A DNA stretch of 43,423 nt, from positions 1 through 43,423 of the IMG/VR virus record IMGVR_UViG_3300042691_043041; one strand, 5' to 3'. Both the position numbers and the translations under genes were made by a program. The notes under the pieces were generated by a model. The model saw only the letters and a list, made by a program, of their open reading frames with translations. It ran no database searches and was not told the origin of the DNA. The DNA is from a virus. Below, one piece after another: positions 1 to 43,423 of this stretch. The first letter of the stretch is position 1. Each line of letters begins with the position of its first letter.

Positions 1-2
1 AC

Positions 3-401
3 GTGATCCGGTCCGCCGTGGCTCCTGTGGTAGCACAGACGGCGATGCCAGATGTGATTTACAGGGCCGAGCAGTACGGCTGGAAAGTAACGGACGACGG
101 AGACTTGGTTGCGGTCAAGCCTTCAGGTGATCGCAAATACTCGTTACGTGATCCAACCTCGCCGATCGGCTTTTCTGAGTGGGTTGATGCGGTACTCGCA
201 AAAGAGGCACCGCACGTATTTAAACAACCGGTTGGGTCCGGCGATCGGCAGCGACCGTTCGGCGGCGCCGGTCAGAAGCCTTGGGACAAGATGACGGCGG
301 GCGAGCGGGCGGCAGCTATCGCGGCGGCGCAGGCACAAGGACCGGATGCAATGCGCGCCTTGCAGCGGCAGTTGGTCGGCGATCGTGGTCGGACGGAATA
401 A
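3..401 (+). CDS. Hypothetical phage protein, probably truncated by the window edge
   Basis: The reading frame is open from the first bases to a TAA at 399-401. The GTG at position 3 may be an internal codon rather than the true start. The visible 132 residues contain a short globular-looking part (WKVTDDGDLVAVKPSGDRKY, then SLRDPTSPIGFSEWVDAVLAK). A basic Gly/Ala/Gln-rich tail follows, with the alanine-rich helix GERAAAIAAAQAQ. In phages with this gene order, the slot upstream of the major capsid gene is usually a scaffold or head-assembly protein, and the tail composition would suit the end of such a protein. That role is inferred from position only. No family was recognised. Confidence 0.6.
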   Translation: MIRSAVAPVVAQTAMPDVIYRAEQYGWKVTDDGDLVAVKPSGDRKYSLRDPTSPIGFSEWVDAVLAKEAPHVFKQPVGSGDRQRPFGGAGQKPWDKMTAGERAAAIAAAQAQGPDAMRALQRQLVGDRGRTE

Positions 402-406
402 CGTGA

Positions 407-644
407 CGGCGCCGTTTCGGATTCGGCGCCGTCGAGTCTACGGCGCCGTTTCGGATTCCGTGTTGTTTTTGATTCGGTGGCGTCGAGATCGCGGCGGCGT
501 TTTGTATTCGGCGCCGTTTTGTATTCGGCGGCGTCGAGACAACGGCGCCGTTTCGTATTCCGTGCTGTTTTTGATTCGGTGGTGTCGAAACAACGATGCC
601 GTTTCGGATTCGGCGTTGTTTCGGATTCGGTGCCGTGTGCAAAA
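407..644. repeat. 51-bp tandem repeat, rich in GANTC and GGCGCC
   Basis: The 351 bases between the first gene and the methyltransferase hold no convincing gene. Units begin at 441, 492, 543 and 594, exactly 51 bp apart, with a shortened unit at 407-440. Each unit is two related halves of the form CGGCGCCGTTTCGGATTCGG. Seven GANTC sites (420, 434, 454, 471, 573, 607, 624) lie within 209 bp. Because 51 is a multiple of three, a frame stays open through the array and joins the methyltransferase frame. The Arg/Phe/Val-rich product looks like translated repeat rather than protein. A related piece lies at 2171-2216. Confidence 0.85.
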
Positions 645-691
645 CCGCCGCAACCCGCGCCATCTACGAAGAAACGTCAGGAGAGCGCTTC

Positions 692-717
692 AGCGGCGGT
701 TTTCGGAAAACCGCCGC
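692..717. repeat. Perfect inverted repeat built from two copies of the dispersed motif
   Basis: GCGGCGGTTTT and its exact reverse complement AAAACCGCCGC are separated by CGG. This gives an 11-bp stem with a three-base loop, 35 bp before the methyltransferase start. A third copy of the same motif lies just upstream (641-653). It could act as a transcription pause or terminator before the methyltransferase, or as a protein-binding site. The T run is inside the stem rather than after it, so it is not a standard intrinsic terminator. Confidence 0.7.
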
Positions 718-752
718 AACTTTGGCGTCACCCTGCTTGGAACGGAGTTTTG

Positions 753-1391
753 ATGAGCGAGGAAAAGATTCCCGACTCGTTCTTGGAGCTGCCGAAAGGC
801 TACTACAAGACGATTTATGCCGATCCGCCGTGGGTTTTTGAGACATACTCGCAGGGCGGGAAGGGGCGATCGGCAGAGAATCACTATAACTGCATGACTC
901 TGGATCAAATTCGCCAGCTTCCTGTTGGTGATATTGCAGCGCGAGACTGCGCGTTGTTCTTATGGACAACAGATCCGCTCTTGCCGAGCGCGTTGAAGAT
1001 CATCAAGGCGTGGGGCTTTCTTTACAAGACTGTGGGCTTTTATTGGGTGAAAACCTACAAGGGAAGCAAAACGGTCCCGGATACGCTGAGTGAGGACCAA
1101 AGTCCTGTTGGGATGGGGTTTTGGACTCGCGCAAATCCGGAAATGTGTTTGCTCGCGACGCGCGGGCGTCCACAACGATTGTCCGCAAATGTCCGTAAAC
1201 TGGTCGTGGAACAACGACGGGGGCATTCGCGAAAGCCTGATGCAATTTACGACAGGATTGAGCAGCTTGTCGGCGGGCCGCGCATCGAACTATTTGCGCG
1301 GCGCCGGGTTACTGGCTGGGATGCGTGGGGTGACGAAACGGACAAGTTCAGTGAAGATATCCCTAAGTTTCCGGCTTCGACTTCGTGGTGA
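753..1391 (+). CDS. MT-A70 family DNA adenine methyltransferase
   Basis: This is a 212-residue S-adenosylmethionine-dependent N6-adenine methyltransferase of the MT-A70 type. The catalytic DPPW motif is at residues 24-27 (IYADPPW). It is followed by the family features ENHYNCMTLDQI, LFLWTTDPLLPSALKIIKAWGF, FWTRANPEMCLLATRG, and the C-terminal RKPDAIYDRIEQLVGGPRIELFARR. The ATG at 753 is chosen because GGAG sits five bases upstream. The same frame is open to 477, but that extension is only translated tandem repeat. Phage enzymes of this family are usually solitary methylases that protect phage DNA from host restriction or imitate host methylation. No partner nuclease is visible. The target sequence cannot be read from the protein. 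Confidence 0.93.
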   Translation: MSEEKIPDSFLELPKGYYKTIYADPPWVFETYSQGGKGRSAENHYNCMTLDQIRQLPVGDIAARDCALFLWTTDPLLPSALKIIKAWGFLYKTVGFYWVKTYKGSKTVPDTLSEDQSPVGMGFWTRANPEMCLLATRGRPQRLSANVRKLVVEQRRGHSRKPDAIYDRIEQLVGGPRIELFARRRVTGWDAWGDETDKFSEDIPKFPASTSW

Positions 1392-1398
1392 CTTGCGC

Positions 1399-1427
1399 TT
1401 GACAGACTCGGCTGAGGCTTCTACAGT
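1399..1427 (+). promoter_or_regulatory. Sigma-70-type promoter candidate
   Basis: TTGACA (1399-1404), a 17-bp spacer, then TACAGT (1422-1427). The spacer starts with GACTC, a GANTC site. It would drive the gene starting at 1568, leaving a leader of about 135 bases. It closely resembles the promoter at 2290, sharing ACTCGGC in the same place in the spacer. Confidence 0.6.
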
Positions 1428-1567
1428 TACAGCGGGTGTCCTTGTCGATGAATAGAAACTACTAGGACTGGCGTCATAACTTGGCGCCTCTCTGGGAATA
1501 CCTTCAGGGAAGGGGAATCGCGCCTTGTGTCGCGCATGAGCGCGGCGAACACTGGAAAGGAATCGGA

Positions 1568-2158
1568 ATGACTGACGTAACGAATACCGGGTCTCTTGGT
1601 TCGACGACGGAAAAGGACGTTACCTTGTCCACCTCGCGGGACGCGGACCGGGGCATCGAACGTACGTCGATGACCGGCACCGACGACAAGGGCCGGGTCT
1701 ATGTCGGCGACGTTCGGAGTCGCGAAGATGTTGGCGAGGCGGAGAATCAGGCTGCTGAGCTGTCTGCGGCGTTCGGCCGCAACCGGCTGGCCGGCGACCT
1801 TGCCGTCAACCAACTCTTGCGCAACGCGCAGGCTGACGCCGATTTCATTCGGCGCGTGGCCGAAGATGCGCAGAGCATTAAGCACCGCGCGAATCAACAG
1901 GCTCTTGACTATGACGCGACCTTGCGGCAGATTACCGCCGCCGGGTTGTCTGATGCCAACGTGACGCGGAACAAGGACGCTTTGCAGGCGACCCGTCATG
2001 GCGACCTAGCCATTGACCGGCAATGGAATATCGACGAGACTGCCAACGCGAGCGTTGTCGCGCTGGGAAAACTTGCCGATGCTGTCGGCGTCGATTCCCG
2101 TTCGGTGCTCGCGGCCTATCTGACGGCGCTTGCGGAGGCGGTTCGCGCCAAGTCGTAA
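1568..2158 (+). CDS. Hypothetical phage protein, 196 residues, mostly helical
   Basis: No family was recognised. The protein is hydrophilic, with a flexible start rich in Thr/Ser/Asp/Gly (residues 1-55). A long, mainly helical region follows, rich in Ala, Gln and Asp (EAENQAAELSAAFGRNRLAG, then RRVAEDAQSIKHRANQQALD). It ends in an alanine-rich helix, ALAEAVRAKS. There is no signal peptide or membrane segment. The ATG at 1568 has a purine-rich AAAGGAA stretch just upstream. The gene appears to be expressed from its own promoter at 1399. Its place between a methyltransferase and the DUF6948 gene suggests an accessory or structural role. Confidence 0.75.
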   Translation: MTDVTNTGSLGSTTEKDVTLSTSRDADRGIERTSMTGTDDKGRVYVGDVRSREDVGEAENQAAELSAAFGRNRLAGDLAVNQLLRNAQADADFIRRVAEDAQSIKHRANQQALDYDATLRQITAAGLSDANVTRNKDALQATRHGDLAIDRQWNIDETANASVVALGKLADAVGVDSRSVLAAYLTALAEAVRAKS

Positions 2159-2170
2159 CCGCCGGGTGCT

Positions 2171-2216
2171 GGATTCGGCGGCGTTTCGGATTCGGCGGCG
2201 TCGAGATAACGGCGTC
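2171..2216. repeat. Second, short copy of the 407-644 repeat
   Basis: The pattern GGATTCGGCGGCGTTTCGG followed by ATTCGGCGGCGTCGAGATAA matches the repeat units upstream of the methyltransferase. It carries two GANTC sites (2172, 2189). A copy of the dispersed 10-mer TGCGGCGGTT follows at 2222. So the repeat flanks both sides of the 753-2158 gene pair. Confidence 0.7.
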
Positions 2217-2289
2217 GTTAATGCGGCGGTTTCGTGCGCGGCGAGCAGGTTCGCCGCGCATTTTTTCCAGTTGTGCAGAGTCGTTTTGC

Positions 2290-2318
2290 TTGACACACTC
2301 GGCCCGGTTTTCTATGGT
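2290..2318 (+). promoter_or_regulatory. Sigma-70-type promoter candidate
   Basis: TTGACA (2290-2295), a 17-bp spacer, TATGGT (2313-2318). It is the best promoter match in the window. It lies directly upstream of the terminator-like hairpin at 2344 and of the genes from 2401 to 5193. A GAGTC site is at 2278, just upstream of the -35. Confidence 0.7.
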
Positions 2319-2343
2319 GGCGTTGTTGCATCCTGGAAACCTT

Positions 2344-2370
2344 GGCCGGGCGTCGCTGCCCGGCCCTTTT
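2344..2370 (+). terminator. Intrinsic terminator or attenuator just after a promoter
   Basis: GGCCGGGC (2344-2351) pairs with GCCCGGCC (2358-2365) around the loop GTCGCT, followed by CTTTT. The expected transcription start from the 2290 promoter is near 2325, so this hairpin would stop RNA after only about 45 bases unless it is read through. It could serve as an attenuator for the operon downstream. It could also end read-through transcripts from upstream. Confidence 0.65.
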
Positions 2371-2400
2371 AGGAATTTACTCTGTAGGAATAGAGTCGCA

Positions 2401-2523
2401 ATGACCCCTTCGGCAGCGTTGATAGTCGCGGCGCTCGACTCTACTGTCGAGGCTGAGCTAGAAGAATGGGTGGAGTCGCTTTATTGCACGGCGTCCTATA
2501 ACAAGGAATCAAGTCATGATTGA
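2401..2523 (+). CDS. Small acidic hypothetical protein, 40 residues
   Basis: Short open frame starting MTPSAALIVAALDSTVEAEL and ending in YNKESSHD. It is acidic and probably helical (EAELEEWVESLY). TAGGAA lies ahead of the ATG. Its stop overlaps the start of the DUF6948 gene by exactly 8 bp (ATGATTGA at 2516-2523). The same type of junction recurs five times in this operon, which supports real translation. No family was recognised. Confidence 0.5.
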   Translation: MTPSAALIVAALDSTVEAELEEWVESLYCTASYNKESSHD

Positions 2524-2815
2524 CGAGTTTGTTGGCAAAACTGTCCTCGTCCGGTGCAAGGGCGCCGGCGTTCACGTCGGCGTATTGGAATCGGCGATCG
2601 TCGAGCACGGCGCCGTGAAGCTTCGCGACGCATACCGAATTTGGCGCTGGCGTGGCGCGAATACTTGCTCCGAGTTGGCGCAAACAGGCGCTTCCGACAC
2701 GTGGACTCGCGTCGCGGTTCGCGTGCCGGTGATGGTGGTCATCGGGGTGGTCGAAATCATCCCGGTTACCGACGAGGCCAAGGCGTCCCTGACGACTCCG
2801 CGCTGGCCGGCGTAA
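2516..2815 (+). CDS. DUF6948-like small phage protein
   Basis: This is a 99-residue protein of a compact, mainly beta family that I recognise from memory as DUF6948, common in phages and of unknown function. Key features are VLVRCKGAGVHVGVLESA near the start, then the signature KLRDAYRIWRWRGANTCSEL. After that come VRVPVMVVIGVVEIIPVTDEA and a short C-terminal tail. The ATG overlaps the preceding stop by 8 bp. The array of Gly/Asp-rich genes starts about 150 bp downstream on the same strand and is probably co-transcribed. I have the impression that DUF6948 genes often sit beside such low-complexity genes, but could not check it here. Confidence 0.75.
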   Translation: MIDEFVGKTVLVRCKGAGVHVGVLESAIVEHGAVKLRDAYRIWRWRGANTCSELAQTGASDTWTRVAVRVPVMVVIGVVEIIPVTDEAKASLTTPRWPA

Positions 2816-2905
2816 GGTCGGCGCGGTTCCGGCGTCCACAACAATGGAGGTGGCGGTGAAATCGTAGCGTAGCGAACAACTTACCTCGGCTAAATGGGTT
2901 GTGTA

Positions 2906-2948
2906 GTGGCGGTGATTGTGGTTTCGGCCGGAATTACCGCCACAATCA
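2906..2948. repeat. Alternative-pairing inverted repeat ahead of the Gly/Asp array
   Basis: GTGGCGGT (2906-2913) is complementary to ACCGCCAC (2936-2943). The overlapping TGATTGTGG (2913-2921) is complementary to CCACAATCA (2940-2948). The two pairings share bases and cannot form fully together, like a switch leader. It ends 16 bp before the first array gene. Confidence 0.45.
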
Positions 2949-2963
2949 CAAGCGGGGCACGGA

Positions 2964-3197
2964 ATGGTGAATAAGGACGAATACGGCGACGGCGACGGCG
3001 ATGGGCGCGGTTCCGCTCACGGCTATGGATTCGGCTTTAATAATCTCATCGCGCATTGTTACGGCGGCGGCGATGGTTATGGCGAGGGTCATGGCTGGGG
3101 TCACGGCGATGGCTGGGGTCACGGCGACGGCGACGGATTTGGTCACGGCCCTTGTCTTTGGTATAACTCCGACGAGGAACGCGACAGTGGAAATTAG
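2964..3197 (+). CDS. Gly/Asp-rich low-complexity protein A of the array
   Basis: This is a 77-residue protein. After a short header (MVNKDEY) it becomes an alternating Gly polymer of the form GDGDGDGRG and GHGDGWGHGDGDGFGHG, with Tyr, Phe, Trp and His at alternate positions. The end is acidic and not repetitive (LWYNSDEERDSGN). The ATG is preferred over an in-frame TTG at 2916, whose extra residues do not fit the pattern. No known domain was recognised. The DxDxDG spacing recalls calcium-binding loops, but no full EF-hand or RTX nonapeptide pattern is present. It is the first of eight similar genes and overlaps the next by 11 bp. Confidence 0.65.
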   Translation: MVNKDEYGDGDGDGRGSAHGYGFGFNNLIAHCYGGGDGYGEGHGWGHGDGWGHGDGDGFGHGPCLWYNSDEERDSGN

Positions 3198-3372
3198 CCT
3201 CAACTTTGAGAGACACGGCAACGGCGACGGTAGCGGAATCGGCTACGATAACGAAGATGGGTGCGACCACGGCGACGGCCATGCTTATTGTTACAGCAAT
3301 GGCGCCGGCTTCGGCGACGGCGACGGACTCGGTTACGGCGATGGCTACAACGCGCGGAGGCGAGATGCGTGA
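3187..3372 (+). CDS. Gly/Asp-rich low-complexity protein B of the array
   Basis: This is a 61-residue protein starting at GTG with the header VEISLNFERHG, after which the Gly-alternating repeat begins (GNGDGSGIGYDNEDG, then GFGDGDGLGYGDGYN). It ends in the basic tail ARRRDA. GAGGAA lies eight bases before the GTG. The same frame is open much further upstream, but there it is the out-of-frame shadow (Ala/Thr/Val-rich) of gene A. It overlaps gene A by 11 bp and gene C by 8 bp. Confidence 0.55.
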   Translation: MEISLNFERHGNGDGSGIGYDNEDGCDHGDGHAYCYSNGAGFGDGDGLGYGDGYNARRRDA

Positions 3373-3721
3373 CGGTCACGGCGGCGATGAAAACTATGGA
3401 TTCGGCGACGCTGACGGTCGCGGATTCGTGGTAGGATACGGACTCTTCAATTTCGAGGATGTCGTGACTATGGCGCATGGTGAGGGTCACGGTTGCGGGC
3501 GCGGTATCGGTCACGGTTGCGGCGGTGATTGGGGAATCAGCGACAGTCACGGCTGGTGCATCGGCGACGGCGAGGGGCGCGGTGACGGTGACGGTCACGC
3601 GGACGGTCACGCGGACGGTTCCGGCGAGGGTTACGGCTTTGGGTACGGCGACGGCCCTTTTCGCGCCAATGGTCACGGTTTTGGCGGCGGATATGGTGAC
3701 GCGGGCGATGGGCGCGGCTGA
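3365..3721 (+). CDS. Gly/Asp-rich low-complexity protein C of the array
   Basis: At 118 residues this is the longest member. The start is MRDGHGGDENYGFGDADGRG. A less repetitive hydrophobic island follows (FVVGYGLFNFEDVVTMAHG), then Gly alternating with Asp, His, Cys, Tyr and Phe (GHGCGRGIGHGCGGDWG, GHADGHADGSG). GGAGG is four bases before the ATG. The start overlaps gene B by exactly 8 bp (ATGCGTGA). Four Cys residues lie among His residues, which would allow metal binding. That is only a possibility. Confidence 0.65.
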   Translation: MRDGHGGDENYGFGDADGRGFVVGYGLFNFEDVVTMAHGEGHGCGRGIGHGCGGDWGISDSHGWCIGDGEGRGDGDGHADGHADGSGEGYGFGYGDGPFRANGHGFGGGYGDAGDGRG

Positions 3722-3746
3722 TCGCTTGCTTAGTATGAGGTAGCGA

Positions 3747-4043
3747 ATGCGTGACGGGAGCTGGTTTGAGCACGACGGGCGCGGCAGCGGCAGCGGCGAC
3801 GGATTCGGCGACGGCGATCGCGTTGGCAATGGCAACGGGCGTGGCAGCGGCAGCGGCGACGGTAACGGCCGCGGGCTCGGAGATTGCCGTGATGGCGGGC
3901 TTGGTCACGGCAGCGGATGCGGCGACGGGTTCGGCTATGGTTTCGGTGTCGGTTCTTATGGCAACGGCGCCGGCGATGGCGCCGGCTATGGTGTCGGGAG
4001 CGGCTCTATTGGCAACGCCAGTGAATGGGGAAAGTATGCCTAA
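3747..4043 (+). CDS. Gly/Asp-rich low-complexity protein D of the array
   Basis: This is a 98-residue protein. The header MRDGSWFEHD begins with the same MRDG as gene C, then the sequence is Gly alternating with Ser, Asp, Asn and Phe (GRGSGSGDGFGDGDRVGNG). The end is SIGNASEWGKYA. GAGG lies six bases before the ATG. This is the only junction in the array with a gap (25 bp after gene C) instead of an overlap. The shared MRDG start suggests C and D arose by duplication. Confidence 0.65.
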   Translation: MRDGSWFEHDGRGSGSGDGFGDGDRVGNGNGRGSGSGDGNGRGLGDCRDGGLGHGSGCGDGFGYGFGVGSYGNGAGDGAGYGVGSGSIGNASEWGKYA

Positions 4044-4338
4044 CAGCAACTGGATCGAGGACGGTGATACTCGCGGCGACTGCGACGGGCGCGGTTTCGG
4101 TTGCGGCGACGGTCACGGCTGTGGTTGTGGTCACGGCGGCGGCAATGGCCGCGGCGGCGGCAATGGCCGCGGCGGCGGCGGTAGTTATGGCTGGGGCGGC
4201 GTCGGCACCGATTTCGGCTGTGGCGATGGCGATGGCTTTGGCGACGGCATCGGCGGCGGTTTTGGGAACACAACAGGTTGTGGCGATGGTCATGGCGATG
4301 GCGACTGCTATGTTGATTCCGACAACGGGCATGGCTAG
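4036..4338 (+). CDS. Gly/Asp-rich low-complexity protein E of the array
   Basis: This is a 100-residue protein with the header MPNSNWIEDGDTRGDCDG, followed by Gly alternating with Cys, His, Arg and Asp (GCGDGHGCGCGHGGG) and a duplicated GNGRGGG. The end is NTTGCGDGHGDGDCYVDSDN. It holds several Cys and His residues. GGGGAAAG precedes the ATG. The start overlaps gene D by exactly 8 bp (ATGCCTAA). Confidence 0.65.
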   Translation: MPNSNWIEDGDTRGDCDGRGFGCGDGHGCGCGHGGGNGRGGGNGRGGGGSYGWGGVGTDFGCGDGDGFGDGIGGGFGNTTGCGDGHGDGDCYVDSDNGHG

Positions 4339-4639
4339 AGGCGACGGATTCGGTGCTGGCCGCGGCGCCGGTTATGGTCACGGCGGCAGCGATGGCGACT
4401 GGTACGGTCACGGCCACGGATTCGGCGCTGGCCGTGGCGCCGGATTCGGCGCCTGTTACGGCGACGGTGACGGCGACGGCGACGGCGACGGCGATGGTTA
4501 CGGCAGCGGCGACCATGGTCACGGCGGCTGTCACGGCGATGGTTACCGCTATGGTGCCGGTTTCGGCGACGGCGACGGCGACGGTAGCGACGGCGATAGC
4601 TGTGGTAGTTTCAGCGACGGGGAATGCGAATATGCTTGA
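4331..4639 (+). CDS. Gly/Asp-rich low-complexity protein F of the array
   Basis: This is a 102-residue protein with almost no header (MARGDGFGAGRGAG). It contains an internal duplication of HGFGAGRGAGFG type and the longest pure Gly-Asp run of the array (ACYGDGDGDGDGDGDGYG). It then passes to an acidic, Cys-containing end (SDGDSCGSFSDGECEYA). The start overlaps gene E by exactly 8 bp (ATGGCTAG). The GACGGC run is a likely slippage site, so its length may vary between phage isolates. Confidence 0.62.
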   Translation: MARGDGFGAGRGAGYGHGGSDGDWYGHGHGFGAGRGAGFGACYGDGDGDGDGDGDGYGSGDHGHGGCHGDGYRYGAGFGDGDGDGSDGDSCGSFSDGECEYA

Positions 4640-4877
4640 TCGGGACGATTTCCGCGACGGCGACGGTGGCGGCGCAGGCAATGCCGATGGTGGCTACGGC
4701 GACGGTAGCGCCGCCGGCGGCGGGGACGGATTCGGCAACGGTCGCAGCTTCGGTCATGCGGACGGGATCGGTTTCGGCGACGGCAACGGTCGCGGTTTCG
4801 GTCATGCGGACGGGATCGGTTTCGGCGGCGGCAGTGGTGTGGGAGAGAACGATCGTGCTGAGTATCTGCGGGACTGA
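4632..4877 (+). CDS. Gly/Asp-rich low-complexity protein G of the array
   Basis: This is an 81-residue protein with the header MLDRDDFRDGDGGG. It has a perfect internal duplication, GRSFGHADGIGFGDGNG then GRGFGHADGIGFGGG, which is also repeated at the DNA level (about 4744-4824). The end is non-repetitive and charged (VGENDRAEYLRD). The start overlaps gene F by exactly 8 bp (ATGCTTGA). Confidence 0.62.
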   Translation: MLDRDDFRDGDGGGAGNADGGYGDGSAAGGGDGFGNGRSFGHADGIGFGDGNGRGFGHADGIGFGGGSGVGENDRAEYLRD

Positions 4878-5193
4878 CTGGTTCAGCTATGGTTACGGCA
4901 GCGGCGGTGGTGAGGGTGACGGTTTCGGCGGCGGCGAAGGTGACGATTTATGCGACGGCAGCGAGGGGTACGGTGCCGAAGGCGATGGTGCCGGCTATAA
5001 CGGCGATGGCGGCGGCGCAGGAGACGGCTACGGCGGCGGGGAGGGTGACGGCTATCCCGACGGTGGCGGGAATGGTCTCGGCAAGGGATTCGCTGATGGC
5101 AGCGGCTATGACGACGACGATGACGGGCTCGCCGCAAGCGAAGGTGGCGGTTACGGTAATGGCTACGGCCACGGCGACGACGGAGACGATTGA
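4855..5193 (+). CDS. Gly/Asp-rich low-complexity protein H of the array
   Basis: This 112-residue protein is the last of the array. GTG start with GGGAGAG upstream. The header LSICGTDWFSYGYG is followed by Gly alternating with Glu, Asp and Tyr (GSGGGEGDGFGGGEGDD), and it ends with the acidic stretches YDDDDDG and HGDDGDD. It uses more Glu and Asp and less His than the others, so it should be strongly acidic. It overlaps gene G by 23 bp. An inverted repeat of the dispersed motif follows at 5201. Confidence 0.6.
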   Translation: MLSICGTDWFSYGYGSGGGEGDGFGGGEGDDLCDGSEGYGAEGDGAGYNGDGGGAGDGYGGGEGDGYPDGGGNGLGKGFADGSGYDDDDDGLAASEGGGYGNGYGHGDDGDD

Positions 5194-5200
5194 CGGCAAA

Positions 5201-5260
5201 TGCGGCGGTTTTTTGTGACGGCGCCGAATTCACAATGGCGGCGTTAGAAACCGCCGCAAA
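5201..5260. repeat. Inverted pair of the dispersed motif, possible terminator of the array
   Basis: TGCGGCGGTTT (5201-5211) pairs with AAACCGCCGCA (5248-5258), leaving a loop of 36 bases. A T run (5209-5214) follows the first arm. It lies directly after the last array gene and ahead of the IS607 remnant. It may end the array transcript. It is also the second place where two copies of the motif face each other (the other is at 692-717). Confidence 0.5.
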
Positions 5261-5298
5261 TAGCCTCGCGGGAAAAATCGGCGATTCTGAGGAAATGC

Positions 5299-5604
5299 TT
5301 GCCTTTTCCCAAAGGGCGAGCTAAACTGCATCGCCTGTTCAAACTTGCCGTTGATAGGCAAATCAGTCGGGTGGTCATTGAGCATAAAGATCGGCTTACA
5401 CGATTCGCGTTTGGCGTGTTCGAGGTCTTCTTCAAGAGCCACGGGATTGAAGTTGAGTGGCTTGAGGATGTGCTTCCAAAGTCCTATGAGGCTGAGTTGG
5501 TCGAGGACATGATAAGCCTCATGTCGAGTTTCTCAGCCAGGATTTATGGTCGCAGGAGCGCAGAGAATCAACGGAAGAAGAAGGAAGCCAAAGGTGCAAG
5601 TTAA
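5299..5604 (+). pseudogene. tnpA: IS607-type serine resolvase TnpA, C-terminal fragment
   Basis: The frame encodes only the second half of an IS607 serine recombinase. It has the family signature VVIEHKDRLTRFAF, then FEVFFKSHGIEVEWLED, ELVEDMISLMSSFSARIYGR, and a basic end. The N-terminal MerR-like helix-turn-helix and the catalytic-serine segment (usually YARVSS) are missing. A stop at 5245-5247 closes the frame upstream, and no fragment of the missing half is visible. The protein cannot catalyse recombination, so the element is probably immobile unless a resolvase acts in trans. The coordinate 5299 is a TTG codon, not a proven start. Confidence 0.85.
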
Positions 5605-6763
5605 GAAGGCTTTCAAATACGAGCTTGATTTGAACAACGAGCAGCGAACGGCCTGCCTCAAACATGCCGGCGCCGCACGTTGGGCTTTCAACTTTGGCTT
5701 GCGTCGAAAGAAAGAGGCTTACGCTGCCGGGGAGAAGACGCCAACCGCAGTTGACTTGCACCGGGAACTAAACGCACTGAAACAGTCGGAAATACCATGG
5801 ATGTACGAGGTTTCCAAGTGCGCTCCGCAGGAAGCGTTGCGCAACCTGGACCGGGCGTTCATCAACTTCTTTGAGAAGCGATCCAGGTTCCCGAAATTCA
5901 AGAACCGCAAGCGAGGTATCGGTAGCTTCCGTTTGACTGGCTCCATCCGTATTAGCGGCAAGACGATACAGTTACCTCGCCTTGGACTTCTTCGTCTCAA
6001 GGAAGAATCTGCGGTTGTTGGCAAGATATTGTCCGCGACCGTGAGCGAGAAGGCTGGTCATTGGTTCGTAAGCGTCCAGATCGAAACGTCCATCGCTGTT
6101 CCCGATAACCAAGGGCCGGCGGTGGGCGTTGACCTGGGCGTAAAGGTGCTGGCCACGCTCTCGGATGGCCAAGTGTTTGAGAATCCCAAAAGCTACAGGA
6201 GGAAACTGAATGTCCTGAAACGGGCGCAGCGCACCGTCGCCCGTCGTCAGGAAGGCAGCAAACGGCGAGAACGCGCCAAGCGACGTGTTGCTAGATTGCA
6301 CTACCGGATTGCCAACATTCGGTCAGACGCCATCCACAAGATGACAACCTTCATCGCCAAGCACAGCAGCGTTGTCGGCATTGAAGACCTGAACGTGATT
6401 GGCATGGTGAAGAATCACCGCCTCGCCGGAGCGGTCAGCGATGCCGCATTCGGCGAGGTGCGGCGGCAGCTTGAGTATAAGTGCCAGTGGTACGGCAGCG
6501 AGTTGGTTGTCCACGACCGCTTCATGCCGTCGAGCAAGACATGCTCACGGTGCGGTGAGGTCAAGGATTCTCTGTCGCTGTCGGAACGAATCTTCCGCTG
6601 CGATTGTGGACACGAAATGGATCGTGACCTTAACGCGGCGATGAACCTGCGACCGGGAGTTCCTCGGTCCCTGCGCGTGGAGGCCGGAGCGCTGGCCGTC
6701 GAGAAATCGACGGTGAAACTGCGGCCCGTGAAGCGCGAACCGAACGCTGTGAAGAACAGGTAA
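5594..6763 (+). CDS. tnpB: TnpB RNA-guided nuclease of an IS607-type element
   Basis: This is a 389-residue TnpB, the ancestor type of Cas12 nucleases. The N-terminal part (KKAFKYELDLNNEQR, then AGAARWAFNFGL) is the usual helix-turn-helix/REC region. The split RuvC site is complete: Asp in VGVDLGVKV, Glu in VVGIEDLNV, and Asp in the final DRDLNAAMNL. The zinc finger is CSRCGEVKDS...FRCDCGH. Start: GTG 5594 with AAGGAAG upstream overlaps tnpA by 11 bp. An in-frame ATG at 5546 would add 16 residues. With all catalytic residues kept and its resolvase broken, it may still act as an RNA-guided nuclease. It interrupts the accessory region of the head module. Confidence 0.93.
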   Translation: MQVKKAFKYELDLNNEQRTACLKHAGAARWAFNFGLRRKKEAYAAGEKTPTAVDLHRELNALKQSEIPWMYEVSKCAPQEALRNLDRAFINFFEKRSRFPKFKNRKRGIGSFRLTGSIRISGKTIQLPRLGLLRLKEESAVVGKILSATVSEKAGHWFVSVQIETSIAVPDNQGPAVGVDLGVKVLATLSDGQVFENPKSYRRKLNVLKRAQRTVARRQEGSKRRERAKRRVARLHYRIANIRSDAIHKMTTFIAKHSSVVGIEDLNVIGMVKNHRLAGAVSDAAFGEVRRQLEYKCQWYGSELVVHDRFMPSSKTCSRCGEVKDSLSLSERIFRCDCGHEMDRDLNAAMNLRPGVPRSLRVEAGALAVEKSTVKLRPVKREPNAVKNR

Positions 6764-6790
6764 GTTTCGGAGAACGGCTGATACGCGCGG
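6640..6790 (+). ncRNA. Possible omega-RNA (TnpB guide RNA) region
   Basis: TnpB elements make a guide RNA from the 3' end of tnpB and the element's right end. Here a perfect hairpin, CCGTCGA-GAAA-TCGACGG (6696-6713), lies near the end of tnpB. The last 30 codons are compositionally different and Arg/Lys/Val-rich, as in tnpB tails that double as RNA. The right boundary of the element, and so the guide, cannot be fixed from one sequence. Confidence 0.35.
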
Positions 6791-6804
6791 ATTTCGTCAA
6801 GCGG

Positions 6805-7017
6805 GTGTTCGGCGCGGGCTTGTTTCGCGCGCCGTTGCTAGTCTTTTCCGACTTTCTGCAAGTATCGCGCATGATTATCCAAGTCAAGGCGGCAAGACTG
6901 GTGGCGCGCGACACTGTTGGTGCGCCTTCTTATCACATTGAGGATGAGTTTCGCACGGCAATGGCAACGTTTCGCAATCGCCAAGAGGAATTGCTGCAAA
7001 CCATGGCGCTTATTTAG
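6805..7017 (+). CDS. Hypothetical protein, possibly a remnant cut by the IS element
   Basis: This frame stays open upstream into tnpB (FGERLIRADFVKR before the GTG at 6805) and ends at 7017. No ribosome-binding site is clear at GTG 6805 or at the in-frame ATG 6871. The most protein-like part is from 6871: MIIQVKAARLVARDTVGAPS followed by YHIEDEFRTAMATFRNRQEE. It could be the 3' remnant of a gene disrupted by the IS607 insertion, or a 48-residue gene starting at 6871. The stop overlaps a strong AGGAGG that serves the next gene. No family was recognised. Confidence 0.35.
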   Translation: MFGAGLFRAPLLVFSDFLQVSRMIIQVKAARLVARDTVGAPSYHIEDEFRTAMATFRNRQEELLQTMALI

Positions 7018-7027
7018 GAGGGTCAAG

Positions 7028-7246
7028 GTGGCTGATCGTGAGTTCTCGCCGGCAGATCCGTTTATCAAGTACTGCGCATGGACTCCGGAAGAAGAACGCT
7101 ATTTGACAACAAATTGGGATGCTAATGACAAGGGGCGCGTTAGACTTATCGCGGCGAAGTTGAATCGGTCGCGATCAAGCGTGATTGGCAAGGCGCACCG
7201 GATGGCGCTAAGATTTCTCATTCCTTCGCGCGGAGAAAGCAAGTGA
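7028..7246 (+). CDS. GcrA-like small DNA-binding protein
   Basis: This is a 72-residue protein whose core matches the N-terminal helix-turn-helix of GcrA, the alphaproteobacterial cell-cycle regulator. The aromatic-acidic start AWTPEEERYLTTNW is followed by VRLIAAKLNRSRSSVIGKAH, close to the usual IAxxLGxxSRNAVIGKxHRL. The GTG start is supported by AGGAGG (7016-7021) at good spacing. It lacks the C-terminal region with which full GcrA contacts sigma-70, so it may compete for DNA or regulate phage promoters. In hosts with CcrM, GcrA works at methylated GANTC sites. It overlaps the next gene by 4 bp. Confidence 0.7.
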   Translation: MADREFSPADPFIKYCAWTPEEERYLTTNWDANDKGRVRLIAAKLNRSRSSVIGKAHRMALRFLIPSRGESK

Positions 7247-7470
7247 AGGACCTTTACCACACGGCCTATCAGCAATTGTTGTTCCTGTCGGAAAACAGGG
7301 ACATGTTGCTTGAAATCATTCCTACACTCGATGAGGCGGTGGAATCCTATTGGCGCGCCGTTCTCGACGGTCGCGACGAAGAAGTGGCCGAAATCGCTGG
7401 GTCTTTCCGAGTGGTACTAGCGGCACTGCCGCGGCGTAGCTCCGCATACCGCCGCAATTTCTGCCAGTAA
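7243..7470 (+). CDS. Small helical hypothetical protein
   Basis: This is a 75-residue protein starting at GTG 7243 in a GTGA overlap with the GcrA-like gene (GGAGA upstream), so the two are probably translated together. It is acidic and probably all helical (YHTAYQQLLFLSENRDMLLE, then LDEAVESYWRAVLDGRDEEV). The last ten residues (SSAYRRNFCQ) are encoded by a copy of the dispersed CCGCCGCAA motif, which may have replaced the original end. No family was recognised. Confidence 0.6.
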   Translation: MKDLYHTAYQQLLFLSENRDMLLEIIPTLDEAVESYWRAVLDGRDEEVAEIAGSFRVVLAALPRRSSAYRRNFCQ

Positions 7471-7560
7471 CAGGGCGCGCCGGGCGGCGGGGCGAGAAAC
7501 CGCCGCAATTTCTCCTTGACTCCCTGCCCCCTCGACTTCATGCTGGCTTGTTGCTCGTTT

Positions 7561-7749
7561 GGCGTGATGCCTCTCGGGCGGCAGGAGCTGCAAGCGGCGT
7601 GATGCCGGCTTGCGGCGGTTACGCGAGGCTGATCGCTTAGAGCCTCGGAACGGCTGGGCGTGACGCCCGGCTGGAGTCGTCGAATCGGCCGACTCCTTGC
7701 CGATTCTCTGGCAGGCGTGATGCCGCCGCCCGCGACTCGGCGTGATGCC
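7561..7749. repeat. Five copies of an 11-bp hairpin motif ahead of the capsid gene
   Basis: GGCGTGATGCC occurs exactly at 7561, 7596, 7714 and 7739, and as GGCGTGACGCC at 7657. Each can fold as a tiny hairpin (GGCG-TGA-YGCC). The 7657 copy is extended to a perfect 5-bp stem. The 325 bases from 7471 to 7795 contain no gene. They also hold two copies of the dispersed 10-mer (7499, 7611), a weak promoter-like TTGACT at 7516, and an inverted repeat GGAGTCG/CGACTCC (7673-7696). They probably form the leader or operator region of the major capsid gene. Confidence 0.75.
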
Positions 7750-7795
7750 ATGACGCGATTTCTCCTTTCATCTCAAGCACTTGGGAGTCATTCTC

Positions 7796-8803
7796 ATGGC
7801 AATCGGCACGCTCAACGATTTCGACATCTATCAGGCGCAGTTCCAGACTGGCATTTTCGAAGCCGTAGCGCAGAACGTGAATGCGTTCAACGCCGCTTCG
7901 AATAACTGCATCATCCTGGAGACCGAAGCGCACGAAGGCAACTTCTTGCAGGTTTCGCAGTACATGCTCGGTTCGGGCTTGCGCGTGCGCACGCTTTCGA
8001 GTGTCGCGGACGTTTCCGATACTCCGCTGACGCGGGACGAGGAAGTTGCGCCCAAGGTTTCGTGGGCGGATGGTCCTTATGCGTCCACCATGGACGCTTT
8101 CGCCAAGATCGGCCGCGATCCGGGCGAACTGTCGTACGTGCTCGGTCAACAGACCGGCAATAAGTTGTCGCAGATGATGCTCAACAGCGTCTGCGCGAGC
8201 TTGAAGGGGCTTCTGTTCGCGACCGACTCCGCCTTCGGCGACTCTTGCCAGTACGACGCCAGCGGGCTTTCGGCCAACGACGGCGTGACTTACATCAACT
8301 TGGTGCGAGCGATTGCCAAGCTCGGCGATCGTGGCCAGCAAGTGATGTGCTGGCTCATGGACGGCGCGAGCTTTTACAAATTGACCGAAAACAGCGTCGG
8401 AATCGTCACCGATTTGATCGCCGGCGCGACCGTCGCGCGCGGGATGCCTCCCTCGCTCGGCAAGCCGATCGTCGCCACGGATAGCAGCTATTTGCGCGTT
8501 GACGCTTCTTCGGTCGCCAACGACAAGTCGCTGGTCTACGGGCTCGTTCCGGGCGCCGTTCGCGTCACCGTGTCGGAAAATGCTCGGCTCGTGGTCGATA
8601 CCGTCACCGGCAAGGCCAATCTGGCTGTCCGATACCAGTCCGAAGGCGCTTTCACCGTGCGCGTTCGCGGCGCGAAGTGGTCCACAGCGGCTGTCAATCC
8701 GTCCGATGCGACGCTGGCGACCAAGACGAATTGGACTCAGATGGCATCTTCGGCCAAGGACGGCCCCGGCGTGTTGTTGATCGCGCAAGGTGCGTTCAAC
8801 TAA
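7796..8803 (+). CDS. Major capsid protein (Gp13-like family)
   Basis: This is a 335-residue protein that builds the head shell. It resembles the phage major capsid family Pfam calls Gp13-like. Features are the opening TLNDFDIYQAQFQTGIFEAV, then NAASNNCIILETEAHEGNF, the central DPGELSYVLGQQTGNKLSQM, and the P-domain-like MCWLMDGASFYKLTENSVG. The end has DTVTGKANLAVRYQSEGAF and a short β-rich part. Start: ATG 7796 with GGGAG nine bases upstream; an in-frame upstream codon at 7781 lies within the ribosome-binding site. It follows a 325-bp leader and is followed by a terminator-like hairpin, as expected for a gene needed at high dose. No protease or delta-domain cleavage signal is obvious. Confidence 0.85.
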   Translation: MAIGTLNDFDIYQAQFQTGIFEAVAQNVNAFNAASNNCIILETEAHEGNFLQVSQYMLGSGLRVRTLSSVADVSDTPLTRDEEVAPKVSWADGPYASTMDAFAKIGRDPGELSYVLGQQTGNKLSQMMLNSVCASLKGLLFATDSAFGDSCQYDASGLSANDGVTYINLVRAIAKLGDRGQQVMCWLMDGASFYKLTENSVGIVTDLIAGATVARGMPPSLGKPIVATDSSYLRVDASSVANDKSLVYGLVPGAVRVTVSENARLVVDTVTGKANLAVRYQSEGAFTVRVRGAKWSTAAVNPSDATLATKTNWTQMASSAKDGPGVLLIAQGAFN

Positions 8804-8818
8804 GCTCTTTTCGGAGTT

Positions 8819-8849
8819 CGAGGGGCGGGGAATATAATCTCGCCCCTCG
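8819..8849 (+). terminator. Hairpin after the major capsid gene
   Basis: CGAGGGGCG (8819-8827) pairs perfectly with CGCCCCTCG (8841-8849), with a 13-base loop that contains TATAAT. No T run follows. It probably reduces read-through or protects the 3' end of the capsid mRNA, which would lower expression of the downstream modification genes. Confidence 0.55.
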
Positions 8850-8865
8850 CAACACGGCGGCGAAT

Positions 8866-10755
8866 ATGAAGTGGCTAATCGCGAATCGAGTAGGCGCCGC
8901 GTCTGCGGATGCCTTTTGTAGTGGGCTGCGAGTGCTCGGCGAGCCATTCGAGATGCTCGATCCGACTGCTTGGAGCGATCACTTCTGGATTTCTTGTGAC
9001 GCTGCGGTTGCGTTCGGAATTCGGCAAAATGAGCAGGCTTTCCTAGAGTCTGCGAAGCGTCGCGGAGTTCCGACACTAGTTATCGATCTCGGATACGTTA
9101 ATCGATTTGACGAGAATTACCGCGCGATTTTCGAGCGCGACCGTACTCTGCAAATCTCGATCGGCGACAGCGTAGGTTGCATTCCGGCAATCGAATGTCC
9201 GCCGGACCGCAGAATCCGCCTCAATTTGACGTATCCCGGCGCGAAAAGCGTCGCTGACGGCCCGGTGCTCGTCATGGGGCAGTGGCCTAGCGATCCAACG
9301 CACCCGTTTTCGGATTCCGCGTCAATCATGGCGTGGGTAAGTGAGCTGCAAGAATTGGTTGGGAATGAGATCCCAATCAAGTATCGGCCGCACCCGCGCT
9401 TGAGTAAATCCGACGAATTCTTAGAGAAAGCGCTGCGATCCGCGCGAGCGGTCGTAACGTGGTCAAGTAATTCTGGCCATGATGCGCTTTTGGCTGGGAT
9501 TCCGGTGGCGACGCAATGCGGTCCCTACGCTTCGATTTGCGAGCACGTCGATAACCTGTACAATTTCGCTCGCTCCCCTTGGTTTCCGTCCGCGGATGAC
9601 TGGGAAAAATACTTCAACCGTATGGCCTATGGCCAGTGGTCGTTTGATGAATTTGCGGACGGGTCAGCGATCAAGTTTGTCCGGGCGCTGTTGACGGGCG
9701 AGAATCCTTTCTGGGGCGGCGCCGTCGTCGCTGCCGGAAACCGCCGCAATTCCGTTCTGATCGACGGTGTTTCTGGGCTCGGGGATAACGTCTACCAGCG
9801 GCCGTTTGTCAAAGCCGCTGCCGCGACGCGCGAGTCGGTTTACTTAAAGACTCCGTGGCCAGAACTTTACGCTGACTTGCCAAACGTCAAGTTTGTCGAG
9901 TATTCGGAGCAGTATCGCACGCAGCGCAAGAATTTGGGGCGGACTCGTTGTGAATTCGTTCCTGCCCCAAAGGTAGAGACGATCAAGCTCGGTTATGGGC
10001 CGATCGAATTGCGGCACAGCTCGATTATGGAGACTTTCGGCCGGCAGTTGCCGCCTAATGGCGCGCCTTTCGTCTTTGACTTGCCGCCGGTTGACGGGTC
10101 GAAGTTCTCCAAGGTGATTTGCGGCGATTTTGTGCTGGTTCGCCCGGTCACCGTTAGGAAAGAATGGAAGAATCCGGCCCGCAATCCCCTTCCCGAATAT
10201 GTCGCCGCAGCGGTTGCGGCGGTTCGCGCGGCGGGCTTCTTGGTCGTTTCCGTGGCGGACGTTGACGACGACGACGAGACCTTCTGCGGGGCGCCGCCGC
10301 TGGCAGATTTCACGTGGAATCGCGGCGAGTGTGGGATTAATGACCTAATCGCGCTTTCTCGTGATGCCGCCGGTATTATTAGCGGTGTTGGCTGGACCGT
10401 TCCCTTTTCCTTGGCGTTGGGGAAGCCGTTGCTGTGCATTTTGGGCGGTAACGGCGGCCACAATGCGCCGCATATCATCGCGCCGCCGAATCTGGTTGAC
10501 TCTTCTAGGGTTGTTTGGGCGGTGCCCGATCGGTTTTGCTTGTGCGATGACCCGTCGCACGGCAAATGCGACAAGAGAATCAGAGACTTACCAGAAGCAA
10601 TTGATAGCTTTGTAAACTTGCTCCCTCGTTCGCTTGATGCCGGGCGCCGTCGCCGGCGTCGCCACGTAGGGGCACCCTCGCTGGTTGAAATTCGCTCGGA
10701 AAGCGCCGCAAATGCTGGCTCATTCTTGATGCCGGCCGGCGGGGGCTTTTTATGA
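8866..10755 (+). CDS. Two-domain glycosyltransferase-like protein
   Basis: This is a 629-residue protein. The first half (about 1-290) looks like a GT-B type sugar transferase. It has KYRPHPRLSKSDEFLEKAL, then ARAVVTWSSNSGHDALLAGI, the nucleotide-sugar-binding type of motif seen in capsule and LPS enzymes. The second half (from about 297) restarts with SVLIDGVSGLGDNVYQRPFV and ends with GECGINDLIALSRDAAGIIS and GWTVPFSLALGKPLLCILGG, resembling heptosyltransferase-like GT9 enzymes. So it looks like a fusion of two transferases. The ATG at 8866 is used because the open frame upstream overlaps the capsid gene. It overlaps the next gene by 4 bp. Its place beside the capsid gene suggests that it modifies virion protein or host surface glycan. 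The target is not known. Confidence 0.72.
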   Translation: MKWLIANRVGAASADAFCSGLRVLGEPFEMLDPTAWSDHFWISCDAAVAFGIRQNEQAFLESAKRRGVPTLVIDLGYVNRFDENYRAIFERDRTLQISIGDSVGCIPAIECPPDRRIRLNLTYPGAKSVADGPVLVMGQWPSDPTHPFSDSASIMAWVSELQELVGNEIPIKYRPHPRLSKSDEFLEKALRSARAVVTWSSNSGHDALLAGIPVATQCGPYASICEHVDNLYNFARSPWFPSADDWEKYFNRMAYGQWSFDEFADGSAIKFVRALLTGENPFWGGAVVAAGNRRNSVLIDGVSGLGDNVYQRPFVKAAAATRESVYLKTPWPELYADLPNVKFVEYSEQYRTQRKNLGRTRCEFVPAPKVETIKLGYGPIELRHSSIMETFGRQLPPNGAPFVFDLPPVDGSKFSKVICGDFVLVRPVTVRKEWKNPARNPLPEYVAAAVAAVRAAGFLVVSVADVDDDDETFCGAPPLADFTWNRGECGINDLIALSRDAAGIISGVGWTVPFSLALGKPLLCILGGNGGHNAPHIIAPPNLVDSSRVVWAVPDRFCLCDDPSHGKCDKRIRDLPEAIDSFVNLLPRSLDAGRRRRRRHVGAPSLVEIRSESAANAGSFLMPAGGGFL

Positions 10756-11882
10756 CAGGACTCGCCACGAATCGGGCATTTGTCGTCTGCGGACCGGTTT
10801 CGGCCGGGAATCGGATGACTGCGGCGGTTTTGGTTCGCGGCGGCTGTTCTGGTGAGGCGACGGCTTGGCACGAGTGGGCATACAACAGCCGGATGCCCGA
10901 AGGGCCGGACGTTGATCCGCTTCCGTGTCTGATACGGCACGCACCATTTGACGGATACCCTTCCGTAGATGATCGTTTGCGGGCTTCTGGTTACGAGCCA
11001 ACGTACATCTACGCGGTGCGAGAAAAAACCTCCAATATAGCGTCGGCTATCAGACTTGGCCACGACGCGGCAAGACTTTGCAATGAAGTTGCGCGCCAAA
11101 CACTGCTCGGGATGCTCCGGGCCGGTAAGTTCGAGTTGTTTCCGGTCGAGTCACTCATGCTGGGAGGAAATGACGCTGCCGCGGCGCTGTGTGCTCGGCA
11201 CGGGCTCAGCACCGATACTCGTGCGCCAATCGTCGTCGATCGGGTTGAACGCAGCTTGGACAACACCAATTGGAAATATTGGCAATTGTCTTGGCGCGGA
11301 GATCATGGATTCTATCCGGTTGATCCGCGGCAGTGGCCGTACAATGGCGCCTATTTCGACAAATATTCGGGCTATGCGGGAACAGAAATGGGTCGCGCAT
11401 TGACTCGCGCAAGGCTCGATTTGGTGCGCGAATATTGGAGCGGTTCGGTCCTAGACTTCGGGATAGGTTGCGGCGCTTTTGTAGAAGCGCATGGAAACGC
11501 CAAGGGGTTCGATGTCAACCCGGCGGCGGTTGACTGGCTTTTTGAGCGCGAGTTGTTTGACGATCCGTGGCGTGATGGATTCCGCGCCGATGCAATCACG
11601 TTTTGGGACTCGCTTGAGCACGTCCTAGAGATTGACAGGCTTCTGGCTCGTATCGATCGCTACGCTTTTGTCTCGCTCCCGATTTTTACTGGCTACAACG
11701 ACGTTTGCGTGTCAAAGCACTTCAGAACTGACGAGCATTACTGGTATTTCACGCACCAAGGCTTTGTTCGATACATGGATGAGCGCGGATTTAAGTTGAT
11801 CCATACCAACAACACAGAAACTCGTCTAGGAAGGGAATCGATCGAAACCTTTGTGTTCGAACGTACTGCAACAGGAGACTAG
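10752..11882 (+). CDS. P-loop (sulfotransferase-like) domain fused to a class I methyltransferase
   Basis: This is a 376-residue fusion. The N-terminal domain starts FVVCGPVSAGNRMTAAVLVR, a phosphate-binding loop like that of sulfotransferase-type P-loop proteins; the usual GPxSSGxR is here GPVSAGNR. It runs to about residue 190. The C-terminal domain is an S-adenosylmethionine methyltransferase: VLDFGIGCGAFVEAHG (motif I), GFDVNPAAVDWL (motif II), AITFWDSLEHV (motif IV). It starts in an ATGA overlap with the glycosyltransferase gene, so both are likely to act in one pathway, such as building and capping a sugar. The substrate cannot be told from the sequence. Confidence 0.7.
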   Translation: MTGLATNRAFVVCGPVSAGNRMTAAVLVRGGCSGEATAWHEWAYNSRMPEGPDVDPLPCLIRHAPFDGYPSVDDRLRASGYEPTYIYAVREKTSNIASAIRLGHDAARLCNEVARQTLLGMLRAGKFELFPVESLMLGGNDAAAALCARHGLSTDTRAPIVVDRVERSLDNTNWKYWQLSWRGDHGFYPVDPRQWPYNGAYFDKYSGYAGTEMGRALTRARLDLVREYWSGSVLDFGIGCGAFVEAHGNAKGFDVNPAAVDWLFERELFDDPWRDGFRADAITFWDSLEHVLEIDRLLARIDRYAFVSLPIFTGYNDVCVSKHFRTDEHYWYFTHQGFVRYMDERGFKLIHTNNTETRLGRESIETFVFERTATGD

Positions 11883-11885
11883 AAA

Positions 11886-12311
11886 ATGGCCGCCTTCAAC
11901 AAGTTTAACGCCTTTGTCGAGAATCTCGCCGAAAAGGTGCACGATTTGGGCGCCGACACGCTCAAGGTCATGCTGACCAACACGGCGCCCGTCGCCACGA
12001 ATAGCGTTAAGGCCGACTTAACGGAAATCACGGCCCAAAATGGATACAGTGCCGGTGGCACTCAAGCGACGATCACCTCGTCTGCGCAAACGTCCGGCAC
12101 TTATAAGTTGGTGCTTGGCGATGTCGTTTTCACGGCGTCCGGCGGCTCTTTCGGCCCGTTCCGGTATGCAACCCTCTACAACGACACGCCGACTTCGCCG
12201 GCCGATCCGCTTATCGGCTTTTGGGATTATGGGTCGTCGATTTCCCTGAATTCCGGCGATACGTTCACTGTGGACTTTTCTCCGACGAATGGCGTTTTGA
12301 CGATCGCCTAG
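11886..12311 (+). CDS. Virion structural protein, possible capsid decoration protein
   Basis: This is a 141-residue protein of a family I recognise only as a common phage structural protein near head genes. The start FNKFNAFVENLAEKVHDLGA is helical. The rest is β-rich, with VMLTNTAPVATNSVKADL, EITAQNGYSAGGTQATI, GPFRYATLYNDTP and a final strand TFTVDFSPTNGVLTIA. Length and composition suit a small β-sandwich attached to the capsid surface. It starts 3 bp after the preceding stop. The decoration role is inferred from size, composition and place. Confidence 0.65.
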   Translation: MAAFNKFNAFVENLAEKVHDLGADTLKVMLTNTAPVATNSVKADLTEITAQNGYSAGGTQATITSSAQTSGTYKLVLGDVVFTASGGSFGPFRYATLYNDTPTSPADPLIGFWDYGSSISLNSGDTFTVDFSPTNGVLTIA

Positions 12312-12402
12312 TCGGGGCGCGGCCATGCTGTCTGTGCGCGATTGGTGCGATTCGTCGCACCGGTCGCGCCAGTGATGGTGCACGACATGGGAGGGTCTAC
12401 GG

Positions 12403-12897
12403 GTGACGATTCCGACTGCGATCAACACGGGGACGCAGGATCTAGCGGACCCGACGCAGAAGTGGGCGAGATTTCGCGCCGTGCAGCGGCAAGCGGAAAT
12501 GGCGTTGCAGAGTACCAAGACAGCACTGGAGTCCGGCGAAAGGTCTGCATCAGTTGTGATGAGCGCTGTCCTTTCTACTTCGGACTTGCTTGTTTCCATG
12601 CTGGCGGTGCAGGAAGACGCCCAGTGTCGCTTGACTGCCAAACGGGAATTCAACGATGAGGGCTACGACGTTCTGACACAGTGGCCGGCGGCTGTTGCGG
12701 CCGTTCGCGATTTCTTGGAGTGGGTCATCGCTAACTGGCCGAATACAAACGGGAATATCTACATGCAGCGATGGGACGTGACGCGCGGCGGCGATAGTGC
12801 ACTGCGGAAACTGTCGCTGAACGTGGTTTCGTTTACGCCGTCGCAGGGAAACGCCGTCGCGTCGAAGATCACTGCGGTTCTCGCGCAGTTTGTCTAA
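12403..12897 (+). CDS. Hypothetical phage structural-region protein
   Basis: This is a 164-residue protein with no recognised family. The first two thirds is helical (RFRAVQRQAEMALQSTKTAL, later VLTQWPAAVAAVRDFLEWVI). The end has mixed character (YMQRWDVTRGGDSALRKLSL). The GTG at 12403 follows GGGAGGG at good spacing. The 91 bp before it hold no gene. It sits between the probable decoration protein and the long repeat protein, so it may be a minor virion component. Confidence 0.6.
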   Translation: MTIPTAINTGTQDLADPTQKWARFRAVQRQAEMALQSTKTALESGERSASVVMSAVLSTSDLLVSMLAVQEDAQCRLTAKREFNDEGYDVLTQWPAAVAAVRDFLEWVIANWPNTNGNIYMQRWDVTRGGDSALRKLSLNVVSFTPSQGNAVASKITAVLAQFV

Positions 12898-12909
12898 GGA
12901 TTCTCGGGC

Positions 12910-15900
12910 GTGGCCGATACTGGGTGGCAGATAGCGGGATCAGGTGCAAATAAGACAGGCATCGGCACTGAGCCGTGGGATAATCCAGAGCGCATCGTTG
13001 CCGATGATGGGTCGGTCGCCAGTGCGAATGTTTTTGCGACAAATATTGTTTCTAACTGGCTGGTTGCGTACAACTTTGGAACGAATATTACCGGGACTGT
13101 GAACGGGGTCGAGACCCGTGCACAGATGAAAAATAACGCTGGCGGAACGGTTCTATATTATGACAGCGCGGCGCTGATTGACGAGACTAATGCTGTTGTT
13201 GGTACGGTGAAAGAGCCCGGCACAACAATCAGCACGTCGTCATACACGAATTACGATCAGGGCGGCGCGTCTGATACGTGGGGCTGGAGCAGTATATCAG
13301 CAAGCAAGATCAACGATGCTGATTCCGGCTTCGCCGTATCCACTTTCGCTAATTCAACATTCATGACTTCTAACTGCGACGTTTGCTGGCGAAAAGTCTA
13401 CTATACACTGACAACAAATTATAGTCTGACTTGTGACGCGGGTTCGTTCACCGAATCCGGGCAGGCGGCACTATTCGGCGCGAGCAGCGCGGCGGCGGCC
13501 GGTTCATTCACAGAATCCGGGCAGACAGCGGCGCTCGTCGTCGCATACAAATTCGACTGCGTTGCCGGCTCGTTCACTGAGTCTGGTCAAGACGCCTCGC
13601 CGGTCGCCGCATTCAAGGTCGATGCCGCCGCCGCCGCGTTCACGGAATCCGGTCAGGACGCTACGCTCAAGGCGGCGTACAAAATCGCCGGGAATCACGC
13701 CTATCAAGCTTTGCTTTCCGGCCAAGACGCTACGCTCAAGGCGGCGTACAAAATCGCCGGGAATCACGCCTATAACGCAGTAGTTTCCGGCCAAGATGCC
13801 ACGCTCAAGGCGGGTTTCGTGGTCGGTGCTGCCGCAGGGGCGTTCACAGAATCTGGCCAAACCGCCGCATTTCCGGTCGCATGGCGCTTGGATGCCGCCG
13901 CCGGCGCGTTCACCGAATCCGGCCAAGCCGCCGCATTTCCGCTTGCGTGGCATCTCGATGCCGCCGCCGGGGCGTTCACCGAATCCGGCCAAGCCGCGGC
14001 CTTCCCGATCGCTCACGCGGCGCTGAGCGCTGCCGCCGCCGCATTCGTCGAGTCCGGCCAAACAGCCGCCTTCCCGATCGCTTACGCGGCGCTGAGCGCT
14101 GCCGCCGCCGCATTCGTCGAATCCGGCCAAACCGCGGCCTTCCCGATCGGCTACGCGGCGCTGAGCGCGGCGGCGGGCGGATTCGTCGAATCTGGCCAAA
14201 CCGCCGCGTTGTTGGCGGCGTGGCGAATGGACACTGCCGCCGGGGCGTTCGTCGAATCCGGCCAAACCGCCGCATTTTCGGTCGCATGGCGCTTGGATGC
14301 CGCCGCCGGGGCGTTCACCGAATCCGGCCAAACCGCGGCCTTCCCGGTTGCGTGGCGGCTTGACGCGGCGGCGGGCGCGTTCACCGAATCCGGCCAAACC
14401 GCGGCCTTCCCGATCGCTCACGCGGCGCTGAGCGCTGTCGCCGCCGCATTCGTCGAGTCCGGCCAAACAGCCGCATTTCCGATCGCTTACGCGGCGCTGA
14501 GCGCGGCGGCGGGCGCATTCGTCGAATCCGGCCAAACCGCGGCCTTTCCGGTCGCGTGGCGCTTGGATGCGGCGGCGGGCGCATTCGTCGAGTCCGGCCA
14601 AACAGCCGCATTTCCGATCGCTTACGCGGCGCTGAGCGCGGCGGCGGGCGCATTCGTCGAATCCGGCCAAACCGCGGCCTTCCCGATCGCTTACGCGGCG
14701 CTGAGCGCTGCCGCCGCCGCATTCGTCGAGTCCGGCCAAACCGCCGCGCTTTTGGCTGCTTTCCAAGTCTCGGCGCAGCCGGCCGCATTCGTCGAGTCCG
14801 GCCAAACCGCCGCATTTCCCGTGGCGTTCGCTGCGTTGGACGCGGCGGCCGGCTCGATCTCTGTTTCTGGCGTCGCTGCCGCACTTGAGGCGGATTTGCT
14901 CTTTTCGGGCTCGGCGGCGGCGATTGCCGTTGACGGCCAAGCGGTCGATTTTCACATTGCCGTTTCGGTTCCGGCCGCGTTCGGCGCGCTCGCGCTCGGC
15001 GACGGCGGGACCGCGGTTTTGCGCGCCGCGCATATGGCGGTTGATGGTGGCGAGTTCGCCCTGTCCGGGCTCGCGGCGCAGCTTGTTTTCGGCTCGCGGC
15101 TGGATGCCGCCGCCGGCGCGTTCGGTCTGACGGGGCAAGCCTCGCTTCAGGCGGTTTCGTCGGCGGCGGGCGCCGGTGCGTTCTCTGTAAGCGGCGATAC
15201 AACCGGGCTCGCGCTCGCGACTGGATTCGCGGCGGCCGCGTTCGAGCTGACCGGGCAAGCCTCGCTCCGGGCGGCTTCGATTGCCGCGGAAACCGCCGCA
15301 TTTTCCGAGACAGGGCAGGCGGCGGGGCTGATTTCTGCGCGCGGGCTCGATGCGGCGGCCGGATCGTTCGGCGTCACTGGGCAAGACAACAATGGGCAGT
15401 ATGCCCTGAGCACGGCGGCGGGCGCCGCTGGATTCATCGAGGCTGGCCAAGACGTTAGCTTGATGGTGTCGCGCGTTGTCGCGGCCGACGCGGGCGGTTT
15501 CGCGGAGACGGGGCAGGCCGCGGCGCCGGTGTCGTCCCGATCGATCACGGCCGACGCGGGCGGTTTCGCGGAGACGGGGCAGGCCGCGGCGCCGGTGTCG
15601 TCCCGATCGATCGTGGCCGACGCGGGCGATTTCGCGGAGACGGGGCAGGCCGCGGCGCTTCTCGGCGGCGTCGCGCTTTCCGCGGCGGCGGCTGAGTTTG
15701 CCTTGTCCGGCCAAGACGCTGAATCTATTCGCGGTTACGCGATGGAATCCGCCGAAGCCGTTTTCGCGACGAGCGGGGATGTGATCGGGCTGAACGCCGC
15801 GCGCTCGATGGCCGTTGATGCGGGGCAGTTCGACGAGACCGGGCAGACGGGCGCTTTTCACGCTTCTGTGCTGGCGGAAACCGCTGCGTTCATCGAATCC

Positions 15901-17610
15901 GGGCAGGCCGCGGCGCTTCACGCTTCGATTAGCATCGATTTCGGCCAATTTGCGGTTGACGGGCCGCTTGTTGGTCTAGGCTATTCCTTGCGACTTACCG
16001 CCGACGCGGGCGATTTTTCCACGACAGGGCAGGTCGCACAACTCAACGCCGATGCTGCGCAAGACACGGGAACGGGCGCTTTCGATCTAACAACGGTCGC
16101 CGCTGTGCTACGGCACGATGTTGTGCACGGGCACGGAGAATTTTCCTACACCGGGAACGATGCAACGCTGCGGTTCTCGCCGGTGCTAGAAGGCGGCGAA
16201 TGCGCGCTTGTTGTCGCATCGACAGGAACAGAAGCCTATTCTTCGCGTACATTTGCGCTTGATGCAGGCGAATACACGCTCGCCGGGGGCGCGTCTGAGC
16301 GCAAAATGTCGATTGGCGCCGACGCTGGCACGGTGTCTGCGGCAGGAATTGCGGCGGATTTGCCGGCGACTCTCTCGATGAGCGCCGGCACTGGCGCCTT
16401 GTCTCATGTCGGTGTTGCGGCCGGCTTTGGTCGGTCGGTCACTTTGTCGGCGGAAGCCGGTGCGGTGTCGATGATCGGGCTCGCGGCGCTGTTCGGGCTC
16501 GCGCGCATCACAAATGCGGCGGATTTCCTGGAGACTGGCGTCGCCGTTGGGTTAGCTGCGAGATGGGCGCTTTCGGCCGATGCGGCGGTGTTTTCTCATG
16601 CCGGGCAGTTGGTCGATTTCCCGCGGGGTGTGCGGCTAGGATCAGATTCCGGCGCTTTTGTCGAGTCGGGTGCCTCGATCGATGCTCCCACAACTCGCCT
16701 GTTTGATGGCGCGGCCGGCGCGCTTACTTTCGCCGGGCAATCGGCCGCAACAACTGCCGCATGGCGAATCGTCGCCGATGGTGTCGCGTTGACGCTGACG
16801 ACACAAGCGGCTGATCTGAACTCGATTCGCAGCTTGGACGCCAGCGCGCTCGATCTTTCGCTGACCGGGCAAGCCGCGACAACTGGGGCGGCGCACTTGA
16901 TAGCTGCGGAATCCGCCGCATTCTCGCTATCGGCGGTGTCCGCCACCACTTTCGCGGCGCGCATTGTTGATGCGCTAGCGGCGGCGCTTTCTCTTGTCGG
17001 GCAGACTGTCGAGATCGGAACACGATACTTGATGACGGCCGATGGTTTCGGGCTTAGCTTGAATTTGCTCGATTCTGGTCTTGTTGCGGCGCTGTCGTTG
17101 CCGATCGATCCTGGCGCGGCGGCGGTCGGCGGCCACGCCGCGCAATTCCACACATTGACAACGCTGCCGGCCGACGCGGGCGGTTTCGAGGTTGTAGGGA
17201 ACGAGGCGTCCGGGACGGGGATCGCGCGTGCTCTCGCCGCGAACGCGGGGGCGTTCTCGCTCGCGGGTGCAGGAACGGCCACAAACGTAGCGTTGTTAAT
17301 GGCGGCCGGCGCGGGCGAGATCGCGCTTGATGGCGCTGCGGCGGCGCTGACGGCGCGTTGGGCGCTCCAAGCAGACGCGGCGGCGCTGACGATCGGCGCG
17401 GGCTCGGTCGGGGCTGCGGCGACCATGGCGGCCGGTGCGGGCGCGTTCGCGCTCGGCGGACGGGTGGCCGATCTAGTCAACACAAGCAGCATCATCGTTG
17501 AGTTGCTGGCCGATCTAGGTTACAGTAGAGACTTGCTGGCTACACTAGCCACCACCTCAACGTTACTTGGCGGTTACGTGCCAATTGTTGAATTTGAGGC
17601 TGAATTATGA
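12910..17610 (+). CDS. Giant repeat protein of about 60 units of 22 residues, probable virion fibre
   Basis: This is a 1566-residue protein. Residues 1-165 are non-repetitive (NKTGIGTEPWDNPERIVADD, DTWGWSSISASKI). From about residue 176 to near the end it is made of 22- to 23-residue units of the consensus AAAGAFTESGQTAAFPVAWR with D at the boundary. The units are nearly identical up to about residue 640, then drift (AETGQAAAPVSS, later LTGQAA). The end (LLADLGYSRDLLATLA) is again unique. Phages often carry long proteins with AGxFxxxGQxA units, probably β-rich fibres or surface coats. It lies among head-neck genes, not in the tail-fibre region. It overlaps the next gene by 4 bp (ATGA). Confidence 0.75.
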   Translation: MADTGWQIAGSGANKTGIGTEPWDNPERIVADDGSVASANVFATNIVSNWLVAYNFGTNITGTVNGVETRAQMKNNAGGTVLYYDSAALIDETNAVVGTVKEPGTTISTSSYTNYDQGGASDTWGWSSISASKINDADSGFAVSTFANSTFMTSNCDVCWRKVYYTLTTNYSLTCDAGSFTESGQAALFGASSAAAAGSFTESGQTAALVVAYKFDCVAGSFTESGQDASPVAAFKVDAAAAAFTESGQDATLKAAYKIAGNHAYQALLSGQDATLKAAYKIAGNHAYNAVVSGQDATLKAGFVVGAAAGAFTESGQTAAFPVAWRLDAAAGAFTESGQAAAFPLAWHLDAAAGAFTESGQAAAFPIAHAALSAAAAAFVESGQTAAFPIAYAALSAAAAAFVESGQTAAFPIGYAALSAAAGGFVESGQTAALLAAWRMDTAAGAFVESGQTAAFSVAWRLDAAAGAFTESGQTAAFPVAWRLDAAAGAFTESGQTAAFPIAHAALSAVAAAFVESGQTAAFPIAYAALSAAAGAFVESGQTAAFPVAWRLDAAAGAFVESGQTAAFPIAYAALSAAAGAFVESGQTAAFPIAYAALSAAAAAFVESGQTAALLAAFQVSAQPAAFVESGQTAAFPVAFAALDAAAGSISVSGVAAALEADLLFSGSAAAIAVDGQAVDFHIAVSVPAAFGALALGDGGTAVLRAAHMAVDGGEFALSGLAAQLVFGSRLDAAAGAFGLTGQASLQAVSSAAGAGAFSVSGDTTGLALATGFAAAAFELTGQASLRAASIAAETAAFSETGQAAGLISARGLDAAAGSFGVTGQDNNGQYALSTAAGAAGFIEAGQDVSLMVSRVVAADAGGFAETGQAAAPVSSRSITADAGGFAETGQAAAPVSSRSIVADAGDFAETGQAAALLGGVALSAAAAEFALSGQDAESIRGYAMESAEAVFATSGDVIGLNAARSMAVDAGQFDETGQTGAFHASVLAETAAFIESGQAAALHASISIDFGQFAVDGPLVGLGYSLRLTADAGDFSTTGQVAQLNADAAQDTGTGAFDLTTVAAVLRHDVVHGHGEFSYTGNDATLRFSPVLEGGECALVVASTGTEAYSSRTFALDAGEYTLAGGASERKMSIGADAGTVSAAGIAADLPATLSMSAGTGALSHVGVAAGFGRSVTLSAEAGAVSMIGLAALFGLARITNAADFLETGVAVGLAARWALSADAAVFSHAGQLVDFPRGVRLGSDSGAFVESGASIDAPTTRLFDGAAGALTFAGQSAATTAAWRIVADGVALTLTTQAADLNSIRSLDASALDLSLTGQAATTGAAHLIAAESAAFSLSAVSATTFAARIVDALAAALSLVGQTVEIGTRYLMTADGFGLSLNLLDSGLVAALSLPIDPGAAAVGGHAAQFHTLTTLPADAGGFEVVGNEASGTGIARALAANAGAFSLAGAGTATNVALLMAAGAGEIALDGAAAALTARWALQADAAALTIGAGSVGAAATMAAGAGAFALGGRVADLVNTSSIIVELLADLGYSRDLLATLATTSTLLGGYVPIVEFEAEL
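13499..14853. repeat. 66/69-bp DNA repeats within the giant repeat gene
   Basis: About twenty in-frame copies of 66- or 69-bp units share long identical DNA, for example GCATTCGTCGAATCCGGCCA and GATCGCTTACGCGGCGCTGA. Such identity at synonymous positions indicates recent unequal recombination, so copy number is likely to vary. The repeats also create several copies of the dispersed motif (AAACCGCCGCAT). They leave a long antisense frame open, which is an artefact. Confidence 0.85.
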
Positions 17611-17984
17611 GGGCGGATCAAGATACAACAATGGTGGCGGGGGACCGCCTCGATCTTCGTTACACAGTGACGGACGAGGCGACCGGCGCGGTTGTTGACT
17701 TGACCGGTGCCACCTCGATTCAGTGGAAGGCGTCAAAAGAAATCACTCGTACTGACGGAACTGTTACTTTTTCTTCGACTCCGGTTGTCTCGAAGGCGAC
17801 AGGATCGGGGATCGTAACGACTCCCTTGAGCGGGTTGGTTATTGTCAGTTTGCTTGCTGCGGACACCAAGGACTTAACTCCTGGGGATTACCACTCCGAG
17901 CTGGAAATAACGCTATTTAATGCGTCCGGTCCTTACACGGTCGCGCAAGGAACGCTTACAATCCTTAAGGGTCTGATTCGATGA
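17607..17984 (+). CDS. Small Ig-like phage protein (BppU-like N-terminal fold)
   Basis: This is a 125-residue β-sandwich type protein. It matches the pattern of the N-terminal domain of baseplate upper proteins: VAGDRLDLRYTVTDEATGAV, then VDLTGATSIQWKASKE, and PGDYHSELEITLFNASGPYT followed by GTLTILKG. Such domains usually link fibres or receptor-binding proteins to a virion. It is encoded directly after the giant repeat protein with an ATGA overlap, so it could be its anchor. It overlaps the next gene by 4 bp. Confidence 0.65.
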   Translation: MRADQDTTMVAGDRLDLRYTVTDEATGAVVDLTGATSIQWKASKEITRTDGTVTFSSTPVVSKATGSGIVTTPLSGLVIVSLLAADTKDLTPGDYHSELEITLFNASGPYTVAQGTLTILKGLIR

Positions 17985-18484
17985 CAATTGTTGTTGAAAA
18001 CGGGACCGGGCTTGCGGACGCGGTTTCCTACGCGAGCGCTGCGGATGCAGACACGTACTGGCTTTCGGAGGCTGACGAAACATGGTCTGGATTTTCTACG
18101 GCTGAGAAAGAAATCGCGCTAGTCCGCGCCACGCGGGAAATCGAGGCGTTGTATTCGGCACGGTTCATCGGGCAGCGAAATTCAACAGCACAAGCGCTTT
18201 CTTGGCCGAGAACAAACGCGGTTGATCGTGACGGGCTGTTACGGGAAGGCGAGGTTCCGGCGCCCGTTGCGCTCGCAACAATCGAATTGGCGCGCACAAC
18301 CGCGACGGAAGATCCGCGCACAACCGCCGATGTTTCCGACGTAGCGTCGGAGACAATCAAGGTCGGGCCGATCGAGTTATCCACCGATTACACCGATGCA
18401 CGGGTGTCGGCGCGGAAGCGAATCGAGCAGTTGCTGGCGTCGGTTATTGTCGGCGGTATGTCACAACGGTTGCATCGGACGTAA
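17981..18484 (+). CDS. Head-tail adaptor candidate (DnaT-like phage family)
   Basis: This is a 167-residue protein with the opening VENGTGLADAVSYASAADAD, then EKEIALVRATREIEALYSAR, and STAQALSWPRTNAVD. This is the family often annotated as DnaT-like ssDNA-binding protein in phages. It belongs with gp6-type connector proteins that sit between portal and tail. The connector role fits the gene order (adaptor, closure, tail completion, tail terminator, tube). The helical core is typical for such adaptors. ATGA overlap with the gene before. Confidence 0.72.
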   Translation: MTIVVENGTGLADAVSYASAADADTYWLSEADETWSGFSTAEKEIALVRATREIEALYSARFIGQRNSTAQALSWPRTNAVDRDGLLREGEVPAPVALATIELARTTATEDPRTTADVSDVASETIKVGPIELSTDYTDARVSARKRIEQLLASVIVGGMSQRLHRT

Positions 18485-18487
18485 TCG

Positions 18488-18898
18488 ATGGCAATCGACT
18501 GGAACAGCATCCGCCGGAAGATAACCGCCGCAATATTGCGGATCAACTCGACTCCTGTCGTGGTGCGCCGCGTGTCTGTTCGCGGCGCGTTCGATACGGT
18601 GACGGGGGCGATGGGAGCGGATACCTACCAGACGTTTTCCGCTGCGGCGGTTTTGACTGAAAGTGTCATTGGTGCTGCCATTTTGCAGAGTATCGGCGAC
18701 AGCGCAAAAGAACAGCTCGGCGCGTTCTTTGTTCGGCAAACGGTGGACGTTATCTTTGCGGCTAGTCCCTCATACACGCCGCAAGTCGGTGACATCTTGG
18801 AGATGACGGAAGGGAACAAAATCCTAGCGACGGTCACGCCGTTTCGTGCGACTTTTGGCGCTGCGCTGGCTTACGGCGCGACGTTCTCGCAGGTATAG
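18488..18898 (+). CDS. Head closure protein candidate
   Basis: This is a 136-residue protein with a helical start (WNSIRRKITAAILRINSTPV) followed by β-strands (VVVRRVSVRGAFDTVTG, VDVIFAASPSYTPQVGDILE). Its size, fold pattern and place right after the adaptor match head closure proteins of siphophages. The family was not recognised by name. Its gene contains a copy of the dispersed motif joined to a perfect 14-bp palindrome (CCGCAATATTGCGG, 18528-18541) and a second copy in the opposite direction (18643). It is 3 bp from the gene before it and after it. Confidence 0.55.
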   Translation: MAIDWNSIRRKITAAILRINSTPVVVRRVSVRGAFDTVTGAMGADTYQTFSAAAVLTESVIGAAILQSIGDSAKEQLGAFFVRQTVDVIFAASPSYTPQVGDILEMTEGNKILATVTPFRATFGAALAYGATFSQV

Positions 18899-18901
18899 GC
18901 A

Positions 18902-19384
18902 ATGCCGAATAAACTCGATCCGCAACAATGGGCCGCGCAGTTGTCGCAGCTTGGCAAGAATTGGCCAGCGGAGGCGTTTTCGATCTTTCTGCGCTACATG
19001 GCGCTTACCGCGCTGCGCGGCGTGGTTTACCGGTCGCCGGTCGGCGATCCCGATTTCTGGAAGATGAAACCGCCGCCTGGGTACGTCGGTGGCCAATTTC
19101 GCGGGAATTGGGACGTGTCTATCGGCGATCCTAACGCGAGTGAGCCTACGGGGGTCGATCCGCACGGCGAGGCGACTTTCGCACAAGGAAGCGCTACTAT
19201 TGGTCAGCTTGGGCCGAAGAACATCAATAGAGTCTGGCTTTTAAACAATCTGGCCTATGCGGTAAGACTAGAGGAGGGCTGGTCATGGCAGGCGCCGGGA
19301 CCGGGCGGGATCGTTGGAATCACCGCGACGGAGATAATCAACGCGACGGCACCAAACAGCATTTTTAGCGTGATGCGGCAGTGA
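18902..19384 (+). CDS. Tail completion / neck protein (HK97 gp10-like)
   Basis: This is a 160-residue protein of the gp10-like neck family. The hallmark is RSPVGDPDFW, followed by GGQFRGNWDVSIGDP and later NNLAYAVRLEEGWSWQAP, matching the usual pattern of cleared N-terminal helix, RxSPVDTGxxRxNW and LPYAxxxExG. Such proteins join the finished tail to the head. The start ATG is at 18902. The stop overlaps the next gene by 4 bp. Confidence 0.78.
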   Translation: MPNKLDPQQWAAQLSQLGKNWPAEAFSIFLRYMALTALRGVVYRSPVGDPDFWKMKPPPGYVGGQFRGNWDVSIGDPNASEPTGVDPHGEATFAQGSATIGQLGPKNINRVWLLNNLAYAVRLEEGWSWQAPGPGGIVGITATEIINATAPNSIFSVMRQ

Positions 19385-19788
19385 TGTTGGCGTTTTCCAA
19401 AGCAGTCTTGGCTCATTTTACCGCTCAGTGGGGCGGCTTTACTGTGATTCAGGAGGAAAACACTCTTTTCTCGCCGCCAGTCAATACGCCCTGGGTGCGC
19501 ATCAATATTGTGACTGCGACCACAACGCAAGTATCGGTCGGACCAACGAGTCTAGATCGGACAACCGGCTATGTTCAGGCCACCGTATTTTCGCCGCTAC
19601 AACAAGGACATGAGCGGAGAGATTTCCTAATTGAGAGGCTGTTGCCGATTTTTAGGAAGATTCGCGTCGGCGGGGCGCAGTTTTTGACGCCTTCAACAAC
19701 GATCAATCTTGACATTGGCGAGCCATGGTACATGGCCTCGGTCCGTTGGCCGTTTTGGCTTGATCTTGAGACTACCGCAACTATCTAG
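19381..19788 (+). CDS. Tail terminator protein (DUF4128-like)
   Basis: This is a 135-residue protein that resembles the DUF4128 tail terminator family. The pattern is VIQEENTLFSPPVNTPWVRI, then GYVQATVFSPLQQGHERRD and FLIERLLPIFRKIRVGGAQF, ending in a strand with YMASVRWPFWLDL. Tail terminators cap the tail tube and stop its growth. Start GTG 19381 or ATG 19384. The GTG overlaps the previous stop. It lies directly before the tube gene, as expected. Confidence 0.75.
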   Translation: MMLAFSKAVLAHFTAQWGGFTVIQEENTLFSPPVNTPWVRINIVTATTTQVSVGPTSLDRTTGYVQATVFSPLQQGHERRDFLIERLLPIFRKIRVGGAQFLTPSTTINLDIGEPWYMASVRWPFWLDLETTATI

Positions 19789-19803
19789 CACGGAGTGCCG
19801 GCC

Positions 19804-21264
19804 ATGACTTCAGCGAATCTTGTTCAACTGGCGTACGTCGCAGAGTCCACTTGGGGCGTCACTCCGACGACTCCACAAATGAATCTGTTGCGTTATGTTA
19901 GCGATTCCCTCAAATACAACATTGATTACGTTGTGTCGGAGGAAATCACGCCCTACCGTCAACCGCAAGACGTGATCAACGTCGGTTATCGCGCGTCCGG
20001 TGCGGTGAACTTCGAAATGTCGGCGGACACTTTCGACGATTTCATCGCCTCGGTGATGTGTCGTCCTTGGACGACTTTGCCGATGATTGTGAATGTCACG
20101 GCCGATACTGAGGTTAGTGGCGTAACCGACAGCTCGGACACGTTTTCCGTTGCGTCCGGCGGCGCGTCGTTCAAGCTCGGGCATTTGCTTCGCACAACTG
20201 GCTTTACGAATTCGGCGAACAACGGGGTTTTTCGCGTCGCGTCGTCTACGGCCAACACGGTTGTCGTCGGCGGAACGCCGACACTTGTTGATGAAACCGC
20301 GCCGCCGGTCGGCGCGAAGTTGCAAGTTGTTGGTTTCCAAGGCGCATCCGGAGACATCACTGCCACGGCCACGGGACTCGGCAGCACAGCCCTTGATTTC
20401 ACCACTCTTGGCCTTGCGGTCGGGCAGTGGGTTAAGATTGGAGGCTCGGCGACGGCCGACAAGTTCGCGACGGCCGCGCTCAATGGCTGGGCTCGAATCA
20501 CCGCGATTGCCGCGAACGCGCTGACGCTAGACAACCGTCCGACTGGTTGGACAACGGATTCCGGCGCGTCGAAAACGATCAAGGTCTGGTGCGGCGATTA
20601 CTTGCGCGTAGGAACTTCGTCCAATCTAGTTCAAAAATCCTTTTCGATTGAGAAAGGATTCCTGGGGCAGACGGTTCCTAACTACATCGTTTATGCCGGC
20701 ATGGTCGTCGGGCAAATGGCGCTCACTTTTCGGCCGGGCGCTGTTCTGCGCGGCTCAGTCGAGTTCATGGGCAAGTCGGCGTCCATCTCGACAACCGCGC
20801 TCGATGCCTCGCCGACTGCCGCAACGGCATCCGATGTTCTGAATTCGGTCTCCGACGTGGGTGTGATCGCCGAAGGCGGCGCGCGCGTGGCGTCGCCGAA
20901 TTTCGTGCAGGAGTTCTCGATCAACATTGTCAACTCGTTGATCGCGCGGACAGGCATCGGGAATTCTGGACTCGTGGGCATCGGCCACGGCCGAGAACAG
21001 GTTACGGGGAAGTTGACGACGTATTTCGGAGACGCCACCCAGTATTCGAAGTTCATCAATGATACGGCCAGCTCGATCGCTTGCCAAGTCGGCACTGACA
21101 ATGCGGGCTATGTCGTCACGGTTCCGTCGCTTAAATTCAGCGATTCTGACGTTTCCGTGTCCGGGACCGACACGGACGTTATTGCCGATAACTCTTGGTC
21201 GGCAATCTACGACACCACAACCGCGACATCGCTGCAATTTGATCGGCTTGCGTATTACGAATAG
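19804..21264 (+). CDS. Major tail tube protein
   Basis: This is a 486-residue protein with the start of the phage tube family: ANLVQLAYVAESTWGVTPTT, then MNLLRYVSDSLKYNIDYVVS and EEITPYRQPQDVINVGYRAS. The end, LKFSDSDVSVSGTDTDVIAD followed by FDRLAYYE, is also typical. It is longer than simple tube proteins because of an inserted β-rich region of about 140 residues (roughly 100-240). That insert contains two similar modules (NSANNGVFRVASSTANTVVV and ALNGWARITAIAANALTLDN), which would project from the tube surface. ATG 19804 is chosen because GGAG ends eight bases before it. Confidence 0.82.
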   Translation: MTSANLVQLAYVAESTWGVTPTTPQMNLLRYVSDSLKYNIDYVVSEEITPYRQPQDVINVGYRASGAVNFEMSADTFDDFIASVMCRPWTTLPMIVNVTADTEVSGVTDSSDTFSVASGGASFKLGHLLRTTGFTNSANNGVFRVASSTANTVVVGGTPTLVDETAPPVGAKLQVVGFQGASGDITATATGLGSTALDFTTLGLAVGQWVKIGGSATADKFATAALNGWARITAIAANALTLDNRPTGWTTDSGASKTIKVWCGDYLRVGTSSNLVQKSFSIEKGFLGQTVPNYIVYAGMVVGQMALTFRPGAVLRGSVEFMGKSASISTTALDASPTAATASDVLNSVSDVGVIAEGGARVASPNFVQEFSINIVNSLIARTGIGNSGLVGIGHGREQVTGKLTTYFGDATQYSKFINDTASSIACQVGTDNAGYVVTVPSLKFSDSDVSVSGTDTDVIADNSWSAIYDTTTATSLQFDRLAYYE

Positions 21265-21280
21265 GAAACAGGTCACAGAA

Positions 21281-21691
21281 ATGCGACTCGGGAACTCGAA
21301 CGCGAGTGTCACGGCGGAAGCGGCGGAATCGGGGATTTGGATCGATTCGCCGTTCGGCGGGCTGAGGGTCAAGATCAGGCACCCGGCGTCGTCGCAATAT
21401 CGTTCAGTATTGCGGCGGTTTCGTGACAAATACGTTACGGCGGAGGCTGATCAACAGGAGGAACTTTACAAAGAGGCGGTTGTGATAGGAATCACTGCCG
21501 ATGTTTCGGGGATGGTCGATATTAACGGCGTGAGTCTGGAGTTCTCGCCGGAATTGTTTGAATCCATCGTCGCGAACAAGGATAACCGCCCCTTTGTCGA
21601 TTGGATTTACGCGAGATCGCTTGAGTTGAGCGAGGCGCGAGCCTTCGAGGCACTCCTAAAAAACTCCGGGAGTGTCTCGCTTGGCGCTTGA
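21281..21691 (+). CDS. Tail assembly chaperone, short form (G-like)
   Basis: This is a 136-residue protein. It occupies the position of lambda gpG between tube and tape measure. It starts MRLGNSNASVTAEAAESGIW and has GGLRVKIRHPASSQYRSVLR, then a helical middle and IYARSLELSEARAFEALLKN. A slippery heptamer close to its end (21658-21664) would let part of the ribosomes continue into the next frame. The G/GT pair coats the tape measure protein during tail assembly. Confidence 0.8.
   Translation: MRLGNSNASVTAEAAESGIWIDSPFGGLRVKIRHPASSQYRSVLRRFRDKYVTAEADQQEELYKEAVVIGITADVSGMVDINGVSLEFSPELFESIVANKDNRPFVDWIYARSLELSEARAFEALLKNSGSVSLGA
21658..21664 (+). promoter_or_regulatory. Programmed -1 frameshift site A_AAA_AAC
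   Basis: In the G frame the codons are CTA AAA AAC, which is the X_XXY_YYZ type A_AAA_AAC. It lies 27 bp before the G stop codon. A one-base slip back enters the frame that is open to 21999. This matches the conserved translational frameshift of siphophage tail chaperones. Confidence 0.8.
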
Positions 21692-21999
21692 AGTGGGCGA
21701 GGCACGCTGAAACAATTCGGCGGCAAGCGATTCTTGCCGGGCAAGAATTGCCCAAGTTCTTGCGAGATGAGCCAAAGGCCGGGCCGGAAGTTGAGCTATA
21801 CATGCGAGATTGGGCGACTCTTGCATCGTGCAGGCCGGTTTCTTCTGCCGGGTCGCCGCTTCCCATTCCTTGGACGGCGGTTGATGCTTACGCAACAAGA
21901 AGGGGCATTGATAACGCAATAGATTTCATGGAATTCGAGACTGCGATCGCCGCGTGCGAGGCGTGCTTTCTTAAGCATTGGGAAGAAACCAACAAATGA
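21664..21999 (+). CDS. Tail assembly chaperone extension (T-like), made by frameshift
   Basis: This frame is read after the -1 slip. It continues KKLRECLAWRLKWARHAETI, then ILAGQELPKFLRDEPKAGP, ELYMRDWATLASCRPVSS and an end EACFLKHWEETNK. The joined GT protein would have 239 residues. Alone it could only start from a TTG at 21688, which lacks a good ribosome-binding site, so frameshifting is the better explanation. The T part normally recruits the tape measure. The stop overlaps the tape measure ATG by 4 bp. Confidence 0.78.
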   Translation, partial: LRECLAWRLKWARHAETIRRQAILAGQELPKFLRDEPKAGPEVELYMRDWATLASCRPVSSAGSPLPIPWTAVDAYATRRGIDNAIDFMEFETAIAACEACFLKHWEETNK

Positions 22000-24596
22000 G
22001 CGCAACAACCGTTGGTCCGGTTTTAGCACTCGGGCTCGATCCTTCGGGGATCGTTCTCGGCGGCGCGCGTGCGCGGGAGGCGTTGGAACGGCTCGGATCT
22101 GAGAGCAAACAGACGCAAGCCGGGCTGATCAATGCGGCGGGGGCGTTCGACACACTCAAGACTGTTGCCGCCGGCGCGCTGGCCGGTTTTGGCATTGGAT
22201 TCGGCATCGCTACTCTGTCGAGGTTGCCGGCCGCCTTCATCTCGATGACGGATGAGATCAAAAAGCTCGATTCCGCTTTGCGATTAACTACAAACACGGC
22301 GGGTGAATTCCGAAACGCATTCGCCGGTGCAATGGAGATTGCCAATACAATCGGGCTGCCTGTCGCGAGTGTTGGTGATCTATACTCGAAGCTTGCCATA
22401 GCAGCGCGAGATTTCGGGGCGTCGCAAGAAGAAATATTGACCGTCGTCCGGGCGGTTTCTCAGTCGCTAGCCATTCAAGGCGTCGGTGCGCAACAAGCTA
22501 GTGCGGTTTTGTTGCAGCTCGGGCAAGCAATCAATTCGGTTAATGTTCAAGGAGATGAGTTTAGATCGATCATGGAAGGGTCGCCGCGCACGGCGCGCGC
22601 GGTGGCTGAAGGATTCCAAGGCGTTGGGACATCGCTTGCCGGCTTGAGGAATGAGATTCAGCAAGCGAATGTCGCCGGCAAGGATTTTTTCTATGCGTTG
22701 ATTCATGCCGCGCCGAAGCTCGAAGAAGAAACGAAGTCCGTAGAAGGGACGTTCGAGCGCGCCGGCGCGAACATGAGGAACGCGATTCTGGCGGTGGTGA
22801 AAGTCATTGATCAGGCGACGGGCGCATCTAAGACGCTAATCGATCTTGTAAACACTGCGTCCGGTACGCTGGCAGCGTACGCCAACAGACGATCAACTGA
22901 TGTTTCAACGCAGCTCAAGCAATTGCGAGCTGACATTAAGGACTATGAGGAAAACACTCCCACATTGAAGGGGGTTTTGGAAGGGAAACAGAGTTTCGGC
23001 GATTGGTTTGTGCGACCGTTGACTCCAGGATCTTCTAAAGAGGATCTTCGCTACCAGTTCAACAAGAACAAGCTCTTGCCCTATCTGGAGGAAGAAAATC
23101 GCAAGTTGCAGGAGAGAGCCAAGGCGGACGACGCGGAGGTTGCCAGAAAAGCCGCGGAGCGCGAGGCGATGATCAAGCCTCCGAAGCCGCGCTTCGAGGA
23201 CGAGGCGGAGGCTGCACGCCAAGATCGCGACGAGCGGCTCGCGCGCGAGGCAAAAAAGGCGGCGGGCGAGGCAAAAAGCGCGGCGAGCGAGGCGGAATCT
23301 GCGCGGCGTAAGCGTGAGTCCGCGATGCGCGAAATCCTAATGCAGGAAGCGGAGGTATTAGAGCAGCAAGGCCGCTATACCGAAGCAGTGAAGATTCGCG
23401 AACAAGTCGATATCGCCGCTTGGCGCGAGCAGGCCAAGGAATCTGGTCTCAGCGCGCAGGAAACGGCGCGCGGGATCGCCGCGATAACAAAGCTCAGCGA
23501 GGATAGCACAACACAACGGCTCAGGGAAAGTGATCGCCTGTTTATGGAGTTGAAGGCATCTACGCTCGAATCTGTTGGCGATTACAAAGCCGCGTCTGAG
23601 CTTCGTTTGCAGCTCGATAGGGACGAATGGGAAAAAAGAGCTAAGCTCGCCGGGCTGAGTGCGGAAAAGATCGCTGAGGGTAGCGGGTTGATTTCTCAGG
23701 CGGCGATCGCCGCGGAGAAGAATCGCCGCAAAAACGCGCTTGAATCGCTCCAAGAAATGGAGATGGCGGAGCTTCAGGCGGTCGGAAAGAGCAAAGAGGC
23801 GTCGGCTATGCGCAAGACGGCCGACATCGAGGCGTGGAAGGAGCAGGCCACACAAGCCGGGCTGACAGCGGAGCAGGCCGCACGCGGGGCGAAGTTGATC
23901 GAAGATCGCTACGCGCGGGCGACGGCGGAAACGTCGGGTTTCTTCACTGCTCTTGGAGACGCTGCAACAAGTATTGCCGAGCGGATCGGCGATGAATTCA
24001 CCACTCTTTTCATGAATTTAATTAACGGCGGCAAGCTGACTGCGCAGGAAATTACATCGTCGTTTGCGAAAATCACAATCACGACGCTAATGCAGTCAAT
24101 GTCGCGTTACGCCATTAACTCGATAAGCGATGAAATGAGGGCGGCGGGCGCGCTCAAGGGGCTTGCCGGCGCGTTTTCTGGCCTTTTTGGCGGCACCACT
24201 ACCGGCGCTGAGGGGCAAGGAATCGGCAACGGGGTCAATTATGGCGGCGGCGTCGCGTCCGCATACGGGAATGTTTACCAAGGGGGCAATGTTGTTCCGT
24301 TCGCGGCTGGCGGCGTGATTAGCCAAAGGACTCTTTTCCAGACTCGCGGCGGTTATGGAATGGCCGGCGAAGCAGGGCCGGAAGGGATTCTGCCGTTGGC
24401 GCGCACGTCGCGGGGCGAGCTTGGCGTCAAATCTACGGCACCGGCGCTCAATGTGAAGATTAATAATTACTCGAACGCGAGGGTTTCGGCGCGTTCCTCG
24501 GAAGAAGGGCTGACGATCGATATTGACAGCATCGTTGCGGATGTGATCGCGCGTCGCGGATCGCTGGCCAATCGAGCAGTGAGAGGCGCTAGATGA
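21996..24596 (+). CDS. Tape measure protein
   Basis: This is an 866-residue protein that sets tail length and helps DNA entry. The N-terminal 300 residues match the tape-measure N-terminal domain (RAREALERLGSESKQTQAGL, FISMTDEIKKLDSALRLTTN, VQGDEFRSIMEGSPRTARAV). The middle (about 370-640) is charged, helical and repetitive: LEQQGRYTEAVKIREQVDIA, VGDYKAASELRLQLDRDEWE and VGKSKEASAMRKTADIEAWK are versions of one unit. A more hydrophobic segment follows (SSFAKITITTLMQSMSRYAI). The C-terminal tail has the classic AGGVISQRTLFQTRGGYGMA and GEAGPEGILPLARTSRG. Start ATG 21996 (ATGA overlap) rather than the frame start at 21978. Confidence 0.9.
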   Translation: MSATTVGPVLALGLDPSGIVLGGARAREALERLGSESKQTQAGLINAAGAFDTLKTVAAGALAGFGIGFGIATLSRLPAAFISMTDEIKKLDSALRLTTNTAGEFRNAFAGAMEIANTIGLPVASVGDLYSKLAIAARDFGASQEEILTVVRAVSQSLAIQGVGAQQASAVLLQLGQAINSVNVQGDEFRSIMEGSPRTARAVAEGFQGVGTSLAGLRNEIQQANVAGKDFFYALIHAAPKLEEETKSVEGTFERAGANMRNAILAVVKVIDQATGASKTLIDLVNTASGTLAAYANRRSTDVSTQLKQLRADIKDYEENTPTLKGVLEGKQSFGDWFVRPLTPGSSKEDLRYQFNKNKLLPYLEEENRKLQERAKADDAEVARKAAEREAMIKPPKPRFEDEAEAARQDRDERLAREAKKAAGEAKSAASEAESARRKRESAMREILMQEAEVLEQQGRYTEAVKIREQVDIAAWREQAKESGLSAQETARGIAAITKLSEDSTTQRLRESDRLFMELKASTLESVGDYKAASELRLQLDRDEWEKRAKLAGLSAEKIAEGSGLISQAAIAAEKNRRKNALESLQEMEMAELQAVGKSKEASAMRKTADIEAWKEQATQAGLTAEQAARGAKLIEDRYARATAETSGFFTALGDAATSIAERIGDEFTTLFMNLINGGKLTAQEITSSFAKITITTLMQSMSRYAINSISDEMRAAGALKGLAGAFSGLFGGTTTGAEGQGIGNGVNYGGGVASAYGNVYQGGNVVPFAAGGVISQRTLFQTRGGYGMAGEAGPEGILPLARTSRGELGVKSTAPALNVKINNYSNARVSARSSEEGLTIDIDSIVADVIARRGSLANRAVRGAR

Positions 24597-24958
24597 CCGC
24601 TACATGGCCGGTTTCGTTGCCACAATTCCCGGAAAGCTCGGGGTTCGAGCTTCTCTTGCCCGATAACGTCGCGCGGACGGCGACGGACGCCAACATTGCA
24701 AAACAGCGCAGAGTCACGGCGTGGGGACGCGAAGGGATGGTAGCGCCGTTCTTGGTAAATCAGACTCAGTTGACTGACTTCATCGAGTTCTACAAAACCA
24801 CCCTGAAGTCGGGGACGCTCGTTTTTGAGTGGCTGCATCCCTACAGGCAAGTTCTCGGCGAATATAGAATCATCGATAAGCCGAGAATTGAGGGGCATTC
24901 CTACGGGGACTGGTATCGTGTGACGGTTGTCCTAGAGCATGTTCGGGACTTGCCATGA
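24593..24958 (+). CDS. Minor tail protein (gpM-position)
   Basis: This is a 121-residue β-rich protein directly after the tape measure, where lambda has gpM. It starts TWPVSLPQFPESSGFELLLP and has FIEFYKTTLKSGTLVFEWLH, then GDWYRVTVVLEHVRDLP. The WPxxLP opening is frequent in tail-tip proteins of this position. It probably belongs to the distal tail complex. ATGA overlaps on both sides show tight translational coupling. Confidence 0.68.
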   Translation: MTATWPVSLPQFPESSGFELLLPDNVARTATDANIAKQRRVTAWGREGMVAPFLVNQTQLTDFIEFYKTTLKSGTLVFEWLHPYRQVLGEYRIIDKPRIEGHSYGDWYRVTVVLEHVRDLP

Positions 24959-25419
24959 CTCTGCGTGACGAGTTCTATAAACAAGAGACGGACGTTTGCT
25001 TTGTTTATCTCTTGGAGGTTAGCCACCCTGATTTGGCCAACCCGTTGCGTTTCACCAACAACAACGAGAGTCTAACGAGCAACGGCAATCTTTACCAGTC
25101 ATGGCCATTCGAGGTTGAGCTTCCGGATCAGGGAGAGGATAAGATTCCTCGGGCTCGTCTTGTTTTCGATGCTGTGGACAACAGCATCACGACAGTTCTA
25201 CGGGGACTTTCGGAGGCGCCTTCTCTGGTAATCTCGATCGTGGCGGTGGATACCCCAAATGTGATCGAGAAAAGCTTTTCGAATTTAACAGTAACGTCAC
25301 AAGCCTACACGATCGACTATAAAACCCAGCTTGTGTTGGGGATGTTTCCAATATCGAGGGAGCGCGCACAGAACATTCGCTTCGACAAGGTTCGCTTTCC
25401 TGGGCTGTTCCCGAAATGA
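24955..25419 (+). CDS. Minor tail protein, DUF1833-like (gpL-position)
   Basis: This is a 154-residue protein recognised as DUF1833-like. Features: RDEFYKQETDVCFVYLLEVS, then LRFTNNNESLTSNGNLYQSW, FEVELPDQGEDKIPRARLVF, and the end NIRFDKVRFPGLFPK. DUF1833 proteins take the place of lambda gpL at the tail tip. The conserved F/W-rich β pattern is complete. Overlaps of 4 bp on both sides. Confidence 0.78.
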   Translation: MTLRDEFYKQETDVCFVYLLEVSHPDLANPLRFTNNNESLTSNGNLYQSWPFEVELPDQGEDKIPRARLVFDAVDNSITTVLRGLSEAPSLVISIVAVDTPNVIEKSFSNLTVTSQAYTIDYKTQLVLGMFPISRERAQNIRFDKVRFPGLFPK

Positions 25420-25772
25420 GCAATATGCTCCCCTCATGGGTTATGCGTTATGTTGGCGTTCCATTTGTCGAGGGTGGCGCCGACATCTCAGGGGCGGATT
25501 GCTACGGGCTGGTTTCGCTTGTGCTCGAAGATCAGACAGGCGCGCCGCTTCCAAGGACTGTCGCGGATGCGGCGGTTTTCGGCTGGCATCCAATCCCTAT
25601 CGGGGAGGTTGCGGCCGGCGACGTTTTGTTGTTCGAGCATCCCGGCGGGTTGACGCACGTCGGGCTAATGGTCACGAGTCAGTCTTACCTTGAGACGCGA
25701 CCGGGGAAGTTCTCTAGAATCGCGCGGTTGCGGCACGCATCGGGAAGAATATCGGTATGGCGACGCGGATGA
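25416..25772 (+). CDS. NlpC/P60 family tail-tip peptidase (gpK-position)
   Basis: This is a 118-residue cysteine peptidase-type domain. The catalytic Cys lies in GGADISGADCYGLVSLVLED and the His in GDVLLFEHPGGLTHVGLMV. These are the two key residues of NlpC/P60 enzymes, which cut peptidoglycan stem peptides. Compared with lambda gpK it lacks the N-terminal JAB/MPN domain. It probably opens the cell wall locally during infection. It overlaps gene J by 16 bp. Confidence 0.85.
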   Translation: MSNMLPSWVMRYVGVPFVEGGADISGADCYGLVSLVLEDQTGAPLPRTVADAAVFGWHPIPIGEVAAGDVLLFEHPGGLTHVGLMVTSQSYLETRPGKFSRIARLRHASGRISVWRRG

Positions 25773-28700
25773 TCCAAGCGCGGTTTCGATCCGCTCCATT
25801 TGCGGCGGTTTCTTGTCGGCGCTCGATCCGTCATGGCGCGTCCGTGGCGGAGATTGTCGATTCTTTCACCGAAGATGGCACGGTGCCGCTGGCTGCTAGG
25901 ATTCAAGTCTCTGTCGGCGGGATTGTGATTCCTGAGGACAAATGGCGGAGCGTCAGGCCAAAAACTACCGCCATTGTCGAGGTATGCCAGATTCCGCAAT
26001 CATCGCAGTCCGCTGTAATGTGGACATCAATTGCGATGAAAGTTGTCGGCACAATTATGCTGTTCTATCCGCCGACGGCGCCTTACGGGGCCGCGTTGAT
26101 AGCAGCATCTACTGCGCTTGATGTGTCGGCAACTTATCTTTTGCCGCCAAAAGAGCCCGGAATTTATGGGCCGGAAGAAGGCAAGTTCGACATTAGCGGA
26201 GCGAATCAAGCTGTGATGTTCGGCGGCGTGCCGACTCTGGCCGGGACTCTCAAGTTTCCGCCGTTCATTGCGGCGGTGGAATTCGTCGAGACAATCGGCG
26301 GGGATAGATTCCTAAACGCGATATTCGCGATTTCTGACGGGCCGGTGACGACACCGACTGTTTGGATTGGGGAAACGCCTATCAGCGAATATAGCGAGGT
26401 CACCACTGAATTTAGGCGCGGTTATTACGCGCTCACTGATAAAGGTTCAGCGGACATTTCTTCCGCGTATCCGTCGAGTCCAGTGTTCGCGGACACTTGG
26501 ACAATATCGGCGCCAGTCACCAAAGACGGCGTTACTTACGTTGTCGGGGATACCATTACTTTCAACGGACTTGCGGCGGCTTCTGAGGCGGCCGCGTGGG
26601 ACAAGAATCAGGGCAAGCCTTTTTCGATTTACCCAAACGACGTTTACGACGAAGTGATTTCAACGGTTGTGTCAGTCGAAAATGGCGCGGTCACGCGAGT
26701 CACCCAGCCCGATACATCTTCGGTGACGTGTGAATTTGTGTGGGAGGGCGGCCTAGTCAACTTCGAGAAAGAGCCGGCTGGCAAGAGAAACGACAAGACA
26801 GCGGGGATCAAGATCGAGTATCGCCTGAACGGCACGTCCGATCCCTGGGTGGTTGGAGTGAATACCGCCGCAAAGGGCAGAAACGCGACTCCGGTTTGGC
26901 GAGGCTATAAATTTCAGCTTCCCGCGGCCGGAAAGTACGACATCCGCGTGACGCGGACGACACCGGACGATGAGAACGACAGGAACGTGTCTGTTTTCAA
27001 GTGGCTAATCTTGCGGTCGATCAGCGCGGCATCGCCCGTTCCGCTACTCGGCGTTGCGATGTTGGCAATCAATATCCGCGCGTCTGAACAACTTTCTGGC
27101 TCGCTGAACACAGTTAAGGTATTGTGCACGTCGATTCTGCGGGATTGGGACGGCGCTAATTGGATTTGGCGCCCGACTGCGAATCCGGCGGCTATCTTCC
27201 GGCATTACCTGCAATCGCCGCACTGGCAGCGTGCGGTTTCCGATTCCTCTATTGATCTTGACGAGATTCAGGACTGGCACGAGTTTTGCACTGCGCTGAA
27301 CTTGCGGTGCAACGCCTATTTTACGGACGATGCGGGAATGCAGGATCGGCTGGCGCAAATTGCGCTGACTGGATTCGCGATGTTCGCCGCAAAGGATGGC
27401 CTCTGGTCGGTTGTGGTTGACAGAGAACGCCCGGCTTACGAGCAGCTATTTACCGCGAGAAACGTTAGGAATTACTCGTGCGAAGTGACGCACCCGGCGC
27501 CGCTTCACTCGATTTCTGTTAATTTCATCGACGAGACATCCGATTATGCGACCAACGAGCGCATTGTTTATGATGACGGCTACGACGAAAATAATGCGAT
27601 CTATACCCAGCAACTTACACTGCCCGGCATAACAAATCCTGGCACCGTCTACAAATATTGTCGCAGACTGCTCGCGGAAAGGAGATTGAGACGGGAGGTT
27701 CATCAATGGGAATGCGATCCTGAAGCGTTGATGTTGGATGTTGGCGCGCGGATTCGTTTCGCTCACGACGTGATCGCGGTCGGGATCGGAGCGGCGAGGA
27801 TTGCCAACTACCAGATTCAGGCCGGGACGGGACTCGTGTCCCATGTTGTTCTTGACACGGCGTTTGAGACGACGGCGGGAGTCGATTATTCGCTGGTCGC
27901 GCGCCCGGCAGTAGGCGATCAGTTGACGATTCGCCTTCAGGAGATGGCCGGCGATGTTTCCGCAATGCCCCTTTTGGTGGCGACCGACGAGGACGATTTG
28001 CCGGAAATCGGGACGCTCGTTGTCTTTGGGATCAGCGGGGCCGAGACAATTGATCTAGTCGTGAAGGGAAAGGTTCCAACAACGGATATGCGGTGCCGAC
28101 TCACCGCGGTGCTGTACCACGAGGGAATCTTTTCCTCGGACACTGGCGATTTGCCGCAGTGGTCCTCGGGATCGGTGGCGGCGCGGTCTTTGGCGGCGCC
28201 GATTGTGATTAGCATCCAAAGCGACACTGCGGTTATGGTGCAGACGCGCGCGGGGACGCTGATTCCCGCGATTCTGGTGAATTTGCAGCCAGTGGCCGTT
28301 CCGGAGCTAACCGTTGTCGCTTCTTGGCGACTGTCGCGCACGGATGGTCAATGGGAGCGCGCATCCGTGACATTCGGCGGAAATTCCGCAACGATTACTG
28401 GAGTCGAGGACGGCGAGACCTATGATCTGAAGCTGTGGTACACGGCGCCGAATTACTTGTCGTCGCCGCCAGCAAATATCAGCGCGTACACCGTGCTTGG
28501 ACGCACGGACATTCCGAGCGCGCTTCAAAACGTCGCCGGGCAAACCATTGGTGGACAAATAGAACTGCGCTGGGATCGGCCCGCTGAGATCGACGTTTTG
28601 ATTGGCGGCGCGATTCAATGGCGCTGGACTCCAGTCACGACGGGTGCCAGTTGGGCGTCGTCTACATCACTGAACGGCGCCGAGATCTCGGGGGCGTCAA

Positions 28701-29335
28701 CGTTTATTGTGCTGCCGCTGAAGCCGGGGACTTATCTCGGCCGGGTGATTGACAGTTTAGGAAATTCTTCCGATGTGGTAGCTTGGCCGACGAAGCAGGC
28801 TTCCGCGTCTACTTTCACCTTGCTTGAGACGGTGATTGAGCATCCAACATTTCCCGGCACGGTCGAAACTTGTTCTGTCGTCGGGTCAGTCTTGCGCCTT
28901 CAAACCGGCTCGATCGACGTTGCGCAGTCGTGGGACGCGATTCCTGAGTTCGACATTTACGGCGAGGGGGTCGCGAGTTTCGGCCGCTACTACTTCGCAA
29001 CCGGAATGGACTTTGAGGCGGTTATTCACGTCCGGCTCACCGCGCTTGTGTTTGCGGCGATGTACAGCACAACCGATCTATGGGATGACCCGACCGATTT
29101 TGTCGATAGCGACGAGGTGATTGACGTTAATACGTCGGCTTCCGGAGATGTTGTTGTCGAGATGCGAGAAACGGACGACGATCCTGGCGGCTCGCCAACG
29201 TGGTCTAGCTGGCGGCGGCTGGATGCTTCGGAAATCGAAGCGCGCGCGGTGCAATTCCGCGCCGTCTTGTGGACGACGGCGGCGAACACAAACATTGACG
29301 TAACGTTGCTTGAAGTAAGGGCAGAAATCCTATGA
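25757..29335 (+). CDS. Tail tip attachment / host specificity protein J
   Basis: This is a 1192-residue protein. The N-terminal 130 residues hold a short ubiquitin-like start (SVAEIVDSFTEDGTVPLAAR) and a hydrophobic segment (VMWTSIAMKVVGTIMLFYPP) like lambda gpI/J starts. The central region is the conserved tip hub: FKWLILRSISAASPVPLLGV, LAINIRASEQLSGSLNTVKV, DWHEFCTALNLRCNAYFTDD, and ISVNFIDETSDYATNERIVY. The C-terminal third is fibronectin-type β domains (WRLSRTDGQWERASVTF, DGETYDLKLWYTAPNYL, ASSTSLNGAEISGASTFIVL). It forms the tail hub and the base of the central fibre. The ATG at 25757 is inside the preceding gene. Confidence 0.88.
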   Translation: MATRMIQARFRSAPFAAVSCRRSIRHGASVAEIVDSFTEDGTVPLAARIQVSVGGIVIPEDKWRSVRPKTTAIVEVCQIPQSSQSAVMWTSIAMKVVGTIMLFYPPTAPYGAALIAASTALDVSATYLLPPKEPGIYGPEEGKFDISGANQAVMFGGVPTLAGTLKFPPFIAAVEFVETIGGDRFLNAIFAISDGPVTTPTVWIGETPISEYSEVTTEFRRGYYALTDKGSADISSAYPSSPVFADTWTISAPVTKDGVTYVVGDTITFNGLAAASEAAAWDKNQGKPFSIYPNDVYDEVISTVVSVENGAVTRVTQPDTSSVTCEFVWEGGLVNFEKEPAGKRNDKTAGIKIEYRLNGTSDPWVVGVNTAAKGRNATPVWRGYKFQLPAAGKYDIRVTRTTPDDENDRNVSVFKWLILRSISAASPVPLLGVAMLAINIRASEQLSGSLNTVKVLCTSILRDWDGANWIWRPTANPAAIFRHYLQSPHWQRAVSDSSIDLDEIQDWHEFCTALNLRCNAYFTDDAGMQDRLAQIALTGFAMFAAKDGLWSVVVDRERPAYEQLFTARNVRNYSCEVTHPAPLHSISVNFIDETSDYATNERIVYDDGYDENNAIYTQQLTLPGITNPGTVYKYCRRLLAERRLRREVHQWECDPEALMLDVGARIRFAHDVIAVGIGAARIANYQIQAGTGLVSHVVLDTAFETTAGVDYSLVARPAVGDQLTIRLQEMAGDVSAMPLLVATDEDDLPEIGTLVVFGISGAETIDLVVKGKVPTTDMRCRLTAVLYHEGIFSSDTGDLPQWSSGSVAARSLAAPIVISIQSDTAVMVQTRAGTLIPAILVNLQPVAVPELTVVASWRLSRTDGQWERASVTFGGNSATITGVEDGETYDLKLWYTAPNYLSSPPANISAYTVLGRTDIPSALQNVAGQTIGGQIELRWDRPAEIDVLIGGAIQWRWTPVTTGASWASSTSLNGAEISGASTFIVLPLKPGTYLGRVIDSLGNSSDVVAWPTKQASASTFTLLETVIEHPTFPGTVETCSVVGSVLRLQTGSIDVAQSWDAIPEFDIYGEGVASFGRYYFATGMDFEAVIHVRLTALVFAAMYSTTDLWDDPTDFVDSDEVIDVNTSASGDVVVEMRETDDDPGGSPTWSSWRRLDASEIEARAVQFRAVLWTTAANTNIDVTLLEVRAEIL

Positions 29336-30342
29336 CACAATCGGCGAAGCTCGGAAATATCCCAAACGAGACAAGGACGCAGTTTCGCGCGGACGTGAAC
29401 ACTATTGTCCAAGCACTCGCCACGATGAATAGTGGCGCGACGGCGCCGACGCAAACTTATGCGGGAATGCTGTGGTGGGACACACAAACCAGCACTATAA
29501 AGGTCAGAAATGGTGCTGATAATGCGTGGGTTGCCGCCGCAGATTGGGACGGCACGACGTACTCGGCGCGCGTCAACTCGGTTCAAATCAACGAGATCGC
29601 GACCAAAAAGCACACGTTCGATGCGTCGGCGGCGCCGACAGTCAACAGCGATTCCTCGGCCGGCTACTCTGTCGGCTCCTTTGTGTTCGCCACAGTTTCG
29701 TCGATTACTTACGCCTATGTTTGCTTGAGCGCGAGTGTCGGCGCCGCCGTTTGGAAAAAATTCTCACTGGATGTTTTCGTCCAGTCAACCGCCGGGCTCG
29801 TTCCCGGTCCTACGGCGCAAGACGTTACTGATACCAAGGTTTTGTCGGCGGCGGCGACTTGGGTTGCGCGCGGTCGGGCGCGCACGGCCATGGCGCTACA
29901 GAATGTTTCAGGTGCTTACGCTGAGATTACCGGGATTCCGGCGGATGCTGTGGAAATTGGGGTATTCCTGTCCAATTTGTCTTTGGCGGGCGCTCAAGAC
30001 ATGTACGTGCAGCTCGGGACTACTTCCGGAATCGAAGCGGCGAATTACGTCGGCGCCGCGCGGTCGGATTCCGGCTCGAATGTCAGCTTTTCCTCCAATT
30101 TCCAGGTGACTCGCGGCCTTGCCGCCAGCGAAGTTTATCAAGGGATCGTTTCTCTTTACTATCAAGGGGCGAACACGTGGCTTTTCCAAGGCTCGCTGAT
30201 TGGCATTGGAAGCTCGGAAAACCATGGAGTCTTGTCGTTCGGTGTGAAAACGCTCGCGTCAACATTGACTCGGCTTCGTCTTTACGCTGGCGCTTCTTCC
30301 ACGTTTGACGGCGGTGCCGTCTACCCATTCTATTGGGCGTAA
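29332..30342 (+). CDS. Tail fibre protein 1
   Basis: This is a 336-residue protein. The N-terminal part, RTQFRADVNTIVQALATMNS followed by YAGMLWWDTQTSTIKVRNGA, is a virion-attachment type domain. Next comes APTVNSDSSAGYSVGSFVFA and a C-terminal β-sandwich (about 160-336), with no enzyme motif. The N-terminal 150 residues are paralogous to those of the next gene, so both probably attach to the same site of the tip. ATGA overlap with J. Confidence 0.75.
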   Translation: MTQSAKLGNIPNETRTQFRADVNTIVQALATMNSGATAPTQTYAGMLWWDTQTSTIKVRNGADNAWVAAADWDGTTYSARVNSVQINEIATKKHTFDASAAPTVNSDSSAGYSVGSFVFATVSSITYAYVCLSASVGAAVWKKFSLDVFVQSTAGLVPGPTAQDVTDTKVLSAAATWVARGRARTAMALQNVSGAYAEITGIPADAVEIGVFLSNLSLAGAQDMYVQLGTTSGIEAANYVGAARSDSGSNVSFSSNFQVTRGLAASEVYQGIVSLYYQGANTWLFQGSLIGIGSSENHGVLSFGVKTLASTLTRLRLYAGASSTFDGGAVYPFYWA

Positions 30343-30354
30343 GGATCACAAGAG

Positions 30355-31662
30355 ATGACACAAGCCGCAATTGGCGTCGTGCCGGACGGTTCGGGGCTTT
30401 CCGTTCGGACCGGCTTCAATCTTGTCGATAACGCCCTGAAAACAATGCAGTATGGCGCTGTCGAGCCGAGTAATACTGAGCCGGGCGAACTGTGGTTCGA
30501 CACTGGATCAGGATGCCTGAAGAAGCGGAATTCCGCGAACAGTGCGTGGCAAATACTCGAAAAGACAAACGCGACTGTGGCGCCGACCTCGAGCAATGAT
30601 TCCACGGAAGGCTACATCGCCGGGTCGCGGTGGTATGGGCAGACACTGGCGGGCGTTTACACGTGCGTTGATATTACTGGCGGCGCTGGACTCGCTGTTT
30701 GGCGAGAAATTGGTGACGTGTCGAGCGGAATCCCGTCCTATTTCGTCGTTGCGTCGGCCGGACCGATGACGGCCGGCGAAAGCCCCTATCCTGATGGTTA
30801 CACAACCGTTCCAGTGACGGTGCAGAAGGCTGGCAGCGAGGTCGGCACCCGCGGCGTTGTTAATCTGATCGAGGGCAGCAACGTCACGCTGACGGTCGCC
30901 GACAACGCCGGGCAAAATCGCGTTGATGTTACGGTCGCCGCGACATCGGGCGCGGTCGCCGTCGAGGACGAAGGGACGCAAATCCTAGCGGCGGCTTCTC
31001 GGCTGAATTTTACCGGGTCCGGCGTCACGGTCACCGATGCCGGCGGCAATGAAGCGACCGTGGCAGTATCGGGCGCGGGCGCAACGAATGCGTTCGGGAC
31101 GATCGCCGTTTCCGGACAATCGGACGTTGTTGCGGATGCGGCGCCCGATACCTTGACTTTGGTCGCTGGTAGTGGGATTCTGGTCACAACTTCAGCGGCA
31201 ACTGACACGATCACACACGCCGTTAACTTCGCGGGGAGCGGCGCCGCAAATACCGCCGCAAGATCGGACCACACGCACACACAGTACGGCGGCGAGCGGG
31301 CTTTTGTTTTCAGCTATAGTGGGAAACCGGGGGCTTCGCAGTCGATCGCGTATTCTTCACTGCCAGGGAGAACGCTTCGAATTGCCAGCGGACTCTCGTC
31401 AGGGAACGATTTGCAAATCGTCGCCGAAGCGGCCGCAACTTCGAACACTGACTTTGTTGTGTCCTACTCAACCGACGCGGGTGCAAACTGGTCGGTCATG
31501 GGAACGGTCAGAATCTCGGGGCGGACTAAAAGCATCGCTTCGGGCTTCAGCCAAAGCTATGATATACTAGGCACTTATGCAATCCGGTGCGTTGCGCCCG
31601 CGACTCCTGATGCTACCCTGTCCGGGGTAGGGATTACGCTCAAGGCGACTGTTGTCGCCTAG
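30355..31662 (+). CDS. Tail fibre protein 2
   Basis: This is a 435-residue protein. The N-terminal domain resembles that of fibre 1 (RTGFNLVDNALKTMQYGAVE, then ELWFDTGSGCLKKRNSANSA). The middle is a β-helical shaft type with NLIEGSNVTLTVADNAG and LNFTGSGVTVTDAGGNEATV. AARSDHTHTQYGG is the HxH motif known from trimeric fibre shafts that bind metal ions. The C-terminal β domain (SYSTDAGANWSVMGTVRI) is probably the receptor-binding head. Confidence 0.78.
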   Translation: MTQAAIGVVPDGSGLSVRTGFNLVDNALKTMQYGAVEPSNTEPGELWFDTGSGCLKKRNSANSAWQILEKTNATVAPTSSNDSTEGYIAGSRWYGQTLAGVYTCVDITGGAGLAVWREIGDVSSGIPSYFVVASAGPMTAGESPYPDGYTTVPVTVQKAGSEVGTRGVVNLIEGSNVTLTVADNAGQNRVDVTVAATSGAVAVEDEGTQILAAASRLNFTGSGVTVTDAGGNEATVAVSGAGATNAFGTIAVSGQSDVVADAAPDTLTLVAGSGILVTTSAATDTITHAVNFAGSGAANTAARSDHTHTQYGGERAFVFSYSGKPGASQSIAYSSLPGRTLRIASGLSSGNDLQIVAEAAATSNTDFVVSYSTDAGANWSVMGTVRISGRTKSIASGFSQSYDILGTYAIRCVAPATPDATLSGVGITLKATVVA

Positions 31663-31670
31663 ACCGCTTG

Positions 31671-31690
31671 ATAGGAAAAAATGCCGTGTT
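31671..31690. repeat. 20-bp exact repeat, copy 1
   Basis: ATAGGAAAAAATGCCGTGTT occurs here and again, identically, at 39655-39674, 8 kb away. Here it lies just after fibre 2 and contains the ribosome-binding site and the chosen GTG of the next gene. It also contains AGGA followed by an ATG that opens a 12-codon frame (MPCS...). Confidence 0.85.
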
Positions 31691-32141
31691 CGCAATCCTG
31701 GATTCCGATACCTTCCTGATCAGGATGAACGCCGCCGCGTCGCGGATTCATCGAACGCTTGGCCAAGCACTTGCGGCGATGGCCGGAACGACGACGCCCG
31801 ATTTGCTAATTGGGGTAGCGCGGGAATTGACCGCTTATCGCGAGGAAGTGATTTCAATCCTCGATACTGCGAAAAGCAGCGGGGCTTACCGCAGCACGAT
31901 TATTGCCGCGCTGAAGGCCGAACTCGGCAGGGAATTTTCGCTGCAAGATGCCATTGCGGCGCATAATGCGGCGGTTCTCCAGGCACTTGGAGTGATCGCC
32001 AATTTGCTGAACACCAAACCTCGCGCATGGGGTGTTGATTCCGGGGCGTTGGTGCAACAAGCCGTGGCGTTCACGGCAGCGGAATCCACCCAAGTTGCGC
32101 AGAAACTCCAAGCGGTCAGAGCAACGATCGTCGGAGCGTAG
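31686..32141 (+). CDS. Helical hypothetical protein in the fibre cluster
   Basis: This is a 151-residue protein, almost entirely helical (AAASRIHRTLGQALAAMAG, ARELTAYREEVISILDTAKS, then AAESTQVAQKLQAVRATIVG). The start is uncertain. GTG 31686 has AGGA nine bases upstream. TTG 31668 would add six residues but has no ribosome-binding site. The helical, Ala/Gln-rich nature between fibre genes suggests a fibre chaperone or a coiled-coil virion component. No family was recognised. Confidence 0.6.
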   Translation: MFAILDSDTFLIRMNAAASRIHRTLGQALAAMAGTTTPDLLIGVARELTAYREEVISILDTAKSSGAYRSTIIAALKAELGREFSLQDAIAAHNAAVLQALGVIANLLNTKPRAWGVDSGALVQQAVAFTAAESTQVAQKLQAVRATIVGA

Positions 32142-32142
32142 C

Positions 32143-32811
32143 ATGGCCGTCGCTTGGGGCAGTCACTCGGTCACGGAACACTATGGATCGTCGCATACCG
32201 TGACGATGCCTTCCGGTATCGCGGCAGGGAATTTGCTGCTGCTGGCATCGGCGTCCTTGTCCGATGTGACTTCAACTCAGTCCGGGTGGACTCTGATTTA
32301 CCGAACTACCGGCGAAGATGTGTGGGGCTATGTAGAGGGGCTTCTTTACTGGAGAATCGCGACTGGCGGCGAGACTGACCTTGCTATGACCACAACGGAG
32401 GCTACCAGTTTTTCCGCCGCTGTGATCAGGATTACGGGCGCTTCGCAAATTTCTCCGATTCACGCATCAAATTCAGTCGGGCTATCCTCCCCACAAAACT
32501 ACATTGATTGCCCCGCGCTCACTCCAACGGTGAGCGATTGCGGCGGTTTTGCCGTCGCGCACACCTACTACGAGAAGCCGGACGGGTTTTCTGGCTCGCC
32601 GTATTCCTCGCAATTCTATTCGACTTGGGGCGCACACGAGGGAAATGGCTATCTTGGTGCTGCTTTCGGCGCCGCACCGGCGATTGGGGTCTCGACTGGT
32701 GTGAAGACATTCACAATGTCGAGCGGGAGCGGCGCCGGCGTTGTCGGCGGTCATGTTTTGATCGCGCCGCCGGCATCCGCCGTGCTTTCTGGAACCGGAC
32801 TGGTCTTGTGA
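32143..32811 (+). CDS. β-rich virion protein, possible fibre tip or adhesin
   Basis: This is a 222-residue protein of β-sandwich type: VAWGSHSVTEHYGSSHTVTM, then GIAAGNLLLLASASLSDVTS, SFSAAVIRITGASQISPIHA and GVKTFTMSSGSGAGVVGGHV. The pattern of alternating strands, a W-rich start and a Gly-rich end is common in jelly-roll phage surface proteins. The ATG at 32143 follows GGAG at six bases, two bases after the preceding stop. The function in adsorption is inferred from its place. Confidence 0.65.
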   Translation: MAVAWGSHSVTEHYGSSHTVTMPSGIAAGNLLLLASASLSDVTSTQSGWTLIYRTTGEDVWGYVEGLLYWRIATGGETDLAMTTTEATSFSAAVIRITGASQISPIHASNSVGLSSPQNYIDCPALTPTVSDCGGFAVAHTYYEKPDGFSGSPYSSQFYSTWGAHEGNGYLGAAFGAAPAIGVSTGVKTFTMSSGSGAGVVGGHVLIAPPASAVLSGTGLVL

Positions 32812-32821
32812 GGTAGTTACT

Positions 32822-33829
32822 ATGTCGTGGATTCTAAAGAAGATACAGCACGTTTCGCGCTACGACACTGCGGCAAATTTCTCGGCGGCGAACGCAACCT
32901 ATGCGGCCGGGGAGATCACGTGCGAGAGCGACACGAAGATTTTCAAGGTTCACGATGGGTCTACGGCTTACAACTCGGTCCCGGCGATTGGCGGGACCGG
33001 GAGCGCAACGCCGTCCGGGACCGGTGGTGTCCTGCAACGCACTGACAACGGTTCGACGTTGACAAGTGACACGCGGCTTGCGTGGGATAACACCGCTAAG
33101 TCGCTGAAACTCAGCCAAATTTCGTATGACATTCACGCAGCGGGCGCGGTAGCGTCGCCGTGGGTGGTGCCGGCGGCTCAGTTCTGTCCGATCATCACGG
33201 CGTCTGCCTCGACAGATTTAACCGTTCGCGTGCCGACGTCATTCACTCCGACGGCCGGAAAATACATGGAGTGGCTGTTGCGCATCACAAACAGCCACGC
33301 GTCGAACGTCATCCTGATCACGTTCGACACTGGCACCGGACAGTACTCGTACAGTTGGCGCCCGCCGACTCCAGAGATTCTCCCGTCACAGACACGGGAG
33401 TTTGTCATTGCTTGGACGGGCGCCGCGTTTGTGGTTCGCGGGCGTGATATTTCGCCATACGACATCAAGTGCTTTGTCGCCGGGGTACCGTCTGCTTCTA
33501 GCGTGATTTGGGAGGAATATATTCACGCCGGGGGTGGTAGTAACCCTGGGATTATCGTGCCGTTCAACTTGGCTGATGTTGGCACGACGACGCTAGCCAC
33601 TGCGCCAAGTGGCGGGAGTGTCGCGTTCTCGATTCAGCGGCAACCGTCTGGAAGTGGAACATTCACTGAGTTCGGCACGTGTACGTTTGCCAGCGGAAAT
33701 GCTTGGTCTACTTGGTCTTTCCCGAGCGGACGGGTGCAGTTCTATCACGGCGACGTGCTGCGGATTCAAGCGCCGTCGAATCTGTACAGCGCCGCGGGGC
33801 TGCGGTTCATCATGCGCGCCGTTGTTTAG
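32822..33829 (+). CDS. Tail fibre protein 3 with GEI..DT..DG attachment motif
   Basis: This is a 335-residue protein. The N-terminal 60 residues (VSRYDTAANFSAANATYAAG, then EITCESDTKIFKVHDGSTAY) form the small domain found at the start of many phage fibres and hyaluronidases, and similar to the Mtd N-terminal domain. After a Gly/Thr linker come β-rich domains (RVPTSFTPTAGKYMEWLLRI, RPPTPEILPSQTREFVIAWT, GRVQFYHGDVLRIQAPSNLY). No catalytic motif was seen. It probably binds a surface structure or anchors the following tailspike. Confidence 0.72.
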   Translation: MSWILKKIQHVSRYDTAANFSAANATYAAGEITCESDTKIFKVHDGSTAYNSVPAIGGTGSATPSGTGGVLQRTDNGSTLTSDTRLAWDNTAKSLKLSQISYDIHAAGAVASPWVVPAAQFCPIITASASTDLTVRVPTSFTPTAGKYMEWLLRITNSHASNVILITFDTGTGQYSYSWRPPTPEILPSQTREFVIAWTGAAFVVRGRDISPYDIKCFVAGVPSASSVIWEEYIHAGGGSNPGIIVPFNLADVGTTTLATAPSGGSVAFSIQRQPSGSGTFTEFGTCTFASGNAWSTWSFPSGRVQFYHGDVLRIQAPSNLYSAAGLRFIMRAVV

Positions 33830-33840
33830 GGTGGCTTGAC

Positions 33841-36093
33841 ATGTTTCGGATGCTGGCTGGTCAGATTCCATCCCGCCCTATCGGAGTGGCACTAGACGCT
33901 AGCGGCGGGGTGACTCCGCCGCCGCCGCCGCCGGCCGGAACCGGCATGAAACTGGTCGGCTTCGCCGACAACTCGCAGCTGCAGAGTCTGCTCGGCGCAC
34001 GTCAGCTGGACGGGACTCTCTGGCACTCTCCGAACGATTCTTGGGAAAACGCCGCCGCGTCGGCGGCGGTTCCGCCGATCGCCGGCAAGAAATACAACAT
34101 AACCACCCTGCGGACGTGGCTAGCCTCTGTCGAGGCTGGGTACAGTCCTTCTAACAACTCCATTGTCGCGTTGCATCAGCGAGTGGTGAACGGCGAGTTT
34201 GACGCGGGGATTACTGGCCAGTGTAACGCCATTGCTTCGCACACACCGGACTGCTACCTGTACATATTCCACGAATTCAACGGCGGCTGGTTTTCGCAGT
34301 ACGCTGGGTGGAGTCCGACGGTCTGGATTCAGATGTTCCGCCATGTCGCGCAGCTCGCTAAGAGCGTAAACCCGAGATTCAAGATCGTGTGGGCGCCGAG
34401 CTGGAATTACATTCCAAACTGGGCGTCGAATACCAGCGCTCCCGCCGATTTGGCTTCGTACTGGCCGGGCGACGATGTCGTAGATTTTGCGGGGCTCGAC
34501 TGGTACTGCGGCGGCGACGACACGCCAGCGGCGCGCTGGAACGCGGCCATGACGCATTCGTGGGGTGCGCGCGCCGTCGCAGATTTTGGCGCGGCGCACG
34601 GCAAGACGTGCGTCTATCCTGAGTGGGGCCTCTGGGGTACTGACGATCCCTACTGGATCGAACAATCCTACTATTTTTTTCTCGAAACACACGCCGAAGC
34701 TGTCTGCTACTTCAATATTGATGCTTCGGACGGCAGTCATCACCTGTCGCACTATCCACAGAGCGCGGCCAAGTATGGCCAGCTGTTCTCGCAGGTTCCG
34801 CCGGTATCAGAGACGCCTGTTCCTCCGCCGACTGGCGCTGTCGGCCCGCTATACGTGGACGGTAGAATTCTGCGCTACAAATCTGATGGGGCGCCGTTTC
34901 TCTGGATCGCCGACACCAATTGGTGCTGCTGGCGACAGTCGAATTCTAGCTACACGTCGTATCTAGCCACCCGAGTGGCGCAGAAGTTCAGTGTCATTCA
35001 AGCGTTCGTGTACGTGTCCAACTCATACTGGCCGGACTATTCCAGGAAATCCTATGACGGTTCCTATCCGTTCAACGGGGGCAATCCGTTGAGCTGGAAC
35101 ATGAACTACTGGAATATTCTCAAGGCGCGCGCGCAAGAAACGTCTGACAGCGGGCTGTTCTTCTGCCTAATGTGCGGCTGCCCCGGTCGGTCGGAAGAGG
35201 ACTGGAAACTGTACGGTACTACAGACGCTTACAACTGGGGCTACATGCTGGGGGCGCATTTTCGCGGGATTCCCGGCATGATGTTTGGGCTGACGCTGGA
35301 TCGGCACGCAGACTACAGCGATCACTGGGGGATTGCCGAGTTTCGGGCGGAGGCAGAAGGAATCGCGGACGGTTGGAACGGCGCCGCGCAGAATTTCAAC
35401 GGGAGCGCAGACTACTCGACAGTGTTCATCACTCTGCACCCAAGTGGCGACAGTCGATCGACTGGCGCTTACTGGAACACCGAGCCGAGCAACTACATGA
35501 ACGCTCACCAAGAGTGGGGCCGCCCAGATAATATCTATGGGGTAGCGATCGGAGACTACAATCGATCGCCCAACAGGCCGTCCGCTATGGTCGAAGGAAT
35601 CTACGAGTCCGTAGACTCAAATAATGACTATGGCATTTATGTCTCACCGCTGGTGATCAACCAGCAAGCTATGCACAACTTGTTTGCGCGCGCAGGTGTC
35701 ACGTACGGATACTGGCTGCACTGGTTCGACATTTGGAATGGCGACCAAGCAAACGCAGCGGGTGCGTGGAACATGAGCCGAATTTCCAATTGGGTGCGGT
35801 CGCGCCCGTGGTACACGTGGATTCCCGATCAGAGCATAATCACGTCCGGGGAAGGATCGGGGACAACGCGGAAAGTGGCGGTTCGGAATCCTGATAACCT
35901 AACTTGGCACGTCTATTTCCCTAACGGGAGTGGATCGGCCACCCTGAATCTCGACAAGCTGGGATCGGGCGCGTCCGTGACTGGTACTTGGTGGAATCCA
36001 AGTAACGACGAGACGCAAGGAGCTGGGACATACTCGGGCAGTAGGTCATATTCCTGTCCCTATTCTGACGGGATACTAACGCTCACGAGGTAA
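33841..36093 (+). CDS. Two-enzyme tailspike depolymerase: GH26-like plus DUF4038-like glycosidase
   Basis: This is a 750-residue protein. Residues 1-30 are a short attachment part ending in a poly-Pro linker. Residues 36-320 resemble GH26 β-mannanases: CYLYIFHEFNGGWF carries the acid/base Glu (E145), RFKIVWAPSWN and VVDFAGLDWYCGG follow, and VYPEWGLWG holds the likely nucleophile (E261). A second Pro-rich linker (about 322-334) leads to a DUF4038/apiosidase-like TIM barrel: YVDGRILRYKSDGAPFLWIA, DTNWCCW, GLTLDRHADYSDHWGI, and a β-rich end. So it may cleave two linkages of one host polysaccharide. The ATG at 33841 is chosen because the upstream extension overlaps the fibre 3 gene. Confidence 0.78.
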   Translation: MFRMLAGQIPSRPIGVALDASGGVTPPPPPPAGTGMKLVGFADNSQLQSLLGARQLDGTLWHSPNDSWENAAASAAVPPIAGKKYNITTLRTWLASVEAGYSPSNNSIVALHQRVVNGEFDAGITGQCNAIASHTPDCYLYIFHEFNGGWFSQYAGWSPTVWIQMFRHVAQLAKSVNPRFKIVWAPSWNYIPNWASNTSAPADLASYWPGDDVVDFAGLDWYCGGDDTPAARWNAAMTHSWGARAVADFGAAHGKTCVYPEWGLWGTDDPYWIEQSYYFFLETHAEAVCYFNIDASDGSHHLSHYPQSAAKYGQLFSQVPPVSETPVPPPTGAVGPLYVDGRILRYKSDGAPFLWIADTNWCCWRQSNSSYTSYLATRVAQKFSVIQAFVYVSNSYWPDYSRKSYDGSYPFNGGNPLSWNMNYWNILKARAQETSDSGLFFCLMCGCPGRSEEDWKLYGTTDAYNWGYMLGAHFRGIPGMMFGLTLDRHADYSDHWGIAEFRAEAEGIADGWNGAAQNFNGSADYSTVFITLHPSGDSRSTGAYWNTEPSNYMNAHQEWGRPDNIYGVAIGDYNRSPNRPSAMVEGIYESVDSNNDYGIYVSPLVINQQAMHNLFARAGVTYGYWLHWFDIWNGDQANAAGAWNMSRISNWVRSRPWYTWIPDQSIITSGEGSGTTRKVAVRNPDNLTWHVYFPNGSGSATLNLDKLGSGASVTGTWWNPSNDETQGAGTYSGSRSYSCPYSDGILTLTR

Positions 36094-36095
36094 CG

Positions 36096-36485
36096 GTGCA
36101 GAAACAAACACCAGTTCCGGCGTCGCAAGCGCTTGAGGATGAAGGGAGATTCGGCGGTCATTCGTGCGATGAGCACAGCGCGCGCTTAGCTGCTCAGAAT
36201 AATGAGGTTCTACGCGCGATTAAGCTCCTAGAGGACGCACTTAACGCGCATCTCCGAGAGGCGCGCGACTGGCAAAGAAAAACAGAAGAAATGTTTACAG
36301 CTAGCCTTGATGTTAACTTGCACGACACGCGGACATGGGTCCGGTTGGCTAATGAGCACGCCCCGCTAAGAGCCTTGAACGAGGCTATCCAAAGTGGGCT
36401 TCGGGTTGTGATTACATTAACGATCGCATCCGGTGCGCTGCTTATCGCGACGCATTGGGCGGCTATCAGCGAGGTTGTGAAATGA
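36096..36485 (+). CDS. Small membrane protein with one C-terminal transmembrane helix
   Basis: This is a 129-residue protein starting at GTG. It is hydrophilic and helical (LAAQNNEVLRAIKLLEDALN, then REARDWQRKTEEMF), with one transmembrane helix near the C-terminus (VVITLTIASGALLIATHWAA). It stands first in the lysis cluster and overlaps the next small gene by 4 bp. It may be a holin partner, antiholin or spanin-like protein. No lipobox or N-terminal signal was seen, so the exact role is open. Confidence 0.65.
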   Translation: MQKQTPVPASQALEDEGRFGGHSCDEHSARLAAQNNEVLRAIKLLEDALNAHLREARDWQRKTEEMFTASLDVNLHDTRTWVRLANEHAPLRALNEAIQSGLRVVITLTIASGALLIATHWAAISEVVK

Positions 36486-36595
36486 GTCAGGTCATGCAGA
36501 GTGTGCAGGAGATAAAAACGTTGACTACCGTTCTTCAGGTACTGGCCGCGCTCGTTTGGTTCATGCTTGGTTATGCTACAGCACAGCTTTTCTGA
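36482..36595 (+). CDS. Tiny membrane protein, 37 residues
   Basis: It starts in an ATGA overlap. The start MSQVMQSVQEIKTLTT is polar and the rest is one transmembrane helix (VLQVLAALVWFMLGYATA). Too short for automated gene finders. It lies in the lysis cluster and overlaps the next tiny gene by 23 bp in another frame. It could be part of a holin/antiholin set. Confidence 0.55.
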   Translation: MSQVMQSVQEIKTLTTVLQVLAALVWFMLGYATAQLF

Positions 36596-36686
36596 GGACG
36601 ACGAAAGAGTCGGTCGGATGCTGGCGAACGCCATGAGGATCGCCGCGGTTGGCGCGGGGATTTTATTCGCCGTGGTGGTCTGGTAA
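36573..36686 (+). CDS. Second tiny membrane protein, 37 residues, overlapping the first
   Basis: It starts at ATG 36573 inside the first tiny gene. The sequence is charged first (LQHSFSEDDERVGRML), then a transmembrane helix (MRIAAVGAGILFAVVVW). Equal length and arrangement suggest a functional pair. No clear ribosome-binding site, so translation may depend on coupling. An alternative is that only one of the two frames is used. Confidence 0.45.
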   Translation: MLQHSFSEDDERVGRMLANAMRIAAVGAGILFAVVVW

Positions 36687-36703
36687 ATGGGAGTGAGGCG
36701 GCT

Positions 36704-37168
36704 GTGATTGCGCTTGTTTCTATCGTCGTTGGATTCCTGGGCTCTATTGTCCCTAAGCTCTTGGAGCTGTTCTCAGATTCCCGCGACAAGCGTCACGAGT
36801 TGGAGATCATGGATCGCCAAATCGAGATGCAGCGAATCGGCCATTCGCAGCGGCTGGAGGCGATTCAGGCTCAAGCGGACGCGGGGGAACTTGCGGCGCT
36901 TTTGGAGCATGATTCGTCCCTGGAAACTGACAGCGGGTTCATTCAGAATTTGCGGGCGTCCGTCCGGCCGGCGCTAACGTACGCATTCTTTACACTTTTT
37001 TGCGGCGTGAAAATCGCCGCGCTCGTTGTCGGCGTGCGAACGGAAGTTCCGCTGGCCGGGCTATTGCTGATCGTTTGGGATGAATACACCGCGGCGTTGT
37101 TCTCGGCGATTATCAGTTTCTGGTTCGGGCGCCGGGTGTTCGAGAAGGGACGCCGCGATGGTCTCTGA
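36704..37168 (+). CDS. Holin of the 3TM (GTA-type) family
   Basis: This is a 154-residue protein. The N-terminal hydrophobic segment IALVSIVVGFLGSIVPKLLE is followed by a charged helix (DRQIEMQRIGHSQRLEAIQA), then RASVRPALTYAFFTLFCGVK, a hydrophobic stretch, and TAALFSAIISFWFGRRVFEK. This layout, with RPxxxY and the final FWFGxR, is typical of the 3TM holins found in phages and gene transfer agents. It makes the inner-membrane lesion that releases the lysozyme. GTG start. It overlaps the lysozyme gene by 11 bp. Confidence 0.82.
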   Translation: MIALVSIVVGFLGSIVPKLLELFSDSRDKRHELEIMDRQIEMQRIGHSQRLEAIQAQADAGELAALLEHDSSLETDSGFIQNLRASVRPALTYAFFTLFCGVKIAALVVGVRTEVPLAGLLLIVWDEYTAALFSAIISFWFGRRVFEKGRRDGL

Positions 37169-37733
37169 CGAAATGGCCAATAAAATCAAGGTGTTCGAGG
37201 GGTTGCGCCGACAACCCTATCTGTGCCCTGGGAATTATTGGACGGTTGGTTATGGTCACGCGCTTGGAACGGGGAAGCCGGGCGCGATTCGCGCGCAAGA
37301 GATCAGGAATCGGGGCGGGGTCAGCGATGACGAAATCGCCGCAATGTTTGCGGCGGATTTGCGGATCAGCGAACGTGCCGTTGCGCGGCTGATTAAACGC
37401 GCGCTGAAGCAGCGGGAATTGGATGCCCTGGCGTCGTTTACGTTCAATTTAGGGAGCGGGGCGCTGGAACGCTCGACTCTTCGAATGCGCGTAAATCGAG
37501 GCGAACCGGCGGCCGCGGTTCGCCGGGAGTTCTTGCGCTGGGTGCACAGCAATGGTAAGGTGCTGCCCGGACTCGTGATTAGGCGAAAAGTTGAGGCCAA
37601 TCACTATGAAGGGCGCGCGGGTGCTGAGGAAACAATTCCGGCACCGGCGCCGCGGCCAAAACCGCCGCAACCCGCGTTTACCTGGAAGTGGTTGTGGGAG
37701 TCCATCGTTGCCGGACTGAGGAAACCAAAGTGA
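37158..37733 (+). CDS. Endolysin: GH24 (T4-type) lysozyme
   Basis: This is a 191-residue muramidase that cleaves the glycan backbone of peptidoglycan. The catalytic Glu lies in KIKVFEGLRRQPYLCP, followed by the active-site segment WTVGYGHALGTG. The helical lobe is LDALASFTFNLGSGALERST and GLVIRRKVEANHYEGR. A Pro-rich tail (APAPRPKPPQPAF) and a short amphipathic basic helix (TWKWLWESIVAGLRKPK) extend it; the helix could disturb the outer membrane. No N-terminal signal-arrest sequence, so it depends on the holin. The ATG at 37158 gives the normal family start. Confidence 0.9.
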   Translation: MVSDEMANKIKVFEGLRRQPYLCPGNYWTVGYGHALGTGKPGAIRAQEIRNRGGVSDDEIAAMFAADLRISERAVARLIKRALKQRELDALASFTFNLGSGALERSTLRMRVNRGEPAAAVRREFLRWVHSNGKVLPGLVIRRKVEANHYEGRAGAEETIPAPAPRPKPPQPAFTWKWLWESIVAGLRKPK

Positions 37734-38101
37734 AACAGTTGCACTATCCGTTGCCGATTGGGAGAGCGCTGCAAGGCAAGCTTGTTGCTTTTAACGGCGA
37801 CGTTCCCGTTGCGGGCGTCGCGTATTCGATGACGATTATCGCGGACGACGCGATGCACCTTGCTGCGCGCATCGATTATTTGGACGCGGGCGCGATCTTG
37901 TCCATTTCCGCCGCCGCGCCCGGCACCGGGACAATCAAGATTGTTCCGCATAGCGTCGAGGACGCCATGTTGATTCTGAAAATCGAGGCGATGAATCCAA
38001 TCACCGCGGTCGATTTCGTCGATGTTGTCGAAACTTCTCTTGACGAGGTTGGACTCGTCCCCGCACCGGGCGATGATCCCGACGCCCCCTTAGGAGCATA
38101 A
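37730..38101 (+). CDS. Hypothetical protein at the end of the lysis operon
   Basis: This is a 123-residue protein starting in a GTGA overlap with the lysozyme gene. It is β-rich (GKLVAFNGDVPVAGVAYSMT, then GTGTIKIVPHSVEDAMLILK) and ends with an acidic, Pro-rich tail (VPAPGDDPDAPLGA). No signal peptide or transmembrane helix. No family was recognised. It is the last gene before a strong terminator, so it belongs to the late transcript. Confidence 0.6.
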   Translation: MKQLHYPLPIGRALQGKLVAFNGDVPVAGVAYSMTIIADDAMHLAARIDYLDAGAILSISAAAPGTGTIKIVPHSVEDAMLILKIEAMNPITAVDFVDVVETSLDEVGLVPAPGDDPDAPLGA

Positions 38102-38159
38102 TCCGGACCGGAGTCGCCAAGCGCCTAATGCTAGTGGCCAAGGATATGTTGCGACTCCC

Positions 38160-38192
38160 AGCGCCCGGCGGTCTACCGATCGCCGGGCGCTT
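38160..38192 (+). terminator. Intrinsic terminator of the late (structural/lysis) transcript
   Basis: AGCGCCCGGCG (38160-38170) pairs perfectly with CGCCGGGCGCT (38181-38191), an 11-bp stem with a 10-base loop, followed by TCGTCTTT. It lies 60 bp after the last lysis-cluster gene, where rightward late genes meet the leftward operon. Confidence 0.75.
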
Positions 38193-38210
38193 CGTCTTTG
38201 GGGCTGGTTC

Positions 38211-38345
38211 CAAAATTGCGGCGGTTTTGCCGCGCGGGAGCGCGGCGGTCAGATGTGGGCGAACAAGGGAAGGTCGGAAAGGTCCGAAATTGCGGCGGTT
38301 TTCGCCTCGGATTCCGCCTCTAAGGCGGCTTGGTCACTGACCAAG
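38211..38345. repeat. Two motif copies with self-complementary flanks and a 17-bp palindrome
   Basis: The 343 bases from 38102 to 38444 have no convincing gene. Two copies of TTGCGGCGGTTTT lie at 38216 and 38290, both with complementary flanks (CAAAA/TTTTG and CGAAA/TTTCG). Between them is another hairpin (GCCGCGC-GGGA-GCGCGGC). CTTGGTCACTGACCAAG at 38329-38345 is a perfect 8-1-8 palindrome, like an operator or a two-way terminator for the converging transcripts. Confidence 0.6.
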
Positions 38346-38444
38346 TTCGGCTGCGGGGCCGGGCTCGCCGGCCGGGGCTGGTTTTTGGCTGCGATTTGGC
38401 CGCTTTCCGCGGTTAGGCGATAGTCCATGGCGTTCCTCTTGCTG

Positions 38445-39170
38445 CTAGGTGCTCAGGCACCATTCATGGTAGAGGTCGGATAGGAATTTCTTCTCCATTT
38501 TGCGCAACGCGCGCTTATGGAGGTGCACCCTAGACAGTCCTGGATATCGTTCCAGGATCTTGGTTTTCTGATCACGGTAATATTCGGCATACGGTCCGCC
38601 AGTTCGGACCATTGTTGCGCCAATTGAGTGCATGAGCGCTCGCCGATGCGGCGAATACCCCATGACTTGCGCGAGCCGTGGATCTGTAGATCGGCGTTGG
38701 CACACGCTTTTGCCTTCGTGCACCACAAGCCCAAGGCCGAATCGTTTCCATAGCGCGGCCTCGTTGCGGTATTCGGCAAGATCGCCGGCGCCCGCGATTA
38801 TTGCGCCAAGTGAGACTTCGCCGATTCCGCGCATCGACGCTGCCCAATACCAAACCGGGAGTCTATGGACTAAGCTCTTGATTTCTTTCTCAAGTTCGGC
38901 GATCGGCGCCTTGAGTATGTCACGCGCCGCGGAAAGCGCCGGATAGGCGGCTTCGGCCGCGGCGATCGCCTCGGGAGACACAACGCCCGTTGTGTCCGAA
39001 ATCACTTCTCCGGTATCTTGGACGCGAGTGCGCGCAAGGCCACGTGCCTTGGCCTTTAGCTGCAAGGTCAGGTTTGTTCTGGCCTTGACCAGCGCTTTTC
39101 TGTGGTTGGACGCCGCCGTGATTTCCTCGATCAGCTCCGGAACGGGGCTGATTCTAATCCCATGACTCAT
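38445..39170 (-). CDS. Stand-alone IS110-type C-terminal (Transposase_20-like) protein
   Basis: This is a 241-residue protein on the minus strand. The C-terminal 130 residues match the IS110/IS116/IS902 C-terminal domain: MRGIGEVSLGAIIAGAGDLA, then YRNEAALWKRFGLGLVVHEG, MGYSPHRRALMHSIGATMVR. The first 110 residues are helical (HRKALVKARTNLTLQLKAKA) and lack the DEDD RuvC-like domain that starts IS110 transposases. It is therefore not a simple transposase. I recall a family of such phage and prophage proteins of unknown role. It is the last gene of a leftward operon. No IS ends were seen. A structure-specific DNA-binding role is plausible but is inference. Confidence 0.7.
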   Translation of the reverse strand: MSHGIRISPVPELIEEITAASNHRKALVKARTNLTLQLKAKARGLARTRVQDTGEVISDTTGVVSPEAIAAAEAAYPALSAARDILKAPIAELEKEIKSLVHRLPVWYWAASMRGIGEVSLGAIIAGAGDLAEYRNEAALWKRFGLGLVVHEGKSVCQRRSTDPRLAQVMGYSPHRRALMHSIGATMVRTGGPYAEYYRDQKTKILERYPGLSRVHLHKRALRKMEKKFLSDLYHEWCLST

Positions 39171-39182
39171 GGCGAAGTGCTC

Positions 39183-39392
39183 TTATTCTTCGCGCCATAT
39201 TTCGAAGTCGATCAGTTCCCCACCATTTCTGTTGAATCCTTGCAGGCCAAAGATGAGCACTTTGGAGTCTGGAGTCTGGACTCCAAAATCGTAGCCAAGC
39301 ATCCGAGAGCGGAAACGCAACCGGCTAGCGGACCATTGCGGCGCTAGTGTCTGCGTTTCTTTGCCGTCGTGCATACAGAAGATATTCTTCAC
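39183..39392 (-). CDS. Small KNI..DGKE protein, paralogue 2
   Basis: This is a 69-residue protein. Start GTG (39392) in a GTGA overlap with the upstream gene's stop. The N-terminus VKNIFCMHDGKE parallels MKNILRVQDGKE of the neighbouring gene, so the two arose by duplication. After that come WSASRLRFRSRMLGYDFGVQ and the end GELIDFEIWREE. A TTG two codons earlier is an alternative start. The basic middle and acidic end suggest a small β-rich protein. No family was recognised. Confidence 0.55.
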   Translation of the reverse strand: MKNIFCMHDGKETQTLAPQWSASRLRFRSRMLGYDFGVQTPDSKVLIFGLQGFNRNGGELIDFEIWREE

Positions 39393-39574
39393 GCCCAAAC
39401 CTCCAAGCCCGCGGCAAACATTTTGTCGTCAACCTCTCCGATGACCACGAGCGACGGGGAATCGATCAGCACGACTGTCGGTGCGCTGACTGATCGCATC
39501 ACGTCCGCCCGGCTCTTTTCTCCCTTCATCGGTTCTATTTCCTTTCCGTCCTGAACCCTTAGGATATTTTTCAT
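39389..39574 (-). CDS. Small KNI..DGKE protein, paralogue 1
   Basis: This 61-residue protein is the first gene of the leftward operon. Starts MKNILRVQDGKEIEPMKGEK and continues with β-strands (APTVVLIDSPSLVVIGEVDD). GGAGAG is close upstream of the ATG, and a promoter lies at 39655-39628. An in-frame extension to 39619 lacks support. No family was recognised. The duplicated N-terminus with the next gene may mark a common interaction surface. Confidence 0.6.
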   Translation of the reverse strand: MKNILRVQDGKEIEPMKGEKSRADVMRSVSAPTVVLIDSPSLVVIGEVDDKMFAAGLEVWA

Positions 39575-39627
39575 AGACTCTCCGCTTTCTGATCCATGGT
39601 GCTTTTTAGTGGCGCCCAATAATCAAC

Positions 39628-39655
39628 ACCATAACACAGACAGGCCGCCAGTCAA
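39628..39655 (-). promoter_or_regulatory. Leftward promoter candidate
   Basis: On the minus strand: TTGACT (39655-39650), 16-bp spacer, TATGGT (39633-39628). Transcription would start near 39620, about 45 bases ahead of the first leftward gene. The A/T-rich 20-bp repeat lies directly upstream of the -35, in UP-element position. Confidence 0.6.
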
Positions 39656-39674
39656 TAGGAAAAAATGCCGTGTT
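39655..39674. repeat. 20-bp exact repeat, copy 2
   Basis: Identical to 31671-31690 (ATAGGAAAAAATGCCGTGTT). Here it lies between the divergent promoters, touching the -35 of the leftward one. It again contains AGGA and ATG opening a very short frame (MPCY..., 11 codons). Confidence 0.85.
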
Positions 39675-39683
39675 ACATTTCGG

Positions 39684-39712
39684 TTGCGCGCCGCTTCTGA
39701 TGGCGCTATGGT
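39684..39712 (+). promoter_or_regulatory. Rightward promoter candidate of the replication module
   Basis: TTGCGC (39684-39689), 17-bp spacer, TATGGT (39707-39712). The -10 is the same as in the promoters at 2290 and 39655. The start would be near 39719, at the ATG of the small membrane protein gene, so its mRNA could be leaderless. Confidence 0.4.
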
Positions 39713-39715
39713 CGA

Positions 39716-39832
39716 ATGATGAGAATTCATCGTTCCTGCCGCTCCCGCGCTCGCTGGTTTTGGCGACAGCATAACCACACCGTTGCGCTAGTGATTGGGC
39801 TCGCCGTTCTCGCCGTCGCGGTCTATTGGTGA
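39716..39832 (+). CDS. Small membrane protein, 38 residues
   Basis: Two adjacent ATG codons (39716, 39719) open a frame with an Arg/His-rich start (MRIHRSCRSRARWFWRQHNH) and one transmembrane helix (TVALVIGLAVLAVAVYW). The stop overlaps the helicase ATG (TGATG), indicating coupling. The positive start would stay in the cytoplasm. Function unknown; early phage membrane peptides often alter host physiology, but nothing specific is visible. Confidence 0.5.
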   Translation: MMRIHRSCRSRARWFWRQHNHTVALVIGLAVLAVAVYW

Positions 39833-41244
39833 TGGCGATGCCAGAATTGCGGCAAGAGCAGATTTCCGCGCTTTCTGCGCTTAACGGAAAAAATGCCTAC
39901 GGCATTTTTGCCCGCATGGGCGCCGGCAAGACTGCGATCGCGCTGCGCGACGCGCAGCGGCTCTACGAGCGCGGCGCAATTTCCAGACTCCTGATAACGG
40001 CGCCGCCCGGAGTGACGACACAGTGGATTCGCGAGCAAGCGCCGATTTGGCTCGGGTGTCGCTGGGTCGGGCTTGAGTACAAATCCCCGTCGTCGAGAAC
40101 AAAAGCCTACGTCGAGGAAGCGAGGGAGAAGCTAGCGACAAAAAATGCCCTGGTGGTGGTGGTCATTCACTTCGAGGCTTTTGTTACGGACGCGGGGATC
40201 TCCTTTGTGCAATGGTTCCTCAAAGAGCCGTGCGCCTGGGTGATTGACGAAAGCACCAAGATCAAGAACCCAAGGGCGCAGCGCACCAAGACGATTCACA
40301 AGCTGGCGCCGCTCGCCAAATATCGCCGCATTCTGAGCGGGACTCCGATCACGCGCGGCTATGAAGATTTGTGGGCGCAGATTTCTTTCCTAGACCGCAC
40401 CGTTTTGGGCCGGTCTTTCTACACGTTTCGGACTCGTTACTGTGAGCTGGCGCCGGTGTACGGCGCGCCGGCTGGTGCCATGAAGATTGTCGGCTACCAG
40501 CGCGTGAACGAGTTGATGCACAAAATCTCGGGGGTGGTGTTCCAAACAAAAAGCACCGACTTGCCCCAAAAAACCTACATCATGCGGCCAGTTCTGCTTA
40601 CTCCTGAGCAGCGGCGCTATTATGAAATGATCGAGCGCGCGCTAGATGACTTTCCGCCTGAGGACTTCGACATCAACAACGTTTTGACTCAAATGGTCAG
40701 GTTGATGCAAGTCTTGTCAGGATTCGTCGTAATAGACGAGGAAGTAAAGGTGCTGAAGTCGAATCGCGCGGCCGTGGTCGCCGACGTGATCGAGGAAACA
40801 GACGGTAAGGCTATTGTTTGGCATCGTTTCGCCCGCGATGCCGATACGATTCGCGACGAGTTGGCGCGGCGGTGTCCGGATATTCCTATCGTCGAGTATT
40901 CCGGGAGGGTTTCGACAGCGGATCGTGTCGCCGCGCTTGATGTTTTGCGCGCCACGGATGAGCGCGTCATTATGATTGCGCAGTTGCAGGCCGCAAGCCA
41001 TGGCCTTGACTGCCCGCAAGTGTCTACGTCCGTTTACTATTCTGGAACGTTCGACGCTGAAGTGCGCTGGCAATCTGAGGATCGCCAGCGGCCGGGGCTA
41101 ATGTTTCCGGGGGTTTACGTCGATTTGGTCGTGGCAGACTCGATCGACGGGCTCATCATCGAGAACAACAGGAATAAATGGACAACCGCAGAGACGGCGC
41201 GGCGCTTTCTTGCCGCGATCCGAGCACGTAGAGGTGAATCATGA
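39832..41244 (+). CDS. SNF2-type SF2 DNA helicase
   Basis: This is a 470-residue ATP-dependent DNA translocase. It has a Q-like motif (LRQEQISALSAL), Walker A in FARMGAGKTAIAL, motif Ia LLITAPPGVTTQWIREQAP, and Walker B as WVIDESTKIKN. Motif III is RILSGTPITRGYEDLWAQI and motif VI is EVRWQSEDRQRPG, with Q and R in the expected places. SNF2-type proteins are widespread in phage replication modules and may remodel or unwind DNA. ATG 39832 overlaps the preceding stop (TGATG). ATG 39838 is also possible. It overlaps the next gene by 4 bp. Confidence 0.88.
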   Translation: MAMPELRQEQISALSALNGKNAYGIFARMGAGKTAIALRDAQRLYERGAISRLLITAPPGVTTQWIREQAPIWLGCRWVGLEYKSPSSRTKAYVEEAREKLATKNALVVVVIHFEAFVTDAGISFVQWFLKEPCAWVIDESTKIKNPRAQRTKTIHKLAPLAKYRRILSGTPITRGYEDLWAQISFLDRTVLGRSFYTFRTRYCELAPVYGAPAGAMKIVGYQRVNELMHKISGVVFQTKSTDLPQKTYIMRPVLLTPEQRRYYEMIERALDDFPPEDFDINNVLTQMVRLMQVLSGFVVIDEEVKVLKSNRAAVVADVIEETDGKAIVWHRFARDADTIRDELARRCPDIPIVEYSGRVSTADRVAALDVLRATDERVIMIAQLQAASHGLDCPQVSTSVYYSGTFDAEVRWQSEDRQRPGLMFPGVYVDLVVADSIDGLIIENNRNKWTTAETARRFLAAIRARRGES

Positions 41245-41453
41245 ACGAGCCTGAGGGATTGGTGACGTGCAAGGAATGCGGTCATACGTATCACGAAAAC
41301 GGCCCTGAGCACGAGTGCTGGGCTGTTTTCGATTACTGGCGCTGTATTTGGGAGGCGTTGGCGCTGCGCGAGGGGCGCGCGCCGGGAACGGGGCTTGTCG
41401 CGCACCGCGGTGCGTTCGGCGAGCCGCCGGACAAAAAAGAAGCGCCCGGTTAG
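41241..41453 (+). CDS. Small zinc-ribbon-like protein
   Basis: This is a 70-residue protein. The N-terminal part CKECGHTYHENGPEHECW has the CxxC...H...H.C spacing of a zinc-binding ribbon. The middle is a helix (FDYWRCIWEALALREG) and the end is flexible and charged. ATGA overlap with the helicase gene suggests that both act together. No family was recognised. Confidence 0.6.
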   Translation: MNEPEGLVTCKECGHTYHENGPEHECWAVFDYWRCIWEALALREGRAPGTGLVAHRGAFGEPPDKKEAPG

Positions 41454-41497
41454 GACGCTTCAGAGAGATAGGGGGAGGAAATCGCATCATCGCGACG

Positions 41498-41623
41498 GTG
41501 ATCGAAGGACCACCCAACGACAACGCCACCCTACAGGAGGCGGGGGAGGGAGTCAAGAAGAAATTTCGGGGCGACTCGCCTCGCCTACTCGGCGCGCGCC
41601 GGGTTGCGGCGGTTTTCTGTTGA
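41498..41623 (+). CDS. Possible small protein, low confidence
   Basis: An open frame with protein-like start (VIEGPPNDNATLQEAGEGVK) ends in VAAVFC, where the last codons are the dispersed motif. GGGGGAGG lies at 41471-41478, too far for GTG 41498 but well placed for an unusual ATC start. The 252 bases from 41454 to 41705 otherwise hold a copy of the motif (41604) and a promoter candidate (41646). Confidence 0.25.
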   Translation: MIEGPPNDNATLQEAGEGVKKKFRGDSPRLLGARRVAAVFC

Positions 41624-41645
41624 CAACCAATTGTGGAAATTGCCC

Positions 41646-41674
41646 TTGATTCCATAGGCGTTGTGTGTTAAGGT
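41646..41674 (+). promoter_or_regulatory. Promoter candidate for the 41706 gene
   Basis: TTGATT (41646-41651), 17-bp spacer, TAAGGT (41669-41674). GATTC, a GANTC site, overlaps the -35. A better -35 (TTGACA, 41620) has no -10 at the right distance. Transcription would start about 25 bases ahead of the ATG at 41706. Confidence 0.45.
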
Positions 41675-41705
41675 CCGCCGGCTTGGTTACGGAAAAGGAC
41701 GGAAA

Positions 41706-42272
41706 ATGTCGCAAGAAGCAGACGTGGACGAAGTGTTTGATTCGCGACTGGGAGCGGTCGCAAAAATGGTCAACACGATGTTGGCCTTGGAAGCAGAAGC
41801 GGCGCAACTCGAAGAAGAAGCGGCGGCGCGGCGAGAAGTCGCGCGCAAGCTGTCGATGGTTGACATCCCGACAATGTTCGGCGATCTTGGCATTTCCGGG
41901 TTCACGCGGCCGGACGGCAGCAAGGTCTCAGTCAAGGCGTTTGTCAAAGCCGCGATTCCGGCCGATTCTCTCGGGGAGGCGGTTGCGTGGCTCGATTCCG
42001 TTGGTGCCGGCGATCTTGTCAAGAGCACGATCGCAACTGCGATTGCTCGTGAAGATCACGTTTCGGCCCGCGCGGCGGTGGAAGCGCTGAAAGCGCTCGG
42101 CCTTACAGTCGAGCGGAAAGATTCTGTGCACTGGGCAACGCTGACCGCTTGGTGCAAAGACAAGCTCGCGGACGGCGAGGAATTGCCGGCGAAACTGTTA
42201 GGGCTTGAGATGGGGATGAAAACCTATATCAAGTATCCGCGATCGTCTAGCAACAGCAAAGGAGGTGATTGA
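41706..42272 (+). CDS. Conserved-type phage protein next to the SSB-like gene, unknown function
   Basis: This is a 188-residue protein. Residues 25-50 form an acidic coiled-coil-like helix (MLALEAEAAQLEEEAAARRE). A helical middle follows (AIPADSLGEAVAWLDSVG, ARAAVEALKALGLTVERK). The end is VHWATLTAWCKDKLADGEEL, LGLEMGMKTYIKYPR and a Ser/Asn/Gly tail. The TLxAxxKxxLxxGxxxPxxLLGxxxGxK pattern is one I know from phage replication regions without a known role. Its last codons contain an almost perfect ribosome-binding sequence (AAAGGAGGTGAT), with no ordinary gene start right after it. Confidence 0.7.
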   Translation: MSQEADVDEVFDSRLGAVAKMVNTMLALEAEAAQLEEEAAARREVARKLSMVDIPTMFGDLGISGFTRPDGSKVSVKAFVKAAIPADSLGEAVAWLDSVGAGDLVKSTIATAIAREDHVSARAAVEALKALGLTVERKDSVHWATLTAWCKDKLADGEELPAKLLGLEMGMKTYIKYPRSSSNSKGGD

Positions 42273-42280
42273 ATCAAAAC

Positions 42281-42336
42281 TGAACACTGAACGATGAACG
42301 ATGAACGATGAACACTGAACTCTGAACGATGAAAGG
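42281..42336 (+). repeat. Heptamer repeat TGAACGA with a ladder of five-codon ORFs
   Basis: Eight units of seven bases: TGAACAC, TGAACGA three times, TGAACAC, TGAACTC, TGAACGA, TGAAAGG. ATG codons at 42294, 42301 and 42308 each open a five-codon frame (MNDER, MNDEH, MNTEL) ending in TGA. The last unit supplies the ribosome-binding site of the SSB-like gene. It lies directly after a strong, orphaned Shine-Dalgarno sequence (42258-42269). Confidence 0.8.
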
Positions 42337-42343
42337 AAGCCCC

Positions 42344-43099
42344 ATGGGCGAAGTCTCTGTTTGGGATGGTTTCGAGGATGCCGGATTTTCGGACGATGCG
42401 TCCGATTATGGCCGGTGCATGGTCTACATCTTGCAGGCACTGTCGGAAGATTGCGTTTCCGGGGTAGCACGGCCGGGAACGCTGAAGATCACTGGGCTTG
42501 ACTTCTTCATTCCGGGCGACGAGGGATTGGCTTTCGTTTCGGTGTTGTCCAAGCGGCAGTTTGTCGAGTGGGTGCCGAGAGCGGCCGGCGGCGGATTTGT
42601 CGCCGCTTACGAGCCCGACGATCCGGCGGTGATCCGCGCCCTTGTCGCGGCGAAGAACGACAAGAAGAATCTTCGGCTCGGCGAAAATGATCTGGTCGAA
42701 ACCGTTTACTGGGCGGTGCTGGCGTTGCCGGCGGGGGCTGACGGCCCGCCGTTGCCGGCTGTGATTCCGCTCACGCGGACGAAATTGCGGCCGTTCCAAA
42801 ACGCGATGACCAAGCTTCGCTTTTCGTGTCAAGGCGCGCGCCGGCCGGCGTTTTCTTACCGGCTTCGCGCAAAGACGGCCGCCGTGAAAAATAAGGCCAA
42901 TCAGCCTTATTTCAACTTCGCGTTCGGGTTCGACGGCGAATCCATCGCCGAGACTGAAATCAAGCCCGGCAGCGGTCTCTGTCGCGCCGCCGCTGATATG
43001 TGGCAGCGGCTGCACGCTGAGGGATTGCGGGTCGATCATACCAACGCAAACGCCGTCGAGGAGGTAAGCTCGACGGATGACAGCGAAATCCCCTTCTGA
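42344..43099 (+). CDS. SSB-like single-stranded DNA-binding protein
   Basis: This is a 251-residue protein. The body is β-rich (GTLKITGLDFFIPGDEGLAF, FVSVLSKRQFVEWVPRAAGG, KLRFSCQGARRPAFSYRLRA). The C-terminus, EEVSSTDDSEIPF, is the acidic tip with final PF that SSB proteins use to recruit partners. Conserved aromatic residues in the β part (YFNFAFGFDGE) could stack on DNA. The OB fold cannot be proven by eye. ATG 42344 with AAAGGAAG is preferred over ATG 42329. A terminator follows. Confidence 0.7.
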   Translation: MGEVSVWDGFEDAGFSDDASDYGRCMVYILQALSEDCVSGVARPGTLKITGLDFFIPGDEGLAFVSVLSKRQFVEWVPRAAGGGFVAAYEPDDPAVIRALVAAKNDKKNLRLGENDLVETVYWAVLALPAGADGPPLPAVIPLTRTKLRPFQNAMTKLRFSCQGARRPAFSYRLRAKTAAVKNKANQPYFNFAFGFDGESIAETEIKPGSGLCRAAADMWQRLHAEGLRVDHTNANAVEEVSSTDDSEIPF

Positions 43100-43113
43100 T
43101 TCAACTACCTTTG

Positions 43114-43136
43114 GGCGCCCGGTCGGGCGCCTTTTT
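43114..43136 (+). terminator. Intrinsic terminator after the SSB-like gene
   Basis: GGCGCCC (43114-43120) pairs with GGGCGCC (43125-43131) around GGTC, followed by TTTTT. A textbook Rho-independent terminator, 15 bp after the stop codon. It suggests that the SSB-like gene is made in larger amounts than the next gene. Confidence 0.85.
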
Positions 43137-43191
43137 GTGCCTTTGCTCCTATTAATTCTTGTGATATTCCCGCAACTCGCTCGGAGTGGCG

Positions 43192-43423
43192 ATGACGGCA
43201 GCGACAGCGGCTATTCTGGCTGGGATTTTCGCCGGGTATTCGCGCGCCCATACCAGATTCCGCCCGTCGCGCAAGACTGGGGCGAGCGCTGGTAAGGTAG
43301 AAGGGAAATACATCACGGTTCACGCGCCGATCGATATGACGGCGTGGGAGGCGCATTTGCGCGGCGAGGCCGGAGTCGGCGTTATTCCGCTAAGGGATGA
43401 CGGTGAAACCGTATCTTGGGGAG
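43192..43423 (+). CDS. Probable primase-polymerase (AEP/TOTE-type), 3' end cut by the window
   Basis: An ATG with GGAG five bases upstream opens a frame that runs to the last base without a stop (77 codons). After a variable start the sequence KVEGKYITVHAPIDMTAWEA, then HLRGEAGVGVIPLRDDGETV, resembles the beginning of archaeo-eukaryotic primase domains in phage and TOTE-type proteins. In those, a HLxGxxGxGxxPxxxDxxxxW segment leads into the catalytic DxD strand, which here would lie beyond the window. The context (helicase, SSB-like) fits a DNA primase. The catalytic residues are not visible. Confidence 0.55.
   Translation, partial: MTAATAAILAGIFAGYSRAHTRFRPSRKTGASAGKVEGKYITVHAPIDMTAWEAHLRGEAGVGVIPLRDDGETVSWG

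Follow-up and report, generated by a model that had tools for sequence, protein, structure and literature searches.

A late phage gene joining a GH26-type and a DUF4038/GH140-type barrel, a candidate two-enzyme polysaccharide depolymerase

Why would a phage carry, between its tail fibre and lysis genes, a single protein built from two glycosidases of different types? The question is raised by a reading frame in the viral record IMGVR_UViG_3300042691_043041, which was analysed over its whole length of 43,423 nucleotides (the window). A preliminary description, made from the letters alone, saw in its product a tailspike attacking a mannan-like main chain and a branched decoration. With moderate confidence, I read it as a late two-enzyme polysaccharide depolymerase that would help the phage through the exopolysaccharide or capsule of its host. 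This reading builds on what the data support directly: both folds, catalytic residues that are intact, and the place of the gene between tail-fibre and lysis genes. The genes that define this place are the following.

25757-29335 (+): central tail fibre/tip protein J, with which the receptor-interaction region begins (phrog_31, E 1e-85)
32822-33829 (+): preceding gene, a fibre that carries an Mtd_N domain (PF18454, 5.1e-6, barely over the cut-off; phrog_31660, tail fibre)
33841-36093 (+): two-domain glycosidase gene, GH26-type and DUF4038/GH140-type, 750 aa, intact open reading frame
36096-36485 (+): next gene, encoding a small protein that contains a hydrophobic stretch in its C-terminal part; the lysis region probably begins here, judging from this sequence and the lysozyme that follows
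37080-37733: lysozyme (Pfam/PHROG match)

The two-enzyme gene is tightly packed between the Mtd_N fibre and the lysis genes on the same strand, which bears out its claimed late position in the tail region. Its placing "after three fibres" is right in outline though not as a list, the genes ahead of it being J, two unnamed fibre-like ORFs, two short ORFs and the Mtd_N fibre. The ATG at 33841 follows the end of the upstream gene at 33829 after a gap of 11 bases, and the next start lies 2 bases after the stop codon that ends at 36093; the start listed mechanically for this ORF, a GTG at 33679, falls within the upstream gene. That the gene is bacterial cargo, or an assembly chimera, with no role in the phage seems highly improbable to me. 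Such an origin would agree with the absence of close relatives from 50,697 phage records and from pattern-based scans of IMG/VR, but the short gaps to phage genes on the same strand speak against it, as does a GC content of 0.579 against 0.585 for the window, together with a third-position GC that fits the window and lies slightly above that of the neighbours. Nothing in the sequence suggests a chimera.

The closest relatives of J by coverage come from phages of Rhizobium, Rhodobacter and Bradyrhizobium (26-30% identity), and an alphaproteobacterial host is therefore likely. One related phage (L006), with a J that is 36% identical, has the fibre genes, a small gene and the lysozyme in common with the window and holds no match to the two-enzyme protein. 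Another J relative (L157) encodes downstream of J a GH26-type protein of 554 aa that has additional N-terminal sequence and a Gly linker (profile E 5e-22, pairwise E 3e-4), on which the Pfam GH26 model stays below threshold. By their Pfam matches, the 79 ORFs found downstream of J in the relatives include GDSL esterases, one chondroitinase-B-like protein, lectin-like Laminin_G, Mtd, S74 and collar domains and others, and the region after J appears to be a site at which surface-acting modules are interchangeable. In the loci L119-L182, the ORFs downstream of J include one with a match to a reverse transcriptase and two with a match to Mtd domain 2, which suggests a diversity-generating element at this place in some of the relatives.

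Elsewhere in the window, a protein of 1566 aa (12910-17610, +) lies between the head and tail genes and consists mostly of copies of a 22-23-aa repeat (like GAFTESGQTAAFPVAWRLDAA), with a 69-base period in its DNA at 13828-14819 and no match to a Pfam or PHROG family. Short tandem repeats with periods of 6-48 occupy about 3090-5060, and a 51/102-base repeat lies at 407-636. The gene at 5546-6763 (+) is of the IS605 OrfB/TnpB type with a Cas12f1-like TNB domain, and its best phage relatives are transposases of an uncultured phage and a cyanophage (46-51% identity); a Mu-like phage, considered from the "transposase" match, was rejected on this assignment. Directly after the lysis region, an ORF at 38445-39170 (-) shows transposase similarity (phrog_4285, 2.3e-13) and no Pfam match.

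Within the two-enzyme protein the following parts can be told apart.

33841-33942 (+): short N-terminal peptide MFRMLAGQIPSRPIGVALDASGG and Pro-rich linker (sequence)
33943-34800 (+): GH26-type TIM barrel, aa 35-320 (PF02156, AlphaFold2 model, fold match)
34273-34275 (+): E145, proposed acid/base, HEFNG, after strand 4 (invariant in 17 aligned GH26-type domains; aligned to the HE-NG of CtLic26A)
34621-34623 (+): E261, proposed nucleophile, YPEWG, strand 7 (invariant in the 17; strand 222-230 of the model)
34786-34848 (+): second Pro-rich linker, joining the barrels, about aa 316-336, SQVPPVSETPVPPPTGAVGPL (sequence)
34840-36090 (+): DUF4038/GH140-type TIM barrel and C-terminal beta domain, aa 334-750 (PF13204, PF12904, model)
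35299-35301 (+): D487, proposed acid/base, LTLDR for the family GGDR, after strand 4 (invariant in 50 sequences; aligned to the GGD of BT_1012, 5msy)
35593-35595 (+): E585, proposed nucleophile, MVEGIYE for the family DGEPxYE, strand 7 (invariant in the 50; aligned to the GEP of BT_1012, 5msy)

Pfam profiles and the fold matches of the AlphaFold2 models agree with the earlier claim that two different types of TIM-barrel glycosidase are combined in one protein, and the Pro-rich linkers reported for it are found at aa 24-34 (TPPPPPPAGTG) and at the junction of the barrels. The 23 aa ahead of the first linker hold no recognised domain, show by inspection no hydrophobic core of a signal peptide and have no significant relative within the window or the fetched loci; together with the linker they are a possible segment for attachment to the virion. 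The term "tailspike" fits this architecture poorly, as both large domains are TIM barrels, with no beta-helix and no recognised anchor domain.

The first barrel is recognised by PF02156 when the domain is scanned alone (E 1.9e-5, 24.6 bits over a cut-off of 20.2, a partial match to profile positions 155-262 of 311), the profile being absent at E<=0.1 from a scan of the full-length protein, and phmmer matches the domain to the lichenase CtLic26A at 1.5e-4. Its AlphaFold2 model, built from an alignment of 17 sequences, reaches a pLDDT of 80.6 and a pTM of 0.83, with poor quality in parts of residues 31-69 of the domain; the top Foldseek match is again CtLic26A (E 9.5e-13) and the highest VIA matches are GH26 enzymes. 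The two Glu residues that had been seen in the sequence are indeed in place as E145 and E261. The His that precedes E145, the canonical GH26 residue, also stands in the aligned CtLic26A and is replaced by Trp in most of the phage relatives. A retaining beta-glycanase with endo activity is the probable identity of this domain. The mannan-like main chain proposed for its substrate is not supported, since the nearest GH26 structures are CtLic26A (Z 23.9) and the mixed-linkage xylanase AlXyn26A (Z 23.0), followed by BoMan26A (Z 21.9) and, lower still, other mannanases. The structural evidence leans slightly towards a glucan- or xylan-type main chain, and a chain resembling beta-glucan or beta-xylan is at least as likely a substrate as mannan.

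The second barrel is recognised in the scan of the full-length protein, PF13204 (DUF4038, apiosidase-like) covering aa 341-658 with 92.9 bits against a cut-off of 26.5 (E 3.8e-26, profile 4-319 of 320). PF12904 matches at aa 661-735; its label "collagen-binding" should not be taken as a guide to function here, and the segment is modelled as the C-terminal beta domain that is also present in GH140 structures. From 50 input sequences AlphaFold2 gave a model with a pLDDT of 89.5 and a pTM of 0.91, which matches the GH140 apiosidase 8t9w with a Foldseek E of 4e-30 and a Z of 45.7 (rmsd 2.4 Å, 394 residues aligned), and BT_1012 (5msy) with a Z of 41.0. The catalytic pair of this enzyme, which the preliminary description had been unable to see, can be located at D487 and E585. 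The Asp and Glu of BT_1012 with which they align are chain positions 167 and 264 by my own count, an offset of 20 from D187 and E284, which I take to be the catalytic residues of that enzyme. Structure prediction, proposed earlier as a check, thus yields for both domains TIM barrels with catalytic pairs after strands 4 and 7, and in both models this placing of all four carboxylates is the arrangement of clan GH-A.

The domain nevertheless departs from its relatives at 27 of the 75 positions conserved in at least 85% of them (family-conserved positions in general), five of the 27 being invariant in the other 49 sequences, and the changed motifs include those that end strands 3 and 4. The removal of apiose, as suggested for this enzyme, is put in doubt by these 27 changes even though the catalytic pair is kept. 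Because of them the domain is best named DUF4038/GH140-type, with no assigned specificity, and the many deviating residues also make its activity uncertain. By analogy with the family it probably attacks a side sugar in the exo mode. The same changes could be taken to mean that one or both barrels are inactive and serve as lectin-like binders of a receptor; I find this improbable, as all four catalytic carboxylates are retained and the GH26-type domain keeps the canonical His-Glu with the subsequent Asn-Gly.

A somewhat less improbable alternative, though still an unlikely one, is that of an auxiliary carbohydrate gene, the product of which would be released at lysis to degrade polymers of the plant cell wall (mannan or mixed-linkage glucan, and apiose-bearing pectin) and so feed the host population. 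GH140 is known from the breakdown of the pectin RG-II, and in bacteria, free-living ones and those of the gut, the relatives of both domains are for the most part glycosidases that stand alone. Against this stand the N-terminus, in which inspection reveals no signal peptide, the position of the gene, within the late tail/lysis block and not among metabolic genes, and the surface-acting modules at the corresponding locus of related phages. A plant polymer is possible as the target, since enzymes of GH26 and GH140 also act on plant cell walls; a polymer of mannan and apiose is one of several possible substrates.

In the depolymerase reading, I infer enzymatic activity, a host polysaccharide as the target, attachment to the virion and a division of labour between the barrels. 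The GH26-type barrel would cut a beta-linked glycan in its main chain, with E145 as acid/base and E261 as nucleophile, and the GH140-type barrel, acting as a retaining exo-type enzyme with D487 as acid/base and E585 as nucleophile, would remove a side sugar or trim the products, while the flexible Pro-rich linkers might allow both to work on one polymer. The protein may be carried on the tail or be freed at lysis, where it would clear the slime around neighbouring cells. Only tentatively can this be narrowed to a tail-borne protein in which a GH26-type main-chain cutter and a GH140-type debrancher of new specificity act in sequence on an undescribed branched exopolysaccharide of the host.

No close relative of the whole protein was found in the 50,697 phage records, the IMG/VR contigs (pattern-based scans) or GTDB genomes. 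A scan of viral contigs with two peptide patterns returned no relative of the GH140-type domain, and the sole "phage" match to GH140, MT835628 (L003), was rejected, as its neighbours resemble other glycosidases and a sugar transporter; this record, although labelled bacteriophage, looks like a bacterial polysaccharide-utilisation locus. Among bacteria, 80 GH140 relatives were kept of 474 confirmed candidates (22-29% identity over the best segment), and just two of their loci (L044 and L064) also hold a GH26 gene, so that a common substrate of the two families is not suggested. Genomes of the class of locus L039, a Terriglobia record, yielded no fusion to GH26, and their apiosidase-domain matches are at most 32% identical among the matches listed. 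The collections searched, by patterns or BLAST and non-exhaustively, yielded no other GH26-GH140 fusion and no convincing phage GH140, and a literature search on phages with GH26, DUF4038, GH5 or apiose found nothing relevant in the library searched. Each enzyme family, and phage depolymerases as such, are already known; the pairing of GH26 and a GH140-type domain in one phage protein appears to be new, as far as these sequence searches reach.

GH26-type domains by themselves recur in phages. When IMG/VR was scanned with a small alignment, 22 viral relatives were found. In phages that are not related to this one, GH26-type genes occur in structural regions as well: after the tape-measure gene in L031, next to tail proteins in L023 and L026, and next to the terminase in L021 and L025. 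Several of the phage proteins (L014-L035, L157) carry the domain on Pro-rich, Gly-rich, repeat or collagen-like linkers. They possibly form an underdescribed group of phage depolymerases, which might find use in tailored degradation of exopolysaccharides. Phage depolymerases have mostly been studied as single beta-helix tailspikes. If the tail-borne two-step design were true, it would represent the first phage GH140-type enzyme and an unreported depolymerase design, and a double TIM-barrel protein with a main-chain cutter and a possible debrancher would mean that certain phages are probably equipped with small enzyme pathways for crossing complex slime layers.

How does this protein compare with known systems? 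Classical capsule depolymerase tailspikes, which are usually beta-helical trimers anchored at the N-terminus, share its proposed role and its genome position, whereas the phage protein consists of two TIM barrels and has no known anchor; the role of the N-terminal anchor in such tailspikes has been described (PMC12692247). The first domain resembles CtLic26A, the GH26 lichenase of Clostridium thermocellum (2bv9, 2vi0, 2cip), in its fold (Z 23.9, 2.9 Å over 254 residues), in the HE-NG acid/base motif, in a D-x-Y on strand 6 and in the Glu on strand 7, but shares only 20% identity with this enzyme, which belongs to a bacterium rather than a phage and has no GH140-type domain fused to it. The second resembles 8t9w and BT_1012 (5msy/3kzs) over the entire barrel and the C-terminal beta domain (Z 45.7 and 41.0), including the catalytic Asp and Glu; it differs in an identity of 22-24%, in the replacement of the family motifs PTWG and GGDR by CGCP and TLDR, and in its fusion to GH26. 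Large phage proteins with a TIM-barrel glycosidase are also found in BFVD, for example in the Pseudomonas phages POR1 and Skulduggery and the Erwinia phage phiEaP8; these are of the GH5 or an unspecified type, and their BFVD names indicate no GH140-type partner, and none of the proteins listed by the BFVD search is named GH26. The GH26-type phage proteins from IMG/VR (L014-L035, L157) are only 21-29% identical over the alignment and none has a GH140-type domain, but they share with the protein studied here the domain family and the catalytic Glu pair, and several of them likewise lie in tail or structural modules and carry linkers.
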